Below, in pieces: positions 1-64,000 of a stretch of DNA of 64,000 bases; the stretch's first letter is position 1, and each line of letters opens with the position of its first letter. The notes beneath the pieces were generated by a model that did not search any database, was not told where the DNA came from, and was given only the letters and a program-made list of their open reading frames with translations. Source of the stretch: Xestospongia muta (Eukaryota; Porifera; Demospongiae; Haplosclerida; Petrosiidae). The stretch spans positions 4,008,932 to 4,072,931 of the forward strand of contig OY848925.1 of NCBI GenBank assembly GCA_963693285.1. Reading direction: 5' to 3'. A program made the position numbers and the translations under genes.

Positions 1-320
1 ACAAACCCATTGAACCTAATGCATATAATTTATACAAACTATTCAATGACATAACACACTACATTAATTCTTTGTAGCATTAAATTTCAATTTTGTTGCA
101 AATAATACCAAAAGCTACCTAGTCAGATATTTGCCATTGTTTAATTTCTATACAATATTTGGCAAGTTCTTCCAAAAAACAAGTTCCTACCAAAAAGTGA
201 AGAATTTACTCACAGTAACAATTTCTATACTTTTTGGAAGGAAGACATTTATTGCTGTAATTCTTCTGATCTTGTCAGAAACAATATCAATTGTGAATAC
301 GAGATTGATAGTTGAGTATA
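1..320. other. AT-rich intergenic DNA
   Basis: No convincing gene was seen. The open frame across 131-379 mostly has no recognisable content; only its last part, in another frame, overlaps a fibrinogen-like gene start remnant that begins at 321. Confidence 0.4.
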
Positions 321-450
321 ATGACTGCTCTTTGTCTGTTGTTTATCTCTCTTGTTCTCTTATTAACCTGTACTGTTAATTGATTCTCTTATTGTATGGT
401 TAACTGTGATAATAACAGTCATCAATCTTTACTATATCTGCAATATTGTT
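321..450 (+). pseudogene. 5' remnant of a fibrinogen-like secreted protein gene
   Basis: From an ATG at 321 the frame gives a hydrophobic signal-peptide-like stretch ending LLLTCTVN, then a stop, then FSYCMVNCDNN. This parallels the first 25 to 30 codons of the intact gene at 711 (signal peptide, then SSYCMADCDSN). The in-frame stop and the loss of similarity after about 430 show it is a dead 5' fragment. The spacing to 711 suggests a local tandem duplication. Confidence 0.55.
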
Positions 451-710
451 ATGATTGGACAATTGCATAATGTACACTGTTAAGTTGATTATAAAAATTG
501 TTTTTAGGAAACTATAGTGAAGTGAGTGCATTGATGGAATTTGATCAATGAGCTGTGATACTATATTTGTAAGAAAACAGGTTTTGACATACATGGTAGA
601 TCACTTAGTGACAGTCTATTACTCTAGTTTATAGTGTTACTACATACCATGAATAGATAGATCAGTCAAGTCTACAGTGATATCAGTTCTTCTTTGTAGC
701 TATATTTACA

Positions 711-1766
711 ATGTGTTCTATCTGGTCATTTATATTTCTTGTTCTCCTAATAACCTGTTCTGTTGAAGGATCCTCTTATTGTATGGCTGACTGTGATAGT
801 AATGGTCAGAGACAATTTACTAAGTATGAAGAGTTATGTTGTTCTCCCTCAAACAAAGGAGACATTATTCCTATTACTAAAGATGATGGTCGCTTTGGAC
901 TTGTTGTATGTCCAGATACTATACCCAACTGGTGTCCGGCAGTTCATAATTTCACTTCATGCTATGATATACTACAATCAAATCTGTCAAACCCTACTGC
1001 TCCTTCAGGTTATTACAATATAAGATTATCTAATGGTAGTCAGGTTGAAGTGTACTGTGATATGGAGGGTAGTCATTGTGATGGAGAGGGAGGTTGGACA
1101 AGAGTAGCATTTGTTAACATGAGTGAACCTGGTTCATCTTGTCCACCTGGACTAGTACAATATGATAACATCTTTGATACCAGCTTATGTTATATTAAGA
1201 GTGGAACATCTTATTTCATTGGTTGTAACTCTACTTTCTTCTCTACTTATGGTCTCAAGTATACCAAAGTGTGTGGTCAAGTAAGAGGATACCAGTATGG
1301 AACTCCTTTGGCTTTTCATTGTTATATTCAAAGAGGCTGGTTCTGTTTTAAATCTCAAATACAGACAGGGGGAATAACTCTTACCTACAGTAACAATCCT
1401 CGTAAGCATATATGGACTTATGCTGGAGGTCGATATGAACAAGGAACAAGTTTAACTGATTGTCCTTGTAATAATGGCAGTCCATACGTGGGTTTTGTTA
1501 TACCATTTGTTGGTAATGATTACTACTGTGAATCTGGAACTAATAATCCTGATAATTCAGTAGTTTACAATGATCCCCTCTGGGATGGTCAAGATTGTCC
1601 AGGACTTGAGGCTACCTGTTGTACTTCTCCTAAGATGCCATGGTTTGTCAAAACACTAAATGAGACAGTTAATGATGATATTGAGTTGAGTACTTGTGGT
1701 GACAGCAATGGTCAGAGTGTTGGTCTTGGTAATCCTCTTGACCTTGTTGAACTTTACATCAAATAA
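711..1766 (+). CDS. Secreted fibrinogen-like domain protein, intact single-exon ORF
   Basis: The ORF encodes 351 aa. Residues 1 to about 20 form a signal peptide (hydrophobic core after MCSIW, small residues before SSYC), so the product should be secreted. The rest is cysteine-rich with several N-glycosylation motifs (NFT, NLS, NGS, NMS, NST). From about residue 82 it reads SCYDIL, then GYYNI, VYCDMEG and GEGGWTRVAF, the signature of the N-terminal half of fibrinogen C-terminal-like domains (ficolin/tenascin/intelectin type). The C-terminal half is divergent, so carbohydrate or pathogen recognition is only inferred. No intron is needed. Two decayed relatives flank it (321-450 and 2540-3104), so this is the surviving member of a small tandem set. 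A short upstream exon cannot be excluded, but the signal peptide directly after this ATG supports the start. Confidence 0.8.
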   Translation: MCSIWSFIFLVLLITCSVEGSSYCMADCDSNGQRQFTKYEELCCSPSNKGDIIPITKDDGRFGLVVCPDTIPNWCPAVHNFTSCYDILQSNLSNPTAPSGYYNIRLSNGSQVEVYCDMEGSHCDGEGGWTRVAFVNMSEPGSSCPPGLVQYDNIFDTSLCYIKSGTSYFIGCNSTFFSTYGLKYTKVCGQVRGYQYGTPLAFHCYIQRGWFCFKSQIQTGGITLTYSNNPRKHIWTYAGGRYEQGTSLTDCPCNNGSPYVGFVIPFVGNDYYCESGTNNPDNSVVYNDPLWDGQDCPGLEATCCTSPKMPWFVKTLNETVNDDIELSTCGDSNGQSVGLGNPLDLVELYIK

Positions 1767-2539
1767 CTCATTCCTACTACACACACACATATCAGTATAT
1801 TACACTGTAATACATACGTATATATATTATATGTATGTATAAGTAATGTAAGTACATATTACATATAAATTGTATATATGTTATATGTACATTTTATACA
1901 GTTTGTGTAATTGATTTTTAAATTTATCAGAAACAACCTACTTGATTTTTAATTCATATATATTGTTTAGTTTCTATGTGTAACCAACACAGAGAGAGGT
2001 CAATGAAGCAAGAGGTACTGTGTAACACTGATTGCAGATCTGAGCATTAGAGGATTATGGTAACTACACATTGAGGGTTGTTGGATATTCATGTTGTCGA
2101 CACTGATGGGCAGTCTAATGTCAATAGGATCAGAGATGGGTAGAAAGAGTAGAAGCAGGTAACAAAGACTTTGGGAATAGACAAATGATGTTATACAGAA
2201 GGCAAGTCATTGCATGATTGTCACATGACATTTGACAATGATCACCTGACTTTTTAATAGATTGATGGAAAAAGCCAAACATAGAGAGCAGGTAATTAGT
2301 CATGCATCAACTCAAGTCACTGATCAAGTTTTTATGTGTCAAAGAGACCTTAGGAGAACTTTAGAACAGATCCAACAGGATGGAATATGGGAAAAAAATA
2401 AATGGAGGAAAATCATCATGGCCAAACTCATTCTAAGTAAGTTGTAGTTCTGTCTCTTTTAGCCATTTTTATAATGTTACATTTGAATTGTTTAATTTTC
2501 ATGAATAATCCGCACATTTCAAACATTGCACCTACGTCA
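1767..2539. other. Intergenic DNA, AT-rich
   Basis: The stretch holds TATATG/TATGTA-rich low-complexity DNA around 1795-1900 and no supported gene. The short open frame at 2262-2447 has no recognisable content. Confidence 0.4.
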
Positions 2540-3104
2540 CCTACGGTATAAAGAGTTATGTTGTTCCCCTTGAACAAGGGACAGATTATTCCTATTATTA
2601 AAGATGATGGTTGCTCTGGACTTGCTGTATATCCAGATTCTATACCCAAATGGTGTCGTTATAGCTCATGCTACGATATGGATATACTACAGTTAGTATC
2701 CTACTGTTCCGTCAGGTTATTATAATATAAGATTATCTAATGGTAGTCAGGTTTAAGTGTACTGTGATGTGGAGGGTAGTCACTGTGAGGGAGAGGGAGG
2801 TTGGACAAGAGTGGCATTTATTAACATGAGTGAACCTGGTTCATCATGTCCACCTGGACTAGTACAATATGATAACATCTTTAATACCAGCTTGTATTAT
2901 ATTAAGAGTGGAACATCTTATTTCATTGGTTGTAACTCTACTTTCTTCTCTACTTATGGTCTCAACTACACCAAACTGTGTGATCAAGTAAGAGGATATC
3001 AGTATGGACTACCTTTTGCTTTTATTTGTTATAGTGAGAACAATAAATGTTTTGAAGCTATGGATTTACAAGGAGTGACTAGTTGTCCTCAGAATAAGAC
3101 ATAG
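2540..3104 (+). pseudogene. Decayed fibrinogen-like protein gene, second copy
   Basis: Similarity to the 711-1766 gene starts near KELCCSP and continues through GYYNIRLSNG, GEGGWTRVAF, SCPPGLVQYDN and SYFIGCNSTFF. The 5' part has stops and frame changes, including a TAA in place of the codon after SNGSQV at about 2755. There is no signal peptide. The frame open from 2757 ends at 3104, about 140 residues short of the C-terminus of the intact relative. It is best read as a 5'- and 3'-truncated pseudogene from tandem duplication. Confidence 0.7.
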
Positions 3105-3319
3105 TCAGTAGTTTCAAAACATGATCAATAGTCACACTCATTATCATTACATACAAAAGATAAAATAAAATAATGAAATGACAATATGGACCTAGTTCTT
3201 GATTTAATCCAATAGACAGTGCTCATATAGAAAGACCTACATTTATTTTATATGATATTGAAGTGTGTCTGTTTTATGTTCAAGAGATAGACTATTCACT
3301 TGTTCAAGATCATCAACAA

Positions 3320-3765
3320 CTTTCATTTATTTATTTATTGACAACATGAATGTCCAATAGCCACTGCTAGTTTAAAGGGCACAAACAGAATAGCACAATA
3401 ATAAATAAAACAAAATTAAGGTTTTAAAGTACAGGATATGGTATCATTAATAACACAGAGTTAAAGTAAGTGACTGATAGTACATGATAGGTTTTAGTGT
3501 GATAAGTGATGGTGAGTTGATGGTTAGTAAAGAAGCATATTTACTTTAGATTTAAAAGTGATTAGAGCTGAGCTAGATTTTACATGATAAGGAAGTGAAT
3601 TCCACACAGAGAGGGAACAGAAAGGCCAAATGAGTTTTGTGAAGCAGATGAGTGAGAAAAAGGGATGGTAAAGGTGAGAGGATCAAAGTGATGAGAAGCA
3701 TAACTTGGCAAAGGTTTGCAAATGAAAATATTGGAAGAAAAATAGAGGAGGTTGATCGTGTACAT
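3320..3765 (-). mobile_element. 3' end of a non-LTR retrotransposon (CR1/L2/Jockey-like fragment)
   Basis: On the minus strand the sequence reads SVPSL and, one frame over, VWNSLP followed by SSSALITFKSKV and a stop. This is the usual C-terminal end of non-LTR reverse transcriptase ORFs. Downstream on the same strand is a short 3' UTR ending in AATAAATAAATAAAT, the microsatellite-like tail typical of these elements. At least one frameshift separates the two parts. It abuts a Copia gag fragment at about 3765, so one element probably landed in the other. Confidence 0.55.
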
Positions 3766-4426
3766 TCAGGACAGTTCCTCGGGATATGTTCAAATCTCAG
3801 ACAGCCATAACATTTGGGACCCTTCGATTGTGTCTTGTGTCTCGCAGCTAATGCTCCAACACTTCCTGACTCACTTGACACTTGTCGGTCCTTAAGCTTC
3901 CTCTCTTCATGCATCAGTCTCTTGATCACAGTCTCCATCTCTGGAACAGTAGAGTTTGATTCCAACGCAGTCACCAACGTATTGAACGATTCTGGCAAGC
4001 TGGCAAGTAAATAGACAACCCTCTCTTCATCTGTGATTGCATCACAAACAATTAACAACTCGTTAAACGTCTCCAGCATTGTCTTGACATGATCCAGTAC
4101 TGATTCACCATCTTTCAATCGTAAGGAATGTAGTTTACGTCTCAAGTTCAATCGATTGACCCACGACTTCTTCTGGAACTGTTCTTCCTAAGTATAACAA
4201 AGACGGATCAACTGAAAGTACAGCAGTGGCCAACGCTTTGTCTCGCCTCACAGCATAGTGTTCCAACTCCTTTGGATCAGCATCACTAACAGGAGCCTTT
4301 TCGATCAGTACCACTCACGATTCCCCACACTCCGTCCTTCTTGAGTGCCATCGTATACTGCACTTTCCATGTTGCATAGTTAGGTCCTTTTAATGGAACA
4401 ATCAAGACTAGCTTCAATTCTGTCAT
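3766..4426 (-). mobile_element. Ty1/Copia-type gag fragment with zinc knuckle
   Basis: On the minus strand, from an ATG at 4426, the product starts MTELKLV and continues LKGPNYATWKVQ, the usual start of Copia Gag. A frameshift falls near 4310. It continues through LRLKDGESVLDHV, ITDEERVVYLLASLPESF and an MHEERKLKDR helix. A CCHC zinc knuckle (CYGC, four residues, H, four residues, C) lies at about 3775-3815. No protease, integrase or RT follows and no LTR was seen, so this is a dead fragment. Confidence 0.7.
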
Positions 4427-4671
4427 TCTAACACGTAGCAGGGCAGCCTGGGCTCATAACCTGTTAAAGTCTTTTTAGTAATGACGAATCAGAGAGAGAA
4501 AAAAACAAGATACAAAAAGCAGTCAGATATAACAACTAAAAGGGTTAGAGCTATCTAGTAACCAGAACTTTCTGGAAGAGTCTAAAAAAGAAATAGCATC
4601 TCTAAATGAACATTATGCAATAAATTAATTAATGTCTAATGTAAACAGTCAAAAGTGTCATACTTCAATAC
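4427..4671. other. Short intergenic stretch
   Basis: No supported feature was seen between the Copia fragment and the receptor exon 9 remnant. Confidence 0.3.
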
Positions 4672-5350
4672 TAACTACACCATTACCAGCTGTTATAGTA
4701 TCTCTCTCTGTGGAAGATTATAAATATACTATACACCGTTTTCCTCCAAATGTTTGCATTAGTGATGGACCTATGTCATTCTATTCCATTACAGTCATTA
4801 TTGATGTACTTGTAGGTATTGGAACATACCTTCTGTTTGTTGTCTTTTGGATTATACACAAGGTAAAAATATTTTTAATAAACATTACAAAGTTGTTATG
4901 ATTATTTTAGAAATCTATTTTCCAATCAAATTCTAATAAAAATAACAGACAACTGAGTACAGCTGAGAAAAAATACTTGTTGCAATATGTTTATTTATAG
5001 TCTTTGCTGTATTTACTTTAGTACACAGTGCTATTGTTATAGCTAAATCTGACAAATTTATTGTTGCAATGAAATATTATCTCAAATATGAATCTATATG
5101 ATATATTGTTGGAAAATGTAAAAGATCAAGTTTAATCAGCACTACATTCCATTTATAAGTGCAATATCATGTACTTTTATTGGACTAGTTCCACTTGGTG
5201 TTCTCAACCTAGTGCTGAAGTGGAGATTTTTAAAGAGATATCAATGAAGTCATTTCTGACTGAACAAAACGTAGACAAAAAGCATTACAATGATCCAAAT
5301 TTTGCCAATACATGTTTATACAGTCCAATAGTTCACTCTTTTCATTTAAG
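4672..5350 (+). pseudogene. 3' fragment (exons 9-10) of a Frizzled-like receptor
   Basis: Exon 9 remains readable from about 4672 to 4862 (PLPAVIVSLSVEDYKYTIH through FVVFWIIHK) and is followed by a GT donor. Exon 10 starts after the AG at 4910 with KSIFQSN, but a one-base loss in the lysine run after STAEK shifts the frame and further stops follow (YESI, stop). There are no exons 1-8. A closely similar decayed 3' end sits at 50251-51330, upstream of receptor H in the same arrangement, so both belong to a duplicated block. Confidence 0.75.
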
Positions 5351-5369
5351 TCTTTGCAGTCAATAATAA

Positions 5370-5760
5370 GTCAATTCCAAGTTAGCAGAGACGTTTGACA
5401 CTTTCAGACAAATGTTTGGCCTATCCATTCATTATCTTTTAATAAACACATCATCTTTCTACTGAAAGTCCTTCATTTGGATTGATTGTGCCGCTGTGAC
5501 TGTCAGACATAGGAAAGGTATGGAAAATAGAATAAGTGGTCTAGTTTTTCCTAGCTGACCATATAACTCTCGAAATATATAAAGCCCTTCCTCTGAGTAA
5601 ACATAAATTAACATTATTAATATCTGAAAATTTCACTAAACAATGAACTTCATCAAGGGCAGTAGCAACAATTTTTTCAGCAAATAAACTCAGTAATATC
5701 CTCCAAGAAGACATTCTGAATTGGAATATAGTATATTGGGGAGATATCACATATGCATCA
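5370..5760 (-). pseudogene. RecQ-like helicase remnant
   Basis: The minus-strand frame 5541-5750 reads SSWRILLSLFAEKIVATALDE then VHC, matching the region around Walker B (DEAH-C) of RecQ-family helicases. On the same strand, after a gap and frame change (about 5490-5530), IPFLCLTVTAA resembles motif III (ALTATA). Motif I was not found. Similar remnants lie upstream of receptors E (about 31200-31330) and H (about 51420-51790), so it travelled with the receptor duplications. The family name is inferred from short motifs. Confidence 0.5.
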
Positions 5761-6038
5761 GTAACATCATTTCAATTTACTGCTTTGTATTGATATTCTA
5801 TTAGTACAAGCTAGCAATGATAAACTAACAAATACAACTGATGAACACTCATCACAAGATATTGGGTGGATTCTCAAATATTGAGAACTTGAGAGAGATT
5901 TGTCATATCAAGTTGACAAAGAAATAAAATAAAGTTTCCTCATTAAACGTTTATGTTGACCTTTCTCTGTGTTGCCCTTAAAATAATTACGAGTAAATAA
6001 ATTGAATTGCCACTGAAGAGTGAGCCTTGTTCGGCTCT

Positions 6039-6150
6039 AAAAGAAGGAGGGGCTAGCTCACTAGACTAATTGGTGGACAGCAAACTTGATTTAAATTAAT
6101 TCATTTTAAAAAGATAATTGTTTTACGGGTTAAGACGTCTGTATAGAATC
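6039..6150 (+). promoter_or_regulatory. Conserved upstream block of receptor A
   Basis: The last 110 bases before the ATG are conserved with those of H (54577-54688) and more loosely with E and F. Shared words are AGGGGCTAGCTCACTAGA, a run near AAGATAAT, and TTACGGGTTAAGACGTCTGTATAGAATC just before the ATG. No TATA box is obvious. A core promoter or 5' UTR role is inferred from conservation among paralogues only. Confidence 0.4.
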
Positions 6151-8966
6151 ATGGCTTGTGATTGCAAAACTCGAAGAAATTTATCTATGAATGTTACTGA
6201 GATCACTGTTCTGGTTATTGCTCTATGTATTATAGTGGCTCTCTTCTCCTTACCAATTGTGTTTTACTACGTTTCTGTAAGTATATATATATTTAAAATT
6301 GTTATATTAACACACACACATAATACTTGTGTGAATTGGTGATATATTTGATATCTACTATCTTGTCATATACTCTTTTAGGAGTATACTAATTTTTTAG
6401 CTGCTTCTCCTGTAAGTATATGTAATCAACTTGTATGTTTCAATATTTTATTTTATATTATATAAAATAGTGGGAAATGTTTATTTGACCTTTAGGACTC
6501 ATCCTATAACAACAATTTGCTATTAAACACTACCAATAGCAACATTACAGGTGGACAGAACCTTTTCAAAAATGGTTGTACTGCTCTATCAACAACTTGG
6601 AATAAACTTGATATGAACATAACACCTACATATTGTGATACCAATCCATATATTGGTACAATATGTAGGGACTTTCTCTCTGCATGGCATTTGTGTACAA
6701 TAGAGGATGGAGACATTGTCATATACAGTAATGAATCAAAAGAAGCTCAGACACAACATGAAATTGATTTACTTACATTGGATTCATTATTAGGTTAATT
6801 GCTGAATTAATACAATTATGTATGGTTTCTATTATAATTGTTTATAGTGTACTACAAAGAATGTCAACAAGTTGCTATTCCATTTCTCTGTCAATATTAT
6901 TTCCCACTTTATGACTGTCCTAATGGAGACATATATACAGCATCAAGAGAAAACTGTATTGACATTAGTACTGGTATATGTGCTTTACAATGGAATTACG
7001 CTATTAATAATGGGTATGGGGACAGATTGCCTAATTGTCAAAAGTTACCATCTCGTGAGTATGAACCATAAATTTACATAATTCAACACTTATAAATTAT
7101 AAGCAGTGATTATATGATCATGACTAGCAACTTACAAATTTCATCTATTTAACTGGCATTCCATATTGAATATTAACTTACTTATTATGGGTTTAGGTGT
7201 AAGAAACAGTATGCTAAACCATAAACTCTATGAATATAAAATTAAGAGTCACCTGTTTTCCCTAATATTCTTTTAAGTATTCTACAGAATAACCCTTAAT
7301 CCTCAAGAAGTTTTAAAACAATATCTCAACAAAGTATATTTGTATATACGTATATGTTGGTTTTGTCATTTCATTTGTTAAATACTCTCATTTGTAACAA
7401 TTAGCGAATGGTCATTTCAATTTAAATACATGATATGTGTATTTTATATACTAGCACACATATAAATGAAAATGTAATTGTTGGATTACATTTATGTCTC
7501 TTAATTTATTGCAGATACTATAAATGGTTCTTTTATATATAAATCCTTCAATTCTACTCTTCAAAATATAACATGTAGAGAAGATTTTATTAAAATCAAC
7601 AATACTTGTCAACCTCGATGTGATAGATTTGAACAAGGCACTCATACTGGAAGTCAACTTTTGATATACTCAGAATTAATAGCATCATGTGTTGCTTTGT
7701 TACTTTGTATACTAATTGTGACAATATCAATCAAAGATTACAAAACAATGTGAGTTTATTACAAGTGATTTAATGTGATTATGAAACATTTTGTTAGGTT
7801 TTCATTTCCGTCTATTTTGTTAATATTTTTAATTGTTGACTGTTCAATAATAGGTATGCTTATAATAAAGACAAATGAGAAAGTTATTTTTTACATAGCA
7901 CTCTTGGTCATCATCATTTCTATTGACAGAAATGGTTTACTCTGCAGTTCGACAAGTCTTATTGACAGTCTCAATAATCCAACATTATTTTGTACACTAT
8001 CAGGTTTAATGATATTATTTCATGTCAGAAATATTTATAATTGCTTCACATAGGAGTAGTTTTTCATTATACTAGTGTCAATATGGTATTAATGTGGTTC
8101 TTTCATGTCACTACATTCTTTTATAAAGTTATCTTTCCCTTTCATGCCAATCGAATGGAAAAATTAGGACGAAACAAATACATTTTAGCTGTGATGATGT
8201 TTTTTGGTATGTCAAAGTTTATAAATAATGAATTATTATTAATTTCACAGGTTTAGTTATACCATTACCAGCTGTTATAGTGTCTCTCTCTGTGGAAGAT
8301 TATAAATATACTATACACCGTTTTCCTCCAAATGTTTGCATTAGTGATGGACCTATGTGGTTTTATTCTATTACTGTCATTTTTGATGTACTTGCAGGTA
8401 TTGGAACATACTTTCTATTTGTTGTCTTTTGGATTATACACAAGGTAAGCAAATTTTTAATAAATATTACAAACTTATTATGATTATTTTAGAAATCTAT
8501 TTTCCAATCAAACTCTAATAAAAATAACAGACAACTGAGTACAGCTGAGAAGAAAATACTTGTTGCAATATGTTTATTTATAATCTTTGCTGTATTTACT
8601 TTAGTACATACTGCCATTGTTACAGCTAAATCTGACAAATTTATTGCTGCAGTGACAGATTATTTCAAGTGTGAGGCTTTAGGACATGTTCCTGGAAAAT
8701 GCAACAGATCTGAGTTCGAACAATACTACAACCCCTACATCAGTGCAATATCATATACTCTTATAGGACTAGTTCCATTAGGTATTCTCAACTTTGTGTT
8801 AAAGTGGAGGTCCGTAAAAGAAGTAGCAGTGAAATCATTTCATTGGCTTACTACGAAATCTGTTGATATTACAAAAATTTCAAGTTTGTCATCAAGGCAA
8901 AAGAGTGTGAGTGGTGTTGTGAACGTTCAAGCAATATTTCCGTTCAAAATACAGATGCGTGTGTAA
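6151..8966 (+). CDS. Frizzled/Smoothened-like 7TM receptor A, intact, 10 exons
   Basis: Exons: 6151-6276, 6382-6411, 6496-6793, 6848-7054, 7515-7749, 7798-7853, 7899-8003, 8054-8206, 8251-8444, 8493-8966; 625 aa, all GT-AG. Exon 1 gives MACDCKTRRN then a hydrophobic segment (signal anchor or signal peptide). Exons 3-4 carry ten cysteines in Frizzled-CRD order, including FLCQYYFPLYDC, SRENC, TGICALQW and RLPNC. Exon 5 adds a three-cysteine linker (ITCREDF, NTCQPRC) and TM1. Exon 6 opens FSFPS, like the Frizzled SYP segment at TM2. Exons 8-10 supply TM3-TM7, ending in FVLKWRSVKEVAVKSFHWL and a short tail. In Frizzleds the CRD binds Wnt-type lipidated ligands and the tail recruits Dishevelled; whether that holds here is unknown. 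Closest paralogue in the window is H. Confidence 0.85.
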
Positions 8967-9790
8967 TGTATTTTATGTTTAATTTTAAGAATTAAATACA
9001 TATTATAAAGTATTGTTATTGTATCGTTATTGACTTTTGTTTTTACTTTAAATACTTTATTATTACTATTATAAAAACAAATTGTTATGTAGTTAAAAAA
9101 TATAAACATGCTAACACACTTGTCATCAATGTGAACGAATAAGGTGATATTCAGATTAAATCTAAAATTAAAGGGTTTTGTTCACATTATTAGATTACAC
9201 TAAATAGAATTTTGTTTTTACATAATGTACAATGAGATAGTAGACAAGAAAGTATCTATCTTAATTATGCTTGGGACCTAACTTAGAATTACATGTCATA
9301 AATTAATTGTTTTGCATATAATATAAATTATATTAATTTCGAATTTCGAAGTAGGGTGGTTGGGTTAAGAGTGAATATGCCAGAAAAGAGTAGAGTATTT
9401 TGTTAAAGATTATGTAAAAATAAGACCTATATTTACATGAGTTTGTTATAACTAATAATTGTTAACACTTCAACTAGATTATATTTGAAAAAAATTGTCC
9501 TCAATACATTATTTGGAAGTTACTTCACAATGAAGCACTGACTAGAGATACTAAGATTGTATAATAATTACTAGCAGTGTCTGTTAAATACAGTCTGTCT
9601 ATTAATTATCTGCTATCTCAAATTATCACTTTCAAACGGAAGTGATTTTTCATCTCATTGTGTACAATAATCAGTTGATGGGGCCATTCTCATTTTTAGA
9701 TACTTCAATTTTCCTCTCTTCTAAGAGTACTTGATCTTTAATTTCAATCATAATCACTCTATCTGTTGTTCATATATTGTCTAATAAATG

Positions 9791-9791
<1 letters not shown>

Positions 9792-9831
<40 letters not shown>
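9792..9831. repeat. (AT)n microsatellite
   Basis: Uninterrupted AT dinucleotides. Confidence 0.9.
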
Positions 9832-9836
<5 letters not shown>

Positions 9837-10148
9837 CTATATAGACATATAGTGGACCTAACGTTTATGTAGACATAACTGAAACGAATGGTAATAGTAA
9901 TATAGCTATTATTAGTTTGTACAGGTCTATAATGAATACTTTTGTCATGCATGAAATTATGGCTTAGCTGTTACAGCTTCAGAAAGTGCTGATTTGTTAT
10001 ATAATATATTTACTAAATACATTAATTTAAATGTAGATATAGCTATGGATAAACAACAAGCCTTTGTTCATGATCTGACTAAGTTTGGTTTATATTAATA
10101 TATCTACACTTCTGGGTGGGGCAAAGCCTTTTGTTGACACCCACATAC

Positions 10149-10150
10149 AT

Positions 10151-10190
<40 letters not shown>
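10149..10190. repeat. (CA)n-(TA)n compound microsatellite
   Basis: About eleven CA units are followed directly by about ten TA units, ending just before the start codon of pseudogene B. Confidence 0.9.
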
Positions 10191-10205
10191 TGCTTATGTA
10201 GAAAC

Positions 10206-10467
10206 ATGGACTGTGGCTGCAAAACTCGAAATGAGATCACAGTTCTTGTTATTGCTCTATGTATTATAGTATCTCTTTTCTCTTTACCAATTGCGTTTTA
10301 GTACGTTTCTGTAAGTACTACCTTTTATTAAATTGTCTTGTACATCATTTACACACTTACAAACTTATACGTAAATAATTCATTTTAGGATCACGCTAAA
10401 GTTTTTAGCAGCTTCTCCTATATGTGTATACAGTGCAACATGTATATTTCAATGTTATATCTCATAA

Positions 10468-10509
<42 letters not shown>

Positions 10510-10876
10510 GCATTTTATCTTTAGGGTTTGTCTTATAACAACAGGTTGCTGTTAAACAGTAGCAATATCTACATTGCTAATAAACAAAGTCCTTTCAAAA
10601 ATATTTGAACTACTCTATCAATAATTTGGAGTAGTCTTAGTGTAAACATAACACCTACAGAATGTGAAAATAATCCATATATTGGAACAATATATTGTGA
10701 TGTTTTAGTGCATGGTATTTGTGTAAAGTAAAGGATGGAGAGATTGTCCTATACAGTAATGAATCAGAGGAAACTCAAACTCAAAATAATTTACCCAGGT
10801 TAGATTCATTATTAGGTTATACTAAATTAATACAATTATGTATGGTTTCTATTATTATTATTTATAGTGCACTTTT
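10206..10876 (+). pseudogene. Receptor B, truncated pseudogene (exons 1-3)
   Basis: Exon 1 begins at 10206 with MDCGCKTR and lacks the RRNLSMNVT segment. It has an in-frame TAG where other copies have a tyrosine (after LPIAF). The exon 2 remnant (about 10390-10420) has lost its GT donor. Exon 3 (10525-10815) has a TGA in place of a cysteine and a broken frame near the WHLC position. Similarity ends about nine bases into exon 4 at roughly 10876, where unrelated DNA joins. Exons 5-10 are absent. It pairs with pseudogene I (61467 onward) through the A/H block duplication. Confidence 0.8.
10472..10505. repeat. (TA)n microsatellite in intron 2 of pseudogene B
   Basis: Uninterrupted TA dinucleotides. 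Confidence 0.85.
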
Positions 10877-11330
10877 CAACAGCTGATCCTCACTTTAATG
10901 AGACTCCGACTCTTACTCTCAAGACAAGATGTAGCATATCGATTTCAGTTGTACCATTTGATTAATAACAAGATAATGATATATAATTTATAATAATATA
11001 ATAATATAATAATGGAACAGGTACATAATAAATATGATAACAGGACTCAAGTAATTAGATGGAAACGTGGACTTGAGTCACTGTAGGCCAAAGCTCTACT
11101 CATTTCTCTTCAGTTCAAGCTTGATTAGTACTTTATTAAAATGAAATTAAAAATTTTGTAAAATGAATGTTACTTCTTAAAGTAACTTGAAAAGCACTGA
11201 GAAATAGTCCTGGTCCATAATATGGAATATTGCTGTGTATATAGTGCAGTTACTGAAGTCAATAACATGTTAAATGATATTTTACCTTATAAATTGCTTC
11301 ATCAAATCACTTTCATTTCTTGAACAAATG
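10877..11330. other. Junction DNA between receptor B remnant and WD40 pseudogene
   Basis: No coding signal was seen. This marks the breakpoint of the duplicated C block. Confidence 0.35.
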
Positions 11331-12590
11331 TCTTAGTTTCCATACTCTAAAAACGCAATGGTCCTGATGAGCTTGTTAATAAGAACACATTAAATATACA
11401 AAAATAAATTTAATAAATAATTTAATAATCCAGTGACTGTGTCCATATGAGCTGTCATTGAATGTATAACTTGACTAGGTTCGCTGTCAAAGAATTGAAT
11501 ATATTTCTCTTCATGTGCTGTTATAATGATTGGTAATGTAGGATGTCATACAACATTGTTAATTTGAGTAGATGACGTACCATCTAAAAGACATTTTACT
11601 TAATAACAGTAAAAATTATTTATTACCATAAGTAAGAGCACTCTCTAAACTGATAACTGGTTGACAAGAATAACCAACTACAACTGGTTGTGCTTTACTA
11701 TGAACAAAATGCACACACGTTTGATTACCTAGCATATGTACCAGTAGGTCAGAAACAAAACTAAAGATAAAATAATTTGTTATCTGGTTTGACATAAGAC
11801 ATTTATATTGTGGAGATAAGTGTTATGGAACTCAATACCTTTAATTTCTGAAGATTTTTGAATGTTTCATAATTTAATAGTTGAATCTTCACCAACTGAG
11901 AGTAAAACATCACCCAATAGATAAAATGTGATATGTCACAAAATCAAAATGACTCTGCATTGTATAATTGCACTCCCAACGATGTACTGACTCTTATTGG
12001 ACCCTATAATATGCTACATTTAAAGTATTTATAACAAACAACCCTCGAATCAGAACCAATAGTGGTTTCATTACTAATAGATAAACCAGACATATTATCA
12101 ATATTAGGTGACACTTTAATGCGTTCATCAGGTGCTCAATGAGATGAAAAATGTCTCCCTTAATATAAAATAAAAATAACTTCCTCTACCAGTCAATCCA
12201 ATGATGCCCAAATTAGAAGGGGGTGTGGTTTCTTCAGTAAGACTGCCATATTCTTCCTATAGTCATAACTCGTCTTTAGTGGGACCTTGTCAAATTTAAC
12301 CTACAAATCACAAAAAATCCAAGTTACAATACTTGGTCTTTTTACAAATTTGTGTTCTTGAAAGAGTTTAACTTGATGAATAAACTCATTTGGCCAATTT
12401 TCCCCTTTAATGCTTCCACTACCAAAGTGGTTGATACATAAAAAATACACAGAGGGTATTATCAACTGACCACTTTTCCCCTAACTTCAGATTTTTTATA
12501 TGATGGACCATACATACACTCAGGATCCACTTCAGTACCTTCTTTATCAACTTCACTTGATTCTTTATGTATATTTCTTTTTAACATTTA
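11330..12590 (-). pseudogene. Striatin-like WD40 repeat pseudogene, copy 1
   Basis: On the minus strand, scattered WD40 blocks follow the order of the striatin C-terminal propeller: NWPNEFIHQVKLFQEH near 12390, DVLLSVGEDSTIKL then stop then NIQKSS at 11845-11915 (the repeat tryptophan TGG has become TGA), and HPTLPIIITAHEEKYIQFFD with HSMTAHMDTVTGL at about 11430-11570. Stops and frameshifts are frequent. Intron-like gaps with GT-AG ends separate the blocks, so this is a duplicated genomic copy and not a processed one. A second, less complete copy lies at 20240-21640. The striatin assignment rests on the HPTLP, HEE and DTVTGL motifs. Confidence 0.6.
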
Positions 12591-12879
12591 AAAAGGTTTA
12601 TTCACACATCAATTAATTAGTTGGACAATTATATGTAATTATACCTGTGTATCAATAGTGTTCTTTTCCATTATCTTTTCATATTTACTTCTTTTCTATA
12701 CAGTTGTTCAAACATACTGAAAACTCAATTATTTACTATATTCACTAGTGATATCATTTAATGTAGTGTAAACTAGATGTATAACTAGTTGTTGAGAAGG
12801 CCATCATGAAAGCCAGTCAAAATAAAGCAGCAAAAGTCAGTAGACAAATGTAATGACAGCTCAACTCAACTTTTTGTGT

Positions 12880-13800
12880 CATATTTAAAAGCTATAGTTA
12901 AGACTATATATACAAGAAAATGAATTCCTAGGGCAGGTAGACTCTGTCACAGGAGAAAACAAATCTTGGAATGTTAGCCTTCATCTAAATGATCAGCTCT
13001 GTCAGTTGAAGCTCACTCAATACAGGAGCAGATGTAACCGTAATCACATAATCTTGAAGGACTCAGTTTTTGCAGACCTCAGATCTAATACAGAGGGGTC
13101 CTAGTTCACACCTGTTGAATATCAAAAGTAAAGTTACTGGTACCTCAAGATACAAAAATTAGGAAATTAGTGAAGGAAGAAATTACCCAAAGTGATATAA
13201 CAACATTTATTCATAAATTGGATGAACCAATAATAATACAGTGGTATTTGGGAACAGTTGCTGTTCCTAAACCAAAAACAGTTTTGTCATTGTGTTAATT
13301 CCACTAATTTAAATGAGCAAATAGTTAGAGAAAACAGATTATTCCCTCAATTGAATAGTTGTTATTAGCTCAGTTGTCAAATTAATTAAACTGTTAAAGA
13401 ATCAACATTATCGACCACTTTTATTTCTCCATTTCATTGATTTTATTTTAATGGACTCTCTTTGATATTTTCTTAGTATCTAATTGCTTTCAAATTGTAT
13501 ATCCTGTGTCATTGAAGGTCTACATGAAGGTATTAGTGTGATATGATTGAACTCAAGGGGAGCACAACTAATGTTTGTTTGGTGTTCTTAAAATTGTAGA
13601 AAAGAAGGTATAATACACAACTGAGAAAAATGTCAGTTATCCACTGTTAGTTAAATTTCTATATGACATCTTGTTCAAGTCTAAGATATTCAACTTGATC
13701 CTGACAAAATTCAAACTATCATCAATATGTCAGAGGTGTAAATTGTACCAGATGTCACATGGTGTTGAAGAATGGTTAAACAGCTCAGTAATTCTTAACT
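12880..13800 (+). mobile_element. Ty3/Gypsy pol fragment, decayed
   Basis: Readable pieces in order: LYIQENEFLGQVDSVTGENK (protease N-side), a degraded L-TGADVT protease motif near 13020, VAVPKPKT near 13260, NLNEQIVREN then QLNS, and KESTLSTTF of the reverse transcriptase around 13390. All are broken by stops. No LTR was found. The same fragment recurs at 21660-22760 as part of the C/D block duplication, and a diverged relative lies at 37900-39260. Confidence 0.6.
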
Positions 13801-13859
13801 AGATAATCATGAGTAATTCAAAGACAGTCTAATCCAAATTGAATTGACAGTATCTTATT

Positions 13860-13973
13860 TCCTCCATATCTAACTCCACGTGCCAATTGTAATAACAATT
13901 TATAACCATTATATAAATTTGGTTTACTGCTTCACATTCCACGCAATACAAACGTCGATGTCAATATAGAAAC
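13860..13973 (+). promoter_or_regulatory. Upstream region of receptor C with TATA-like box
   Basis: A TATAAAT lies at 13912-13918, about 60 bases before the ATG, and a CACGTG E-box-like hexamer at about 13877. The region is nearly identical upstream of D except that the hexamer there is CACGTGG. It differs from the upstream block of A, E, F and H, so C and D form a separate promoter class. Confidence 0.4.
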
Positions 13974-16900
13974 ATGGCTTGTGGCTGCAAAACTCGAAGA
14001 AAATTATCTTTGAATGTTATTGAGATCATTGTTCTAGTTATAGCTCTATGTATTATAGTGGCTCTTTTCTCCTTACCAATTGTGTTTTACTACGTTTCTG
14101 TAAGTATATCCTTTATTAAATTGTTATATTAACATATTCTGTGCACACAAGTATATATACGCACATATTATACATGTGTGAATGGTAAAATGTTTGAGTT
14201 CTACTATTTTGCCATAACCTACTTTTTTATCTGCTTCTCCTGTAAGTCCATACAATTAACTCAAACATTTTATAAACTTATAATGTGCAATATATAATTG
14301 TAGAAAATGTTTATTTCACTTTTAGGGTTCATCCGATAACAACATATTACAATCAAACAACAGCAATTTCAACATTACTAATGGACGTAACCCTTTTAAA
14401 AATGTTTGTACTATTCTATCAACAGCTTGGAGTACACTTAGTAAAAACATAACACCTACAGATTGTTATGACAATCCATATATTGGTACAGTATGTGGGG
14501 ACTACCTCACAGCATGGCATTTGTGTACAATAGAAGATGGAGATGTTGTTATATACAGTAATAAATCAGAGGAAATTCAGTCACAACATGAGAAGGATTT
14601 ACTTGAATTGAATTCTTTGCTAGGTTATACAAAGTTAATACTATTATGTATGGTTTCTATTATGTTTATATAGTACACTACAAAGAATGTCAACAAGTTG
14701 CTATTCCATTTCTCTGTCAATACTACTTCCCCCTTTATGACTGTCCTAATGGAGACATATATACAGCATCAAGAGAAGACTGTATTGACATTAGTACTGG
14801 TATATGTGCTTTACAATGGAATCTGGCTATTAATTATGGGTACAGGGACAGATTGCCTAATTGTCAAAAGCTATCATCTTGTGAGTGTCTATCATAATAA
14901 TTTATAAGCAGTGGATATTGTCAATGAACTGCAAGTTATAATTTTGTATATTTAGTGTGTGCTCCATTCTGATTGACTGTTATGATTTCAGGATTTAATA
15001 AATATTTTCTAAATCCACCACTTTAAACTTTTGAGAATACAATAATATCACTGTAAAAATTGACTAGTTAAATTAGTTTACATTTGTGTATTACTATGGA
15101 ATCTAGAATTCTTGTAAATTACTCACATTTATAATTTGTTAGAGTGGCATACCATTACAAATCAAAAAATTATATAGTAAACAATTTACCTGATCTCTTG
15201 ATTCCAGAGATTTCTACAAATGAAGCCTATTGAATATTTTTTAAAGTAACAAAATTTATTTTTAAAGTGAGAGTCAGTAATCTCTTTGACATGCTTTAAT
15301 GTAATCTGCAGAAAAGCAGATGAGGAAATTTAGACTATAAGACAAATTTTTTTTAAATGAAAAGAGTGTTAAAATAAAAGTGGAATCAACCTTCATATAC
15401 CCTCCAGTAGTTCAAAATTAACACGTTGTCTAACAATCACAAAAAGGACCTTTTAAAGTTTTTATAATTATGCCCATTGTTTGTGTTATACATATTTGCC
15501 AATCAAAGTAGAGTGCCATTTAAATAGCCAAAATTGGTGTAGTTGCCTATCACTATCAAAAAATAAATAAAAATAAATAACACAATATACATACATACAT
15601 TTAAATCTCAAACATGAGAGTACACATAATTCTAAAATATTATTCATGCATGTTGTAGTTTCATTAACTTATCGATCTATCCCACGAAAAAAAAAATATA
15701 TATATATATATATTGTATAATATTATAATTACAATTAACTATTTCTGCCTGACATAACAGTGAGTAATGTTCATGCATAAATGTGTATTTTATGCACTAG
15801 TATGTACACATATAAGTGAAAATAGAGTTGTTTTATTACATTAATGTCTTTTATTCTATTACAGATACTGAAAATGGTTCTTTTATAAATAAATCACTCA
15901 ATTATACTATTCAAAATATTACATGTAGAGAAGATTTTATTAAAATCAACAATACATGTCAACCTCGATGTGACAGATTTGAACAAGGCACTCATAATGG
16001 AAGTCAACTTTTGATATGCTCAGAATTAATAGCTTCATGTGTTGCTTTGTTACTTTGTATACTTATTGTAGCAATATCAATCAAAAATTACAAATCAATG
16101 TGAGTTTATCACATGTGATTGAATATGATTATGACATATTTTATTAGGTTTTCATATCCATCTATCTTGTTAATATTTTTAGTTGTTGACTGTTCAGTAA
16201 TAGGTAGGCTACAATCATATTAATTAACGATAAATGAGAAGGTTTATATTTCTTTACATAGCACTTTTGGTCATCATTATTTCCATTGACAGAAATGGTT
16301 TACTCTGCAGTTCAACAAGTCTTATTGACAGTTTCAATAACCCAACATCATTTTGTACACTCTCAGGTTTAATGATCTTTTCATGTCAGAAACATCTATA
16401 GTTGTTTTATATAGGAGCTGTTTTGCATTATGCTATTGTCAACATGATACTAATGTGGTTTTTTCACGTTATCACATTTTTTTATAATGTTGTCTTTCCT
16501 TTTCATGCCCATAGAATGGACAGAATAGGACGAAACAAATACATTTTAGCTGTGATGATATTCCTTGGTATGTCAAAAACTACTAATAAAATATCATTAA
16601 TTTCACAGGTCTAGTTATACCAATACCAGCTGTTATAATATCTCTTTCTGTGGAAGATTATAAATATAATATACACCGTTTTCCTCCAAATATATGTATA
16701 AGTGATGAACCTATGTGGTTCTATTCTGTTACTGTCATTATTGATGTACTGGTATGTATTGGAACATATCTTCTATTTGTTGTCTTTTGGATTATTCACA
16801 GGGTAAACGTTTTTAATAAATTTTACAATTATTATGATTGGTTTAGAAATCTATTTTCCAAACAAATTCTACCAATAATAAAAGACAACTGAGCACAGCT

Positions 16901-17245
16901 GAGAAAAAAATCCTAATTGCAATATGTTTATTTATAGTCTTTCCTGCATTTACTTTAGTACACACTGCCATTGTTACAGCTAAGTATGATAAATTTATTG
17001 CTGCAGTTACAGACTTTTTTAAATGTGAGGCTTTAGGACATGTTCCTGGAAAATGTAACAGATCTGAGTTTGAACAATACTACAACCCCTACATGAGTGC
17101 AATATCATATATTCTTATAGGACTAATCCCACTTGGTATTCTCAACTTTGTGTTAAAGTGGAAGTCAGTGAAAGAGGTAGCAGTAAAATCATTTTATTGG
17201 CTCTCAAGAAAATCTCCTGATATTAGAAAGGTTTCAAATTTGTGA
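13974..17245 (+). CDS. Frizzled/Smoothened-like 7TM receptor C, damaged exon 2
   Basis: Exons: 13974-14099, (exon 2 lost), 14326-14623, 14674-14880, 15865-16099, 16148-16203, 16262-16366, 16415-16567, 16609-16802, 16847-17245. Architecture as in A: hydrophobic N-terminus, ten-cysteine CRD over exons 3-4, linker, seven TM segments. Compared with D, about 14 bases are missing at 14220, removing the exon 2 acceptor and first codons. Since exon 2 is 30 nt between phase 0 introns, skipping it keeps frame. Exon 10 ends early: a serine codon in the tail (TCA in D) is TGA here, so the tail stops after VSNL, about 12 codons short of D. Intron 4 is long and holds MITE-like sequence. Still plausibly functional as a 590-residue protein. 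Confidence 0.75.
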
Positions 17246-18036
17246 TCAGGCAATAGAGGTGCTGGTGAACATCCAACATAATTCCTGTTAAAACATGCAA
17301 TGAAGCTTGTGTAATGGCATAAACTCATTATGCTGTTTTAATTTTTAAGGAGATAAATTGTTTGCCTTTGATTTCATTGATTTTTTAATTTCAACTACTT
17401 TGTACATCTTGCCAAACAAAATATCACACAGTGACAAAATGATATCATACTTTGTTATACTGAGTAAAGTATTCTAGTATTATACTGATGGTATATATTT
17501 AGAAAGAGTGTGGGAAGTATACTTTTAGAATATACATATTCAAACATCAAATGTTTTACACATTTATTAACGAAAATAATAATATTTGTGATATTTAAAC
17601 AAGTACATGTACTGTCTATTACATGTATTTATTTTGCTCTTACTATACTATTTCAAAAAGAAACACATTGATACAATAACAAAGAAAAGAGATGCTAACA
17701 CATCAAGCTTATAGAGACACAATATGTGCTAAGACAACACAAACAAGTAGTAAAAATCCAGTCCAAAACAACTCTTCTTGCATGGACCTCTATATGCATC
17801 AAAGTATCATTTCTATATTTTTGGCAGCAACACATATAATTTTGATAAAAATTAGTTTAGTATTGTCAGCTTGTATAGTAGATGAACTATCTGATGTTGT
17901 AAAGTTTATCACACTCTTTGTTAGCCACCTTTTGTACCAACTATACCTAGTTGTATGTTAAACCAATTCCAGGTATTGCAGTTACACCAAAGTTTATAAT
18001 AGAACAATTTTGTCTGCTTGATTCACAAAAACACAC
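17246..18036. other. 3' flank of receptor C, duplicated after D
   Basis: The segment 17280-17690 closely resembles 26280-26700 (same TTTTAATTTTA tract, GACAAAATGATATCATAC and TTGCTCTTACTATACTATTTC words). The open frame at 17692-17961 has no recognisable content. Confidence 0.45.
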
Positions 18037-18137
18037 TCAGATAGTATCTTTTGACACTTTTGATAGACCTGTCTTTTGGGGGTGATAAAATTCGTGATCA
18101 AAGTTAAAGTTTGAATTCACACAGTCAGAGATTTTAC

Positions 18138-18497
18138 CTAGTACAGGAGTACACAAGATTGTATTGTTGACAATATATAATACTGTTCTATTATCATCAG
18201 AATTATGAGAAGAAATATCTTCAAATAGCAATCTGTAGCAATGCTTATGTCAAGAAATTGTAATACAAACATTTCTCCACCTGAATCACTGGCACGATTA
18301 TTATTAAATGTAAACTGATTTAGTAATAATTGTAATTGATATAAAGTAATGCCTCCACTTTTAATGCCAGATTTGTTTACAAATGTACTATGTCCATCAA
18401 ACAATATTAGGCTATCAACACATCGTAAACCAGTTGTGTTATGATAACAAAACTCAATTTGTTCAAAAATAACATTTTCAATGTTGTTTTGTAACAC
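18138..18497 (-). pseudogene. Fragment of a beta-helix repeat protein
   Basis: The minus-strand frame reads VDSLILFDGHSTFVNKSG, IKSGGIT, then FTFNNNRASDSGGEMFV. The F-x-N-N-x-A-x-x-x-G-G pattern recurs in right-handed parallel beta-helix (polymorphic-membrane-protein-like) extracellular proteins that are abundant in sponges. Only two or three repeat turns are present, with no signal peptide or stop-free extension, so this is probably a gene fragment. The function is unknown. Confidence 0.4.
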
Positions 18498-18839
18498 AGC
18501 AGATTGATATTAATGCATAATGATGAAAAACAAAATAAACTTGAAACTTGCAAAATACGGAGGTCTAAATTTGCACTTTTTGCTTCCTGCCATGACACTT
18601 CCTGCTTGTGGGCGCGGTTATACGCTACGTCATTGAAGGCAGGGAAGCTATGCAATGATGGCTGAAGCAAAAAACCTAGAGATGTACTGATCATATTCGG
18701 ATGAAGAGGAAGTGGATAACATTGAAGGAATTCGATCATATCAGTTTGAACCCAGTGGTAGTAATGCAACATCAGAAAGTGATGGAAATAATGAAATGAC
18801 AAACCCTGAAAACTGATTACAAGACACTTCATTGTTTGT

Positions 18840-19290
18840 CAAATAAGTTGCAATTCCTACAAAATATAAATGTTAGTACAAGTGCTTGTGCATGCATTGC
18901 ATTGTGACACCAACACCAGTAGAATGCCTATGCTGTAGAGAAATATCACAAGTAGTGAACAAATTGTCACAGCAAACAACAGCATTAACCGCAACTTGTA
19001 TCACTAAACACATTAGATTTTACACTGTATGTCTGGATATATGGGTGCTTCAAACTGCTCACTTTCAGTACTGTCAACAATATGGGACATACAATGCTCC
19101 AATGAATGAATTAAGTTGTTATCTGCATACATTATAATAAGAAATGTTTATAATTATTTCATTACCTGGATGAGTTGGATATCAAGGACAACTTTATGAG
19201 ATAGCTCAATCATTGTGTAAGAACCGAATTTGCCCAGTGCCCTGGACTACCTGCCCTATCATCACCACTTAAGACCAATGGTATGTTGTG
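18840..19290. other. Intergenic DNA
   Basis: No supported feature was seen. The open frame at 18886-19137 has no recognisable content. Confidence 0.3.
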
Positions 19291-19305
19291 AAACAATAAT
19301 ATTGA

Positions 19306-19836
19306 GATGAGAAAGGACATTTCAGACTTTATATTTGTCTGGACAACCAATACTAAAAATCAATAAACAAAACCAAGCTATATATACAGTACAACAACCA
19401 ATCAAAATACATCTAAGGAGTCCATAGCAACAGCCAATGAGTTAGCTGGAATAGAGTCCTTGACATTGGTTGAAGTGAGCAAGGTTGTTTCGATCTTCTA
19501 ACCGGAGATCTCATCAGCAGACAAGGCAAACATACATAGATTATTATTCACCCTCAGTAAGCTAGTGAGATAGCTTACTGGAGGGTGAATAATAATCTAG
19601 GACTCTATGTATGTCTGCCGTGTCTGCTGATGAGATCTCCGGTTAGAAGATCGAAACAACCTTGCTCACTTCAACCAATGTCAAGGACTCTATTCCAGCT
19701 AACTCATTGGCTGTTGCTATGGACTCCTTAGATGTATTTTGATTGGTTGTTGTACTGTATATATAGCTTGGTTTTGTTTATTGATTTTTAGTATTGGTTG
19801 TCCAGACAAATATAAAGTCTGAAATGTCCTTTCACA
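19306..19836. repeat. Foldback element: near-perfect inverted repeat, about 255-bp arms
   Basis: The left arm (about 19306-19560) and right arm (about 19572-19836) are reverse complements with only a few mismatches and a tiny loop near 19565 (GTAAGCT, then AGCTTAC). Recognisable pairs are AAAGGACATTTCAGACTTTA at the left end and TAAAGTCTGAAATGTCCTTT at the right. A direct repeat, AATATTGAGATGAG, lies at 19298-19311 and 19868-19881 just outside, possibly a target duplication separated from the right arm by about 30 bases. No ORF lies inside. It is probably a foldback or MITE-like element. Confidence 0.8.
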
Positions 19837-19862
19837 TCTATTACCCCTCTACTTAAGACTTT

Positions 19863-20231
19863 TCAACAATATTGAGATGAGTCCTTCTTGTTGCTGGCCT
19901 CATGTTCTGAAGATAGCAGAAAGGAGATACTTTCGTTGATGTTCGTAAAACATTCTTGTAGAGATTGATGCACAGCCAATATTGTGAAAGATATGGAGGG
20001 TTTGTTCTGGGAGTTGATGAAAGGTTGGCTATCCCAGATATTCACTGCTTCACAATGTTCACAAGTTTGTTTAACTCTGATAAATGTTCCACACTCATGT
20101 TTTGTGATAGTTGGAGTGGATAAATGACAAGAAGGACAAGCAAACAGATATAGTAAATCTTCTTCAAAAACAACATACTTGACCTGGTTCTTAGCGCTAT
20201 GTAATATTAAAAAAATATTAATATCTCTCAT
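19863..20231 (-). pseudogene. Fragment of a repetitive transposase-like zinc-ribbon protein
   Basis: The minus-strand frame reads VVFEEDLLYLFACPSCHL, then CEHCEAVNIWDSQPFI. This C-x-x-C ... C-x-x-C plus W-x-SQP arrangement is seen in high-copy animal proteins associated with DNA transposons (often annotated only as uncharacterised). Only the zinc-ribbon segment and about 40 following residues remain; no catalytic domain follows, so it is a dead fragment. The exact superfamily cannot be given from the sequence. Confidence 0.45.
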
Positions 20232-20239
20232 AATTGCTT

Positions 20240-21640
20240 ACTCGGTCTTAGTTGTATCTGTTGAGAATCCTCTTCTAGACAGTGGAATTCATCATTGTCT
20301 TTGTCATCCTCACATTTGTCAAGATCACTGGACTGGTCAAAATCATCAATACAATCAGTAGACACTAGTATAGATGTACTAAGTAAGTTGCATTGTATTT
20401 CTTTAACACATGTTTTAGTTACCATGCTCCAAAAACACAATAATCCTGATGACCTTGTTAATAAGAAACATATTAAATATACAAAAATAATTTAAACTTA
20501 CTTCCAAAAAGAATATACAGTCCATGAGCATCAATAGCTAATCCAGTGACTGTGTCCATATAAGCAGTCATTGAATATATAACTTGACTAGGTTCGCTGT
20601 CAAAGAATCAAATATATTTCTCTTCATATGATGTTATAATAATTGGTAACGTAGGATATCATACAACATTGTTATTTTGAGTAGATGACGTACCACCTGA
20701 AAGACGTTTTAATTAATAGCAGTAAAAATTGTTTATTACCATAAGTAAGAGCATGGTCTAAACTGATAACTGGTTGACAAGAATAACCAACTACAACTGG
20801 TTGTGCTTTACTATGAACAAATGCACACATGTTTGATTACCTAGCATATGTACCAGTAGGTCATAAATAAAAATAAAGGTAAAATAATTTGTTACCTGGT
20901 TTTAATATAAGACATTGATGTTGTGGAACTTAATACTTTTTGTCTGTGAAGATTTTTGAATGTTCCATAATTTAATAGTTGAATTTCCACTAACTGAAAC
21001 TAAAACATCATCTAATGAGTAAAATGTGATATGTCACAGCATCAAAACGACTCTGCATTGTATAATTGCACACCCAACAAAATACTGATTATTATTGGAC
21101 TCTATAATATACTACATTTAAAGTATTTATAACAAACAACCCTCGAATCAGAACCAATGGTGGTTTCATTACTAATAGATAAACCAGACATATTATCAAT
21201 ACTAGGTGACACTTCAATGCGTTCATCAGGTCTCTATGAGATGAAAATTGTCTCCCTTACTATAAAATAAAAATAACTTACTCTACCACTCAATCAGATA
21301 ATGCCCAAATTAGAGGGGGTGTGGTTTCTTCAGTAAGACTGTCATATTCTTCCTGTGATCGCAACTCGTCTTTAGTGGGACCTTGTCAAATTTAACCTAC
21401 ATATCACAAAAAATCCAAGTTACAATACTTGGTCATTTTACAATTTTGTGTTCTTGAAAGAGTTCAACTTGATGAATAAACTCATTTGGCCAATTTTCCC
21501 CTTTGGTGCTTCCACTACCAAAGTGGTTGATGCATAAAAAATACACAGAGGGTATTATCAACTGACTACTTTCCCCCTAACTTCAGATTTTTTATATGAT
21601 GGATCATGCATGCACTTAGGATCCACTTCAGTACCTCGTT
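20240..21640 (-). pseudogene. Striatin-like WD40 repeat pseudogene, copy 2
   Basis: The minus-strand blocks match copy 1 at 11330-12590: LWNIQKSS with the tryptophan kept (about 20945-21010), YPTLPIIITSYEEKYI then FFDSEPSQVI at about 20570-20690, and the better preserved DTVTGLAIDAHGLYIL near 20490-20560, followed by SMVTKTCVKEIQ at about 20390-20430. Stops interrupt several repeats. The frame 20228-20440 runs into an acidic stretch rich in Asp and Glu of unknown origin. It is part of the duplicated block upstream of receptor D. Confidence 0.6.
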
Positions 21641-21659
21641 TATCAAACATCAAACATCA

Positions 21660-22760
21660 AACAAAAGGTAAGGGAGATATATCTGAGCACACAAGAGAAG
21701 TCATACAAGAGGTCGACCATTAAACCACAGAGGAGGTCAACTGCTTAAGAAAACTAGTACAAGCAATTGTACCAGGTATGACAAATCAAGTCCTTCTAAG
21801 TTTCACTTTCCTTCTCAAAAGAAACTTTGTCAGAAATGTAAGAAACGTTGATAATACCAAACTTAACATACAAACCAAAGTTAAGACTATATATACAAGA
21901 AAATGAATTCCTAGGGCAGGTAGAATCTGTCACAGGAGAAAACAAATCTTGGAATGTTAGTCTTCATCTATATGATCAGCTCTGTCAGTTGAAGCTCAAT
22001 ACAGGAGCAGATGTAAGAGTAATCACATAATCTTGAAGGACTCAGTTTTTGCAGACCTCAGATCTAATACAGAGGGGTCCTAGTTCACACCTGTTGAATA
22101 TCAAAAGTAAAGTTACTGGTACCTCAAGATACGAAGATTGGAAAAATAGTGAAGGAAGAAATTACCCAAAGTGATATAACAACACTTATTCATAAATTGG
22201 ATGCACCAGTTGCTAAACCAAAAACACTTTTGTCATTGTGTTAATTCCACTAATTTAAATGAGGAAATAGTTAGAGAAAACAGATTATTCCCTCAATTGA
22301 ATAGTTGTTATTAGCTCATTTGTCAAATTAATTAAACTGTTAAAGAATCATCATTATTGACCACTTTTATTTCTCCATTTCATAAATTTTATTTTAATGG
22401 ACTCTCTTTGATATTTTCTTAGTATCTGATTGTTTCCAAATTGTATATCCTGTGTCATTGTAGGTCTACATGAAGGTATTAGTGTGATATGATTGAACAC
22501 AAGAGGAGCACAACTAGTGTTTGTTTGTTGTTCTTAAAATTGTAGAAAAAAAGGTATAATACACAACTGAGAAAAATGTCAGTTATCCACTGTTAGTTAA
22601 ATTTCTATATGACATCTTGTTCAAGTCTAAGATATTTAACTTGATCCTGACAAAATTCAAACTATCATCAATATGTCAGAGGTGTAAATTGTACCAGATG
22701 TCACATGGTTCTGAACAATGGTTAAACAGCTCAGTAATTCTTAACTAGATAATCATGAGT
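21660..22760 (+). mobile_element. Ty3/Gypsy gag-pol fragment, second copy
   Basis: Readable pieces are a zinc-knuckle remnant (SNCTRYDKS, LCQKCKKR) at 21760-21850, the protease region (ENEFLGQVESVTGENKSWNV, then KLNTGADVRVIT) at 21848-22030 and an RT remnant with PKT, NLNEEIVREN and LFPQL near 22210-22300. Compared with copy 1, a short segment around 22200 is missing and the protease LNTGAD motif is better kept. It is inactive. Confidence 0.6.
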
Positions 22761-22799
22761 TGTTTGAACACAGTCTAATCCAAATTAAGTTGACAGTAT

Positions 22800-22919
22800 C
22801 TTTTTTCCTCCATATCTAACTCCACGTGGCAATTGTAATAACAATTTATAACCATTGTATAAATTTGGTTTACTGCTTCACATTCCACGCAATCCAAACG
22901 TCGATGTCAATATAGAAAC
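22800..22919 (+). promoter_or_regulatory. Upstream region of receptor D with TATA-like box
   Basis: TATAAAT at 22858-22864 lies about 56 bases before the ATG, in the same position as in receptor C. The flanks are nearly identical to 13860-13973. Confidence 0.4.
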
Positions 22920-25900
22920 ATGGCTTGTAGCTGCAAAACTCGTAGAAAGTTATCTTTGAATGTTACTGAGATTACGGTTCTGGTTATTGCTCTATGTATT
23001 ATAGTGGCTCTTTTCTCCTTACCAATTGTGTTTTACTACGTTTCTGTAAGTATATCCTTTATTAAATTGTTATATTAACATATTCTGTGCACACAAGTAT
23101 ATATACGCACATATTATACATGTGTGATTGGTAAAATGTTTGAGTTCTACTATTTTGTCATAACCTTTTAGGATTATACTACTTTTTTATCTGCTTCTCC
23201 CGTAAGTCTATACAATTAACTTATACATTTTATAAACTTATAATGTGCAATATATAATTGTAGAAAATGTTTATTTCACTTTTAGGGTTCATCCAACAAC
23301 AACATTTCACCATCAAACAATAGCAATATCAACATTACTAATGAAAGTAACCCTTTCAAAAATGTTTGTACTACTCTGTCAATAACTTGGAGTACATTTA
23401 GCATAAACATAACAACTACAGATTGTTATGACAATCCATATATTGGTACAGTATGTAGGGACTTTCTCACAACATGGCATTTCTGTACAGTAGATGATGG
23501 AGACATTGTCATTTACAGCAATAAATCAGAGGAAATTCAGTCACAACATGAGAAGGATTTACTCTTATTGAATTCTTTACTAGGTTATACTAAATTAATA
23601 CTATTATATATGGTTTCTATTATGTTTATATAGTACACCACAAAGAATGCCGAAACTTTGCTATTCCATTTCTCTGTCAATATTACTTCCCACTTTATGA
23701 CTGTTCTAATGGAGACATATATACAGCATCAAGAGAAGACTGCATTGACATTAGTACTGGTATATGTGCTTTACAATGGAATCTGGCTATTAATCTCGGG
23801 TATGGAGACAGATTGCCTAATTGTCAAAAGCTATCATCTTGTGAGTGTCTATCTTAAGTTGACATAATAATTTATAAGCAGTGGATATTGTCAATGAACA
23901 GCAAGTTATAGTTTTGTATATTTAGTGTGCGCTCCATTCTGATTGACTGTTATGATTTCAGGATTTAATAAATATTTTCTAAATCCTGAACTATAAACTC
24001 TTGAGAATACAATAATTTGACTAGTTAAATTAACAACCGTTGTAGTTTACATTTATGGATTACTATGGAATCTAGAATTCATGTAAATTACTCTCCTTAT
24101 AATTTGTTGGAATGGCATACCATTACAAAGCAATAAATTGTATAGTAAACAATTTACCTGATCTCTTGTTCCAGAGATTTCCACAAATGAAAGCTAATAA
24201 ATATTTTCTAAAGTAACAAAATTTATTTTTAAAGTGAGAGTCAGTAATCTCCTCGACATGTTTTAATGTAATCTGCAGAAAAGCAGATGACAAAATTTAG
24301 ACTATAGGACAAAATATAACTTGGACAAAAATTTTTGAAAATGAGAAAAAAATGTTAAAATAAAAGTGGAATCAAACCTGCATATACCCTCCAGTAGTTC
24401 AAAATTAACAGCTTGACTAACAATCACAAAAAAGACCTTTTAAAGGTTTTATAATTATGCCCATTGTTTGTATCATACATATTTGCCAAACTAAGTAGAT
24501 TGCCATTTAAATTGGTAAGTTGGCTATCACCATAAAAAAAACTAAATATAAACTAAATAAAGATAAATAACACAATATACATACGTCCATTTAAATCTCC
24601 AACATGAGAGTACACATAAGTCTAAAATATTATTCATGCATGATGTAGTTTCATTAACTTATCGATCTATCCCATGAAGATATATATATATATATATATT
24701 ATATTGTGTAATATTATAATTACAATTTACTATATCTGCCTGAGTAATGTTCATGCATTAATGTGTATTTTATCTACTAGCACACATATGAGTGAAAATA
24801 TAATTGTTTTATTACATTAATGTCTCTTATTCTATTACAGTTACTGGAAATGGTTCTTTTATAAATAAATCACTCAATTCTACTATTCAAAATATAACAT
24901 GTAGAGAAGATTTTATTAAAATCAACAATACATGTCAACCTCGATGTGACAGATTTGAACAAGGCACTCATAATGGAAGTCAACTTTTAATACACTCAGA
25001 ATTAATAGCATCATGTGTTGCTTTGTTACTGTGTATACTGATTGTGACAATATCAATCAAAAATTACAAATCAATGTGAGTTTATCATATATGATTGAAT
25101 GTAATTATGAAATATTTTGTTAGGTTTTCATATCCATCTATTTTGTTAATATTTATAGTTCTTGACTGTTCAGTAATAGGTAGGCTACAATCATATTAAT
25201 TAACAATAAATGAGAAGGTTTATATTTCTTTACATAGCACTTTTGGTCATCATTATTTCCATTGACAGAAATGGTTTACTCTGCAGTTCAACAAGTCTTG
25301 TTGACAGTCTCAATAACCCAACACCATTTTGTACACTATCAGGTTTAATGATCTTTTTTACATCAGAAACATCTCTAGTTGTTTTATATAGGAGCTGTTT
25401 TGCATTATGCTATTGTCAACATGGTTATAATGTGGTTTTTTCATGTCATCACATTTTTTTATAATGTTGTCTTTCCTTTTCATGCCCATAGAATGGACAG
25501 AATAGGACGGAACAAATACATTTTAGCTGTGATGATTTTCCTTGGTATGTGTAAAATTATGATAAGAAATTATCACTAATTTCACAGGTCTAGCTATACC
25601 ATTACCAGCTGTTATTATATCTCTTTCTGTGGAAGATTATAAATATAATATACACCGTTTTCCTCCGAATATTTGTATAAGTGATGGTCCTATGTCATTT
25701 TATTCCATTACTGTCATTATTGATGTACTAGTATGTATTGGGACATATCTTCTGTTTGTTGTCTTTTGGATTATTCACAGGGTAAACATTTTTTTAAAAA
25801 AATTTACAATTATTATGATTCATTTAGAAATCTATTTTCCAATCAAATTCTACAAAAAATAAAAGACAACTGAGTACAGCTGAGAAGAAAATCCTTATTG

Positions 25901-26262
25901 CAATATGTTCATTTATAGTCTTTGCTGTTTTTACATTAGTACATAATGGCATTGTTACAGCTAAATCTGACAAATTTATTGCTGCAGTTACAGACTACTT
26001 CAAATGTGAAGCTTTAGGACATGTTCCTGGAAAATGTAACAGATCTGAGTTTGAACAATACTACAACCCCTACATGAGTGCAATATCGTACACTCTTATA
26101 GGACTAATCCCACTTGGCATTCTCAACTTTGTGTTAAAGTGGAAGTCAGTGAAAGAGGTAGCAGTAAAAACATTTCATCGGCTATCAAGGAAATCTCCTG
26201 ATATTACAAAGGTTTCAAGTTTGTCATCAGGCAATAGATGTGTTGGTGAACATCTTACATAA
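22920..26262 (+). CDS. Frizzled/Smoothened-like 7TM receptor D, intact, 10 exons
   Basis: Exons: 22920-23045, 23172-23201, 23286-23583, 23634-23840, 24841-25075, 25124-25179, 25238-25342, 25392-25544, 25588-25781, 25828-26262; all GT-AG, 612 aa. Intron phases match receptor A. The CRD keeps nine of the ten cysteine positions in the same codons plus CRNFAI in place of CQQVAI at the start of exon 4. The cytosolic segment after TM7 reads VKTFHRLSRKS, so the aromatic of the KTxxW-like motif is arginine here. The tail ends GNRCVGEHLT, as in E (EHPT). The long intron 4 (1 kb) holds a MITE-like region also present in C. Most similar to C over the whole block from 20.4 kb. Confidence 0.85.
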
Positions 26263-29200
26263 TTTGTGTTAAAAAGTGCAACAAAGCTTGTGTAATGGTA
26301 TAAACTCATTGTGATGTTTTTAATTTTACGGAAAAATATTTGTGAATGAATTGTTAAAATATATATTTTTGAAAGTATTGCTATTGTTTGCTTTTGATTT
26401 CATTAATTTTTTCATTTTATCTACTTTATACATGCTGCCAAAACAAACTATCACACAGTGACAACATGATATCATACTTTGTTATACTGAGTAAAGTATT
26501 CTAGAGTTATACTGATATTATACATTTAGAATGAGTATGAAAAGTAAACACACAGTGTATATATATTCAACATTTATTAACAAAAATAATAACAATTATG
26601 ATATCTAAATATGCACAGATACAAGCTATTACATGCATTCATTTTGCTCTCACTATACTATTTCAAAAAGAAACACATTGATCCAATAACATGAAACAAT
26701 AACATGAAAAGACATGTTAACATATTCAAGCTTATAGTAGCCTCAATGTTTAGAGACACAATAAATGCTAAGGCAACACAAACAAGTATAGTAAAAACCC
26801 ACTTCAAAAACAAAACTTGTCCTTACACTTCTATCAAAGAGGTAATCGTAGAAATCTTACAAACACTATTATAAATTTATTTGATATAGGCACAAAATAG
26901 TCTTTGTCATTCAGGAATATTTGTCCATCAACTATAATAACAGTAAAACTTGTTTCATTCTGTCAAGACACATACTAAAGTTCAGGAGCGAATGCATCAA
27001 CTATCAATAGTTCAGAAAATAACTTCCATGAAAGAACCCTGACTTTAATTTTTAGTGACAATGTTGATGTACATGTGAGGGTTTGTCATGAAATAATGAG
27101 CAGTATAAAGCAAAAATCTATGCACTGGTTTTAGTAGAGAGTTTGTTGTGTATATCTTTCTAGTGATTTGCTTTTGAATAATATACCAACCATTCCAAGC
27201 ACCATATTGATTTCATGAGCATTTGACTGATTTAAACTCCATCATATTTCATTATTTATGTTCTATATATACAGATCAAGTATTGTCTTTTCTTTGGGAA
27301 CTTTATAAGCTGAGATAAACAACCATATAAATCATAATTGATTTTCACTACTTGAAGTCATTACTAAACAAAAGACCACATAAGAGGAAATAATTGATAT
27401 TGTAGAAAAAGTACATGAATATGTGTCTATTAAGGATGAAAAGGTCAATGCAGAGTGTTAATCAGAGGGCATCAAATTAATGTTGGAAGGTTAAAATCAG
27501 GACAGAATGCTAAAATTCAATTAGTCAATCGTAAAGATTGACTACAATGTTCGACACCTATGTCTAAAAAGACTGGCATGCTAAAGTGAGATTCTTACAT
27601 GTCAATATATCTGAATTCAATTCCCAGATATTCCTATTTATTGTAGGTCATTTGGCAATAATACTTACTGAAAATCAGTTTGTGACCATGTAGAATGATC
27701 ATGTAGAGTGCCAGTAAAAGAACACAATAGTTAAACGTCAAATTAATAGTATAACATAGGTCCCAAAACCTTAAACATCAGAATGGAAATAATTAATTTC
27801 ACATTAATGTATAGCGTTCAATTACAGGTACTCTAAACACTGCAATTTTATTAATTGCTCGAATGCCGTATTATATCCAAAATATAATTTAAATGCATGC
27901 ACCAATTTCTTGAATCAGATTACAAATGCTACGTTTTATGCAGCAAGTGTCTTTCCTTGGAATGGCAAATTTGTTATCACCACAATTGACATACACTGAG
28001 ATCTTGCAGACTCAAACAATCACAAACAGAGTGCCAAACTTTTGCAAGTATTGCCAATAAATTTAAACGAGTCAGTGAATATGAAACAAGAGACTAAATA
28101 ACCGAATTCACAGAAAATGGCGTCTTTAACTATGCTCTTTCGCTGCTTGTCAATACTTTATTTTCATTTGTTAAACTGTATTAAGAGTGGAATATGGCGC
28201 AAGACTTCTTTACTCGAAGTTTTCTCTACTCCTTTTCAGGGAAGATCATGCAATGAAATATATACAGTAAGAGTTTTATTTTTAGCCCATATAAATGCAG
28301 TTATCTCTCAACATGATGAATCTCATGAGTTGATACAAAACAGAACATGCTCAACAAGATAGGGGCAGACTCGGTAGTAACAATGAACTAGATTTACACG
28401 TGGACCATTTAAAGCGTAATAAAAAAAACCCAGACAAAACCATCCAATGAAGCAGCTAATGAATATTTTAAAAAGCTATAATCATGAACATAATATCAAG
28501 GACAGTCGAAGAACGACCTAAGTTATCAGATGTGTGGTACAACAACTTTAGAATATCCTGCAAACAAATATCACTGTTATTATAATCTTCCTTGTCCCAC
28601 TCAATAGTATATCATTACTTTTTTGAATCAAGGAAAACATAACATTCACTAAACCAAACATTGACTCGAAGTCATCTGATGTATTGATTATATGAAGCTT
28701 CATTACAATATGCTCACACATCACTTTGGCAAGTCACCTCTCCCACGTAGAATATTTGACTTGTCTGATTATTAGGTTAATGGTTACATCAATTCTATTT
28801 CTAGTGACTTCACTAGTACCATATACTTGCAGTGCTTATTATTGTAACAATACAACTTCACATCACTGGGGATGGATGAATCTATCATTTAGTTATAAAT
28901 GAGCTTGAGCATTTTTTTCATTTATTCTAATCCTTCTAATATCTTGAAGATACTCATCAATATAATAAGGTGGTCTTATGTGGATAACCAAGGAAATATT
29001 TGAGATAATAATTTCCGTTCCTAAGGCTATTGTGACAAAAGAAACACAACCACTGCCACTGGGCCTATTCATGCATAGATTCTAATATAGCTTTGGTTTG
29101 TCTTTTTCTGTTTAATTAACTCTAGATCTTGAGTGATATATTGCAAATAAACGATTACATGTGTAGTTATTGGCACTATTGCCTTGAGATTATCTTTTAG

Positions 29201-29650
29201 AACCGTGAACTGAAAGAAATGTAGACCAACTGCAGTAAAACGATCCAAATTTTACCATTTAAGTCTTTGCAGTCATGACAAAGTCAATACCAAGCACTAG
29301 ACAAAAAGCTAACTATCCTGTAAATTTGGCTTATTGGATATGAACAGGATAGTTGAGCCTGAGGTATCCTCATGATTTACTGTAGTTGTCCTGATACAGT
29401 ATATGCCACATTTTGGTCAGCTAATGATATCTGAAATAATTTGTTACCTATAATGTGTCAAATATGTCACCTATTAGTAGATGTAGGATAATGGATAGAT
29501 AGATCACATTTAGTTAACATATAGAATGAGGCAAAAATATTATTGAATTTAATTTAGTACAGAAATTCATGCTAACTTGGGTCAATTGTAATAATACATG
29601 AAACTTTGTCTGAATGCAAGTGTGAAAAATACAAATGTTAGGAGAACAAA
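26263..29650. other. Long intergenic region between receptors D and E
   Basis: The first 400 bases repeat the 3' flank of C and E. After that no gene or transposon was recognised. The open frame at 28117-28362 has no recognisable content or flanking exon signals. Confidence 0.4.
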
Positions 29651-29657
29651 GATTTTT

Positions 29658-30116
29658 TCACTCTATAACAACCATCCTCATGGATGCAGACTTTGAATAG
29701 GAACAACGCTGCTTTATTAAGCCTATAGAAACAAAACTATAATAACTTGGATGTTCAAATTTATCAGCACACCAGAATTGCATAGGCTTACCTATCCTAC
29801 CAAATTGTCGATGGGGGAGATACCATAAACTAATAGCTATTGTCAAGTTTGAAACCTCATCTACAACACTAAAAGAAACAGGACCAAAGTGATGTATCTT
29901 TACAGGAAGAAAGCTACTGTTGTGTTCTAATTGGGTATACAAAGGAGTAGGTAATATTCCTACTGTTAAGACATTCTCCTTTTTAAAGCAAGACATATGT
30001 GATAAGTTCATAATTGTTAGGTATATCATTCCAACTGAGTATGTGAGATGCTTAAACCAATCCACATTCAGCATTAGTGCAACTGTGTTCAATGGGATTT
30101 TGTATCTGATGTTCAT
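29658..30116 (-). mobile_element. CACTA/Transposase_21-like transposase fragment
   Basis: The 152-aa minus-strand frame starts IRYKIPLNTVALMLNVDWF, then YSVGMIYLTIMNL and CFKKENVLTVGILPTP. This resembles the conserved block before the second acidic residue of tnp2/Plavaka-like transposases (DWF, SVGAIYLT, NLPR, EN-LVGIIPGP). The second half (FGRIGKPMQFW, FEHPSYYSFVSIGLIKQRC) looks like the C-terminal part of such proteins, so an internal deletion joins the two. It is clearly a different lineage from the intact element at 41068-46716. No TIRs were identified. Confidence 0.55.
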
Positions 30117-30119
30117 ATG

Positions 30120-30960
30120 AGTTTTTCAAATTTCTCCATCATAAACATCAGTTAAGTTTGTATTTCAACTGTCTACATAAGTCGATAAAACCAGGACGTA
30201 GAACCATTTGCTGTATATACATTTTCAAAGGGTAATAGCAGTAAACTTTTAATGGGTAGTAAATACACTTGCAGAAGAAAAACAAACAGACTTCAACTAA
30301 GTAGAACAACATGGTTGACGAAATGTCTTTACAGAATGGTTAGGAAATTGATTGTTCAAGCATCTGCAGTCCATTGTGAAAGTGAACATGAGATATGTTC
30401 ATGAACAGTAAGGCATTCTGGAGAAACAAAATAAATGAAAGGTTTGACTTCTATTGGTGAACAGTTACTTTATTTAGCCATATACAACGAGATTGCAAAC
30501 TTGTTAAAATGTGAGTTGAATGTTGAATACTTTGCTGAATACTTTCGACATAAACTTAATCAATTCATCAATGGTATTCTCAGGAATGTAAAGGAACGCC
30601 TACTTACTCCACCCACAAACGTTGAGCATACGCTTCAATCGTAGTGTGAATTGTAAAGACAGCTTAAGTTCTAACGAGTCTGCGTTCCTATATTGACATG
30701 TCTTCTTTTTTGAACCTGAAATGGAACGGTAAAATGTACACTTTTACAAACTAGTTGTATCTCTTGCTCTGAGGAAGATTCAAAATAGGTACGGACAAAT
30801 GCCTGAAGAAAGAGAGAGCGTTACCCGTATCCAAAGTCTGGAGAAAAAACCACCTGTCAATCGCAATAGAAGAAATAAGCAACCTAGCAATAGTTATAAA
30901 TTCAAAGGACTTACAAAATCAACTGAGCCAGTTCTAAAGTCTTACCTATCATCAACTACA
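30120..30960. other. Intergenic DNA
   Basis: Short frames at 30435-30644 and 30799-31077 have no recognised family. The end of the second overlaps the RecQ-like remnant on the other strand. Confidence 0.3.
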
Positions 30961-31330
30961 CCAGAAACGTTTGTCACTTTTAGACAAATGTTTGGCCAAT
31001 CCAATATCTTTTCAATAAACGCAACATCTCTGTCACTGAGACTGTCAAACATAGGGAAGTATAGAAAAATAGAATAAATGCTGTAGTCTCTCCTAGCTGA
31101 CTATATAATTGTCGAAATATATAGTCAGCTTCCTCTAAGTAAACATAAACTAACATAATTAAGATTTAATAAAAATATCTCAAAATTTCACAATGACGTT
31201 CATCATGTGCAAAAGCAACAAATTTCTCAGTAAATTAACTCAGTAATATGCTTCGCCATTTTTTGACTCCAAGAAGACATTCTGGGTTAAATAAAGTATA
31301 CTGGAGTTGAACTAATAAGTATCAGAGTAG
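30960..31330 (-). pseudogene. RecQ-like helicase remnant upstream of receptor E
   Basis: The minus strand reads KKWRSILLS, stop, FTEKFVAFAHDE then RHC around 31200-31300, parallel to the remnant at 5541-5750. Nearer 31000 the DNA is alignable by eye with 5390-5530 and 51420-51560. It is decayed by stops and indels. Confidence 0.45.
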
Positions 31331-31594
31331 ATGTCAGAGTTCATTACCATATATGTACAGCATATATGCACAGTAAATATGCACACTATTTACACAATTC
31401 AGTTCTAATTATGGCTAATGTTAATGTGGTTATTACAGAATTTAACTATCAATGATTTAAATTTACATAACATATATGGCTTGTGGTATTAGTGTTGAAA
31501 TTGTAATTGACAACATGTTACATGTAGACTGAATCTGCAAAGTTGGGGGGATTAAGCCCACCTTCACAATAGTTGGGGGCTTTAGCACCTCCTG

Positions 31595-31610
31595 CCCCCC
31601 CCCCCCCCCC
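31595..31610. repeat. Poly-C tract
   Basis: Sixteen consecutive C in an otherwise AT-rich region. It is preceded by two GGGGG-containing short words. Confidence 0.9.
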
Positions 31611-31970
31611 TGTTCCTACCCCTATACTTATGTATCAATAACACCATTCCAGGAATGGTGAAATAACATATACAACTAATGCACAGTCATTAGAAGATTT
31701 TGATGTATTGTCATTCACATCTTTTATAATAACAAACATGAGAACTAGAAAGAGATTTGTCATATCGAGTTGACAATAAATAAAACAATCATTCCACATT
31801 TAAGCTTTTAAGATGACCTTTCTCTATTTGTCCTTTAAATAATTACGAGCTGTTTGATACAGTCTATTCAAAATTGAATTACGAGTATAATAGCTACTAC
31901 GTAAGTATTGTGGTACTCCGCCATATTCCATACTATCCAATGGAGCTGTAATTCTTGTTCGCCTCAAATA

Positions 31971-32081
31971 GGAAGAGGGGCTAACTCGCTAGATTTAACT
32001 TAGGAACAGCAAAACTATTTAAATTGATTTATTTTAATAAGATAATCATTTACGGGTTAAGACGTCTGTATATATCAAACC
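31971..32081 (+). promoter_or_regulatory. Conserved upstream block of receptor E
   Basis: It contains AGAGGGGCTAACTCGCTAGA, GATAATCATTTACGGGTTAA and GACGTCTGTATA before the ATG, matching the blocks upstream of A and H. Confidence 0.4.
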
Positions 32082-35000
32082 ATGGCCTGTGGTTGCAGAA
32101 CTCGAAGAAATTTATCTACCAATATTACTGAGATCGTTGTTCTGGTTATTGCTCTATGTATTATAGTGGCTCTATTCTCCTTACCAATTGTCTTTTACCA
32201 CGTTTTTGTAAGTATATTTTTAAATTGTTATATTAACACAATTAGCACTAACAAGCACACACACATATATATGTGAATTGGTAATATATTTGATATCTAC
32301 TATTTTGTCATAAACTCTTTTAGGACTACACTAATTTTTTAGCTGCTTCTCCTGTAAGTACATGTAATCAACTTGTATGTTTCAATATTTTATTTTATAT
32401 GATAAATAATAGTAGCAAGTGTTTATTTGACATTTAGAGATCATCCTACAACAATAATTTGCCATTAAACAGTACCAATAGCAACATTATTGATGGACAG
32501 AATGTTTTCAAAAATGACTGTACTACTCTATCTATAACTTGGAGTAGCCTTAGGGCAAACGTAACACCTACATACTGTGATAACAATCCATATATTGGTA
32601 CAATATGTAAGGACTTTCTCACAGCATGGCATTTGTGTACAGTAGAGGATGGAGACATTGTCATATACAGTAATAAACTAAAGGAAACTCAGACACAACA
32701 TGAAAGGGATTTACTTACATTGGATTCATTATTAGGTTAATTTCTAAATTAATACAATTATATATGATTTCTATTATAATTAATTATAGTGCACTACAAA
32801 GAATGTCAACAAGTTGCTATTCCATTTCTCTGTCAATATTACTTTCCACTTTATGACTGTCCTAATGGAGACATATATACAGCATCAAGAGAAGACTGTA
32901 TTGACATTAGTACTGGTATATGTGGTTTACAATGGAATCTGGCTATTAATTATGGGTATGGAGACAGATTGCCTAATTGTCAAAAGTTACCATCTTGTGA
33001 GTGTGAACCATAAATTTACATTATTAAACACTTATAAATTGTGACCTGATTTGCAAAAAGGGACCATTTCTGTCAAAACATTTGTGACCTGATTTGTGAT
33101 AAAACAGATTTAAAACATATCAAAAAACAGTTTTGCATACATATAGTTATGCATATATATATAAACTGTATGTATACAAAACTGTTTTTTGAGATGTTAT
33201 ATCAGTATTTTTTTCCCAAATCTGGTCACAAATATTTTGAGAGAAGTGGTCACTTTATATATAATCACTTCTTATAATTATAAACAGTGACTATATGACT
33301 ATGACTTGCAACTTATAAATTTCAGCTTTTTAACTGGGACTCAAGATTGAATGTTAACATGTCTATTATGGGTTCAGGTGCAATAAAAGTTTATTAGACA
33401 CTAAACCCCTATGAAGATACAATTAAGGGTCATTCCCAAACATACTTTAAAGTATTCTATAGAATAACCTGTGATGATAATTTCAAAATAATAAAAAAAA
33501 TTTAGACCATTGGACAAAAACCAAAAATATTAAAACAATAATAACACTAAAGTGTAAGTAATGTTTATATAGTAGCACGCTTCTATACACCCTGCAGCAA
33601 CTTACATTTAACCATTACCTAATGAAACGCACTAAATGCAGAGCGCTAACCACATTATATCAACAAAGTATATTTGTATGTTGGTTTTATCATTTCACTC
33701 ACTTAATCACTCATTTGTAACAATTAGTGTATGCTCATCTCAGTGACAAATTTAGATGATAAAATGTGTATTTTACGTATATATTAGCACACATATAAGT
33801 GAAAATATAATTGTTGGATTACATTAATGTCTCTTATTTTATTAAAGACACTGAAAATGTTTCTTTTATAAATACATCCCTTAATTCTACTCTTCAAAAT
33901 ATAACATGCAGACAAGATTTTATTAAAATCAAAAATACATGTCAACCTCGATGTGACAGATTTGAAGTAGGCACTCACACTGGAAGTCAACTTTTGATAT
34001 ACTCTGAATTAATAGCATCATGTGTTGGTTTGTTACTTTGTATACTGATTGTGGCACTATCAATCAAAGATTGCAAAATAATGTGAGTTTATTACATGTA
34101 CATAAATATGATTATAAAATATTTCGTTAGGTTTTCATATCCATCTATTTTGTTAATATTTGTAGTCATTGATTGTTCAGTAATAGGTATGTTATAATAT
34201 TTATATAATGATGAATGAGCAATGTTTTAATACTTAATATAGCACTCTTGGTCATCATCATTTCAATTGACAGAAATCATTTACTCTGCAGTTCAACAAA
34301 TCTAATTGACAGTTTTAATAATCCAACACCATTTTGTACACTATCAGGTTTAATGATATTATTTTACATCAGAAACATTTATAATTGTTTTACATAGGAG
34401 CTGTTTCTCATTATGCTATTGTCAACGTGATACTAATGTGGTTCTTTTATGTCACTATATTTTTTTATAACGTTGTCTTTCCCTTTCATGCCAATCGAAT
34501 GGAAAAAATAGGACGGAACAAATACATTTTAACTGTGATGATATTCCTTGGTATGTGTAAAATTATGATAAGAAATGATCACTAATTTCACAGGTCTAGT
34601 TATACCATTACCAGCTGTTATAATATCTCTTTCTGTGAAAGATTATGAATATAAAATACGTCGCTTTCCCTCAGGTCTTTGTTTAACCAATGGACCTATG
34701 TGGTTCTATTCCATTGATGTCATTATTGATGTACTTGTAGGTATTGGAGTATATCTTCTTTTTATTGTCTTTTGGATTATTCACAGGGTAAACATATTTT
34801 TAATAAACTTTGCAATTATTATAATTGTTTTAGAAATCTATCTTCCAATCAAAGTCTACCAAAAACAAAAGACAGTTGAGTACAGCTGAGAAAAAAATAC
34901 TTATTGTAATTACTTTGATTCTAGTCTTCACTGTATTTAATTTAGTGCACAGTGCCATTTTTACAGCTATATCTGACAAATTAATTGCAGCATTGACAGA

Positions 35001-35268
35001 TTTTTTTAAATGTGAAGCGTTAGGATATGTTCCTGGAAAATGTAACAGATCTGATTTTGAACAATATGACAACCCCTATCTGAGTGCAATATCATATATT
35101 ATTGCAGGATTAGTTCCACTTAGTATTCTCAATTTTGTGTTGAAATGGAAGGCAGTAAAAGAGGTAGCAGTAAAAACATTTGATTGGCTATCAAGAAAAT
35201 CTCCTGATATTACAAAGGTTTCAAGTTTGTCATCAGGCAATAGATGTGTTGGTGAACATCCTACATAA
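32082..35268 (+). CDS. Frizzled/Smoothened-like 7TM receptor E, intact, 10 exons
   Basis: Exons: 32082-32207, 32324-32353, 32438-32735, 32790-32996, 33848-34082, 34131-34186, 34243-34347, 34398-34550, 34594-34787, 34834-35268; all GT-AG, 612 aa. The CRD keeps all ten cysteines (NDC, TYC, TIC, HLC, EC, FLC, YDC, EDC, GIC, PNC). Juxtamembrane cysteines ITCRQDF and NTCQPRC are present. After TM7 it reads EVAVKTFDWLSRKS, the copy closest to the Frizzled KTxxxW Dishevelled-binding motif, though one residue shorter. In the linker the usual FEQGTHNGSQ is FEVGTHTGSQ. Intron 4 carries a palindromic MITE (33041-33255). The 5' flank is of the A/H type while the 3' flank and tail resemble D, so E may be a recombinant. 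Confidence 0.85.
33041..33255. repeat. Hairpin MITE in intron 4 of receptor E
   Basis: Inverted pairs are TTGTGACCTGATTTG (left, about 33082-33096) with CAAATCTGGTCACAA (33217-33231), an outer pair GGGACCATTTCTGTCAAAAC with TTTTGAGAGAAGTGGTCAC, and an inner pair CAAAAAACAGTTTTG with CAAAACTGTTTTTTG. The segment is absent from intron 4 of the other receptors. There is no ORF. Confidence 0.7.
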
Positions 35269-35671
35269 TTTGTGTTAAAAAGTGCAACAAAGCTTGTGTA
35301 ATGGTATAAACTTATTGTGATGTTTTTAATTTTACAGAAAAATAGTTGTGAATGAATTGTTAAAATATATATTTTTGAAAGTATTGCTATTGTTTGCTTT
35401 TGATTTCATTAATTTTTTCGTTTTATCTACTTAATACATGCTGCCAAAACAAACTATCACACAGTGACAACCTGATATCATACCTTGTTATACTGAGTAA
35501 AGTATTCTAGAGTTATACTGATATTATACATTTAGAAAGAGTATAAAAAGTATACACACAGTTTATACATATTCAACATTTATTAACAAAAATAATAACA
35601 ATTATGATATCTAAGTATGTACAAATACAAGCTATTACATGCATTCATTTTGCTGTCACTATACTTTTTCA
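35269..35671. other. 3' flank of receptor E
   Basis: It is nearly the same as the 3' flank of D (26263-26640), including the TTTGCTTTTGATTTCATTAA word. No gene was seen. Confidence 0.45.
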
Positions 35672-35675
35672 AAAA

Positions 35676-35750
35676 TCATTTCTTTGGCTCTCAAGGAAAC
35701 CCTCTGATAATACAAAGGTTTCAAGTTTGTCATCAGACAATAGAGTATAA
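35676..35750 (+). pseudogene. Tail fragment of receptor exon 10
   Basis: The frame reads KSFLWLSRKPSDNTK, then VSSLSSDNRV and a stop, matching the last 25 codons of receptor exon 10. The upstream part is missing, so it is a junction of an unequal crossover or deletion behind receptor E. Confidence 0.7.
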
Positions 35751-35850
35751 TAGGTGTTGTTGAATGTCCTAGTGAAACTTCTTTTTAAACATGTAATGAT
35801 GTATGTGTAATGTTATAAACTCATTATGCTAAAAGAAATTGTAAGAAAGA

Positions 35851-35852
<2 letters not shown>

Positions 35853-35920
<68 letters not shown>
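35853..35920. repeat. (AT)n microsatellite
   Basis: About 34 uninterrupted AT units. Confidence 0.95.
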
Positions 35921-35923
<3 letters not shown>

Positions 35924-36008
35924 TGAATGAATGATTAATATTGATATTGTTGTAAATTTAATATTGTTATTATTTGATGATATGTTTTAAATTTAACTAC
36001 TCTAAAGT

Positions 36009-37330
36009 ACTGCTGATTGTAGGCTCGTTTGCATCTACGGGTAGTCTTTCTTTTGAGTTGTGGCTTGATAAACAGCAAATCCATGGCTTTGAGTTGTGAT
36101 AATACAGAGTCTGGAGATGTACAATCTGATAGAATACTTGCACCACTACTAGGAGCATGTCTTTCGATTGAGTTTTCAGTTTTGGCTGAAGAGTCACAAA
36201 GGTCCGTTATGCTTTCAACTGAAATATCTGTAATAATACTTTTAGCAGGAGCACTTCTCGGTCTTTAATACATACTAAATTAAGGGGGTAAATTCTGGTT
36301 TTCCTAAACCCACTCATGAAATTAATGGCTGTCATAGGTGGTGGCTAAGCTTGAGATAATATATTTGGAATGTCCTCTGAAGTTGGCACACAATCTGGTG
36401 AAGAGTGCAACAAAGTGTTTAATGCCTGCCAATGTGATGCTTGAAACTGCTGAAGAGACCAATTTCCAGTGGCTGTAATAAGTGTGTGGAGTGAGAATGC
36501 AAGCACAAAATATGTTATTTTCTTTAGCTAACTCAATTAACAGTAATATGACTAGAGTGTCCTTCCTGTATTAGTAGTGTAGGCATTACAGAAGGGATTG
36601 GCTGAATAAAAAAATTGAACCATTAAGTTCAAATAAAGCACAAAATTATGGCATGTGTGGTTCTTTCTCTTTTCTAAAGCTACTACTCTATGCACATTTA
36701 TTCTTCCTACTAACGAAACACCTTTATGTTGTATCAAGTTTATACCAGATTCATCTACATTATGCACTTGCATAGGTTTAGTGAGGAGATTGAGACGAGC
36801 ATAGATTGATCTAAGTTTTACAAAAAATCCTCCAAAATTTTAGGATTACAAGCTTTAGCTCTTAAATATGACAATGATTTTGAAGAATGCAAAGTAAGGT
36901 TAAGATGTCTCCTCCTAAACCCATCAAACCACCTACATCCAGCTAATCCATTTTGTAGAGGATGGTCAATTCCTCCCTTTTTAGCAATCTGGTAGGCCAA
37001 GTGCATATCTACACGAGCAAGCCAAAACCCATATCAGACTTCTCAATGGCATACTCCACCAGTCTCTGTTCCATAGTACCTGATAACACAAGGTTTAGAC
37101 CTGGATTACGTCGCATTTCCACAAATCCATTAACTCTACAATGAAAAATTGCCAGTGACACATTGTACTGTCGAGCAGTTTGTCTTAGAACTCTTCCTCG
37201 ACTACAAATTAATACTACTAAAGCCATCGCTCTTCATTCCACAACTTCCTTTTGGGGTTCTAGTTTACAAAATTATCGACATTTTAGAATGCACACTACC
37301 CTCTATAACAATTTTTACCTTTTTGCGCTT
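36009..37330 (-). mobile_element. Pogo/Tigger-type (Tc1/mariner) transposase pseudogene
   Basis: The minus strand reads in order: RKLWNEER (about 37230-37260), RQTARQYNVSLAIF (HTH), LSGTMEQRLVEYAIEKSDMG, LAYQIAKKGG, GCRWFDGFRRRH (CENP-B-type DNA-binding domain), then MQVHNVDESGINLIQHKG (first catalytic aspartate region, N-x-DESG), HSTHLLQPLEIGLFSSF (Q-PLD-G-F motif) near 36430, and a C-terminal tail with RPRSAPAKSI to about 36030. Several stops and frameshifts break it. TIRs were not identified. The order fits a Pogo/Tigger/Jerky-type DDE transposase. Confidence 0.7.
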
Positions 37331-37899
37331 CTATGATAACTTGAAACTTATTTTGAAGTTCTAATTAACGCGCATGCCATAGGTCAATTTGACCTTTGAC
37401 CTTTATTGACTGTAGCTTATCAGGAAGAGCTTGAAATTGTGTATGTAGGTGTGTGTACTTCTTTGCGAGCTTAAGGTTTGCATTAGTAATAATTCTCAGC
37501 AGTTTATTGTTCCATAACAGGAACTGTTCCATTTTGGATACATTTACCTTATAACCACAGAAACTATTACATGTATTTTTTTGCTCTCACTATACTGTTT
37601 TAACAATAATATCTGTTTTCTCACATACGTTCTACAAGTAATGTCAAAACAATTTCTTAAAAGAAATACTTACTATTATGAACTTCCATTTTAAGTAACA
37701 GGTTCACATTTGATTGTAACTTTAGGCAAAATAGCTAGGTAAAGTACTTTGTACATTTTTTCTTATTGGAAAAACATCACTCGAACAAACAAGCTGGTAT
37801 ACTTGTTACATATCTAACAGAGAGGTTTATTTAGTGCCCAGGTTACATCTTTTTATAATAGTGCAGAATATGTACTTCTACTTGCTTTAACTAAAGGGA
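37331..37899. other. Intergenic DNA
   Basis: No supported feature was seen. Confidence 0.3.
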
Positions 37900-39260
37900 A
37901 CCACTTTATTCATTTTGAAACACATTTGGGAAAACTCTAGCTCAAAGACAATTATGAAAACTCATCAAAGTGAAGCTGTTAAGCAACATAAGTCAGTGGT
38001 CAGATTTAATAATAACTCAACTCAATCTTCCACAAAAAGACCACAGAGGTGCAGATCAGTACAAAAGAAACCTACCATTAAACCACAAAAGAGGTCAACC
38101 ACTTAAGCTAGAAGCCTAGTACAAGCAGTTGCACCAGGTGTGACAAATCATCAACTAATTCTAAGCTTTAGTGTGCAATTCGTGATGTAATTTGTCATAA
38201 ATATAGGAAGAGTGGACATTACCAAGTTGGACATCTTACCTTAAGAAGTAGAGTTGATACTATGCAAGAAATTGAATTCTTAGGACAATATAGAAACCGT
38301 CATGGAGATTATTACAAGTCTTGGAATGTTGCTCTACTTCTAAAAGATCAGCTCTGTTTAGTTGAAGCTCGATACAGGAGCAGATATAACATAAATCACA
38401 AACAGAAATTATCAGAATCTTGAAAGATTCAGTTTACATCCCTCAGATTGATTACTGAGAGGTCCTAGTTCACATCAGTTGAATATCAAGCGTAAATTTA
38501 CTGTTACAATACAATGATCGGGAAATCAAACATTGATCTATTTTATCCACAATTTGGTCAGTCTGTTAGATAGACATCTAGGAAATGAAAATCTCCATTT
38601 AGTGATATGTAGATTCTCATACTAACAGTTGTAATGAGCAAATTATAAAACCTCACCATGAAATTAATTATGGTTTTGGCACAATTAAAATATTATATTA
38701 AATTAATGGTAGTCTATATCCATTTGACAACAACTCAAAGAGTACCAGCTTCCCTTGTTAGATAAGGTGAAAGAAAGAATTTACTTGAATGGAGATAGCA
38801 GGAATTATTTGTAAATTTAATGAAGCAACATAATATTATATAGTGATGCATTTGCGAATGATTGTTGCTCCCAAACCAAAAAACAAGTAATGTATTTTGT
38901 GTTGATCTCTCTAATTTAAATATCAAGTTGTTAGAGAGAGACATATTATTCCTTCAATTGAACAGCTGTTAGCTCAGTTAGGAGATGCTAAGCTATATAA
39001 TTTCAGAGTTAGATGCTAACTCAGGATTGTTTTCAAATTAAGCTAACCAAAGAATCATCATTATTGACCACTTTTATTTCTCAATTTTGAAGATTTCGTT
39101 TTAAGTAGCTAACTTTCAGTAATACTTCAGTCACAGACTACTTACAAATTACATATCTGATATTATTGTAGGACTACAGGGAGTTATTTACATGATATGA
39201 TTGAACACAGGAAAAGCCCAACTAGTATTTCTGCTTTTTTATAATTATAGAAAATGAAAG
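37900..39260 (+). mobile_element. Ty3/Gypsy gag-pol fragment, diverged third copy
   Basis: The piece KTHQSEAVKQHKSVVRF with KRPQRCRSVQKKPTIKPQKR comes first (gag C-term). A zinc-knuckle remnant follows (SSCTRCDKS, then ICHKYRKSGHYQVG) near 38110-38240. A protease-side segment (EIEFLGQYRN, KSWNVALLLKDQLCLVEA) lies near 38270-38380, and RT-like traces (KPKNK, LNIKLLERD, IPSIEQLLAQL) near 38870-38980. Stops are frequent. It shares layout with 12880-13800 and 21660-22760 but is more diverged, so it is a separate insertion or older duplicate. Confidence 0.55.
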
Positions 39261-39341
39261 TATAACACTCAAGTTCTTATTACAAATCAAATGGATAAAT
39301 AGAGTAATATTTATTATTGCATTAATCTATTAGTACCAGCA

Positions 39342-39999
39342 CACTGTAAAAATTAATTATTATTTAATAAGTAATTTGTAGCTTACATGAGTGGATTTCT
39401 GTGGAATCTAGAGCTCATTTGAATTACTCACTATATAATTTGTTGTTCTGTGAAAATGTAACATAACAACAAATTGACAAAGATGACAGGCGAATAACTC
39501 TGTCTTCCCAGTATGAAGCAGACATTGCAGTCTGCTTACTAACTCTAGGAACCCTTTGATAATGAAGGATTATGGCCAGATGTTACTCAGTTTGTGGCTA
39601 CCCTCACGTCTGAGATAGCTCGAAACACTCCCTACAGAGTGATAGAGCCATTGAGTCTAGCCACACCTATTTTAAGCCTTGGATGTTGCTGAGTCATACA
39701 AACATTACATCATGTATTGCCTTATTTGGTTGTTGCTTTTATTATATAAGTAGCATGATTTTGTATCACTCTTTAGTGTACTGACTTTTTAAATAAACCA
39801 TCTTTTGAATCAGAATAGTTTCAATCTTAGTTGTACTGGTTTAGAATTGTTAGCAGTCATTTAGTTGTGACTTGCTTGAAGTTGTTTCTTAGAGTTTAAC
39901 AACAAATTACACAGTAATTAACAAAAACTCTATATTCCATGGTAATCCATCCATCTAAGCTACAAATTAGTCGCTAAAATGACATTAATTTTTACAGTG
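39342..39999. mobile_element. MITE with CACTGTAAAAATTAAT termini
   Basis: The left end CACTGTAAAAATTAAT (39342) is mirrored by ATTAATTTTTACAGTG at the right end (39984-39999). The similarity continues inward (TAATTTGTAGCTTACATG with CATCTAAGCTACAAATTA, and GGATTTCTGTGGAATCTAGAG with its diverged complement). It is about 660 bp long and non-coding. Left ends of the same type recur in receptor introns 4 at 15049, 47163 and 63397. No clean target duplication was seen. Confidence 0.65.
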
Positions 40000-40374
40000 T
40001 AATTGTGAAAAAATAAATACATCTGACGAACACTCATTAGAAGAAGTTGATGGATTGTCATCATATCTTCTATAATATTTTATAGTAAATAAGAGAACTT
40101 GAAAACAAGAGATTTGTCATAAGCACTTACCAAAGAAATAAAATAATGATTCCCCTCCGAAACTATGGCCTTTATCTGTTAGTCCTTCAGACAATTATTA
40201 GTTATTTAAAAACTAATTCAAATTCATATGCAAGAATATGTATTTAGTTTACACATAACTTCATTTGACAATCGTGACGACGATTGATCCCACAATTCCG
40301 TACTGCCCCCACACTCAAGGTAATCAAAAGCATAGTTCGCTTCTGGACCCTCCTCCATCCGTAAGCTTATCGAT
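40000..40374. other. Intergenic DNA upstream of receptor F
   Basis: No gene was seen. The start (about 40010-40200) resembles the 5' flanks of A, E and H (CACTCATTAGAAG, GAGATTTGTCATA, AATAAAATAATG). Confidence 0.4.
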
Positions 40375-40491
40375 AAGAGGAGAGGCTACCTCGCTAGACT
40401 AGTTTGGATATCAACCGTTGTCACCTGACTAATTTAAGTTGATGATGCTGATAAGATAATCATTCACGGCTTAAAACGTCAATATAGAATC
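40375..40491 (+). promoter_or_regulatory. Conserved upstream block of receptor F
   Basis: It contains GAGGAGAGGCTACCTCGCTAGACTAG, diverged from the AGGGGCTAGCTC block, then AGATAATCATTCACGGCTTAA and TATAGAATC immediately before the ATG, as in A and H. Confidence 0.35.
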
Positions 40492-41067
40492 ATGGCCTGT
40501 GGCTCCAAAACTCAAAGAAAGTTATCTGTCAATGTTATTGAGATCACTGTTTTGGTTATTGTTTTGTGTCTTATAGTGGCTCTCTTTTCCTTACCAATTG
40601 TGATTTACTATATTTCTGTAAGTATTATCTTTTATTAAATTGTATATTAATATGACTTGAATACACACACATTATACATGTGTGAATTGATAATATTAAT
40701 TTGTATTTATTATTTTCTCATAAACTCTTCTAGGATTACACTAATTTTTTAGCTGCTTCTCCTGTAAGTATAAGTAACTAACTTGTACATTTCATATTTG
40801 ATTTTATATAATATTTTTTGTTGGAAATGTTTATTTGATTTGTAGGATTCATCCTATAACAACACATTAAACATTAGCAATAGCAATATAATGGATGGAC
40901 AGAAATCTTTAAAAAATACTTGTACTAATCTGTCAATAACTTGGAGTAGACTTGATATAAACATGACGCCTACAGACTGTGATAACATTCACTATATTGG
41001 TACAATATGTAGGGACTTTCTCACTGTATGGCATTTGTGTGTGATAGAGGATGGAGACATTGTCATA

Positions 41068-41180
41068 CACTCAAAAAACATCGGTGTGTTCAACACACCA
41101 CACTGTCAACACACTTTCATTAATGGTGTGCATGACATACTATCTTTTGGTGTGATGGAAAGTAGTGTGTGAAACACACT
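41068..41180. repeat. Left TIR and subterminal palindromes of the CACTA-like element
   Basis: After the TIR come two perfect palindromes: GGTGTGTT-C-AACACACC at 41083-41099 and AGTGTGT-GAA-ACACACT at 41164-41180, plus single GGTGTG words between. They are probable binding sites of an element-encoded protein by analogy with plant En/Spm subterminal repeats. Confidence 0.7.
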
Positions 41181-41230
41181 TTCATGTGTGAACCAGAACG
41201 TTACATGCATATAAAAGATTTTGGAATTAA

Positions 41231-44147
41231 TCAAATATTCTCAATTAAATGATACTTCAGTGTTATAAATGAAGTGTTATCAACATGGTACATATGCAGT
41301 GGTGTATGATCATATATATCGAAATAAGAAACAACGTCAGTATTACTACTTGACTCTACTTCGAATGAATGGAAATGTTCACTAAAGCAAACTGTAGTTA
41401 AGACTTTACACACAAAGTAAAAATTGGTAACATCATGAACTATGATGCCATCAATTCTACCGAATACTGGTGACAAGTCAACAGATAGTACGACAATGAA
41501 ACCAATCTTATAGACAATTCCTTGTGCTTTCATCCAGTGTACACTGCATGATTTAAAAAGGATATCTTAGTCAGGTAGTAGCTTTATTACTCACCATGTG
41601 ACCAAGGAATCATCATCTAATGTTGGAATCTTTCTTTGTAAGTGATCCTTGTAAGTAAATGTTAGCAATGAAACTTGAGTACCTAGTTAAAACATAAAGT
41701 TTCCTTAAGTAAAATAACCTTAATTATTAGCAAACCTGGACCAGAAGTGATAGGCCTCTCAAAACAGCTTAAGCTTGAGTTCATGTAGTAGCAATGCAGG
41801 CGCTGATGATGGAAAGATAGAGTCTTTGGGATGTTTCGAAAACATTTGATCCTTTGGGCGATATCCTTAAAATAATTGTGTTTTCCCTCAAATCTCATAC
41901 ACCAGAATGTCACAGGTGGGCCACACCTAGTTGTTAGAATGGAATTACTGAACGTTTCACAATGCTTACTTAGAAATCCAGTCAGGATAATGAATCATGT
42001 AATGCATTTTTGGAGTGATTCGGCAAAAAGGGTATAGACATTTAAAGCTCTGATGATGGTCACTGATAAGGGTTCGCAAATATGCAACAAGATCAAGTGT
42101 CAAAACAGGTGCAAAAACTATGTCCAAAATTTTTAAGAGAAGGAGATAGTTTTGCCACTCTTGACATGTTTCTGGAATTTCTTTTCCGATAAGTAGAGGA
42201 AACAACCTTGCTAGGCACCACATCTGAGCAGCTACATTGATGTTGTTTACTGAATAATGAGTGGCATGCATACAAGTACTCCTCACCTTTTTGTTTAACA
42301 GAATGATCAGATTGTTTAAGAGTAGCTGTAGATATAAGTGTTGGTTTGTCAGTAGCATCACTGCCATTGAATGGAAATGATTGGATTCTCTCATTTAGTA
42401 GGTCTAATGAAATTAATTTTTGCTCAAACAGAACATTCAGAAGCTGCCTCATCTCAAACTGCACAGTTCCCTCAAGTAAATCATGCATTATATCGGGGCA
42501 CATTCCTTCAGTCACATGAAAGTAGTTTGACGTATTCAAAATAGAGTCATAACGTACACCATACGTGGTAGCATTTGCTTTGTTAACTTCATCTGAAGAA
42601 GTGGAAACAGATGCACAATGACGAGAGTGAGTTTCTCGAGTTCTGGGATGATGATCTTCAGATAGAAACTATAGGTGACAATACATGTACTTCTATTTAC
42701 AAACAAACGGACCTTTTGACTCATTTCATCATATGTAGCCATACAAAATCTACACTTTCGAAGTGCTCCAGATGGTAGCTTGTATCCTCCCAAGTAGTGA
42801 GATGCCAAGTTATCCCCAGGTACCAATATGAGTGTTCCTTTGATCACTTTCTCTTGTCCATGCAAATTAATGGTAATCCCATTCTGTATGGTAAGTAATG
42901 CATGTAGATAAATTAAGTCACATAATATATACCTCTTCTAACTCCAGCAAATCTCTCATAAAGGGCTTCAGTACAGCATTTACACCGTATTTTTCAATGT
43001 GTTGAGACTTCCCAACAGCGAGTAGGTTTATAGCATGGTATGTTGATCGCAAGTGTGGCCTAAGATTCCCAATTATGTAGTAAAATATCCCTGTGGATGG
43101 ATTGTTAAACAATAAGTACATTGAAGAAAACATACCCAATTTATGACTTTTGGTCTTTGTACCGAGTGGATTACACACTTCCAACTCATCGAAATACAGC
43201 ATTATTTGAAGGGCATTCAGGTCAGTTGATAAAAGAGGGTGTTCCTTAAATTGAGTGCCATCACAGTAATCACCCAAGTATCCTAGAGTGTTTTTATGAC
43301 CCCTTGATATCTATAAAAATGTAATCATTGTGGTACACACAACTATTGAATACACAGACCTCATCCTGCACTGTGCTATCTTTCAGACATAACTGTAATG
43401 ATTCCAAAAGTGGAACCATATATATGTATTCTCCCACTTGTTTCAAATGAGGTCTTGACTTGCTTCTTGTGAGGGTCAAAATTTCCCCTAACTTAATTTC
43501 AGAAGGCTCCTTTAATTAATTAAACACAAGTAATGTACATGTAAACCTTTGCAACATACCAGTAATCCAAGAAAGTCATGGTAATATTGTTCTTGAAGGT
43601 ACTTTGAATGTAATCCTTGAAAAGGATCAAGTGTAGAATACTGTAGAAAAACATTGCTAAGATTAGTGTCCAAAGTAATGTTATTCTGGTCCAAACACTG
43701 CCTGATATCATGCTCCATAGAGTCAGTGATGAGTTTAATAAAGGAAGACATGTCTTGAATAACTCCATCAAGTGCTTTTTGGGTAACCTTATGAACTTCT
43801 TTGGTTTTTAAGAGAAATAATGCACTTATCCGTTTACGGTCTTCTGTCGCTTCACACTCAGTTACAATTTCTGTTTGATTGTCATCATAATATGTACAGT
43901 CATGCTCTTCATCTTCAGTAAGTGGTAGTGTAGATTGAGACAAATCAGAACAATCAAGTTCAGAACGATGTTTTCGGTAGATATGCTTCTTAAATGAGTA
44001 GAAGTTAGTGTAAGTTCTTGTACACAAATTAATTCCGCAATTTACGAAGAAGTTGGATTCATGAGCATGAATATTCCCAATGTGTCTCACAATTCCTTTG
44101 AGAGTAGGAGAGGCCACTTTAAAACACATCCAACAATGAACAACCAT
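41231..44147 (-). CDS. CACTA/EnSpm-like transposase, 10 exons, intact
   Basis: Exons, 5' to 3': 44147-43560, 43509-43360, 43310-43136, 43090-42933, 42883-42713, 42668-42287, 42231-41970, 41926-41736, 41682-41595, 41543-41231; all GT-AG, phases agree, 825 aa. The N-terminus (residues 1-60) has C2H2-like fingers (HCWMCF..., HIGNIHAH; CTRTYTNFYSFKKHIYRKH). A long linker follows. Exons 3-4 carry LYFDELEVCNPLGTK, KSHKLG and YIIGNLRPHLRSTYHAINL, the block around the first catalytic aspartate in tnp2/Plavaka-like proteins. Exon 5 has a CxxC (RKCRFCMATYDE). Exon 6 has GMCPDIMHDLLEGTVQ with candidate further acidic catalytic residues. Exon 7 has KMHYMIHYP (HxxxH). Exon 8 has FWCMRFEGKHNYFK. DDE residues are not assigned with certainty. 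It should cut and paste the element in the nucleus. Confidence 0.85.
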
Positions 44148-44225
44148 TATATTCTTCTAAGTTCTAATTAATGCCGGGCACCACCCATAATTATTTTGAA
44201 CACGTGTGAATTGATGTGAATTGCC
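44148..44225. promoter_or_regulatory. Bidirectional promoter region between the two transposon genes
   Basis: Only 78 bases separate the two divergent ATGs. The stretch holds GGGCACCACCC and GAACACGTGTG but no TATA box. Shared control of the two genes is inferred from the spacing. Confidence 0.4.
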
Positions 44226-46214
44226 ATGAGCTCAGCCACGAAGTGTGTTCTCGTCTCATATTTGGAAAGGAATAAGGTCATAAGGGTCCCTATTGTGAAG
44301 GAAGATACTGACTTGGAATTCATAAGAAAAGAATTTATAAAGCTCTTTTCTTTTGAGGGAAATGTTAGACTTTGTCTTAGCTTTCAGAGGTTTGACGAGG
44401 ACTGGCAGGATTATGTTGAAATTGACGAAGGAGATGATATTGAGAATAAAGAAAAGATCAAGGTTATTGTGATTCCTGTTCTAGGAACACCAGGAAGTTC
44501 TAATGATGGAGGGGTGAGTATATTCTTCATGTGTAGTAGTGAGCTTTTGTAGTCCACAGTTCTATTATCTGAGGAGAGTACTCCACAACAGCCTAGACTG
44601 AAGAGGAGAGTCTTATTTGATGACAGTGACAATTCTAGTCCTGAGTGTTCAAAGGTATGTTAGGGTTTATATTTTAATGATCATACCTATGTTGTATTTG
44701 AGGATGAAGTCCAGTTCAAAAAAAGACGTGTCGTAAGGGATGAAGATGATTCTGTCCCTTTACCGAAACCTTTCCCAGTGCCAAAACATTTCACAAAAGA
44801 TATTGAGTTGGCCTTGAGAGAAAAAAAGATGTCAAGAGAAACAAACAAGAAATTTATGTCTGCTATTGCCAGTGCTGTTTTGTCTTATAAGCGATATCCG
44901 ACTGCACTTGATTACGACAATGTAGCCCTCTCAGTCATTGAAAAATATCCTTTCCTCAGGTCTCCACAAGGAACACCACAGGTATATTTTAATACTAACA
45001 TCAAGCAAATAGTAGTACTAATAGGGTGCGATTGTGTGCTGTCTTAAGAACAGGTTTAAGGAATTCAGAAGAATAAAGAAAACCAGAGACAAGCCTGAAG
45101 AGAAACAGGCTAATACATGTACCTCAAGCAGTACTGCATCTACGTCAATGCCATCTGGGCTCACAACTGCTTTGGAAACACCTGATATTCCACCTGGTAA
45201 CATAATACTGTAAATGTCTTTAATGTATGGAGGTGATTTTAGCTTTAATTTGTAATTTATGTGTATGTCTGTTGTCTAAAGTTTTCTTGAAAATGTACAT
45301 GAATACATTTACCACAAATTAACTGTTCATAAACTTTTGTAGGTGAAGATGCTGTGTCCTTTGAACGCCATAACAAAATGATCTGTGCTGAATATAAGAA
45401 AAAAAGTCCAAATAAAGCAGTTGTTGATGAGTTAGTTAACCTTTCATTTGCAATGCGACGAGAGGACTTGTTGACTACAAGTAGTATGTGTGAAGTATTC
45501 ACAAGATTTCCCTTTCTAAAGGAAGAAGAGGAGGTACATTTCTATTCTAGGTTTTCTTGGATACTTACTTTATCATGTAGATAATCAAAGAAATGGAGAG
45601 GATGACCAAGATGGTTGACTTGAGAGAATCATGTATGAGAAAATGGGAAAGAATTTCAGAGAGAATAATGGAACAGGCTTTAGTTGAAGCAAAAACATCT
45701 GCCAAAACTAAGCAAATGATTGAAGACAAAAAGGGTATACCAGGTAAGACTCAAGTATGCACAATATGGGTAAAGGTTCACATTTTCTCATTTCAGAATC
45801 TCTCAATGCTTTCCGACTCCTGCCTCTTCTCTTACCTGACACACGAGTTAAAGCAGCAGCTAATAAACTCCTCAAATTCTCTGATGTAAGTTACACAAAC
45901 TTTATTTCAACATGTACCTGTTGTAGGGTGGAGTTCCAGGGATGGAAGAATTGGTGATGAATATCTCTCAGCCCGAACCTTACGTTCTTATGTTTGGGGA
46001 TCAGTTCTTCCTAGTGATTGACTGTATAGTGGTTACAGAAGTAGATGCTGAAGCTGTTCCAATTACTCTGCTATCATCTTACTTTGTATTCAACATTAAA
46101 TATCCGAAAGGCTGCAACAATCTCTTCTCATTCTTGGAGGTGTTGTTGTTGGGGGGTAATGGTGAGAAGCTAAGTCCTACTGTCAAAAATTTCTTTTCTT
46201 TCATTGTCAATTGA
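44226..46214 (+). CDS. Transposon accessory protein, PB1-like plus SAMD3-like, 8 exons
   Basis: Exons: 44226-44513, 44553-44654, 44703-44981, 45049-45196, 45343-45533, 45581-45743, 45797-45885, 45927-46214; all GT-AG, phases close, 515 aa. Residues 1-90 look like a PB1/ubiquitin-like fold: basic residues early, FIRKEFIKLF, then LSFQRFDEDWQDYVEIDEGDD and KIKVIVIPV. A basic-acidic linker (LKRRVLFDDSD, KKRRVVRDEDD) may hold a nuclear signal. Exon 3 onward (KHFTKDIELALREKK, YPTALDYDNVALSVIEKYPFLR, NRFKEFRRIKK) and the end (YPKGCNNLFSFLEVLLL) match the layout of high-copy animal proteins annotated as SAMD3-like. Its role is unknown; by position it resembles TnpA of plant En/Spm, a DNA-binding partner of the transposase. 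No SAM domain was recognised. Confidence 0.8.
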
Positions 46215-46592
46215 GTTCTTTTTTCATTCATTTAATCATATTTTCTGATTTGTATATACAATGTTTCTGATTGCTATATTTATTGCTATATAAGAAGTGT
46301 GTCTGGCACACCATAGCATACACATTCATTGTCAATTGAGGGACAGTTCTTTTTTTTATTCATTTAATCATATTTTCTCATTTTGTATATACAATGTTTC
46401 TGATTGCTATATTTATTGCTATAAAAGAAGTGTGTCTGGCACACCATAGCATACACATTCATTGTCAATTGAGGGACAGTTCTTTTTTTATTCATTTAAT
46501 CATATTTTCTGATTTTGTATATACAATGTTTCTGATTGCTATATTTATTCCTATAAAAGAAATGTGTATGGCACACCAAAGCATACACACTA
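46202..46592. repeat. Tandem repeat, three copies of about 133 bp, in the right end of the element
   Basis: ATGTTTCTGATTGCTATATT occurs at 46261, 46394 and 46526, and each copy also has GTGTGTCTGGCACACC (changed to ATGTGTATGGCACACC in copy 3) and CATTCATTGTCAATTGAG. The first unit overlaps the stop codon of the accessory gene (TTCATTGTCAATTGA), so the array grew from its 3' end. Confidence 0.9.
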
Positions 46593-46599
46593 CAGTACA

Positions 46600-46716
46600 A
46601 GTGTGTTTTACACACAATCTCAAAAGTGTGAAGAACACACTTTTTTGAGTGTGCGTATAGGGACAACAATCGCACACCTAATTTGGTGTGTATAACACAC
46701 TTTATTTTTTTCAGTG
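46600..46716. repeat. Right subterminal palindromes and TIR of the CACTA-like element
   Basis: Three palindromes are seen: GTGTGT-TTT-ACACAC at 46601-46615, AAAAGTGTG-N5-CACACTTTT at 46622-46644, and GTGTGT-ATA-ACACAC at 46686-46700. The TIR follows and ends ...TTTTTTTCAGTG at 46716. Confidence 0.75.
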
Positions 46717-47162
46717 TATACAGCAATAAATCAGAAGAAACACAACCACAATATGAAAAGGATTTACTTGAATTAGATTTATTATTAGGTTATACTAAAT
46801 TAATACAATTAATTATGATTTCTATTATCATTAATTATAGTGCACCACAAAGAATGTCAACAAGTTGCTATTCCATTTCTCTGTCAATATTACTTCCCAC
46901 TTTATGACTGTCTTAATGGAGACATATATACAGCATCAAGAGAAGACTGTATTAACATTAGTACTGGTGTATGTGCTTTACAATGGAATTACGCTATTAA
47001 TAATGGGTATGGGGACAGATTGCCTGATTGTCAAAAGTTACCATCTAGTGAGTATGTACTTTAAATTGTCATAATTATAAATATACACGTTATAGATTGT
47101 TGTTGTTTGACCATGACAGTCAACTTACAAATTTCACCTTTTTAGCCAGCACTCTATTCGCA

Positions 47163-47644
47163 CACTGTAAAATTAGTATGTTTTATTAGCAAATAATTTG
47201 CATCTCACAAAGGCAGATTAATATGGAATCTCACTGTAACAAATGATTGATTGATTTAACAAATATTTGGATATACAGGTTGTATGTATGTATATATTAT
47301 TTGATGCAACAATGTAGACATCATGAGAGCTTTTTATTAGTAACATAGTATACTTAATGTACTATGGAATTGACTAATCATGCATATGAGATATTTGACC
47401 AGAGCTGTTACTATGAATTCATGCATACATTTCTATGTTTTGTAGAGATGTGTGTAACCAAATGTATATGAATCTGTATACATCATTTAAATGTACATGA
47501 ATCATTCAATATATAATTTGTTGCTTTTATTGTTATAATGTACCATACCATCATATCATATAGTATATAACTCAACATTCCTGAGTAACTCACCCTTGTA
47601 ATGACAAATTAATTGTTAAAATAACATATTAGTTTTTATAATGC
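47163..47644. repeat. CACTGTAA-type MITE in intron 4 of receptor F
   Basis: The left end CACTGTAAAATTAGTATGTT is mirrored loosely by AACATATTAGTTTTTATAAT at 47624-47643. It belongs with the family of 39342-39999. Confidence 0.5.
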
Positions 47645-49566
47645 CAATACATGCAAACATGTGTGATTTTTTACTCAACTGTTATGACTTGAGGATTTAT
47701 GCAAAGCTTTTCTAGACCATAAAACCTAAGTCTTGAGTGTATGGCTAAGAGTCAGTAATCTCCCCTAACATGCTTTAACGTACTCTACAGAAAAATACGT
47801 AATGATAATTTCTATTTGAAAAGAACGATAATTAAGAAAAACTAGACGATCTTACAAAAGATTTTAAGACTATTTAACGTGAAGTTAAAGTGGAATGAAA
47901 CCTACAGCTGTCTTGTCACGTACCTAACATGCAATGCTCTATCAACACAATGAATTTTAAGTGAAAATTATGAATATTTATAACAACAACCTCACTCCCT
48001 TTCGTATTGACCAATCAGAGTGGAGTGCCAACTAAAAAAATAACTTTCAGTTTGCAGTGAAATAACCACTTTGTAAATTATTTTATTGTAGATATTGAAA
48101 ATTCTTTTTTTTGCAATAAATTCATTTAATATCTATTAATTCATTATAGATACTGGAAATGATTCATTTATAAATACATCCCTCAATTCTACTCTTCAAA
48201 ATATAACATGTAGAGAAGATTTTATTAAAATCAACAATACATGTCAACCTCGATGTGACAGATTTGAACAAAGCACTCATGATGGAAGTCAACTTGTGAT
48301 ATACTCAGAATTAATAGCTTCAAGTCTTGGTTTGTTAGTTTGTATACTGATTGTGGCTATATCAATCAAAGATTACAAAAAAATGTGAGTTTATTACATG
48401 TGATTGAATATGATCATGAAATATTTTGTTAGGTTTTCATATCCATCTATTTTGTTAATATTTTTAGTCATTGATTATTCAGCAGTAGGTATGCTATAAT
48501 CTTTAATAATGGCAACTGCACAAGTTTTAATTCATTACATAGCACTCTTGGACATCATCATTTTCATTGACAGAAATGGTTTACTCTGCAGTTCAACAAA
48601 TGTTATTGACAGTGTCAATAATCCAACACTATTTTGTACACTATCAGGTTTAATGATATGATTTCACATCAGAAACTTTTATTTGTTGTTTTATATAGGA
48701 GCTGTTTTTCATTATGCTTTTATGAACATGATTCTACTGTGTTTCTTTTATGTCACTATATTTTTTTATAAAGTTGTCTTTCCCTTTGATGCCAACCAAA
48801 TGGAAAAAAGAGGACGAACTAAATACATTTCATTTGTGATGACATTCCTTGGTATGTCTAAATATATAGTGCAAAACTGCTAAATGGTTCAAATCATTAA
48901 TTACACAGCTCTAGCTATACCATTACCAGCTGTTATAATATCTCTTTCTGTGGAAGATTATAAATATAAAATAAACCGTTTTCCTCCAACTAATTGCATA
49001 AGCAATGGACCTATGTGGTTCTATTCTGTTATTGTCATTATTGATGTACTTGTAGGTATTGAAACATACCTTCTGTTTGTTGTCTTTTGGATTGTTCACA
49101 AAGTAAATATATTTTTAAATTACAAATGTTATCATTGTTACAGAAATCTATCTTCCAATCAAAGTATTCCAAGAATAAAAGGCAGCTGAGTACAGCTGAA
49201 AAGAAAATCCTTATTATAATATGTTTATTTATAGTCCCTGCTATATTTATTTCAGCACAAACTGCAGTTCTTATAGCTACATCTGACAAATTTATGGCTG
49301 CACTGACAAATTATTTTAAATGCGAGGCTTTAGGATATGTTCCTGGAAAATGCAACAGATCTGAGTTTGAACAATACAGCAACCCCTACATGAGTGTAAT
49401 ATCGTATACTCTTTTAGGACTAGCTCCACTTGGTATTCTCAACTTTGTGCTGAAGTGGAGGTCAATGAAAAAGGCATACATATCAATGAAATCATTTCAT
49501 CATCTCTCAAGAAAATCTTTTGATATTACAAATGTTTCAAGTTTGTCATTAGGCATTAGAGTATGA

Positions 49567-50250
49567 GTGACATTGATACACATCTTAGTGTAATTTTTGT
49601 TAAATCATGTGTTGATGTATGCGTAATGTTGTAATCTCATCATGTTACTTTTAATTTTAAGATAAAAATATATGTGTATGTAAATGATTAATTTAAATCT
49701 ATAATTTGTAAGTATTATTAATTTTGATTTTATCCTTTTGATTTAACATGTTAGTAAACCCTTTAATTCTTTGTTTGAAGCCGACTACTGTCTTGGTCCT
49801 TTCCATTAATGATAATAAATTTATTATAATTGTATAAATGTAAACAAAACATATTAACAAGTTTTATATATCTTAACACATAACAGCTTGATTTGTGGAA
49901 ATACATATAATCTTGTCAACTTGAATTACATGATTAGATTAATCTAAGTAGAATATATATTTATTTTAGTTTCTATTCCCCATAAAATTCACACAAAGTC
50001 TCTTTAATGAAAACGTGCTTTAGACTTAAATTAAGATATGATGTCATGTTCCTTAAAGTACAATGTATAGAACTTATCAATGTTGTTGTTTATTTTAAGC
50101 ATCAAGTTGTTACTCTATCATAATATTGTTGCAACAAGTTTTGGTTTTTGTTACTTTCCTTCAGACGCTCTTCTGTATAAAGAAAGGAAACAGTTCATAA
50201 CTGACATTATAATTATATGAAAAATATTTAATTATAAAATGTTTTGTTAG
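49567..50250. other. 3' flank of receptor F and intergenic DNA
   Basis: No gene or element was recognised. Confidence 0.35.
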
Positions 50251-51330
50251 GCATTCATATCCATCTATTTTGTTAATATTTATAGTCATTGGTTGTTTAG
50301 TAGTGCTGTAATTACAACTGAGAGGTTTTAATTCATTATATAGTACTCAAGGTCTTTATCATTTCCATTGAAAAGAATTGGCTTGCTCTGCAGATCAACA
50401 AATGTTATTGACAGTATCAACACTATTTGTACAATATCAGGTTTAATGATACTTTTTCATATCAGAAATATTTATATTTGCTTTATATTAGTGTTATTAT
50501 TCATTATGTTATTGTCAACATGATACTAATGTGGCTTTTTCATGTCACCATATTTTTATGAAGTTGTTTTTCTCTTCTCCCAACAGAATGGAAAAAATAG
50601 GAAGGAACAAATACATTTTAGCTGTGATGATATTTCTTTGTATGTCAAGAACTATAAATAGTGAGTTATCATTAATTCATACGTATAGTTATACCATTAC
50701 CAGATGTTATGGTACTCTCTCTGTAAAAGATTATAATTACAATATACACCATTTTCCTCCAAATATTTACATAACCAATTGAGCTATGTGATTCTATTCT
50801 GTTACCGTCATTATTGATGTACTTGTGGGTATTGAAATATATCTTCTGTTTGCTGTCTTTTGGATTATTCACAGTCTGACTATTTTTTAAGTAAAATTTA
50901 CAAATTTTAGATTGCTTTAGAATCTATTTTCCAATCAAAGTCTACAAAAAAATAAAAGACAACTGAGTACAGTTGAGAAGAAAATCCTTATTGCAATATG
51001 TTTTTTCTAGTCTTTGCTGTATTTATTTTAATACATAGTGCTATTGTTATAGCTAACTCTGACAAATTTATTGTTGCAGTGAAATATTATTTCAAATGTG
51101 AAGCTATAAGATATGATGCTGGAAAATGTAAAAGATCAAGTTTAATCCGTTCTATGTTCCAATTATAAGTACAATATCATATACTCTTATTGGACTAGTT
51201 TCACCTGGTGTTCTCAACTTAGTGCTGAAGTGGAGGTCTTTCAAAGAGTTATCAATGAAGTCATTTCAGATAGAACGAAAACGTAGACAAAAAGCATTAC
51301 AATCATTGTAATGCTCTTTGAATGATCCAA
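50251..51330 (+). pseudogene. Receptor G, 5'-truncated pseudogene (exons 6-10)
   Basis: Exon 6 starts after TTAG at 50250 (HSYPSILLIFIVIG). Exons 7 and 8 are recognisable but have stops and lost bases (for example the exon 8 acceptor reads TTAG then TGTT). Exon 9 (about 50692-50876) has a stop after NIYITN. Exon 10 (from about 50930) begins KSTKK and is frameshifted. The 3' end (51170-51310) closely resembles the fragment at 4672-5350, which sits in the same position relative to receptor A. Exons 1-5 are absent. Confidence 0.7.
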
Positions 51331-51419
51331 ATTTTGCCAATACATGTTAACACAGTGCATTAGTTCATTCTATTCAATTAAGTCTTTGCAGTCTTGACTA
51401 AGTCAATTCCAAGCTTGCA

Positions 51420-51790
51420 GAGACGTTTGACAATTTCAGACAAATGTTGGTCTATCCATTTTCTTTCAATAAACACAACATCTTTCACTGAAAGTCCTTC
51501 ATTTTGCATTGATTGTGTCACTGAACTGTCAGACATAGGAAAGGTATGGAAAATAGATTAAGTGGTATAGTTTTCCCTAGCTGACCATATAACTCTCGAA
51601 ATATATGATTAGCCCTTCCTCTAAGTAAATATAAGTTAACATTACTAAAATTATCACAAAAATACCTGAAAAGTTCGCTAAACAATGAACTTCATCAATA
51701 GCAACAATTTTCAGCAAATTAACTCAGTGATATGCTCCAAGATGACATTCTGGATTGAAATATTGTATATTGGGGAAATATCAAAAATTG
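51420..51790 (-). pseudogene. RecQ-like helicase remnant upstream of receptor H
   Basis: The minus strand reads FAENCCY in one frame and IDEVHCLANFSG in the Walker B region (51690-51730), paralogous to 5370-5760. It is cut from receptor H by the MULE insertion at 51990. Confidence 0.45.
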
Positions 51791-52145
51791 ATTTTCACAT
51801 ATGCATCAGCAACATCATTTCAATTTACTGCTTTGTATTGATACTCTATTAGTACAAGCAATGATGTACAAGCAATGATGAACTAACAAATACAACTGAT
51901 GAACACTCATCAGAATATGTTGGTGGATTGTCAAATATTGAGAACTTGAGTGAGATTTGTCATATCAAGTTGACAAAGAAATAAAATAAGGCCGATGCTC
52001 CTGCCACCAAAATTTAGTGGCGCGTAGAGCCACTAATTTGCTCGTGGCACCGAACGGTGGCACGATGAACAACTAAATTGCTACTGCCACCCATCGGCCA
52101 CAGTTCAGAAGTCTCCACCCATAAACCACACCTTCGAGAAGCAGA

Positions 52146-52475
52146 ATGACGGCTGTAAAAAAATTGCTGAGAGTTGGTACGTGCTTTGATGACTTTAAGG
52201 ACTTATTGTGTCACCTAGAGAGATTAAAGAAGGAACAAAATCACCCTTTTTGTGTTTATAACAGTGAAAAGGCGGAGCATTATAACAAGAGGTTGATAAA
52301 TGCATCAAACTCATCTCTAGTTGTTGATTGCATAAAGATTCCTTACACTTATTACAGTGTTCGTTGTGTACATTATAGTGAACCTAGACCTAGTCATGGG
52401 AAGAGTATTCGTAAAAGCCTTCAAAGATTCAGTAAAGGTTGCCAGGCAATGCTGACTTTGTCATATGACAAGTAA
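52146..52475 (+). pseudogene. N-terminal exon of the MULE transposase (FAR1/ZSWIM-like)
   Basis: The 109-aa frame has GTCFDDFKDLLCHLERLKKE and YNKRLINASN, then YYSVRCVHYSEPR and KGCQAMLTLSYDK, the WRKY-GCM1-like zinc domain of MULE/ZSWIM3 proteins with a GT donor at its end (AAG, then TAAGTC). The next exon supplies the HNH of the zinc site (FKHNHRIYS, 52575-52640), but the frame breaks soon after. Confidence 0.6.
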
Positions 52476-53428
52476 GTCAATATTAATTTTGTAGAATTAG
52501 CACCATAAATTATTTGATTGTTTTTATCTACTGAATTATACCATATTCTTATTTTATTTATTCTTATTTATAGGGTTTGTAAAAAACTTGTTGTCAAAGT
52601 TAGCAATTTTAAACATAATCATCGTATTTATTCCTTCTGATCTCATGGCACATTATCCATCTAGCCAAAAACTGAATGGTGAGACTGGACTTGCTGTAAA
52701 AGAAGTTTTAAGTTTATGACCAAACACAAAACATGTAAAAGAGATGATTGAAAAGAAGTATGGAAAGTTTGTAACTTTGAAAGATACTCTTAATTTAAAG
52801 ACGAGGATGAAAAGTGAGACAGGTGGCAAATCTAAAGATGCATAGCTTCTTGAAGCACTAGAGGTGAGTGATACACAGCTAACAACTGGCTAGAATCTCA
52901 TAATCAGAATCTGAAACATTTAAAACAAAGATTATCTAATCTCACCAAAATTTTTCAAAACCTACTTAGATTTTCAGATATATCAGCCTCTGAATTCACT
53001 CATTGTGTCTTCATGGAAGAATTCACTACCACTGTTAATTTAGCTGACATTGACATTCCTAGTGTACATAACATTCAATCTGTATGTACACAGTATGCTT
53101 CTAACTTGATGTCACAACAACTTCAATTGGCACAGACAGTGAAATACCAGATTTCAGCTGAGATGTTAACCAGTACGTTATCACTGTTATTAAAAGCAAT
53201 GTACATTAAGTCAATGTGATTGATAATACTTGTTTTTGTTCTTTCAAAAAGACTTTAATAATGCCATGCTGTCACATGTTTACCCTACATGTGTATGTAA
53301 AAATGGCAGTATTCACTGAGGATATGGTTGCTACAAGATGGCTTAAGCCATACCAGACCTCAGTTGTTATCGATGATAGCAGTTACCACGATTTGCATAT
53401 GATATATATATGATATATACTTCATTCA

Positions 53429-53939
53429 AATTTTAAACAAGAGACACTCACAATGGGTTAGTGTTTTCAATAGGAGTTGTAATGTTGGTACCATCAAAAG
53501 TTTTGATAGTTTAATGAGAGGTGATCTAGCTCTTTCTGCAAAAGAAGTTATTTTTTGCCTTACTACGCTACCAGAAGAAGAAAGTAACACTGATCTTTCC
53601 AGATGTTCAACAACTGTCAGATGGATATCAATTTGTGGTTTTTTCACCTTAGCCTATGCTTACACACTACAACAGGGAGAAGACCCAGTTAAAATACAGT
53701 ATGATGTCCCAAAAACGAGACCACATTTTCTTTTCTGGTTACAGAAGACAGAGTTCGCAGTGTTTCCTTCTGTTAAAACCAGGCATACATTATATAAGGC
53801 AATAATGACTTCATTCAAGATATATTGTTTGTGCCGACTTCATGAAAAAAACAAGGAGATAAGATGGTTGCATGTGACTAATGCCAGAATGGTACCATTT
53901 TGTATGTGTTGGAATAACCTCATATACAGAGTTAGATGA
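53429..53939 (+). pseudogene. Ulp1/SENP-like (C48) peptidase segment of the MULE
   Basis: In frame from about 53440 it reads QWVSVFNRSCNVGTIKSFDS, then WISICGFFTLAYAYTLQQGE and DPVKIQYDVPKTRPHFLF. This matches the catalytic half of Ulp1-like proteases carried by some MULE and KDZ elements. The usual His before WV is Gln, and Asp before the Cys-Gly is Ile, while the Cys is present, so two of the three catalytic positions are lost. Confidence 0.55.
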
Positions 53940-54576
53940 TACTTTGTTGTGTTGTAAATGCATTTTATAATTATGCCAGAAACATTTACCTTGTTTAACT
54001 TGTATTTAGTCATTTAAAAACATTATTCTTAAAAGAACATATATTATCCCATTTATCACTTATCATATATCACTTTGAAAATATTCTTTATTTTAAGGAA
54101 CAACTTTGCTTAGTAAAAGCACTGAGTCATCATGGTCATAGATAATGCTGAGAGAATGTGAGTAAAAATAGAGTTACTCTACTCTACTATGTATAAAGTA
54201 ATCTTGCTAAATGTGTAGAAAGGAATGAGTACAGTTGCCAATGTTGGCCATGGTCAACTCAGACTACCAAAGTTAGTCATTGTAATGTTTCACTTTTAAG
54301 GTGGCAGCAGCAAATTCCCTGCTCTTTGCTAACCGATCGGTGGCACGAGTAAGTTAGTGGCTTTACCTGCCACCGAATTTTCGGTGGCAGGAGCCACTCC
54401 AATTAAATAACCTTTCCTCAATAAACGTTTATGTTGACCTTTCTCTGTGTTGCCCTTAAAAAAATCACGAGTATTTGAATACAGTCTATATATTTAAATT
54501 TGAATTGCAAATATCTTCTTTTTGTAATAGCTACTACGTAAATATTGCCACTGGAGAGTAAGCCTTGTTCGGCTCT

Positions 54577-54688
54577 AAAAGAAGGAGGGGCTAGCTCACT
54601 AGACTAATTGGTGGACAGCAAACTTGATTTAAATTAATTCATTTTAAAAAGATAATTGTTTTACGGGTTAAGACGTCTGTATAGAATC
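54577..54688 (+). promoter_or_regulatory. Conserved upstream block of receptor H
   Basis: It is almost identical to 6039-6150 upstream of receptor A, from GAAGGAGGGGCTAGCTCACT to TATAGAATC before the ATG. Confidence 0.4.
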
Positions 54689-57075
54689 ATGGCTTGTGAT
54701 TGCAAAACTCGAAGAAATTTATCAATGAATGTTACTGAGATCACTGTTCTGGTTATTGCTCTATGTATTATAGTGGCTCTCTTCTCCTTACCAATTGTGT
54801 TTTACTTCGTTTCTGTAAGATTTATTAAATTGTTGTTACACACATTATACTTGCATGAATTGGTAATATATTTGATATCTACTATATTGTCATATACTCT
54901 TTTAGGAGTACACTAATTTTTTAGCTGCTTCTCCTGTAAGTACATGTAATCAACTTGTATGTTTCAATATTTTATTTTAGGCAGTGTCTATAGGTCCGGT
55001 AGAAAAAGCCATACTTTAATGTGAAATTAATACTATACCCTGGACCCTACACCCTAAACACTAGTCCCTAAATGTATTAATTTCACATTAAAGTATGGCT
55101 TTTTCTACCGGACTGTAGACACTTCGTTTATTTTATATTATATATATACATATATAATGGTACAAAATGTTTATTTGATTTGTAGGGCTCATCCTATAAT
55201 AACAATTTGCTATTAAACAATACAAATAACAACATTACAGGTGGAAAGAACCTTTTCAAAAATGTGTGTACTACTCTATCAATAACTTGGAGTAAACTTG
55301 ATATAAACATAACACCTACATATTGTGATCAGAATCCATATATTGGTACAATATGTAGGGACATTCTCACAGCATGGCATTTGTGTACAATAGAGGATGG
55401 AGACATTGTCATATACAGTAATGAATCAGAAGAAGCTCAGACACGACACGAAAGTTATTTACTTAAGTTTGATTCATTATTAGGTTAATTACTGAATTAA
55501 TATAATTATGTATGGTTTCTATTATAATTGTTTATAGTGTACTACAAAGAATGTCAACAAGTTGCTATTCCATTTCTCTGTCAATATTACTTCCCACTTT
55601 ATGACTGTCCTAATGGAGACATATATACAGCATCAAGAGAAGACTGTATTGATATTAGTACTGGTGTATGTGCTTTACAGTGGAATTACGCTATTAATAA
55701 TGGGTTTGGGGACAGATTGCCTAATTGTCAAAAGTTACCAATTAGTGAGTATGTAGCATAAATTTATATAATTCAACACTTATAAATTATAAGCAGTGAT
55801 TATATGACTACAACTAGCAATTTACAAATTTAAGTGATTTAATGGGTGCTTCATATTTAATATTAACTTACCTATTATGGGTATATGTGTAAGCAATGGT
55901 TTACTAGACTATGAACCTTATGAATATACAATTACTGTTTTCCTTAATATTCTTTAAAGTATTCTACAGAATAACCCTTAATGATAACTTCAAATTAAAA
56001 TAAATTAACAATATTTATACTATTGGGCCAAAAAAATAAACAAAAAATGTTTTTAAAAAAATAATGCTAAAGTCTATGTAAAGTTTATATATTACCACAC
56101 ATTTATATACTCTCCAGCAAATTACATTAAAATTAAACACTATCTAATGAAAAGCACTAAAGTGCACAATCCTAACTACTATTAATTTGTTTGCAATTGC
56201 TATTCACCCATTAAATGAAAACATTTTAAATCCTTAGAATAATATGGACAAAATGATTATATAACATTTTCTTTATGCAAATGATGAAGATGGTAAAAAC
56301 TCTAGGCGTTGCAAGTGCCAGTTTAACCATAGTTAGTGTGGCAGTGGCAGTCATGGTCAAGTAAAGACCCTGTTTCTTTCTTAATTTGTGTATTTTGTAG
56401 ACTGAGTGTAACTTTTATAACATTTAAACGTGATAGTAACATCTCCTTTTAGATGTATCCAGTTACCGCTACACTGTTGGCAAAAAAGGCTGTCAAGGTA
56501 ATAAAATTTGCCACAATTAAAAAACGAAACGAAATGAAAATTTCAATGTAGAAATTGTGGACAATTGTATTTATACTCATTGTAGTTTTATTGGATCAAA
56601 CAGTCTTGCCAGTAATTTTTTTAAAGTTCTTTCTGATTTTGAAGTCTTTTCTTTCTTTGACATATATACACCCTTTATAGAACGAGTTGATAGTACTTGT
56701 TCTCTGTCAGGATTTTAAGATGTAGACAGTGTCGTTGTCAGACAGACAAACAGACACAACACACACATACACTAAGGCAAGTACGGCTTGGGTTAACAGT
56801 CAGTTAAGTCGTGATTATAACCACGCCCATTGATTGCGTCATGCGTATTGTCCAATCAGAATGATTGGCAGTTAAACATCCGAAATTTGTAAGTTAGGGT
56901 CAAAAACCATTTCCTAAATCAAAATAAATAAAATACATACATGTATTTTAAGTGTCAAACATGACAATACAAGAATATTTCAAAAGAATTAACAATGAAA
57001 ACATATATATATTGAAGTTATTTTAATTCATCCATATATATATATATATATATAATTATATAATTTTATACATAT

Positions 57076-57118
<43 letters not shown>

Positions 57119-59231
57119 CGTTGGTTTTATCATTTCACTCACTAAATACTCTCATTTGTACCAATTAGTGAATATTTATCTCAATTTAGATACATGATGT
57201 GTAGTAGCACACATATAGGTGAAACTTAGTGTTGTAATTGTTTAACAATAACTAAAACTAAAATTATTTTTGTAATGGCCAAATCATTATTGTTAACAAT
57301 AACAAACTATAACTAAAATTAACCAGCCATTGATTTATAATTAATAACAAAACTAAAATTGCACAAAAGTAGCTGTGAATTTTAGCCATTTCATTTCCAG
57401 ATTTAACCATCTCAGATCAGTTAACCATTCAAATGTGTAAACAGTTAAACAAAAAATAAAATAATAATCAAGTGCTAATAACCTTGAAAGTGAAGTATTT
57501 ATCAAAAATAACAAGGATTACTTGCGTATTTAGCATGTAAATTTATTATCTTCTTTGGATTATTGATTTATAATAACAATAACTAAAAACCTATTACTAT
57601 AACTAAAATTAAAATTCTTGGAGTTTTTGTGAACAATTAATAACTAAAACAATAATTATTACAAATGTTTAGCAATAACAAAAACAATAACTATAATACA
57701 AATCCATTACTTTTACAACACTAGTGAAAATGTAATTGTTGGATTACATTTATGTCTCTTATTTTATTGTAGATACTGGAAATGTTTCTGTTATAAATAA
57801 ATCCCTCAATTCTAATCTTCAAAATATAACATGCAGAGAAGATTTTATTAAAATCAACAATGCATGTCAACCTCGATGTGACAGATTTGAACAAGGCACT
57901 CATAATGGGAGTCAACTTTTGATATACTCAGAATTAATAGCATCATGTGTTGCTTTGTTACTTTGTATACTAATTGTGACAATATCAATCAAAGATTACA
58001 AAACAAAATGAGTTTATTACAAGTGATTTAATGTGATTATGAAACATTTTGTTAGGTTTTCATTTCCATCTATTTTGTTAATATTTTTAATTGTTGACTG
58101 TTCAATAATAGGTATGCTTATAATAAAGACAAATTAGAAAATTATTTTTTACATAGCACTCTTGGTCATCATCATTTCTATTGACAGAAATGGTTTACTC
58201 TGCAGTTCAACAAGTCTTATTGACAGTCTGAACAATCCAACATTATTTTGTACACTATCAGGTTTAATGACATTTACATCAAAATATTTATAATTGCTTC
58301 ATATAGGAGTAGTTTTCCATTATACTAGTGTCAACATGGTATTAATGTGGTTCTTTCATGTCACTATACTTTTTTATAAAGTTGTCTTTCCCTTTCATGC
58401 CAATCGAATGGAAAAATTAAGACGAAACAGATACATTTTAGTTGTGATTATGTTCTTTGGTATGTCAAAATTTATAGATAATGAATTATCATTAATTTTA
58501 CAGGTTTAGTTATACCATTACCAGCTGTTATAGTGTCTCTCTCTGTGGAAGATTATAAATATACTATACACCGTTTTCCTCCAAATGTTTGCATTAGTGA
58601 TGGACCTATGTGGTTTTATTCTATTACTGTCATTTTTGATGTACTTGTAGGTATTGGAACATACTTTCTATTTGTTGTCTTTTGGATTATACACAAGGTA
58701 AACACATTTTTAATAAATATTACAAACTTATTATGATTATTTTAGAAATCTATTTTCCAATCAAATTCTAATAAAAATAACAAACAACTGAGTACAGCTG
58801 AGAAAAAAATACTTGTTGCAATATGTTTATTTATAGTCTTTGCCGTATTTACTTTAGTACACAGTGCTATTGTTATAGCTAAATCTGACAAATTTATTGC
58901 AGCAGTTACAGATTATTTCAAGTGTGAGGCTTTAGGACATGTTCCTGGAAAATGCAACAGATCTGAGTTTGAACAATACTACAACCCTTACATGAGTGTA
59001 ATATCATATATTCTTATAGGACTAATTCCATTTGGTATTCTCAACTTTGTGTTAAAGTGGAAGTCGGTAAAAGAAGTAGCAGCGAAATCATTTCATTGGC
59101 TTACTAGGAAATCTGTTGATATTACAAATGTTTCAAGTTTGTCATCAAGGCAAAAGAGTGTGAGTGGTGTTGTGAACATCCAAGCAATATTTCCGTTCAA
59201 AATACAGATGCGTGTAAATTTTAAGAATTAA
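54689..59231 (+). CDS. Frizzled/Smoothened-like 7TM receptor H, exon 5 donor mutated
   Basis: Exons: 54689-54814, 54906-54935, 55186-55483, 55538-55744, 57773-58007, 58056-58111, 58157-58261, 58307-58459, 58504-58697, 58746-59231; about 629 aa if all are joined. The coding sequence is very close to receptor A, including the long tail (SRQKSVSGVVN to QMRVNFKN, a few codons longer than A). The CRD and KSFHWL motif are kept. The exon 5 donor is ATGAGT in place of GTGAGT seen in every other copy (58008), so normal splicing there should fail; reading through gives a stop at once (KTK, stop), leaving CRD plus TM1 only. Intron 2 holds a 147-bp hAT-like MITE and intron 4 has grown to 2 kb. It may encode a membrane-anchored CRD decoy or be a young pseudogene. 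Confidence 0.75.
54980..55126. mobile_element. hAT-like MITE in intron 2 of receptor H
   Basis: Arms of about 50 bp: left GGCAGTGTCTATAGGTCCGG, and the complement of the right is CGAAGTGTCTACAGTCCGG, continuing through AGAAAAAGCCATACTTTAAT on both. The exact direct repeat TTTATTTTA flanks it (54971-54979 and 55127-55135); receptor A has one copy at the same intron position. It is non-coding. Confidence 0.8.
55745..57772. other. Expanded intron 4 of receptor H
   Basis: The ends match intron 4 of A (460 bp), but about 1.5 kb has been gained. The inserted part has (TA)n runs at about 57036-57055 and 57079-57114 and a low-complexity region of AATAACTAAAA words at 57235-57700. A short hydrophobic reading frame at 56282-56365 is noted in the findings. 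Confidence 0.5.
57079..57114. repeat. (TA)n microsatellite in intron 4 of receptor H
   Basis: Uninterrupted TA dinucleotides, with a second, shorter run at about 57036-57055. Confidence 0.85.
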
Positions 59232-61466
59232 ATACATTTTATAAAGTATGGTTATTGTATCATTATTAACCTTTGTTTTTATTTTAAATACTTTATTATT
59301 ACTGTTATAAAAACAAAATTGTTATGTAGTTAAGAAATAATACATTACCACGCTTGCCATCAATATGGAAACAAACAAGGTGATATTCAGATTCAACCTA
59401 AAATTAAAGGGTTTTATTCACATTATTAGATTACATTAAATGGAATATATTTTTAAATTAAGTTTAATTGTTCTTAACATATGCACAAAGAAATAGTAGA
59501 CAACAAACTATTTATCTTAATTATGCTTGGGACTTAACTTAGAATTACATGTCATAAATTAATTGTTTTGCATACAATATATTGATTTCAAACATTAGAT
59601 TAAATATCAAAAAGTTACTTTTATTACAATATCTACTGTCATTATGATCTAACATAAACCAACAAGTCTTAACTATTTTGTTTAATTTTAACTGAATTTC
59701 TACTTAAATCACAATTTGTAGCTACTTCACTATGACATATGAATAAGATGTATATTTTGAAATTATAGTTCTTTGGTTTATAATAGAATTTGGGTACTAA
59801 ATAATGAAGTGATACAAAACTTTCTGTAATTAAAAGTACAATGAATTAAATTTTGTAAAATTGTTTTGAGAGGAATATATAAGACAAATTTATTCATGAG
59901 TACAAGCTAACATTCAAGAAACTATGTCAAACAATTAGTTCCAGATGACGTGTAATACTAACTAATTACAGTTTATATGTTTAAGATGCAAGTGAGCAAA
60001 AACAGAATATTAAATTATGAATATTATCAATATTATCTTATTAGTGTTATTCCTTTGACAAGAATTGCTTTTTATTGCAAAGAGATCTGATGTATAATTT
60101 TATATTTATTACTAGTGCTATAAAATATATATTAGCTTTGATTCTGATACATGTTATGGTAAAGGCTATTTTTTATAATAAAGAATGAGGGAGCATAATC
60201 CAGATGTATTAATCACTTTGGGGGTAGTCACAAATTTCTAGACAAGATATTGAGAAATAACAAGATTTTGAATATTCTAAGTAGTAGACTGGGTTTGAAA
60301 GAAATATCCAAATAACTTCAAGGATTTATTCAAACCACTTTTATACATTGTCCATCAGTATAATATTATACTGACATTGCTAGAGTAATGAGTAGAATTA
60401 ATAAAAATTGTAGGTATAGTGCACATTCTAACTAATATGAACTTGTACTTTCTTAATGTTTTCATCCTGTAATTCAATATTTGCTAATACATGGAAAATG
60501 TTACCAATAATATACAAATCTCATCAACATATTTTCACAAAATTAAAATAATAATCATTAGTCTGATGAGGCCCCTCTGTTTAGAAATGGATTTCAAAAG
60601 AAAAGGGGCTTGTGACCTTACCAAACTAAACTCACGAAGTATCAATTGTTGAAAAGCCTTAGGAGAAGAAATAATAGATGTGAAACGAGGGTCATAATGA
60701 CAAAAGACTAAAGTATTATGTTAAAGATTATGTATAAAAGTAAGACCTATGTTTACATGAGTTTGTTGTAACTAATTATAGTTAACACTTCAACTAGATT
60801 ATATTTGAAAAATTGTCCTCCATATATTAGTTTTGGAAATTACTTCACAATGAAGCACTGACTAGAGATACTAAGATTGTATAATAATTACTAGCGGTGT
60901 CTGTTGAATACTGTCTGTCCATAAATTACCTGCTATCTCAAATTATCACTTTCAAACTGAAGTGATTTTTCATCTCATTGGTAGGGTCAACATTTCCAAA
61001 TACTTCAATCTTCCTCTCTTCTAAGAGTATTTGATCTTTAATTTCAATTATAATTATTTTATCTGTTGTTCATATATTGTCTAATAAATAGCCTTAGAAT
61101 ATTTAATATATATACATACATGTACATAGACATATAGTGGACCTAACCCATATGTGGATATAACTGAAATGAATGGTAATAATAATATATATCTATTACT
61201 AGCTTGAACAAATCTATGTTGAGTACTTTTGTCATGCATGAAATTATATCTTAGCTGTTACAGCTTCTAAGAGTGCTGACTTGTTATATAATATATTTAC
61301 TAAATACATTAAAGTAAATGTAGATATAGCAATAGATAAACAACAACCCTTTGTTCATGATCTGACTAAGTTTGGTTTATATTAATATGATATATTTACA
61401 TTTCTGGGTGGGGCAAAGCCTTTTGTTGACACCCACAACATGTATATATATTGCTTATGTAGAAAC
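59232..61466. other. Intergenic DNA, duplicate of the 3' flank of receptor A
   Basis: Blocks match 8967-10205, for example near 60780-61100 and 61290-61440, interrupted by about 1.2 kb of extra DNA at roughly 59580-60700 in which no gene or element was recognised. Confidence 0.45.
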
Positions 61467-61514
61467 AAGGGCTGTGGCTGCAAAACTCTAATTGAGATCA
61501 TTGTTCTTGTTATT

Positions 61515-62465
61515 AAAAAGCGAGGTTACCGTAGTCTGTCAGTGTGTGTGTCTGTTAACCGGGATTGTTGTTTGAACTGCTATAACTTGGCAAGCGAAGT
61601 ATTGGCAGCTACTAACGTTTAGAATCGAATAGAAAAAACGTGTGGACTTTACAACAGTAGTATCAAGAACATCGTCAAAGAAAATGAAAGCTTAAAACTC
61701 CAAAAAGAATTTTGGCAGTGTCTATTCGCCCGGCAGGAAATTATACTTTGTTGTGTATTAAACTGATCCCCACCCCCTAAACTTTATACAACAAAGTATA
61801 CATTTCCTGCTGGACAAATAGACAGTTGGATGAATTTTTAGGCTACAGAAGTTAAGGTGCCGTTTCTCGAAAAGTAAAAACTAAATGTGGAGATTTTTTA
61901 GTATGATGTAGACAACCTTAGAGGAATACACATCAGCAAGACAGAAGGCCGCTGGTCGAAGCAATCGTCAAAAAAGTTCTGAGGTTTTTTTAAGATTGTA
62001 CATGGACTTGGATTGGAGCGTAGTAACGCATTCAGGAAACGACTCCAAGCACTGAAAAACTGCTACTAATAGTTAATATATCGATTTATATTTGTACTGC
62101 TGGACGTTTCCAGGAAGTTTCATCTTCAAGCTCCAATAAATTTTGTATATGAAATATTGATACATTTTAAAGCGTTATTTAAAGGCTCAGAGAAAATTTC
62201 ATTACAAATCTAGCACTTAATCTCGCTTGGCAATTGAGTGATACTATTACTTACTCAGTTACAGCTTTACAAACATGGCAAAGCTAGAAATCAAGCAACA
62301 ATTAATGAGTATATACAAAATGACAAAGCTTACCATTTTATGACCACACCTTCTGAAATGTTAATACATTTTCTTCCATTGCTACAAGCAATATCATAGC
62401 TGGTCCTAAGGTGGCATAGCATTTATAAATGCAACTAGGTTCTGTACTTAAATGCTTTTCAATGT
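61515..62465. mobile_element. Insertion of about 950 bp inside exon 1 of pseudogene I
   Basis: Receptor exon 1 similarity stops at GTTCTTGTTATT and restarts at CTATGTATTATAG. The insert begins AAAAAGCGAGG and ends GCTTTTCAATGTT, with weak inverted ends (AAAAAGC and GCTTTT). It contains the MITE at 61714-61831. No ORF of note and no clear target duplication were seen, so its class is unknown. Confidence 0.5.
61714..61831. mobile_element. hAT-like MITE nested in the insertion
   Basis: The left end GGCAGTGTCTATTCGCCCGG is mirrored by CTGGACAAATAGACAG at the right; the inner arms GGAAATTATACTTTGTTGTG pair with CAACAAAGTATACATTTCC. GAATTTT flanks both sides (61707-61713 and 61832-61838). It shares the GGCAGTGTCTAT terminus with the MITE at 54980. 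Confidence 0.75.
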
Positions 62466-63292
62466 TCTATGTATTATAGTAGCTCTCTTCTCCTTACCAA
62501 TTGTGTTTAACTACGTTTCTGTAAGTACTACCTTTACTGTCATTTACACACGTACACACACACATTACGAAGTGAATTGCTAATACTTATATTTTGTTCT
62601 TTTTACGATAAATTCTATTAGAATTACACTAATGGTTTTTAGCTGCTTCTCCTGTAGGTATATGCAACTTGTATATTTCAATGTTATATCTTATAAATTA
62701 GTACACACACACACACACACATATATATAACTGAAGAAAACATTTATTTTATTTTTAGGGTTCATTCTATAACAACAGATTGCCATTAAACAGTAGCAAT
62801 ATCAACATTACTAATGGACTTTCAAAATATTTGTGCAACTCTATCAATAACTTGGAGTAGTCTTAGTGTAAACATAACACCTACAGACTGTGGTAACAAT
62901 CCATATATTGGTACAATATGTAGTGATGTTTTAGTGCATGGTATTTCTGTAAAGTAAATGATGAAGAGGTCGTCCTATACAGTAATGAATCAGAGGAAAC
63001 TTAAAACTCGAAGTGATTTACTCAGATTAGATTCATTATTAGGTTATACTAAATTAATACAATGGTTTCTATTATGATTGTTTATAGTGTACTATAAAGA
63101 ATGTCAACAAGTTGTTATTCCATTTCTCTGCAAATTTTACTTCCCACTTTATGACTGTCTTAATGGAGGCATGTATACAGCATCAAGAGAAGACTGTATT
63201 GACATTAGTACTGGTGTATGTGCTTTACAATTGAATCAAACTAGTAATAATAGGTATGGAGACAGATTGCCTAATTGTGAGGATGTACCTTA

Positions 63293-64000
63293 AATTAGCA
63301 TGATTATTATATATATATAAATTATAGGCTGTGATTATTTGACCTGGTCAGTCAACTTATAAGTTTTGGCCATTTAACCAGCACTTCATTCTGCACACTG
63401 TAAGATTAGTCTGTTACTTTAACAAGTAATTTGCTTTTCACAAACGCAGATTATGATGGAATCTCATCGTCAAAAATGATCGATTGATTGAACAAATATA
63501 TTAAGCATCAAAATGAATTGTTACTCCATTAAAATTTTTTTTGCAACAAATTTTATTTTTTCTCACTTTCCTTAAGATGTTCTTTAGTATAAACATGTAT
63601 GTATACACATTTATTCCCTGTGGTTAGGTTTTCCTTTGATATATTGGCCAAACTGAACACTTCCACTAAAATCGATTATGGCTGCTACTTTTTTGGTACC
63701 TAATAACTTTTGATAATAGTCAACAACAAGTCTAGGAATGGTTGGACCTTAAACATTTTTCAAGGAAAATCAATGTCTCCAATATGTAGCATGATGAAAA
63801 TTTGGAGAAAACACTCTCATGAAAATATTTGCTAAAATAATATATTGACAACTTAAGCGTTTGGACAAATATTCTTTAAATTTGCATTTTAACTACTCCC
63901 CTGTTGAGAATAACACCAACAAATGTCTTCATATATCTTTAAATGACTGTTTTCTAGTTTCTATATATATATATATATATATGTTGTGTGCCATTTGCTA
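63293..64000. other. 3' part of pseudogene I intron 4 and flank
   Basis: It begins like intron 4 of receptor F, including a CACTGTAAGATTAGTCTGTT MITE end at 63397. A (TA)n run lies at about 63963-63982. No receptor exon 5 was found before the window ends. Confidence 0.45.

Follow-up and report, generated by a model that had tools for sequence, protein, structure and literature searches.

The window (the whole 64-kb stretch of DNA that was analyzed) almost certainly holds a complete DNA transposon of the cut-and-paste kind that belongs to the CMC (CACTA/EnSpm-like) group, in the genome of an animal that is probably a sponge. The element was mobile until very recently and carries, in addition to a transposase gene (gene A), a second gene for a partner protein (gene B). 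The explanation that we favor, and in which we have good confidence, is that of a complete, recently mobile CMC element in which protein B binds palindromes at the element ends and aids transposition in the way that TnpA does in plants.

Boundaries and copies of the element

The transposon (5'-CACTC...CAGTG-3') covers 5,649 bp at positions 41068 to 46716, with both ends fixed by copies and empty sites, and the empty-site alignment places a target-site duplication, TA, on its left (41066 to 41067) and right (46717 to 46718). Its 32-bp terminal inverted repeats occupy 41068 to 41099 (plus strand) and 46685 to 46716 (minus strand); each has a palindrome at positions 16 to 32, and 24 of the 32 bases match between them (counted by eye). 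The initial annotation had proposed a complete two-gene CACTA/EnSpm-type element with these boundaries and recent mobility, to be checked by a search for further copies with the same ends and both genes and by alignment of the copies. Two further full-length copies of the 5.65-kb unit were found at other places with different flanks, one (C5) with 99.91% identity to the window element (5 differences) and the other (C9) with 99.5% identity (28 differences), together with a diverged second lineage. The CACTC...CAGTG termini are common to the three copies. One paralogous empty site, with a single TA, aligned to the insertion at 6576 to 6873 (plus strand), further sites in the window aligned at 14406-14699, 32519-32815, and 55267-55563, and all nine aligned paralogous empty sites (5/5, 3/3, and 1/1) revealed a 2-bp target duplication. 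The proposal was thus confirmed in its exact ends, its flanking TA, and its recent movement.

The TA belongs to the target and not to the element, because copies of the second lineage differ in their flanks, with TA in one and CA in another (L064); this CA pair and the empty sites speak against TA as an element part. The 2-bp duplication is within the CMC/CACTA range of 2 to 5 bp, and the CACTC..CAGTG termini fit the CMC/CACTA rule 5'-CA...TG-3' (for EnSpm, 5'-CAC..GTG-3'). Both genes lie between the same ends in the two other full-length copies and in the diverged lineage. The conditions that the initial annotation had named as refuting were not borne out, although truncated derivatives with only pieces of gene B are also present.

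Gene A encodes a CMC-type transposase

Gene A, on the minus strand at 41231 to 44147, is predicted in a homologue-corrected model to encode a CMC/CACTA-type DDE transposase of 825 amino acids in 10 exons (44147-43560, 43509-43360, 43310-43136, 43090-42933, 42883-42713, 42668-42287, 42231-41970, 41926-41736, 41682-41595, and 41543-41231). Gene B, on the plus strand at 44226 to 46214, is predicted to encode 523 amino acids in 8 exons (44226-44513, 44553-44654, 44703-44981, 45025-45196, 45343-45533, 45581-45743, 45797-45885, and 45927-46214). The full-length frames of 10 and 8 exons that had been read previously were therefore reproduced, and all introns of gene A are GT-AG. An automatic gene A model of 846 amino acids, with a retained 45-bp intron and 18 extra bases, was ruled out by the homologues. 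The ninth exon of the automatic gene B model was false; the 8-exon reading stops at 46214, and the B protein of the second lineage aligns to the same C-terminal end. The 78 bp between the two start codons (44148 to 44225) are presumably a shared divergent promoter, judging from the gene starts.

The residues assigned in the 825-amino-acid model are D287, D381, C401xxC404, H618xxxH622, and E642, the last being E663 in the first (846-amino-acid) model. Across 20 aligned rows, neither the two D residues nor C(2)C and H(3)H vary, and E is conserved in at least 90%. The C(2)C and H(3-4)H motifs lie between the second D and the last E, an arrangement given as the signature of CMCT-clade DDE transposases in PMC12730594.

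A search with the first model returned 140 proteins at an E value of ≤1e-3, covering query residues 200 to 700; the best 120 of the 140 were examined, and named relatives among the matches listed were from sponge, cnidarian, echinoderm, fish, arthropod, brachiopod, and nemertean. No gene A relatives in viral contigs were confirmed. Pfam identified Transposase_21 in 5 of the 20 aligned rows, a rate that is overstated because four of the 20 (P0012, P0068, P0070, and P0086) belong to the 7 of 120 listed relatives with a prior PF02992 annotation; Plavaka and DUF4218 were each identified in 2. The gene A protein itself had no match to PF02992 (Transposase_21) at an E value of ≤1 and scored 20.8 bits against Plavaka (PF18759), below the curated cutoff of 26.3. 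The earlier description of a tnp2/Plavaka-like CMC transposase held, in that the protein is related to Transposase_21/Plavaka proteins and the signature residues are conserved. A sub-threshold Pfam match and aligned cysteines and histidines point to C2H2-like units at the N terminus.

Gene B encodes a protein without a credible family match

Pfam scans of the gene B protein at E values up to 10 yielded no credible family match and no SAM domain, and thus no support for the label "SAMD3-like" in the initial annotation. No Myb/SANT domain was present in the Pfam scan, and no DNA-binding domain was recognized in the protein. Searches of PDB and NCBIfam sequences returned only two and one weak, unconvincing matches, respectively. 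For exon 1, structure prediction gives a ubiquitin-like fold with modest confidence. This is compatible with the further label "PB1-like", but PB1 domains rank among, and not above, the other ubiquitin-like folds that match the exon-1 model. The middle part of the protein modeled poorly (mean pLDDT, 50), and Foldseek found no structure for this domain at an E value of ≤0.001. The first protein search with B, in which 7,997 candidates were scored, recovered P0001 and P0002 among the relatives; a search with residues 150 to 250 found nothing among 45 candidates and is uninformative because it also missed these two. No P0001 relatives in viral contigs were confirmed.

Recurrence of the gene pair and silent-biased change

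Gene B was detected within 6 kb in 21 of 47 clusters of A-like sequence, compared with about 0.2 expected, and the genes were head to head in all 21 pairs, which are not independent of one another. B was undetected at the other 26 A clusters, and A was undetected at 27 of 49 B clusters; both cluster tables are incomplete, as scoring covered no more than 55 of the 505 first-look candidates for A and 82 of the 187 for B. The pairing, with its order and orientation, is kept in the diverged lineage, which is 35 to 56% identical by piece. No B was seen in nine single-frame CMC copies. No description of the pairing was found among the matches listed from the open PMC literature; the pairing may be new.

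The frames and splice sites of both genes are intact in all three full-length copies. The coding sequences of the C9 copy contain 14 differences, and two of the changed sites recur in the C5 comparison. In C9, gene A had 7 silent codon changes and 1 replacement (binomial P = 3.3e-4, with ∼24% silent expected), and gene B had 5 silent changes and 1 replacement (P = 4.1e-3, same expectation). The coding changes in the C5 copy were 3 silent and 0 replacement, and a dead copy (C2), which is a weak control, had 5 silent and 6 replacement changes. This bias toward silent change suggests that both genes were probably under selection. The element is likely to be autonomous.

Palindromic sites at the ends

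Three palindromic sites similar to AGTGTGTNNNACACACT lie on the left, at 41083, 41125, and 41164 (within 41083 to 41180), and six on the right, at 46296, 46429, 46561, 46600, 46625, and 46685 (within 46296 to 46701); three tandem units of 125 to 133 bp occupy 46200 to 46589, with one site each. In both ends of two lineages the 17-bp palindrome begins at base 16, as it does in five further end-like sequences. All seven palindromes with ≤2 mismatches in the 64-kb window fall in the ends of the element. At ≤3 mismatches there were 12 in the window, compared with a shuffle mean of 6.07, and 1 of 100 shuffles reached 12; this raw number is only modestly above chance, and the case for the palindromes therefore rests on their clustering and position. 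The arm variants (GTGTGT/ACACAC, GTGTGC/GCACAC, and GTGTAC/GTACAC) may reflect compensated change. In the right-end palindrome of the second lineage, however, only 5 of 7 arm bases pair, and in a remnant end (L050) only 2 of 7. L010 (whose end was read separately), L052, and L053 had no match in the end-palindrome pattern search, and the match at 7367 in L013 was due to chance and is not an end.

A model for protein B

In the proposed mechanism, protein A, with its N-terminal zinc-finger-like units and DDE core, would cut at CACTS..SAGTG. Protein B would bind the palindromes 16 to 32 bp inside each end and the subterminal repeats (3 left and 6 right), either as a dimer or as an oligomer formed via its ubiquitin-like N-terminal domain. 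In the manner of TnpA in plant En/Spm, palindrome-bound B could then join the element ends, help recruit A, and perhaps control the shared promoter. Taken by itself, binding of B to the ends is a step toward which we incline slightly. The broader proposal that B is the animal counterpart of TnpA, an unrecognized family that serves as the usual partner in a clade of intron-bearing animal CMC transposons and co-evolves with the compensated palindromes, is tentative and somewhat doubtful.

It is possible, though we think it unlikely, that B is a selected element gene with a regulatory or anti-silencing role (repressor, activator, or recruiter of demethylation) and does not bind the ends, a reading that overlaps with the one we favor. 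It would suit the divergent layout with its 78-bp gap, the absence of a recognized DNA-binding domain from B, and the promoter and suppressor roles that PMC1636069 and PMC2613891 give for plant TnpA. However, the spacing between palindrome and cleavage point is constant at both ends in two lineages, and a purely transcriptional B is disfavored because such a role has no need of this spacing. About equally improbable, and also overlapping with end binding by B, is that the C2H2-like units at the N terminus of A bind the palindromes while B serves in nuclear import or target choice; zinc fingers of the C2H2 kind mostly have non-palindromic target sites, which argues against it.

Transposons do capture genes, and 27 of the 49 B clusters are without detected A, but it seems very unlikely that B is a mere passenger, captured from the host and of no use to the element, given the same order and orientation in so diverged a lineage, the invariably head-to-head pairs, and the silent-biased change in B among young copies. 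Chance assembly of decayed transposon pieces by conceptual splicing, for which we found nothing in favor, has a negligible probability because the 5.65-kb unit recurs twice elsewhere, in near-identical copies with intact splice sites and frames, and empty sites fix its boundaries.

Comparison with known systems

The element resembles plant En/Spm in its CACTA-type termini and in the combination of a tnp2-group transposase with a second protein, and its subterminal repeats, 3 and 6, are few versus many as are the 4 and 24 of soybean Tgmt* (PMC2613891). However, a single alternatively spliced unit yields both En/Spm proteins (PMC2613891, PMC1636069), whereas here there are two opposite-strand gene models; the likeness to TnpD and TnpA drawn in the initial annotation would thus apply to function but not to gene organization. 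The soybean CACTA element (PMC2613891) and Capsaspora CACTA elements (PMC4007536) have 3-bp duplications rather than the 2 bp found here, and, unlike in plant En/Spm, the repeats are palindromic and B has no match to a described family.

SmTRC1 and animal TRC elements are likewise CACTA-like with a Transposase_21-type transposase, and SmTRC1 shares a 2-bp duplication (7 of 14 copies) established through paralogous empty sites and shorter proteins without a transposase domain, but it differs in its 54-bp terminal inverted repeat and alternatively spliced transcripts (PMC1636069). For its short proteins PrA and PrB, that study could detect no relatives among other animal or fungal elements; B, in contrast, forms a family that accompanies A at many places in the genome analyzed here. 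The fungal Plavaka and ESTA elements of the CMCT clade have the same C(2)C and H(3-4)H placement, mostly CA..TG ends, and duplications of 2 or 3 bp (Plavaka) or TA (ESTA), but the Plavaka termini are TGT..ACA or CATCA..TGATG instead of CACTC..CAGTG, and the families in that study carry an extra TET/JBP dioxygenase gene (PMC12730594). PIF/Harbinger Nuwa elements also combine a transposase with a separate DNA-binding partner, of the Myb/SANT type (PMC12730594). Their transposase belongs to another superfamily, and B has no detected Myb/SANT domain.

Implications

To our knowledge, animal CACTA-like elements have mostly been described by the transposase alone. A recurrent head-to-head second gene that appears to be selected, together with a precisely placed palindrome, amounts to a testable two-component animal system, and the very young set of copies offers material for such tests. 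If this is true, annotators should be aware that B-like proteins are genes of mobile elements. If the fish and cnidarian proteins annotated as "SAMD3-like" are relatives of B, many of them would be transposon partners, and some may have been domesticated.

Element structure and copies

The CACTA/EnSpm-like transposon extends from position 41068 (CACTC) to position 46716 (CAGTG), is flanked by TA on both sides, and terminates in 32-bp inverted repeats in which 24 of the 32 bases pair when counted by eye. Gene A, on the minus strand, encodes a CMC/CACTA-type DDE transposase of 825 aa in 10 exons (introns, 43 to 55 bp), and gene B, on the plus strand, encodes a partner protein of 523 aa in 8 exons (introns, 39 to 146 bp). 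Their start codons are back to back, separated by 78 bp. The initial annotation had proposed the same 10-exon, 825-aa gene A, and its 8-exon gene B with an open frame and consistent GT-AG junctions was borne out: all GT-AG sites are intact and both frames open in all three full-length copies recovered by DNA searches of the genome (158 Mb, 28 contigs). In addition to the window copy, on contig C9, these were a copy on contig C5 (99.91% identity, 5 differences) and a second C9 copy ∼61 kb away (99.5% identity, 28 differences), each with both genes and with flanks unlike those of the others. In a truncated relative on contig C2, 97.9% identical, the right end and the greater part of gene B survive, and truncated pieces on contig C1 carry the last exon of B.

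Small derivatives are clustered at C1:34.3-35.2 Mb (loci L011, L012, L052, L053, and L054); they keep the last B exon (61 to 81% identical), and four of the five retain a right-end piece. Two solo 58-bp left ends (C1:1917944 and C1:1920073; locus L019), 2.1 kb apart, both sit within a 1.35-kb tandem duplication, and no matching right end was found in the 9.9 kb read there.

All three full-length copies were inserted in locally duplicated host sequence, so that paralogous empty sites were available for each. Near-complete empty sites numbered 24 for the window copy (81 to 89% identity), 4 for the second C9 copy (95 to 96%), and 3 for the C5 copy (93 to 98%), besides more distant or partial ones. 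In all nine that were aligned (five, one, and three, respectively), the left and right flanks overlapped by exactly two bases, TA, in agreement with the boundaries drawn in the initial annotation and with the alignment of the copies. In a second, diverged lineage of two-gene elements, one copy is flanked by TA and another by CA, which indicates that the dinucleotide is part of the target. The host sequence at the insertion point is tandemly duplicated, and the window element splits one of its copies; there are eight in the window (6045-7164, 10232-10872, 13960-14886, 22906-23871, 32017-33026, the flanks of the element, 54583-55831, and 62463-63499), with about forty matches along C9.

Transposase A and probable selection on both genes

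A search with residues 200 to 700 of the first, 846-aa model of A yielded 140 relatives at E values up to 1e-3, and the named hosts among the 120 listed include sponge, cnidarian, echinoderm, fish, arthropod, brachiopod, and nemertean. Among the matches listed, the nearest named relative, with 48% identity, came from the sponge Amphimedon queenslandica, and a coral (40%) and Amphimedon again (39%) came next; the host of the element is therefore probably a sponge. When the query was aligned with 19 of the 120 listed relatives, D287, D396, C416, C419, H639, and H643 (first-model numbering) were invariant in all 20 rows, and E663 was kept in at least 90% of them. By position, these residues agree with the signature that PMC12730594 gives for the transposases of EnSpm, Mirage, Chapaev, Transib, and Plavaka; the putative catalytic residues were assigned here. 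The family placement proposed in the initial annotation was upheld in part by Pfam. Transposase_21 was matched in 5 of the 20 rows, a share inflated because 4 rows came from the 7 of 120 listed relatives already carrying PF02992, and Plavaka and DUF4218 were each matched in 2; the window's own protein gave only sub-threshold Plavaka and zinc-finger matches.

Relative to the window copy, 7 of the 8 codons that differ in A of the second C9 copy, and 5 of the 6 that differ in B, are silent changes. The C5 copy differs at silent codons only, 1 in A and 2 in B, and 2 changed coding sites are common to both comparisons. The silent share expected under random change is ∼24% (binomial P for the C9 copy: A, 3.3e-4; B, 4.1e-3; A and B together, 2.4e-6). 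In the dead, truncated C2 copy, gene B shows silent changes at 5 codons and replacements at 6, one of the latter also present in the second C9 copy, plus a 2-bp frameshift; as a control, this copy is only suggestive. From these few codon changes, both proteins were probably under selection until very recently.

Pairing of A and B across the genome

Protein B matched at least 103 exons in at least 49 clusters (82 of 187 first-look candidates scored), and protein A gave at least 96 matches in at least 47 clusters (55 of 505 scored; same-strand hits ≤3 kb apart merged). B was within 6 kb of 21 of the 47 A clusters found, compared with ∼0.2 expected from random placement, and all 21 pairs were head to head, one with an extra B piece adjoining tail to tail. 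The pairs are not independent: three belong to the window element's family and three to the second lineage (C7, C2:20.48 Mb, and C1:13.17 Mb), and the remaining 15 are known from match tables alone. The C7 element, which was read in sequence, is 5.4 kb long, with CACTG/CATTG ends, TA flanks, and the same gene order as in the window; its A is 38 to 56% and its B 35 to 42% identical by piece. The C2 copy of this second lineage has deletions in A, and its termini are at the same bases.

Counting against the pairing, no partner was detected for 26 of the 47 A clusters and 27 of the 49 B clusters found. The partnerless A clusters include nine single-frame copies of ∼590 to 635 codons (0 to 2 stops, 36 to 38% identical to A), at C1:23758067, C4:7659872, C2:11719823, C8:2790275, C2:20185241, C1:24043183, C2:16601365, C1:22957250, and C4:6316626, with no B detected within 6 kb in the genome match tables, and two further partial single-frame copies (34% and 41%). 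These eleven are CMC copies that seem to do without B, and the nine probably represent one or a few intron-poor families.

Palindromic sites in the element ends

At ≤3 mismatches, the window contains 12 occurrences of a 17-bp palindrome, AGTGTGTNNNACACACT. The count by itself is weak, because shuffled sequences gave a mean of 6.07 and 1 of 100 reached 12. Ten of the 12 occurrences, nine distinct sites (three left, six right) and one shifted register, lie within the outer 200 bp (left) or 450 bp (right) of the element, as do all seven at ≤2 mismatches. Three of the right sites fall one per unit of a 125- to 133-bp tandem repeat. The outermost palindrome begins at base 16 at the left and right ends of both the window element's family and the second lineage (7, 6, 7, and 5 of 7 arm bases paired across the four ends); in the second-lineage C2 left end, all 7 arm bases pair at the equivalent position. 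It is also present at base 16 in five end-like sequences (L011, L012, L013, L051, and L054; 5 or 6 of 7 arm pairs), three of which (L011, L012, and L054) seem to form a single subfamily, and was not kept in the remnant end L050 (2 of 7).

Between some lineages the arm bases change in pairs (GTGTGT/ACACAC, GTGTGC/GCACAC, and GTGTAC/GTACAC), suggesting that symmetry is selected for, as in the binding site of a dimer. The second-lineage right end breaks this symmetry in two pairs. A second, wider inverted repeat close to the right end, at 46649-46678, surrounding a conserved GGGACAA core, has a change compensated between lineages, GTGTGCG...CGCACAC in the window versus GTGTCCG...CGGACAC at the L048/L055 right end.

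Protein B and known two-protein systems

Protein B had no match in Pfam (its first exon alone gave a meaningless E value of 1.8), and only two relatives, 42% and 35% identical, were found in the protein collection at E values up to 1e-3. The first exon is predicted to adopt a ubiquitin-like fold (pLDDT, 62). Its best matches are DWNN-type domains; PB1 and PB1-like domains score similarly. PB1-type domains often assemble proteins as dimers or filaments. Structure modeling gave no usable model of the middle region. By eye, a stretch of B at residues ∼180 to 215 (KRYPT...KYPFL) seems to be repeated, less clearly, at ∼310 to 340 (AMRRE...RFPFL), so that a small helical domain may be present twice in the protein.

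Two-protein CACTA systems are described for plants in PMC1636069, and TnpA is described as binding subterminal repeats and as required with TnpD for transposition (PMC2613891 and PMC1636069). By analogy with TnpA, the most likely role of B would be to bind the palindromes at both element ends and bridge them. SmTRC1 of Schistosoma makes 2-bp duplications, as does the window element; its shorter spliced products are without known relatives, according to PMC1636069, whereas B recurs as a family. No description of the A-B pairing was found among the matches listed in searches of the open PMC literature. What appears new is that an animal CMC element carries a second gene, separate and divergent from the first, that this gene recurs as a family in different lineages within one genome and shows signs of selection, and that a palindromic site has a fixed place in the element ends.
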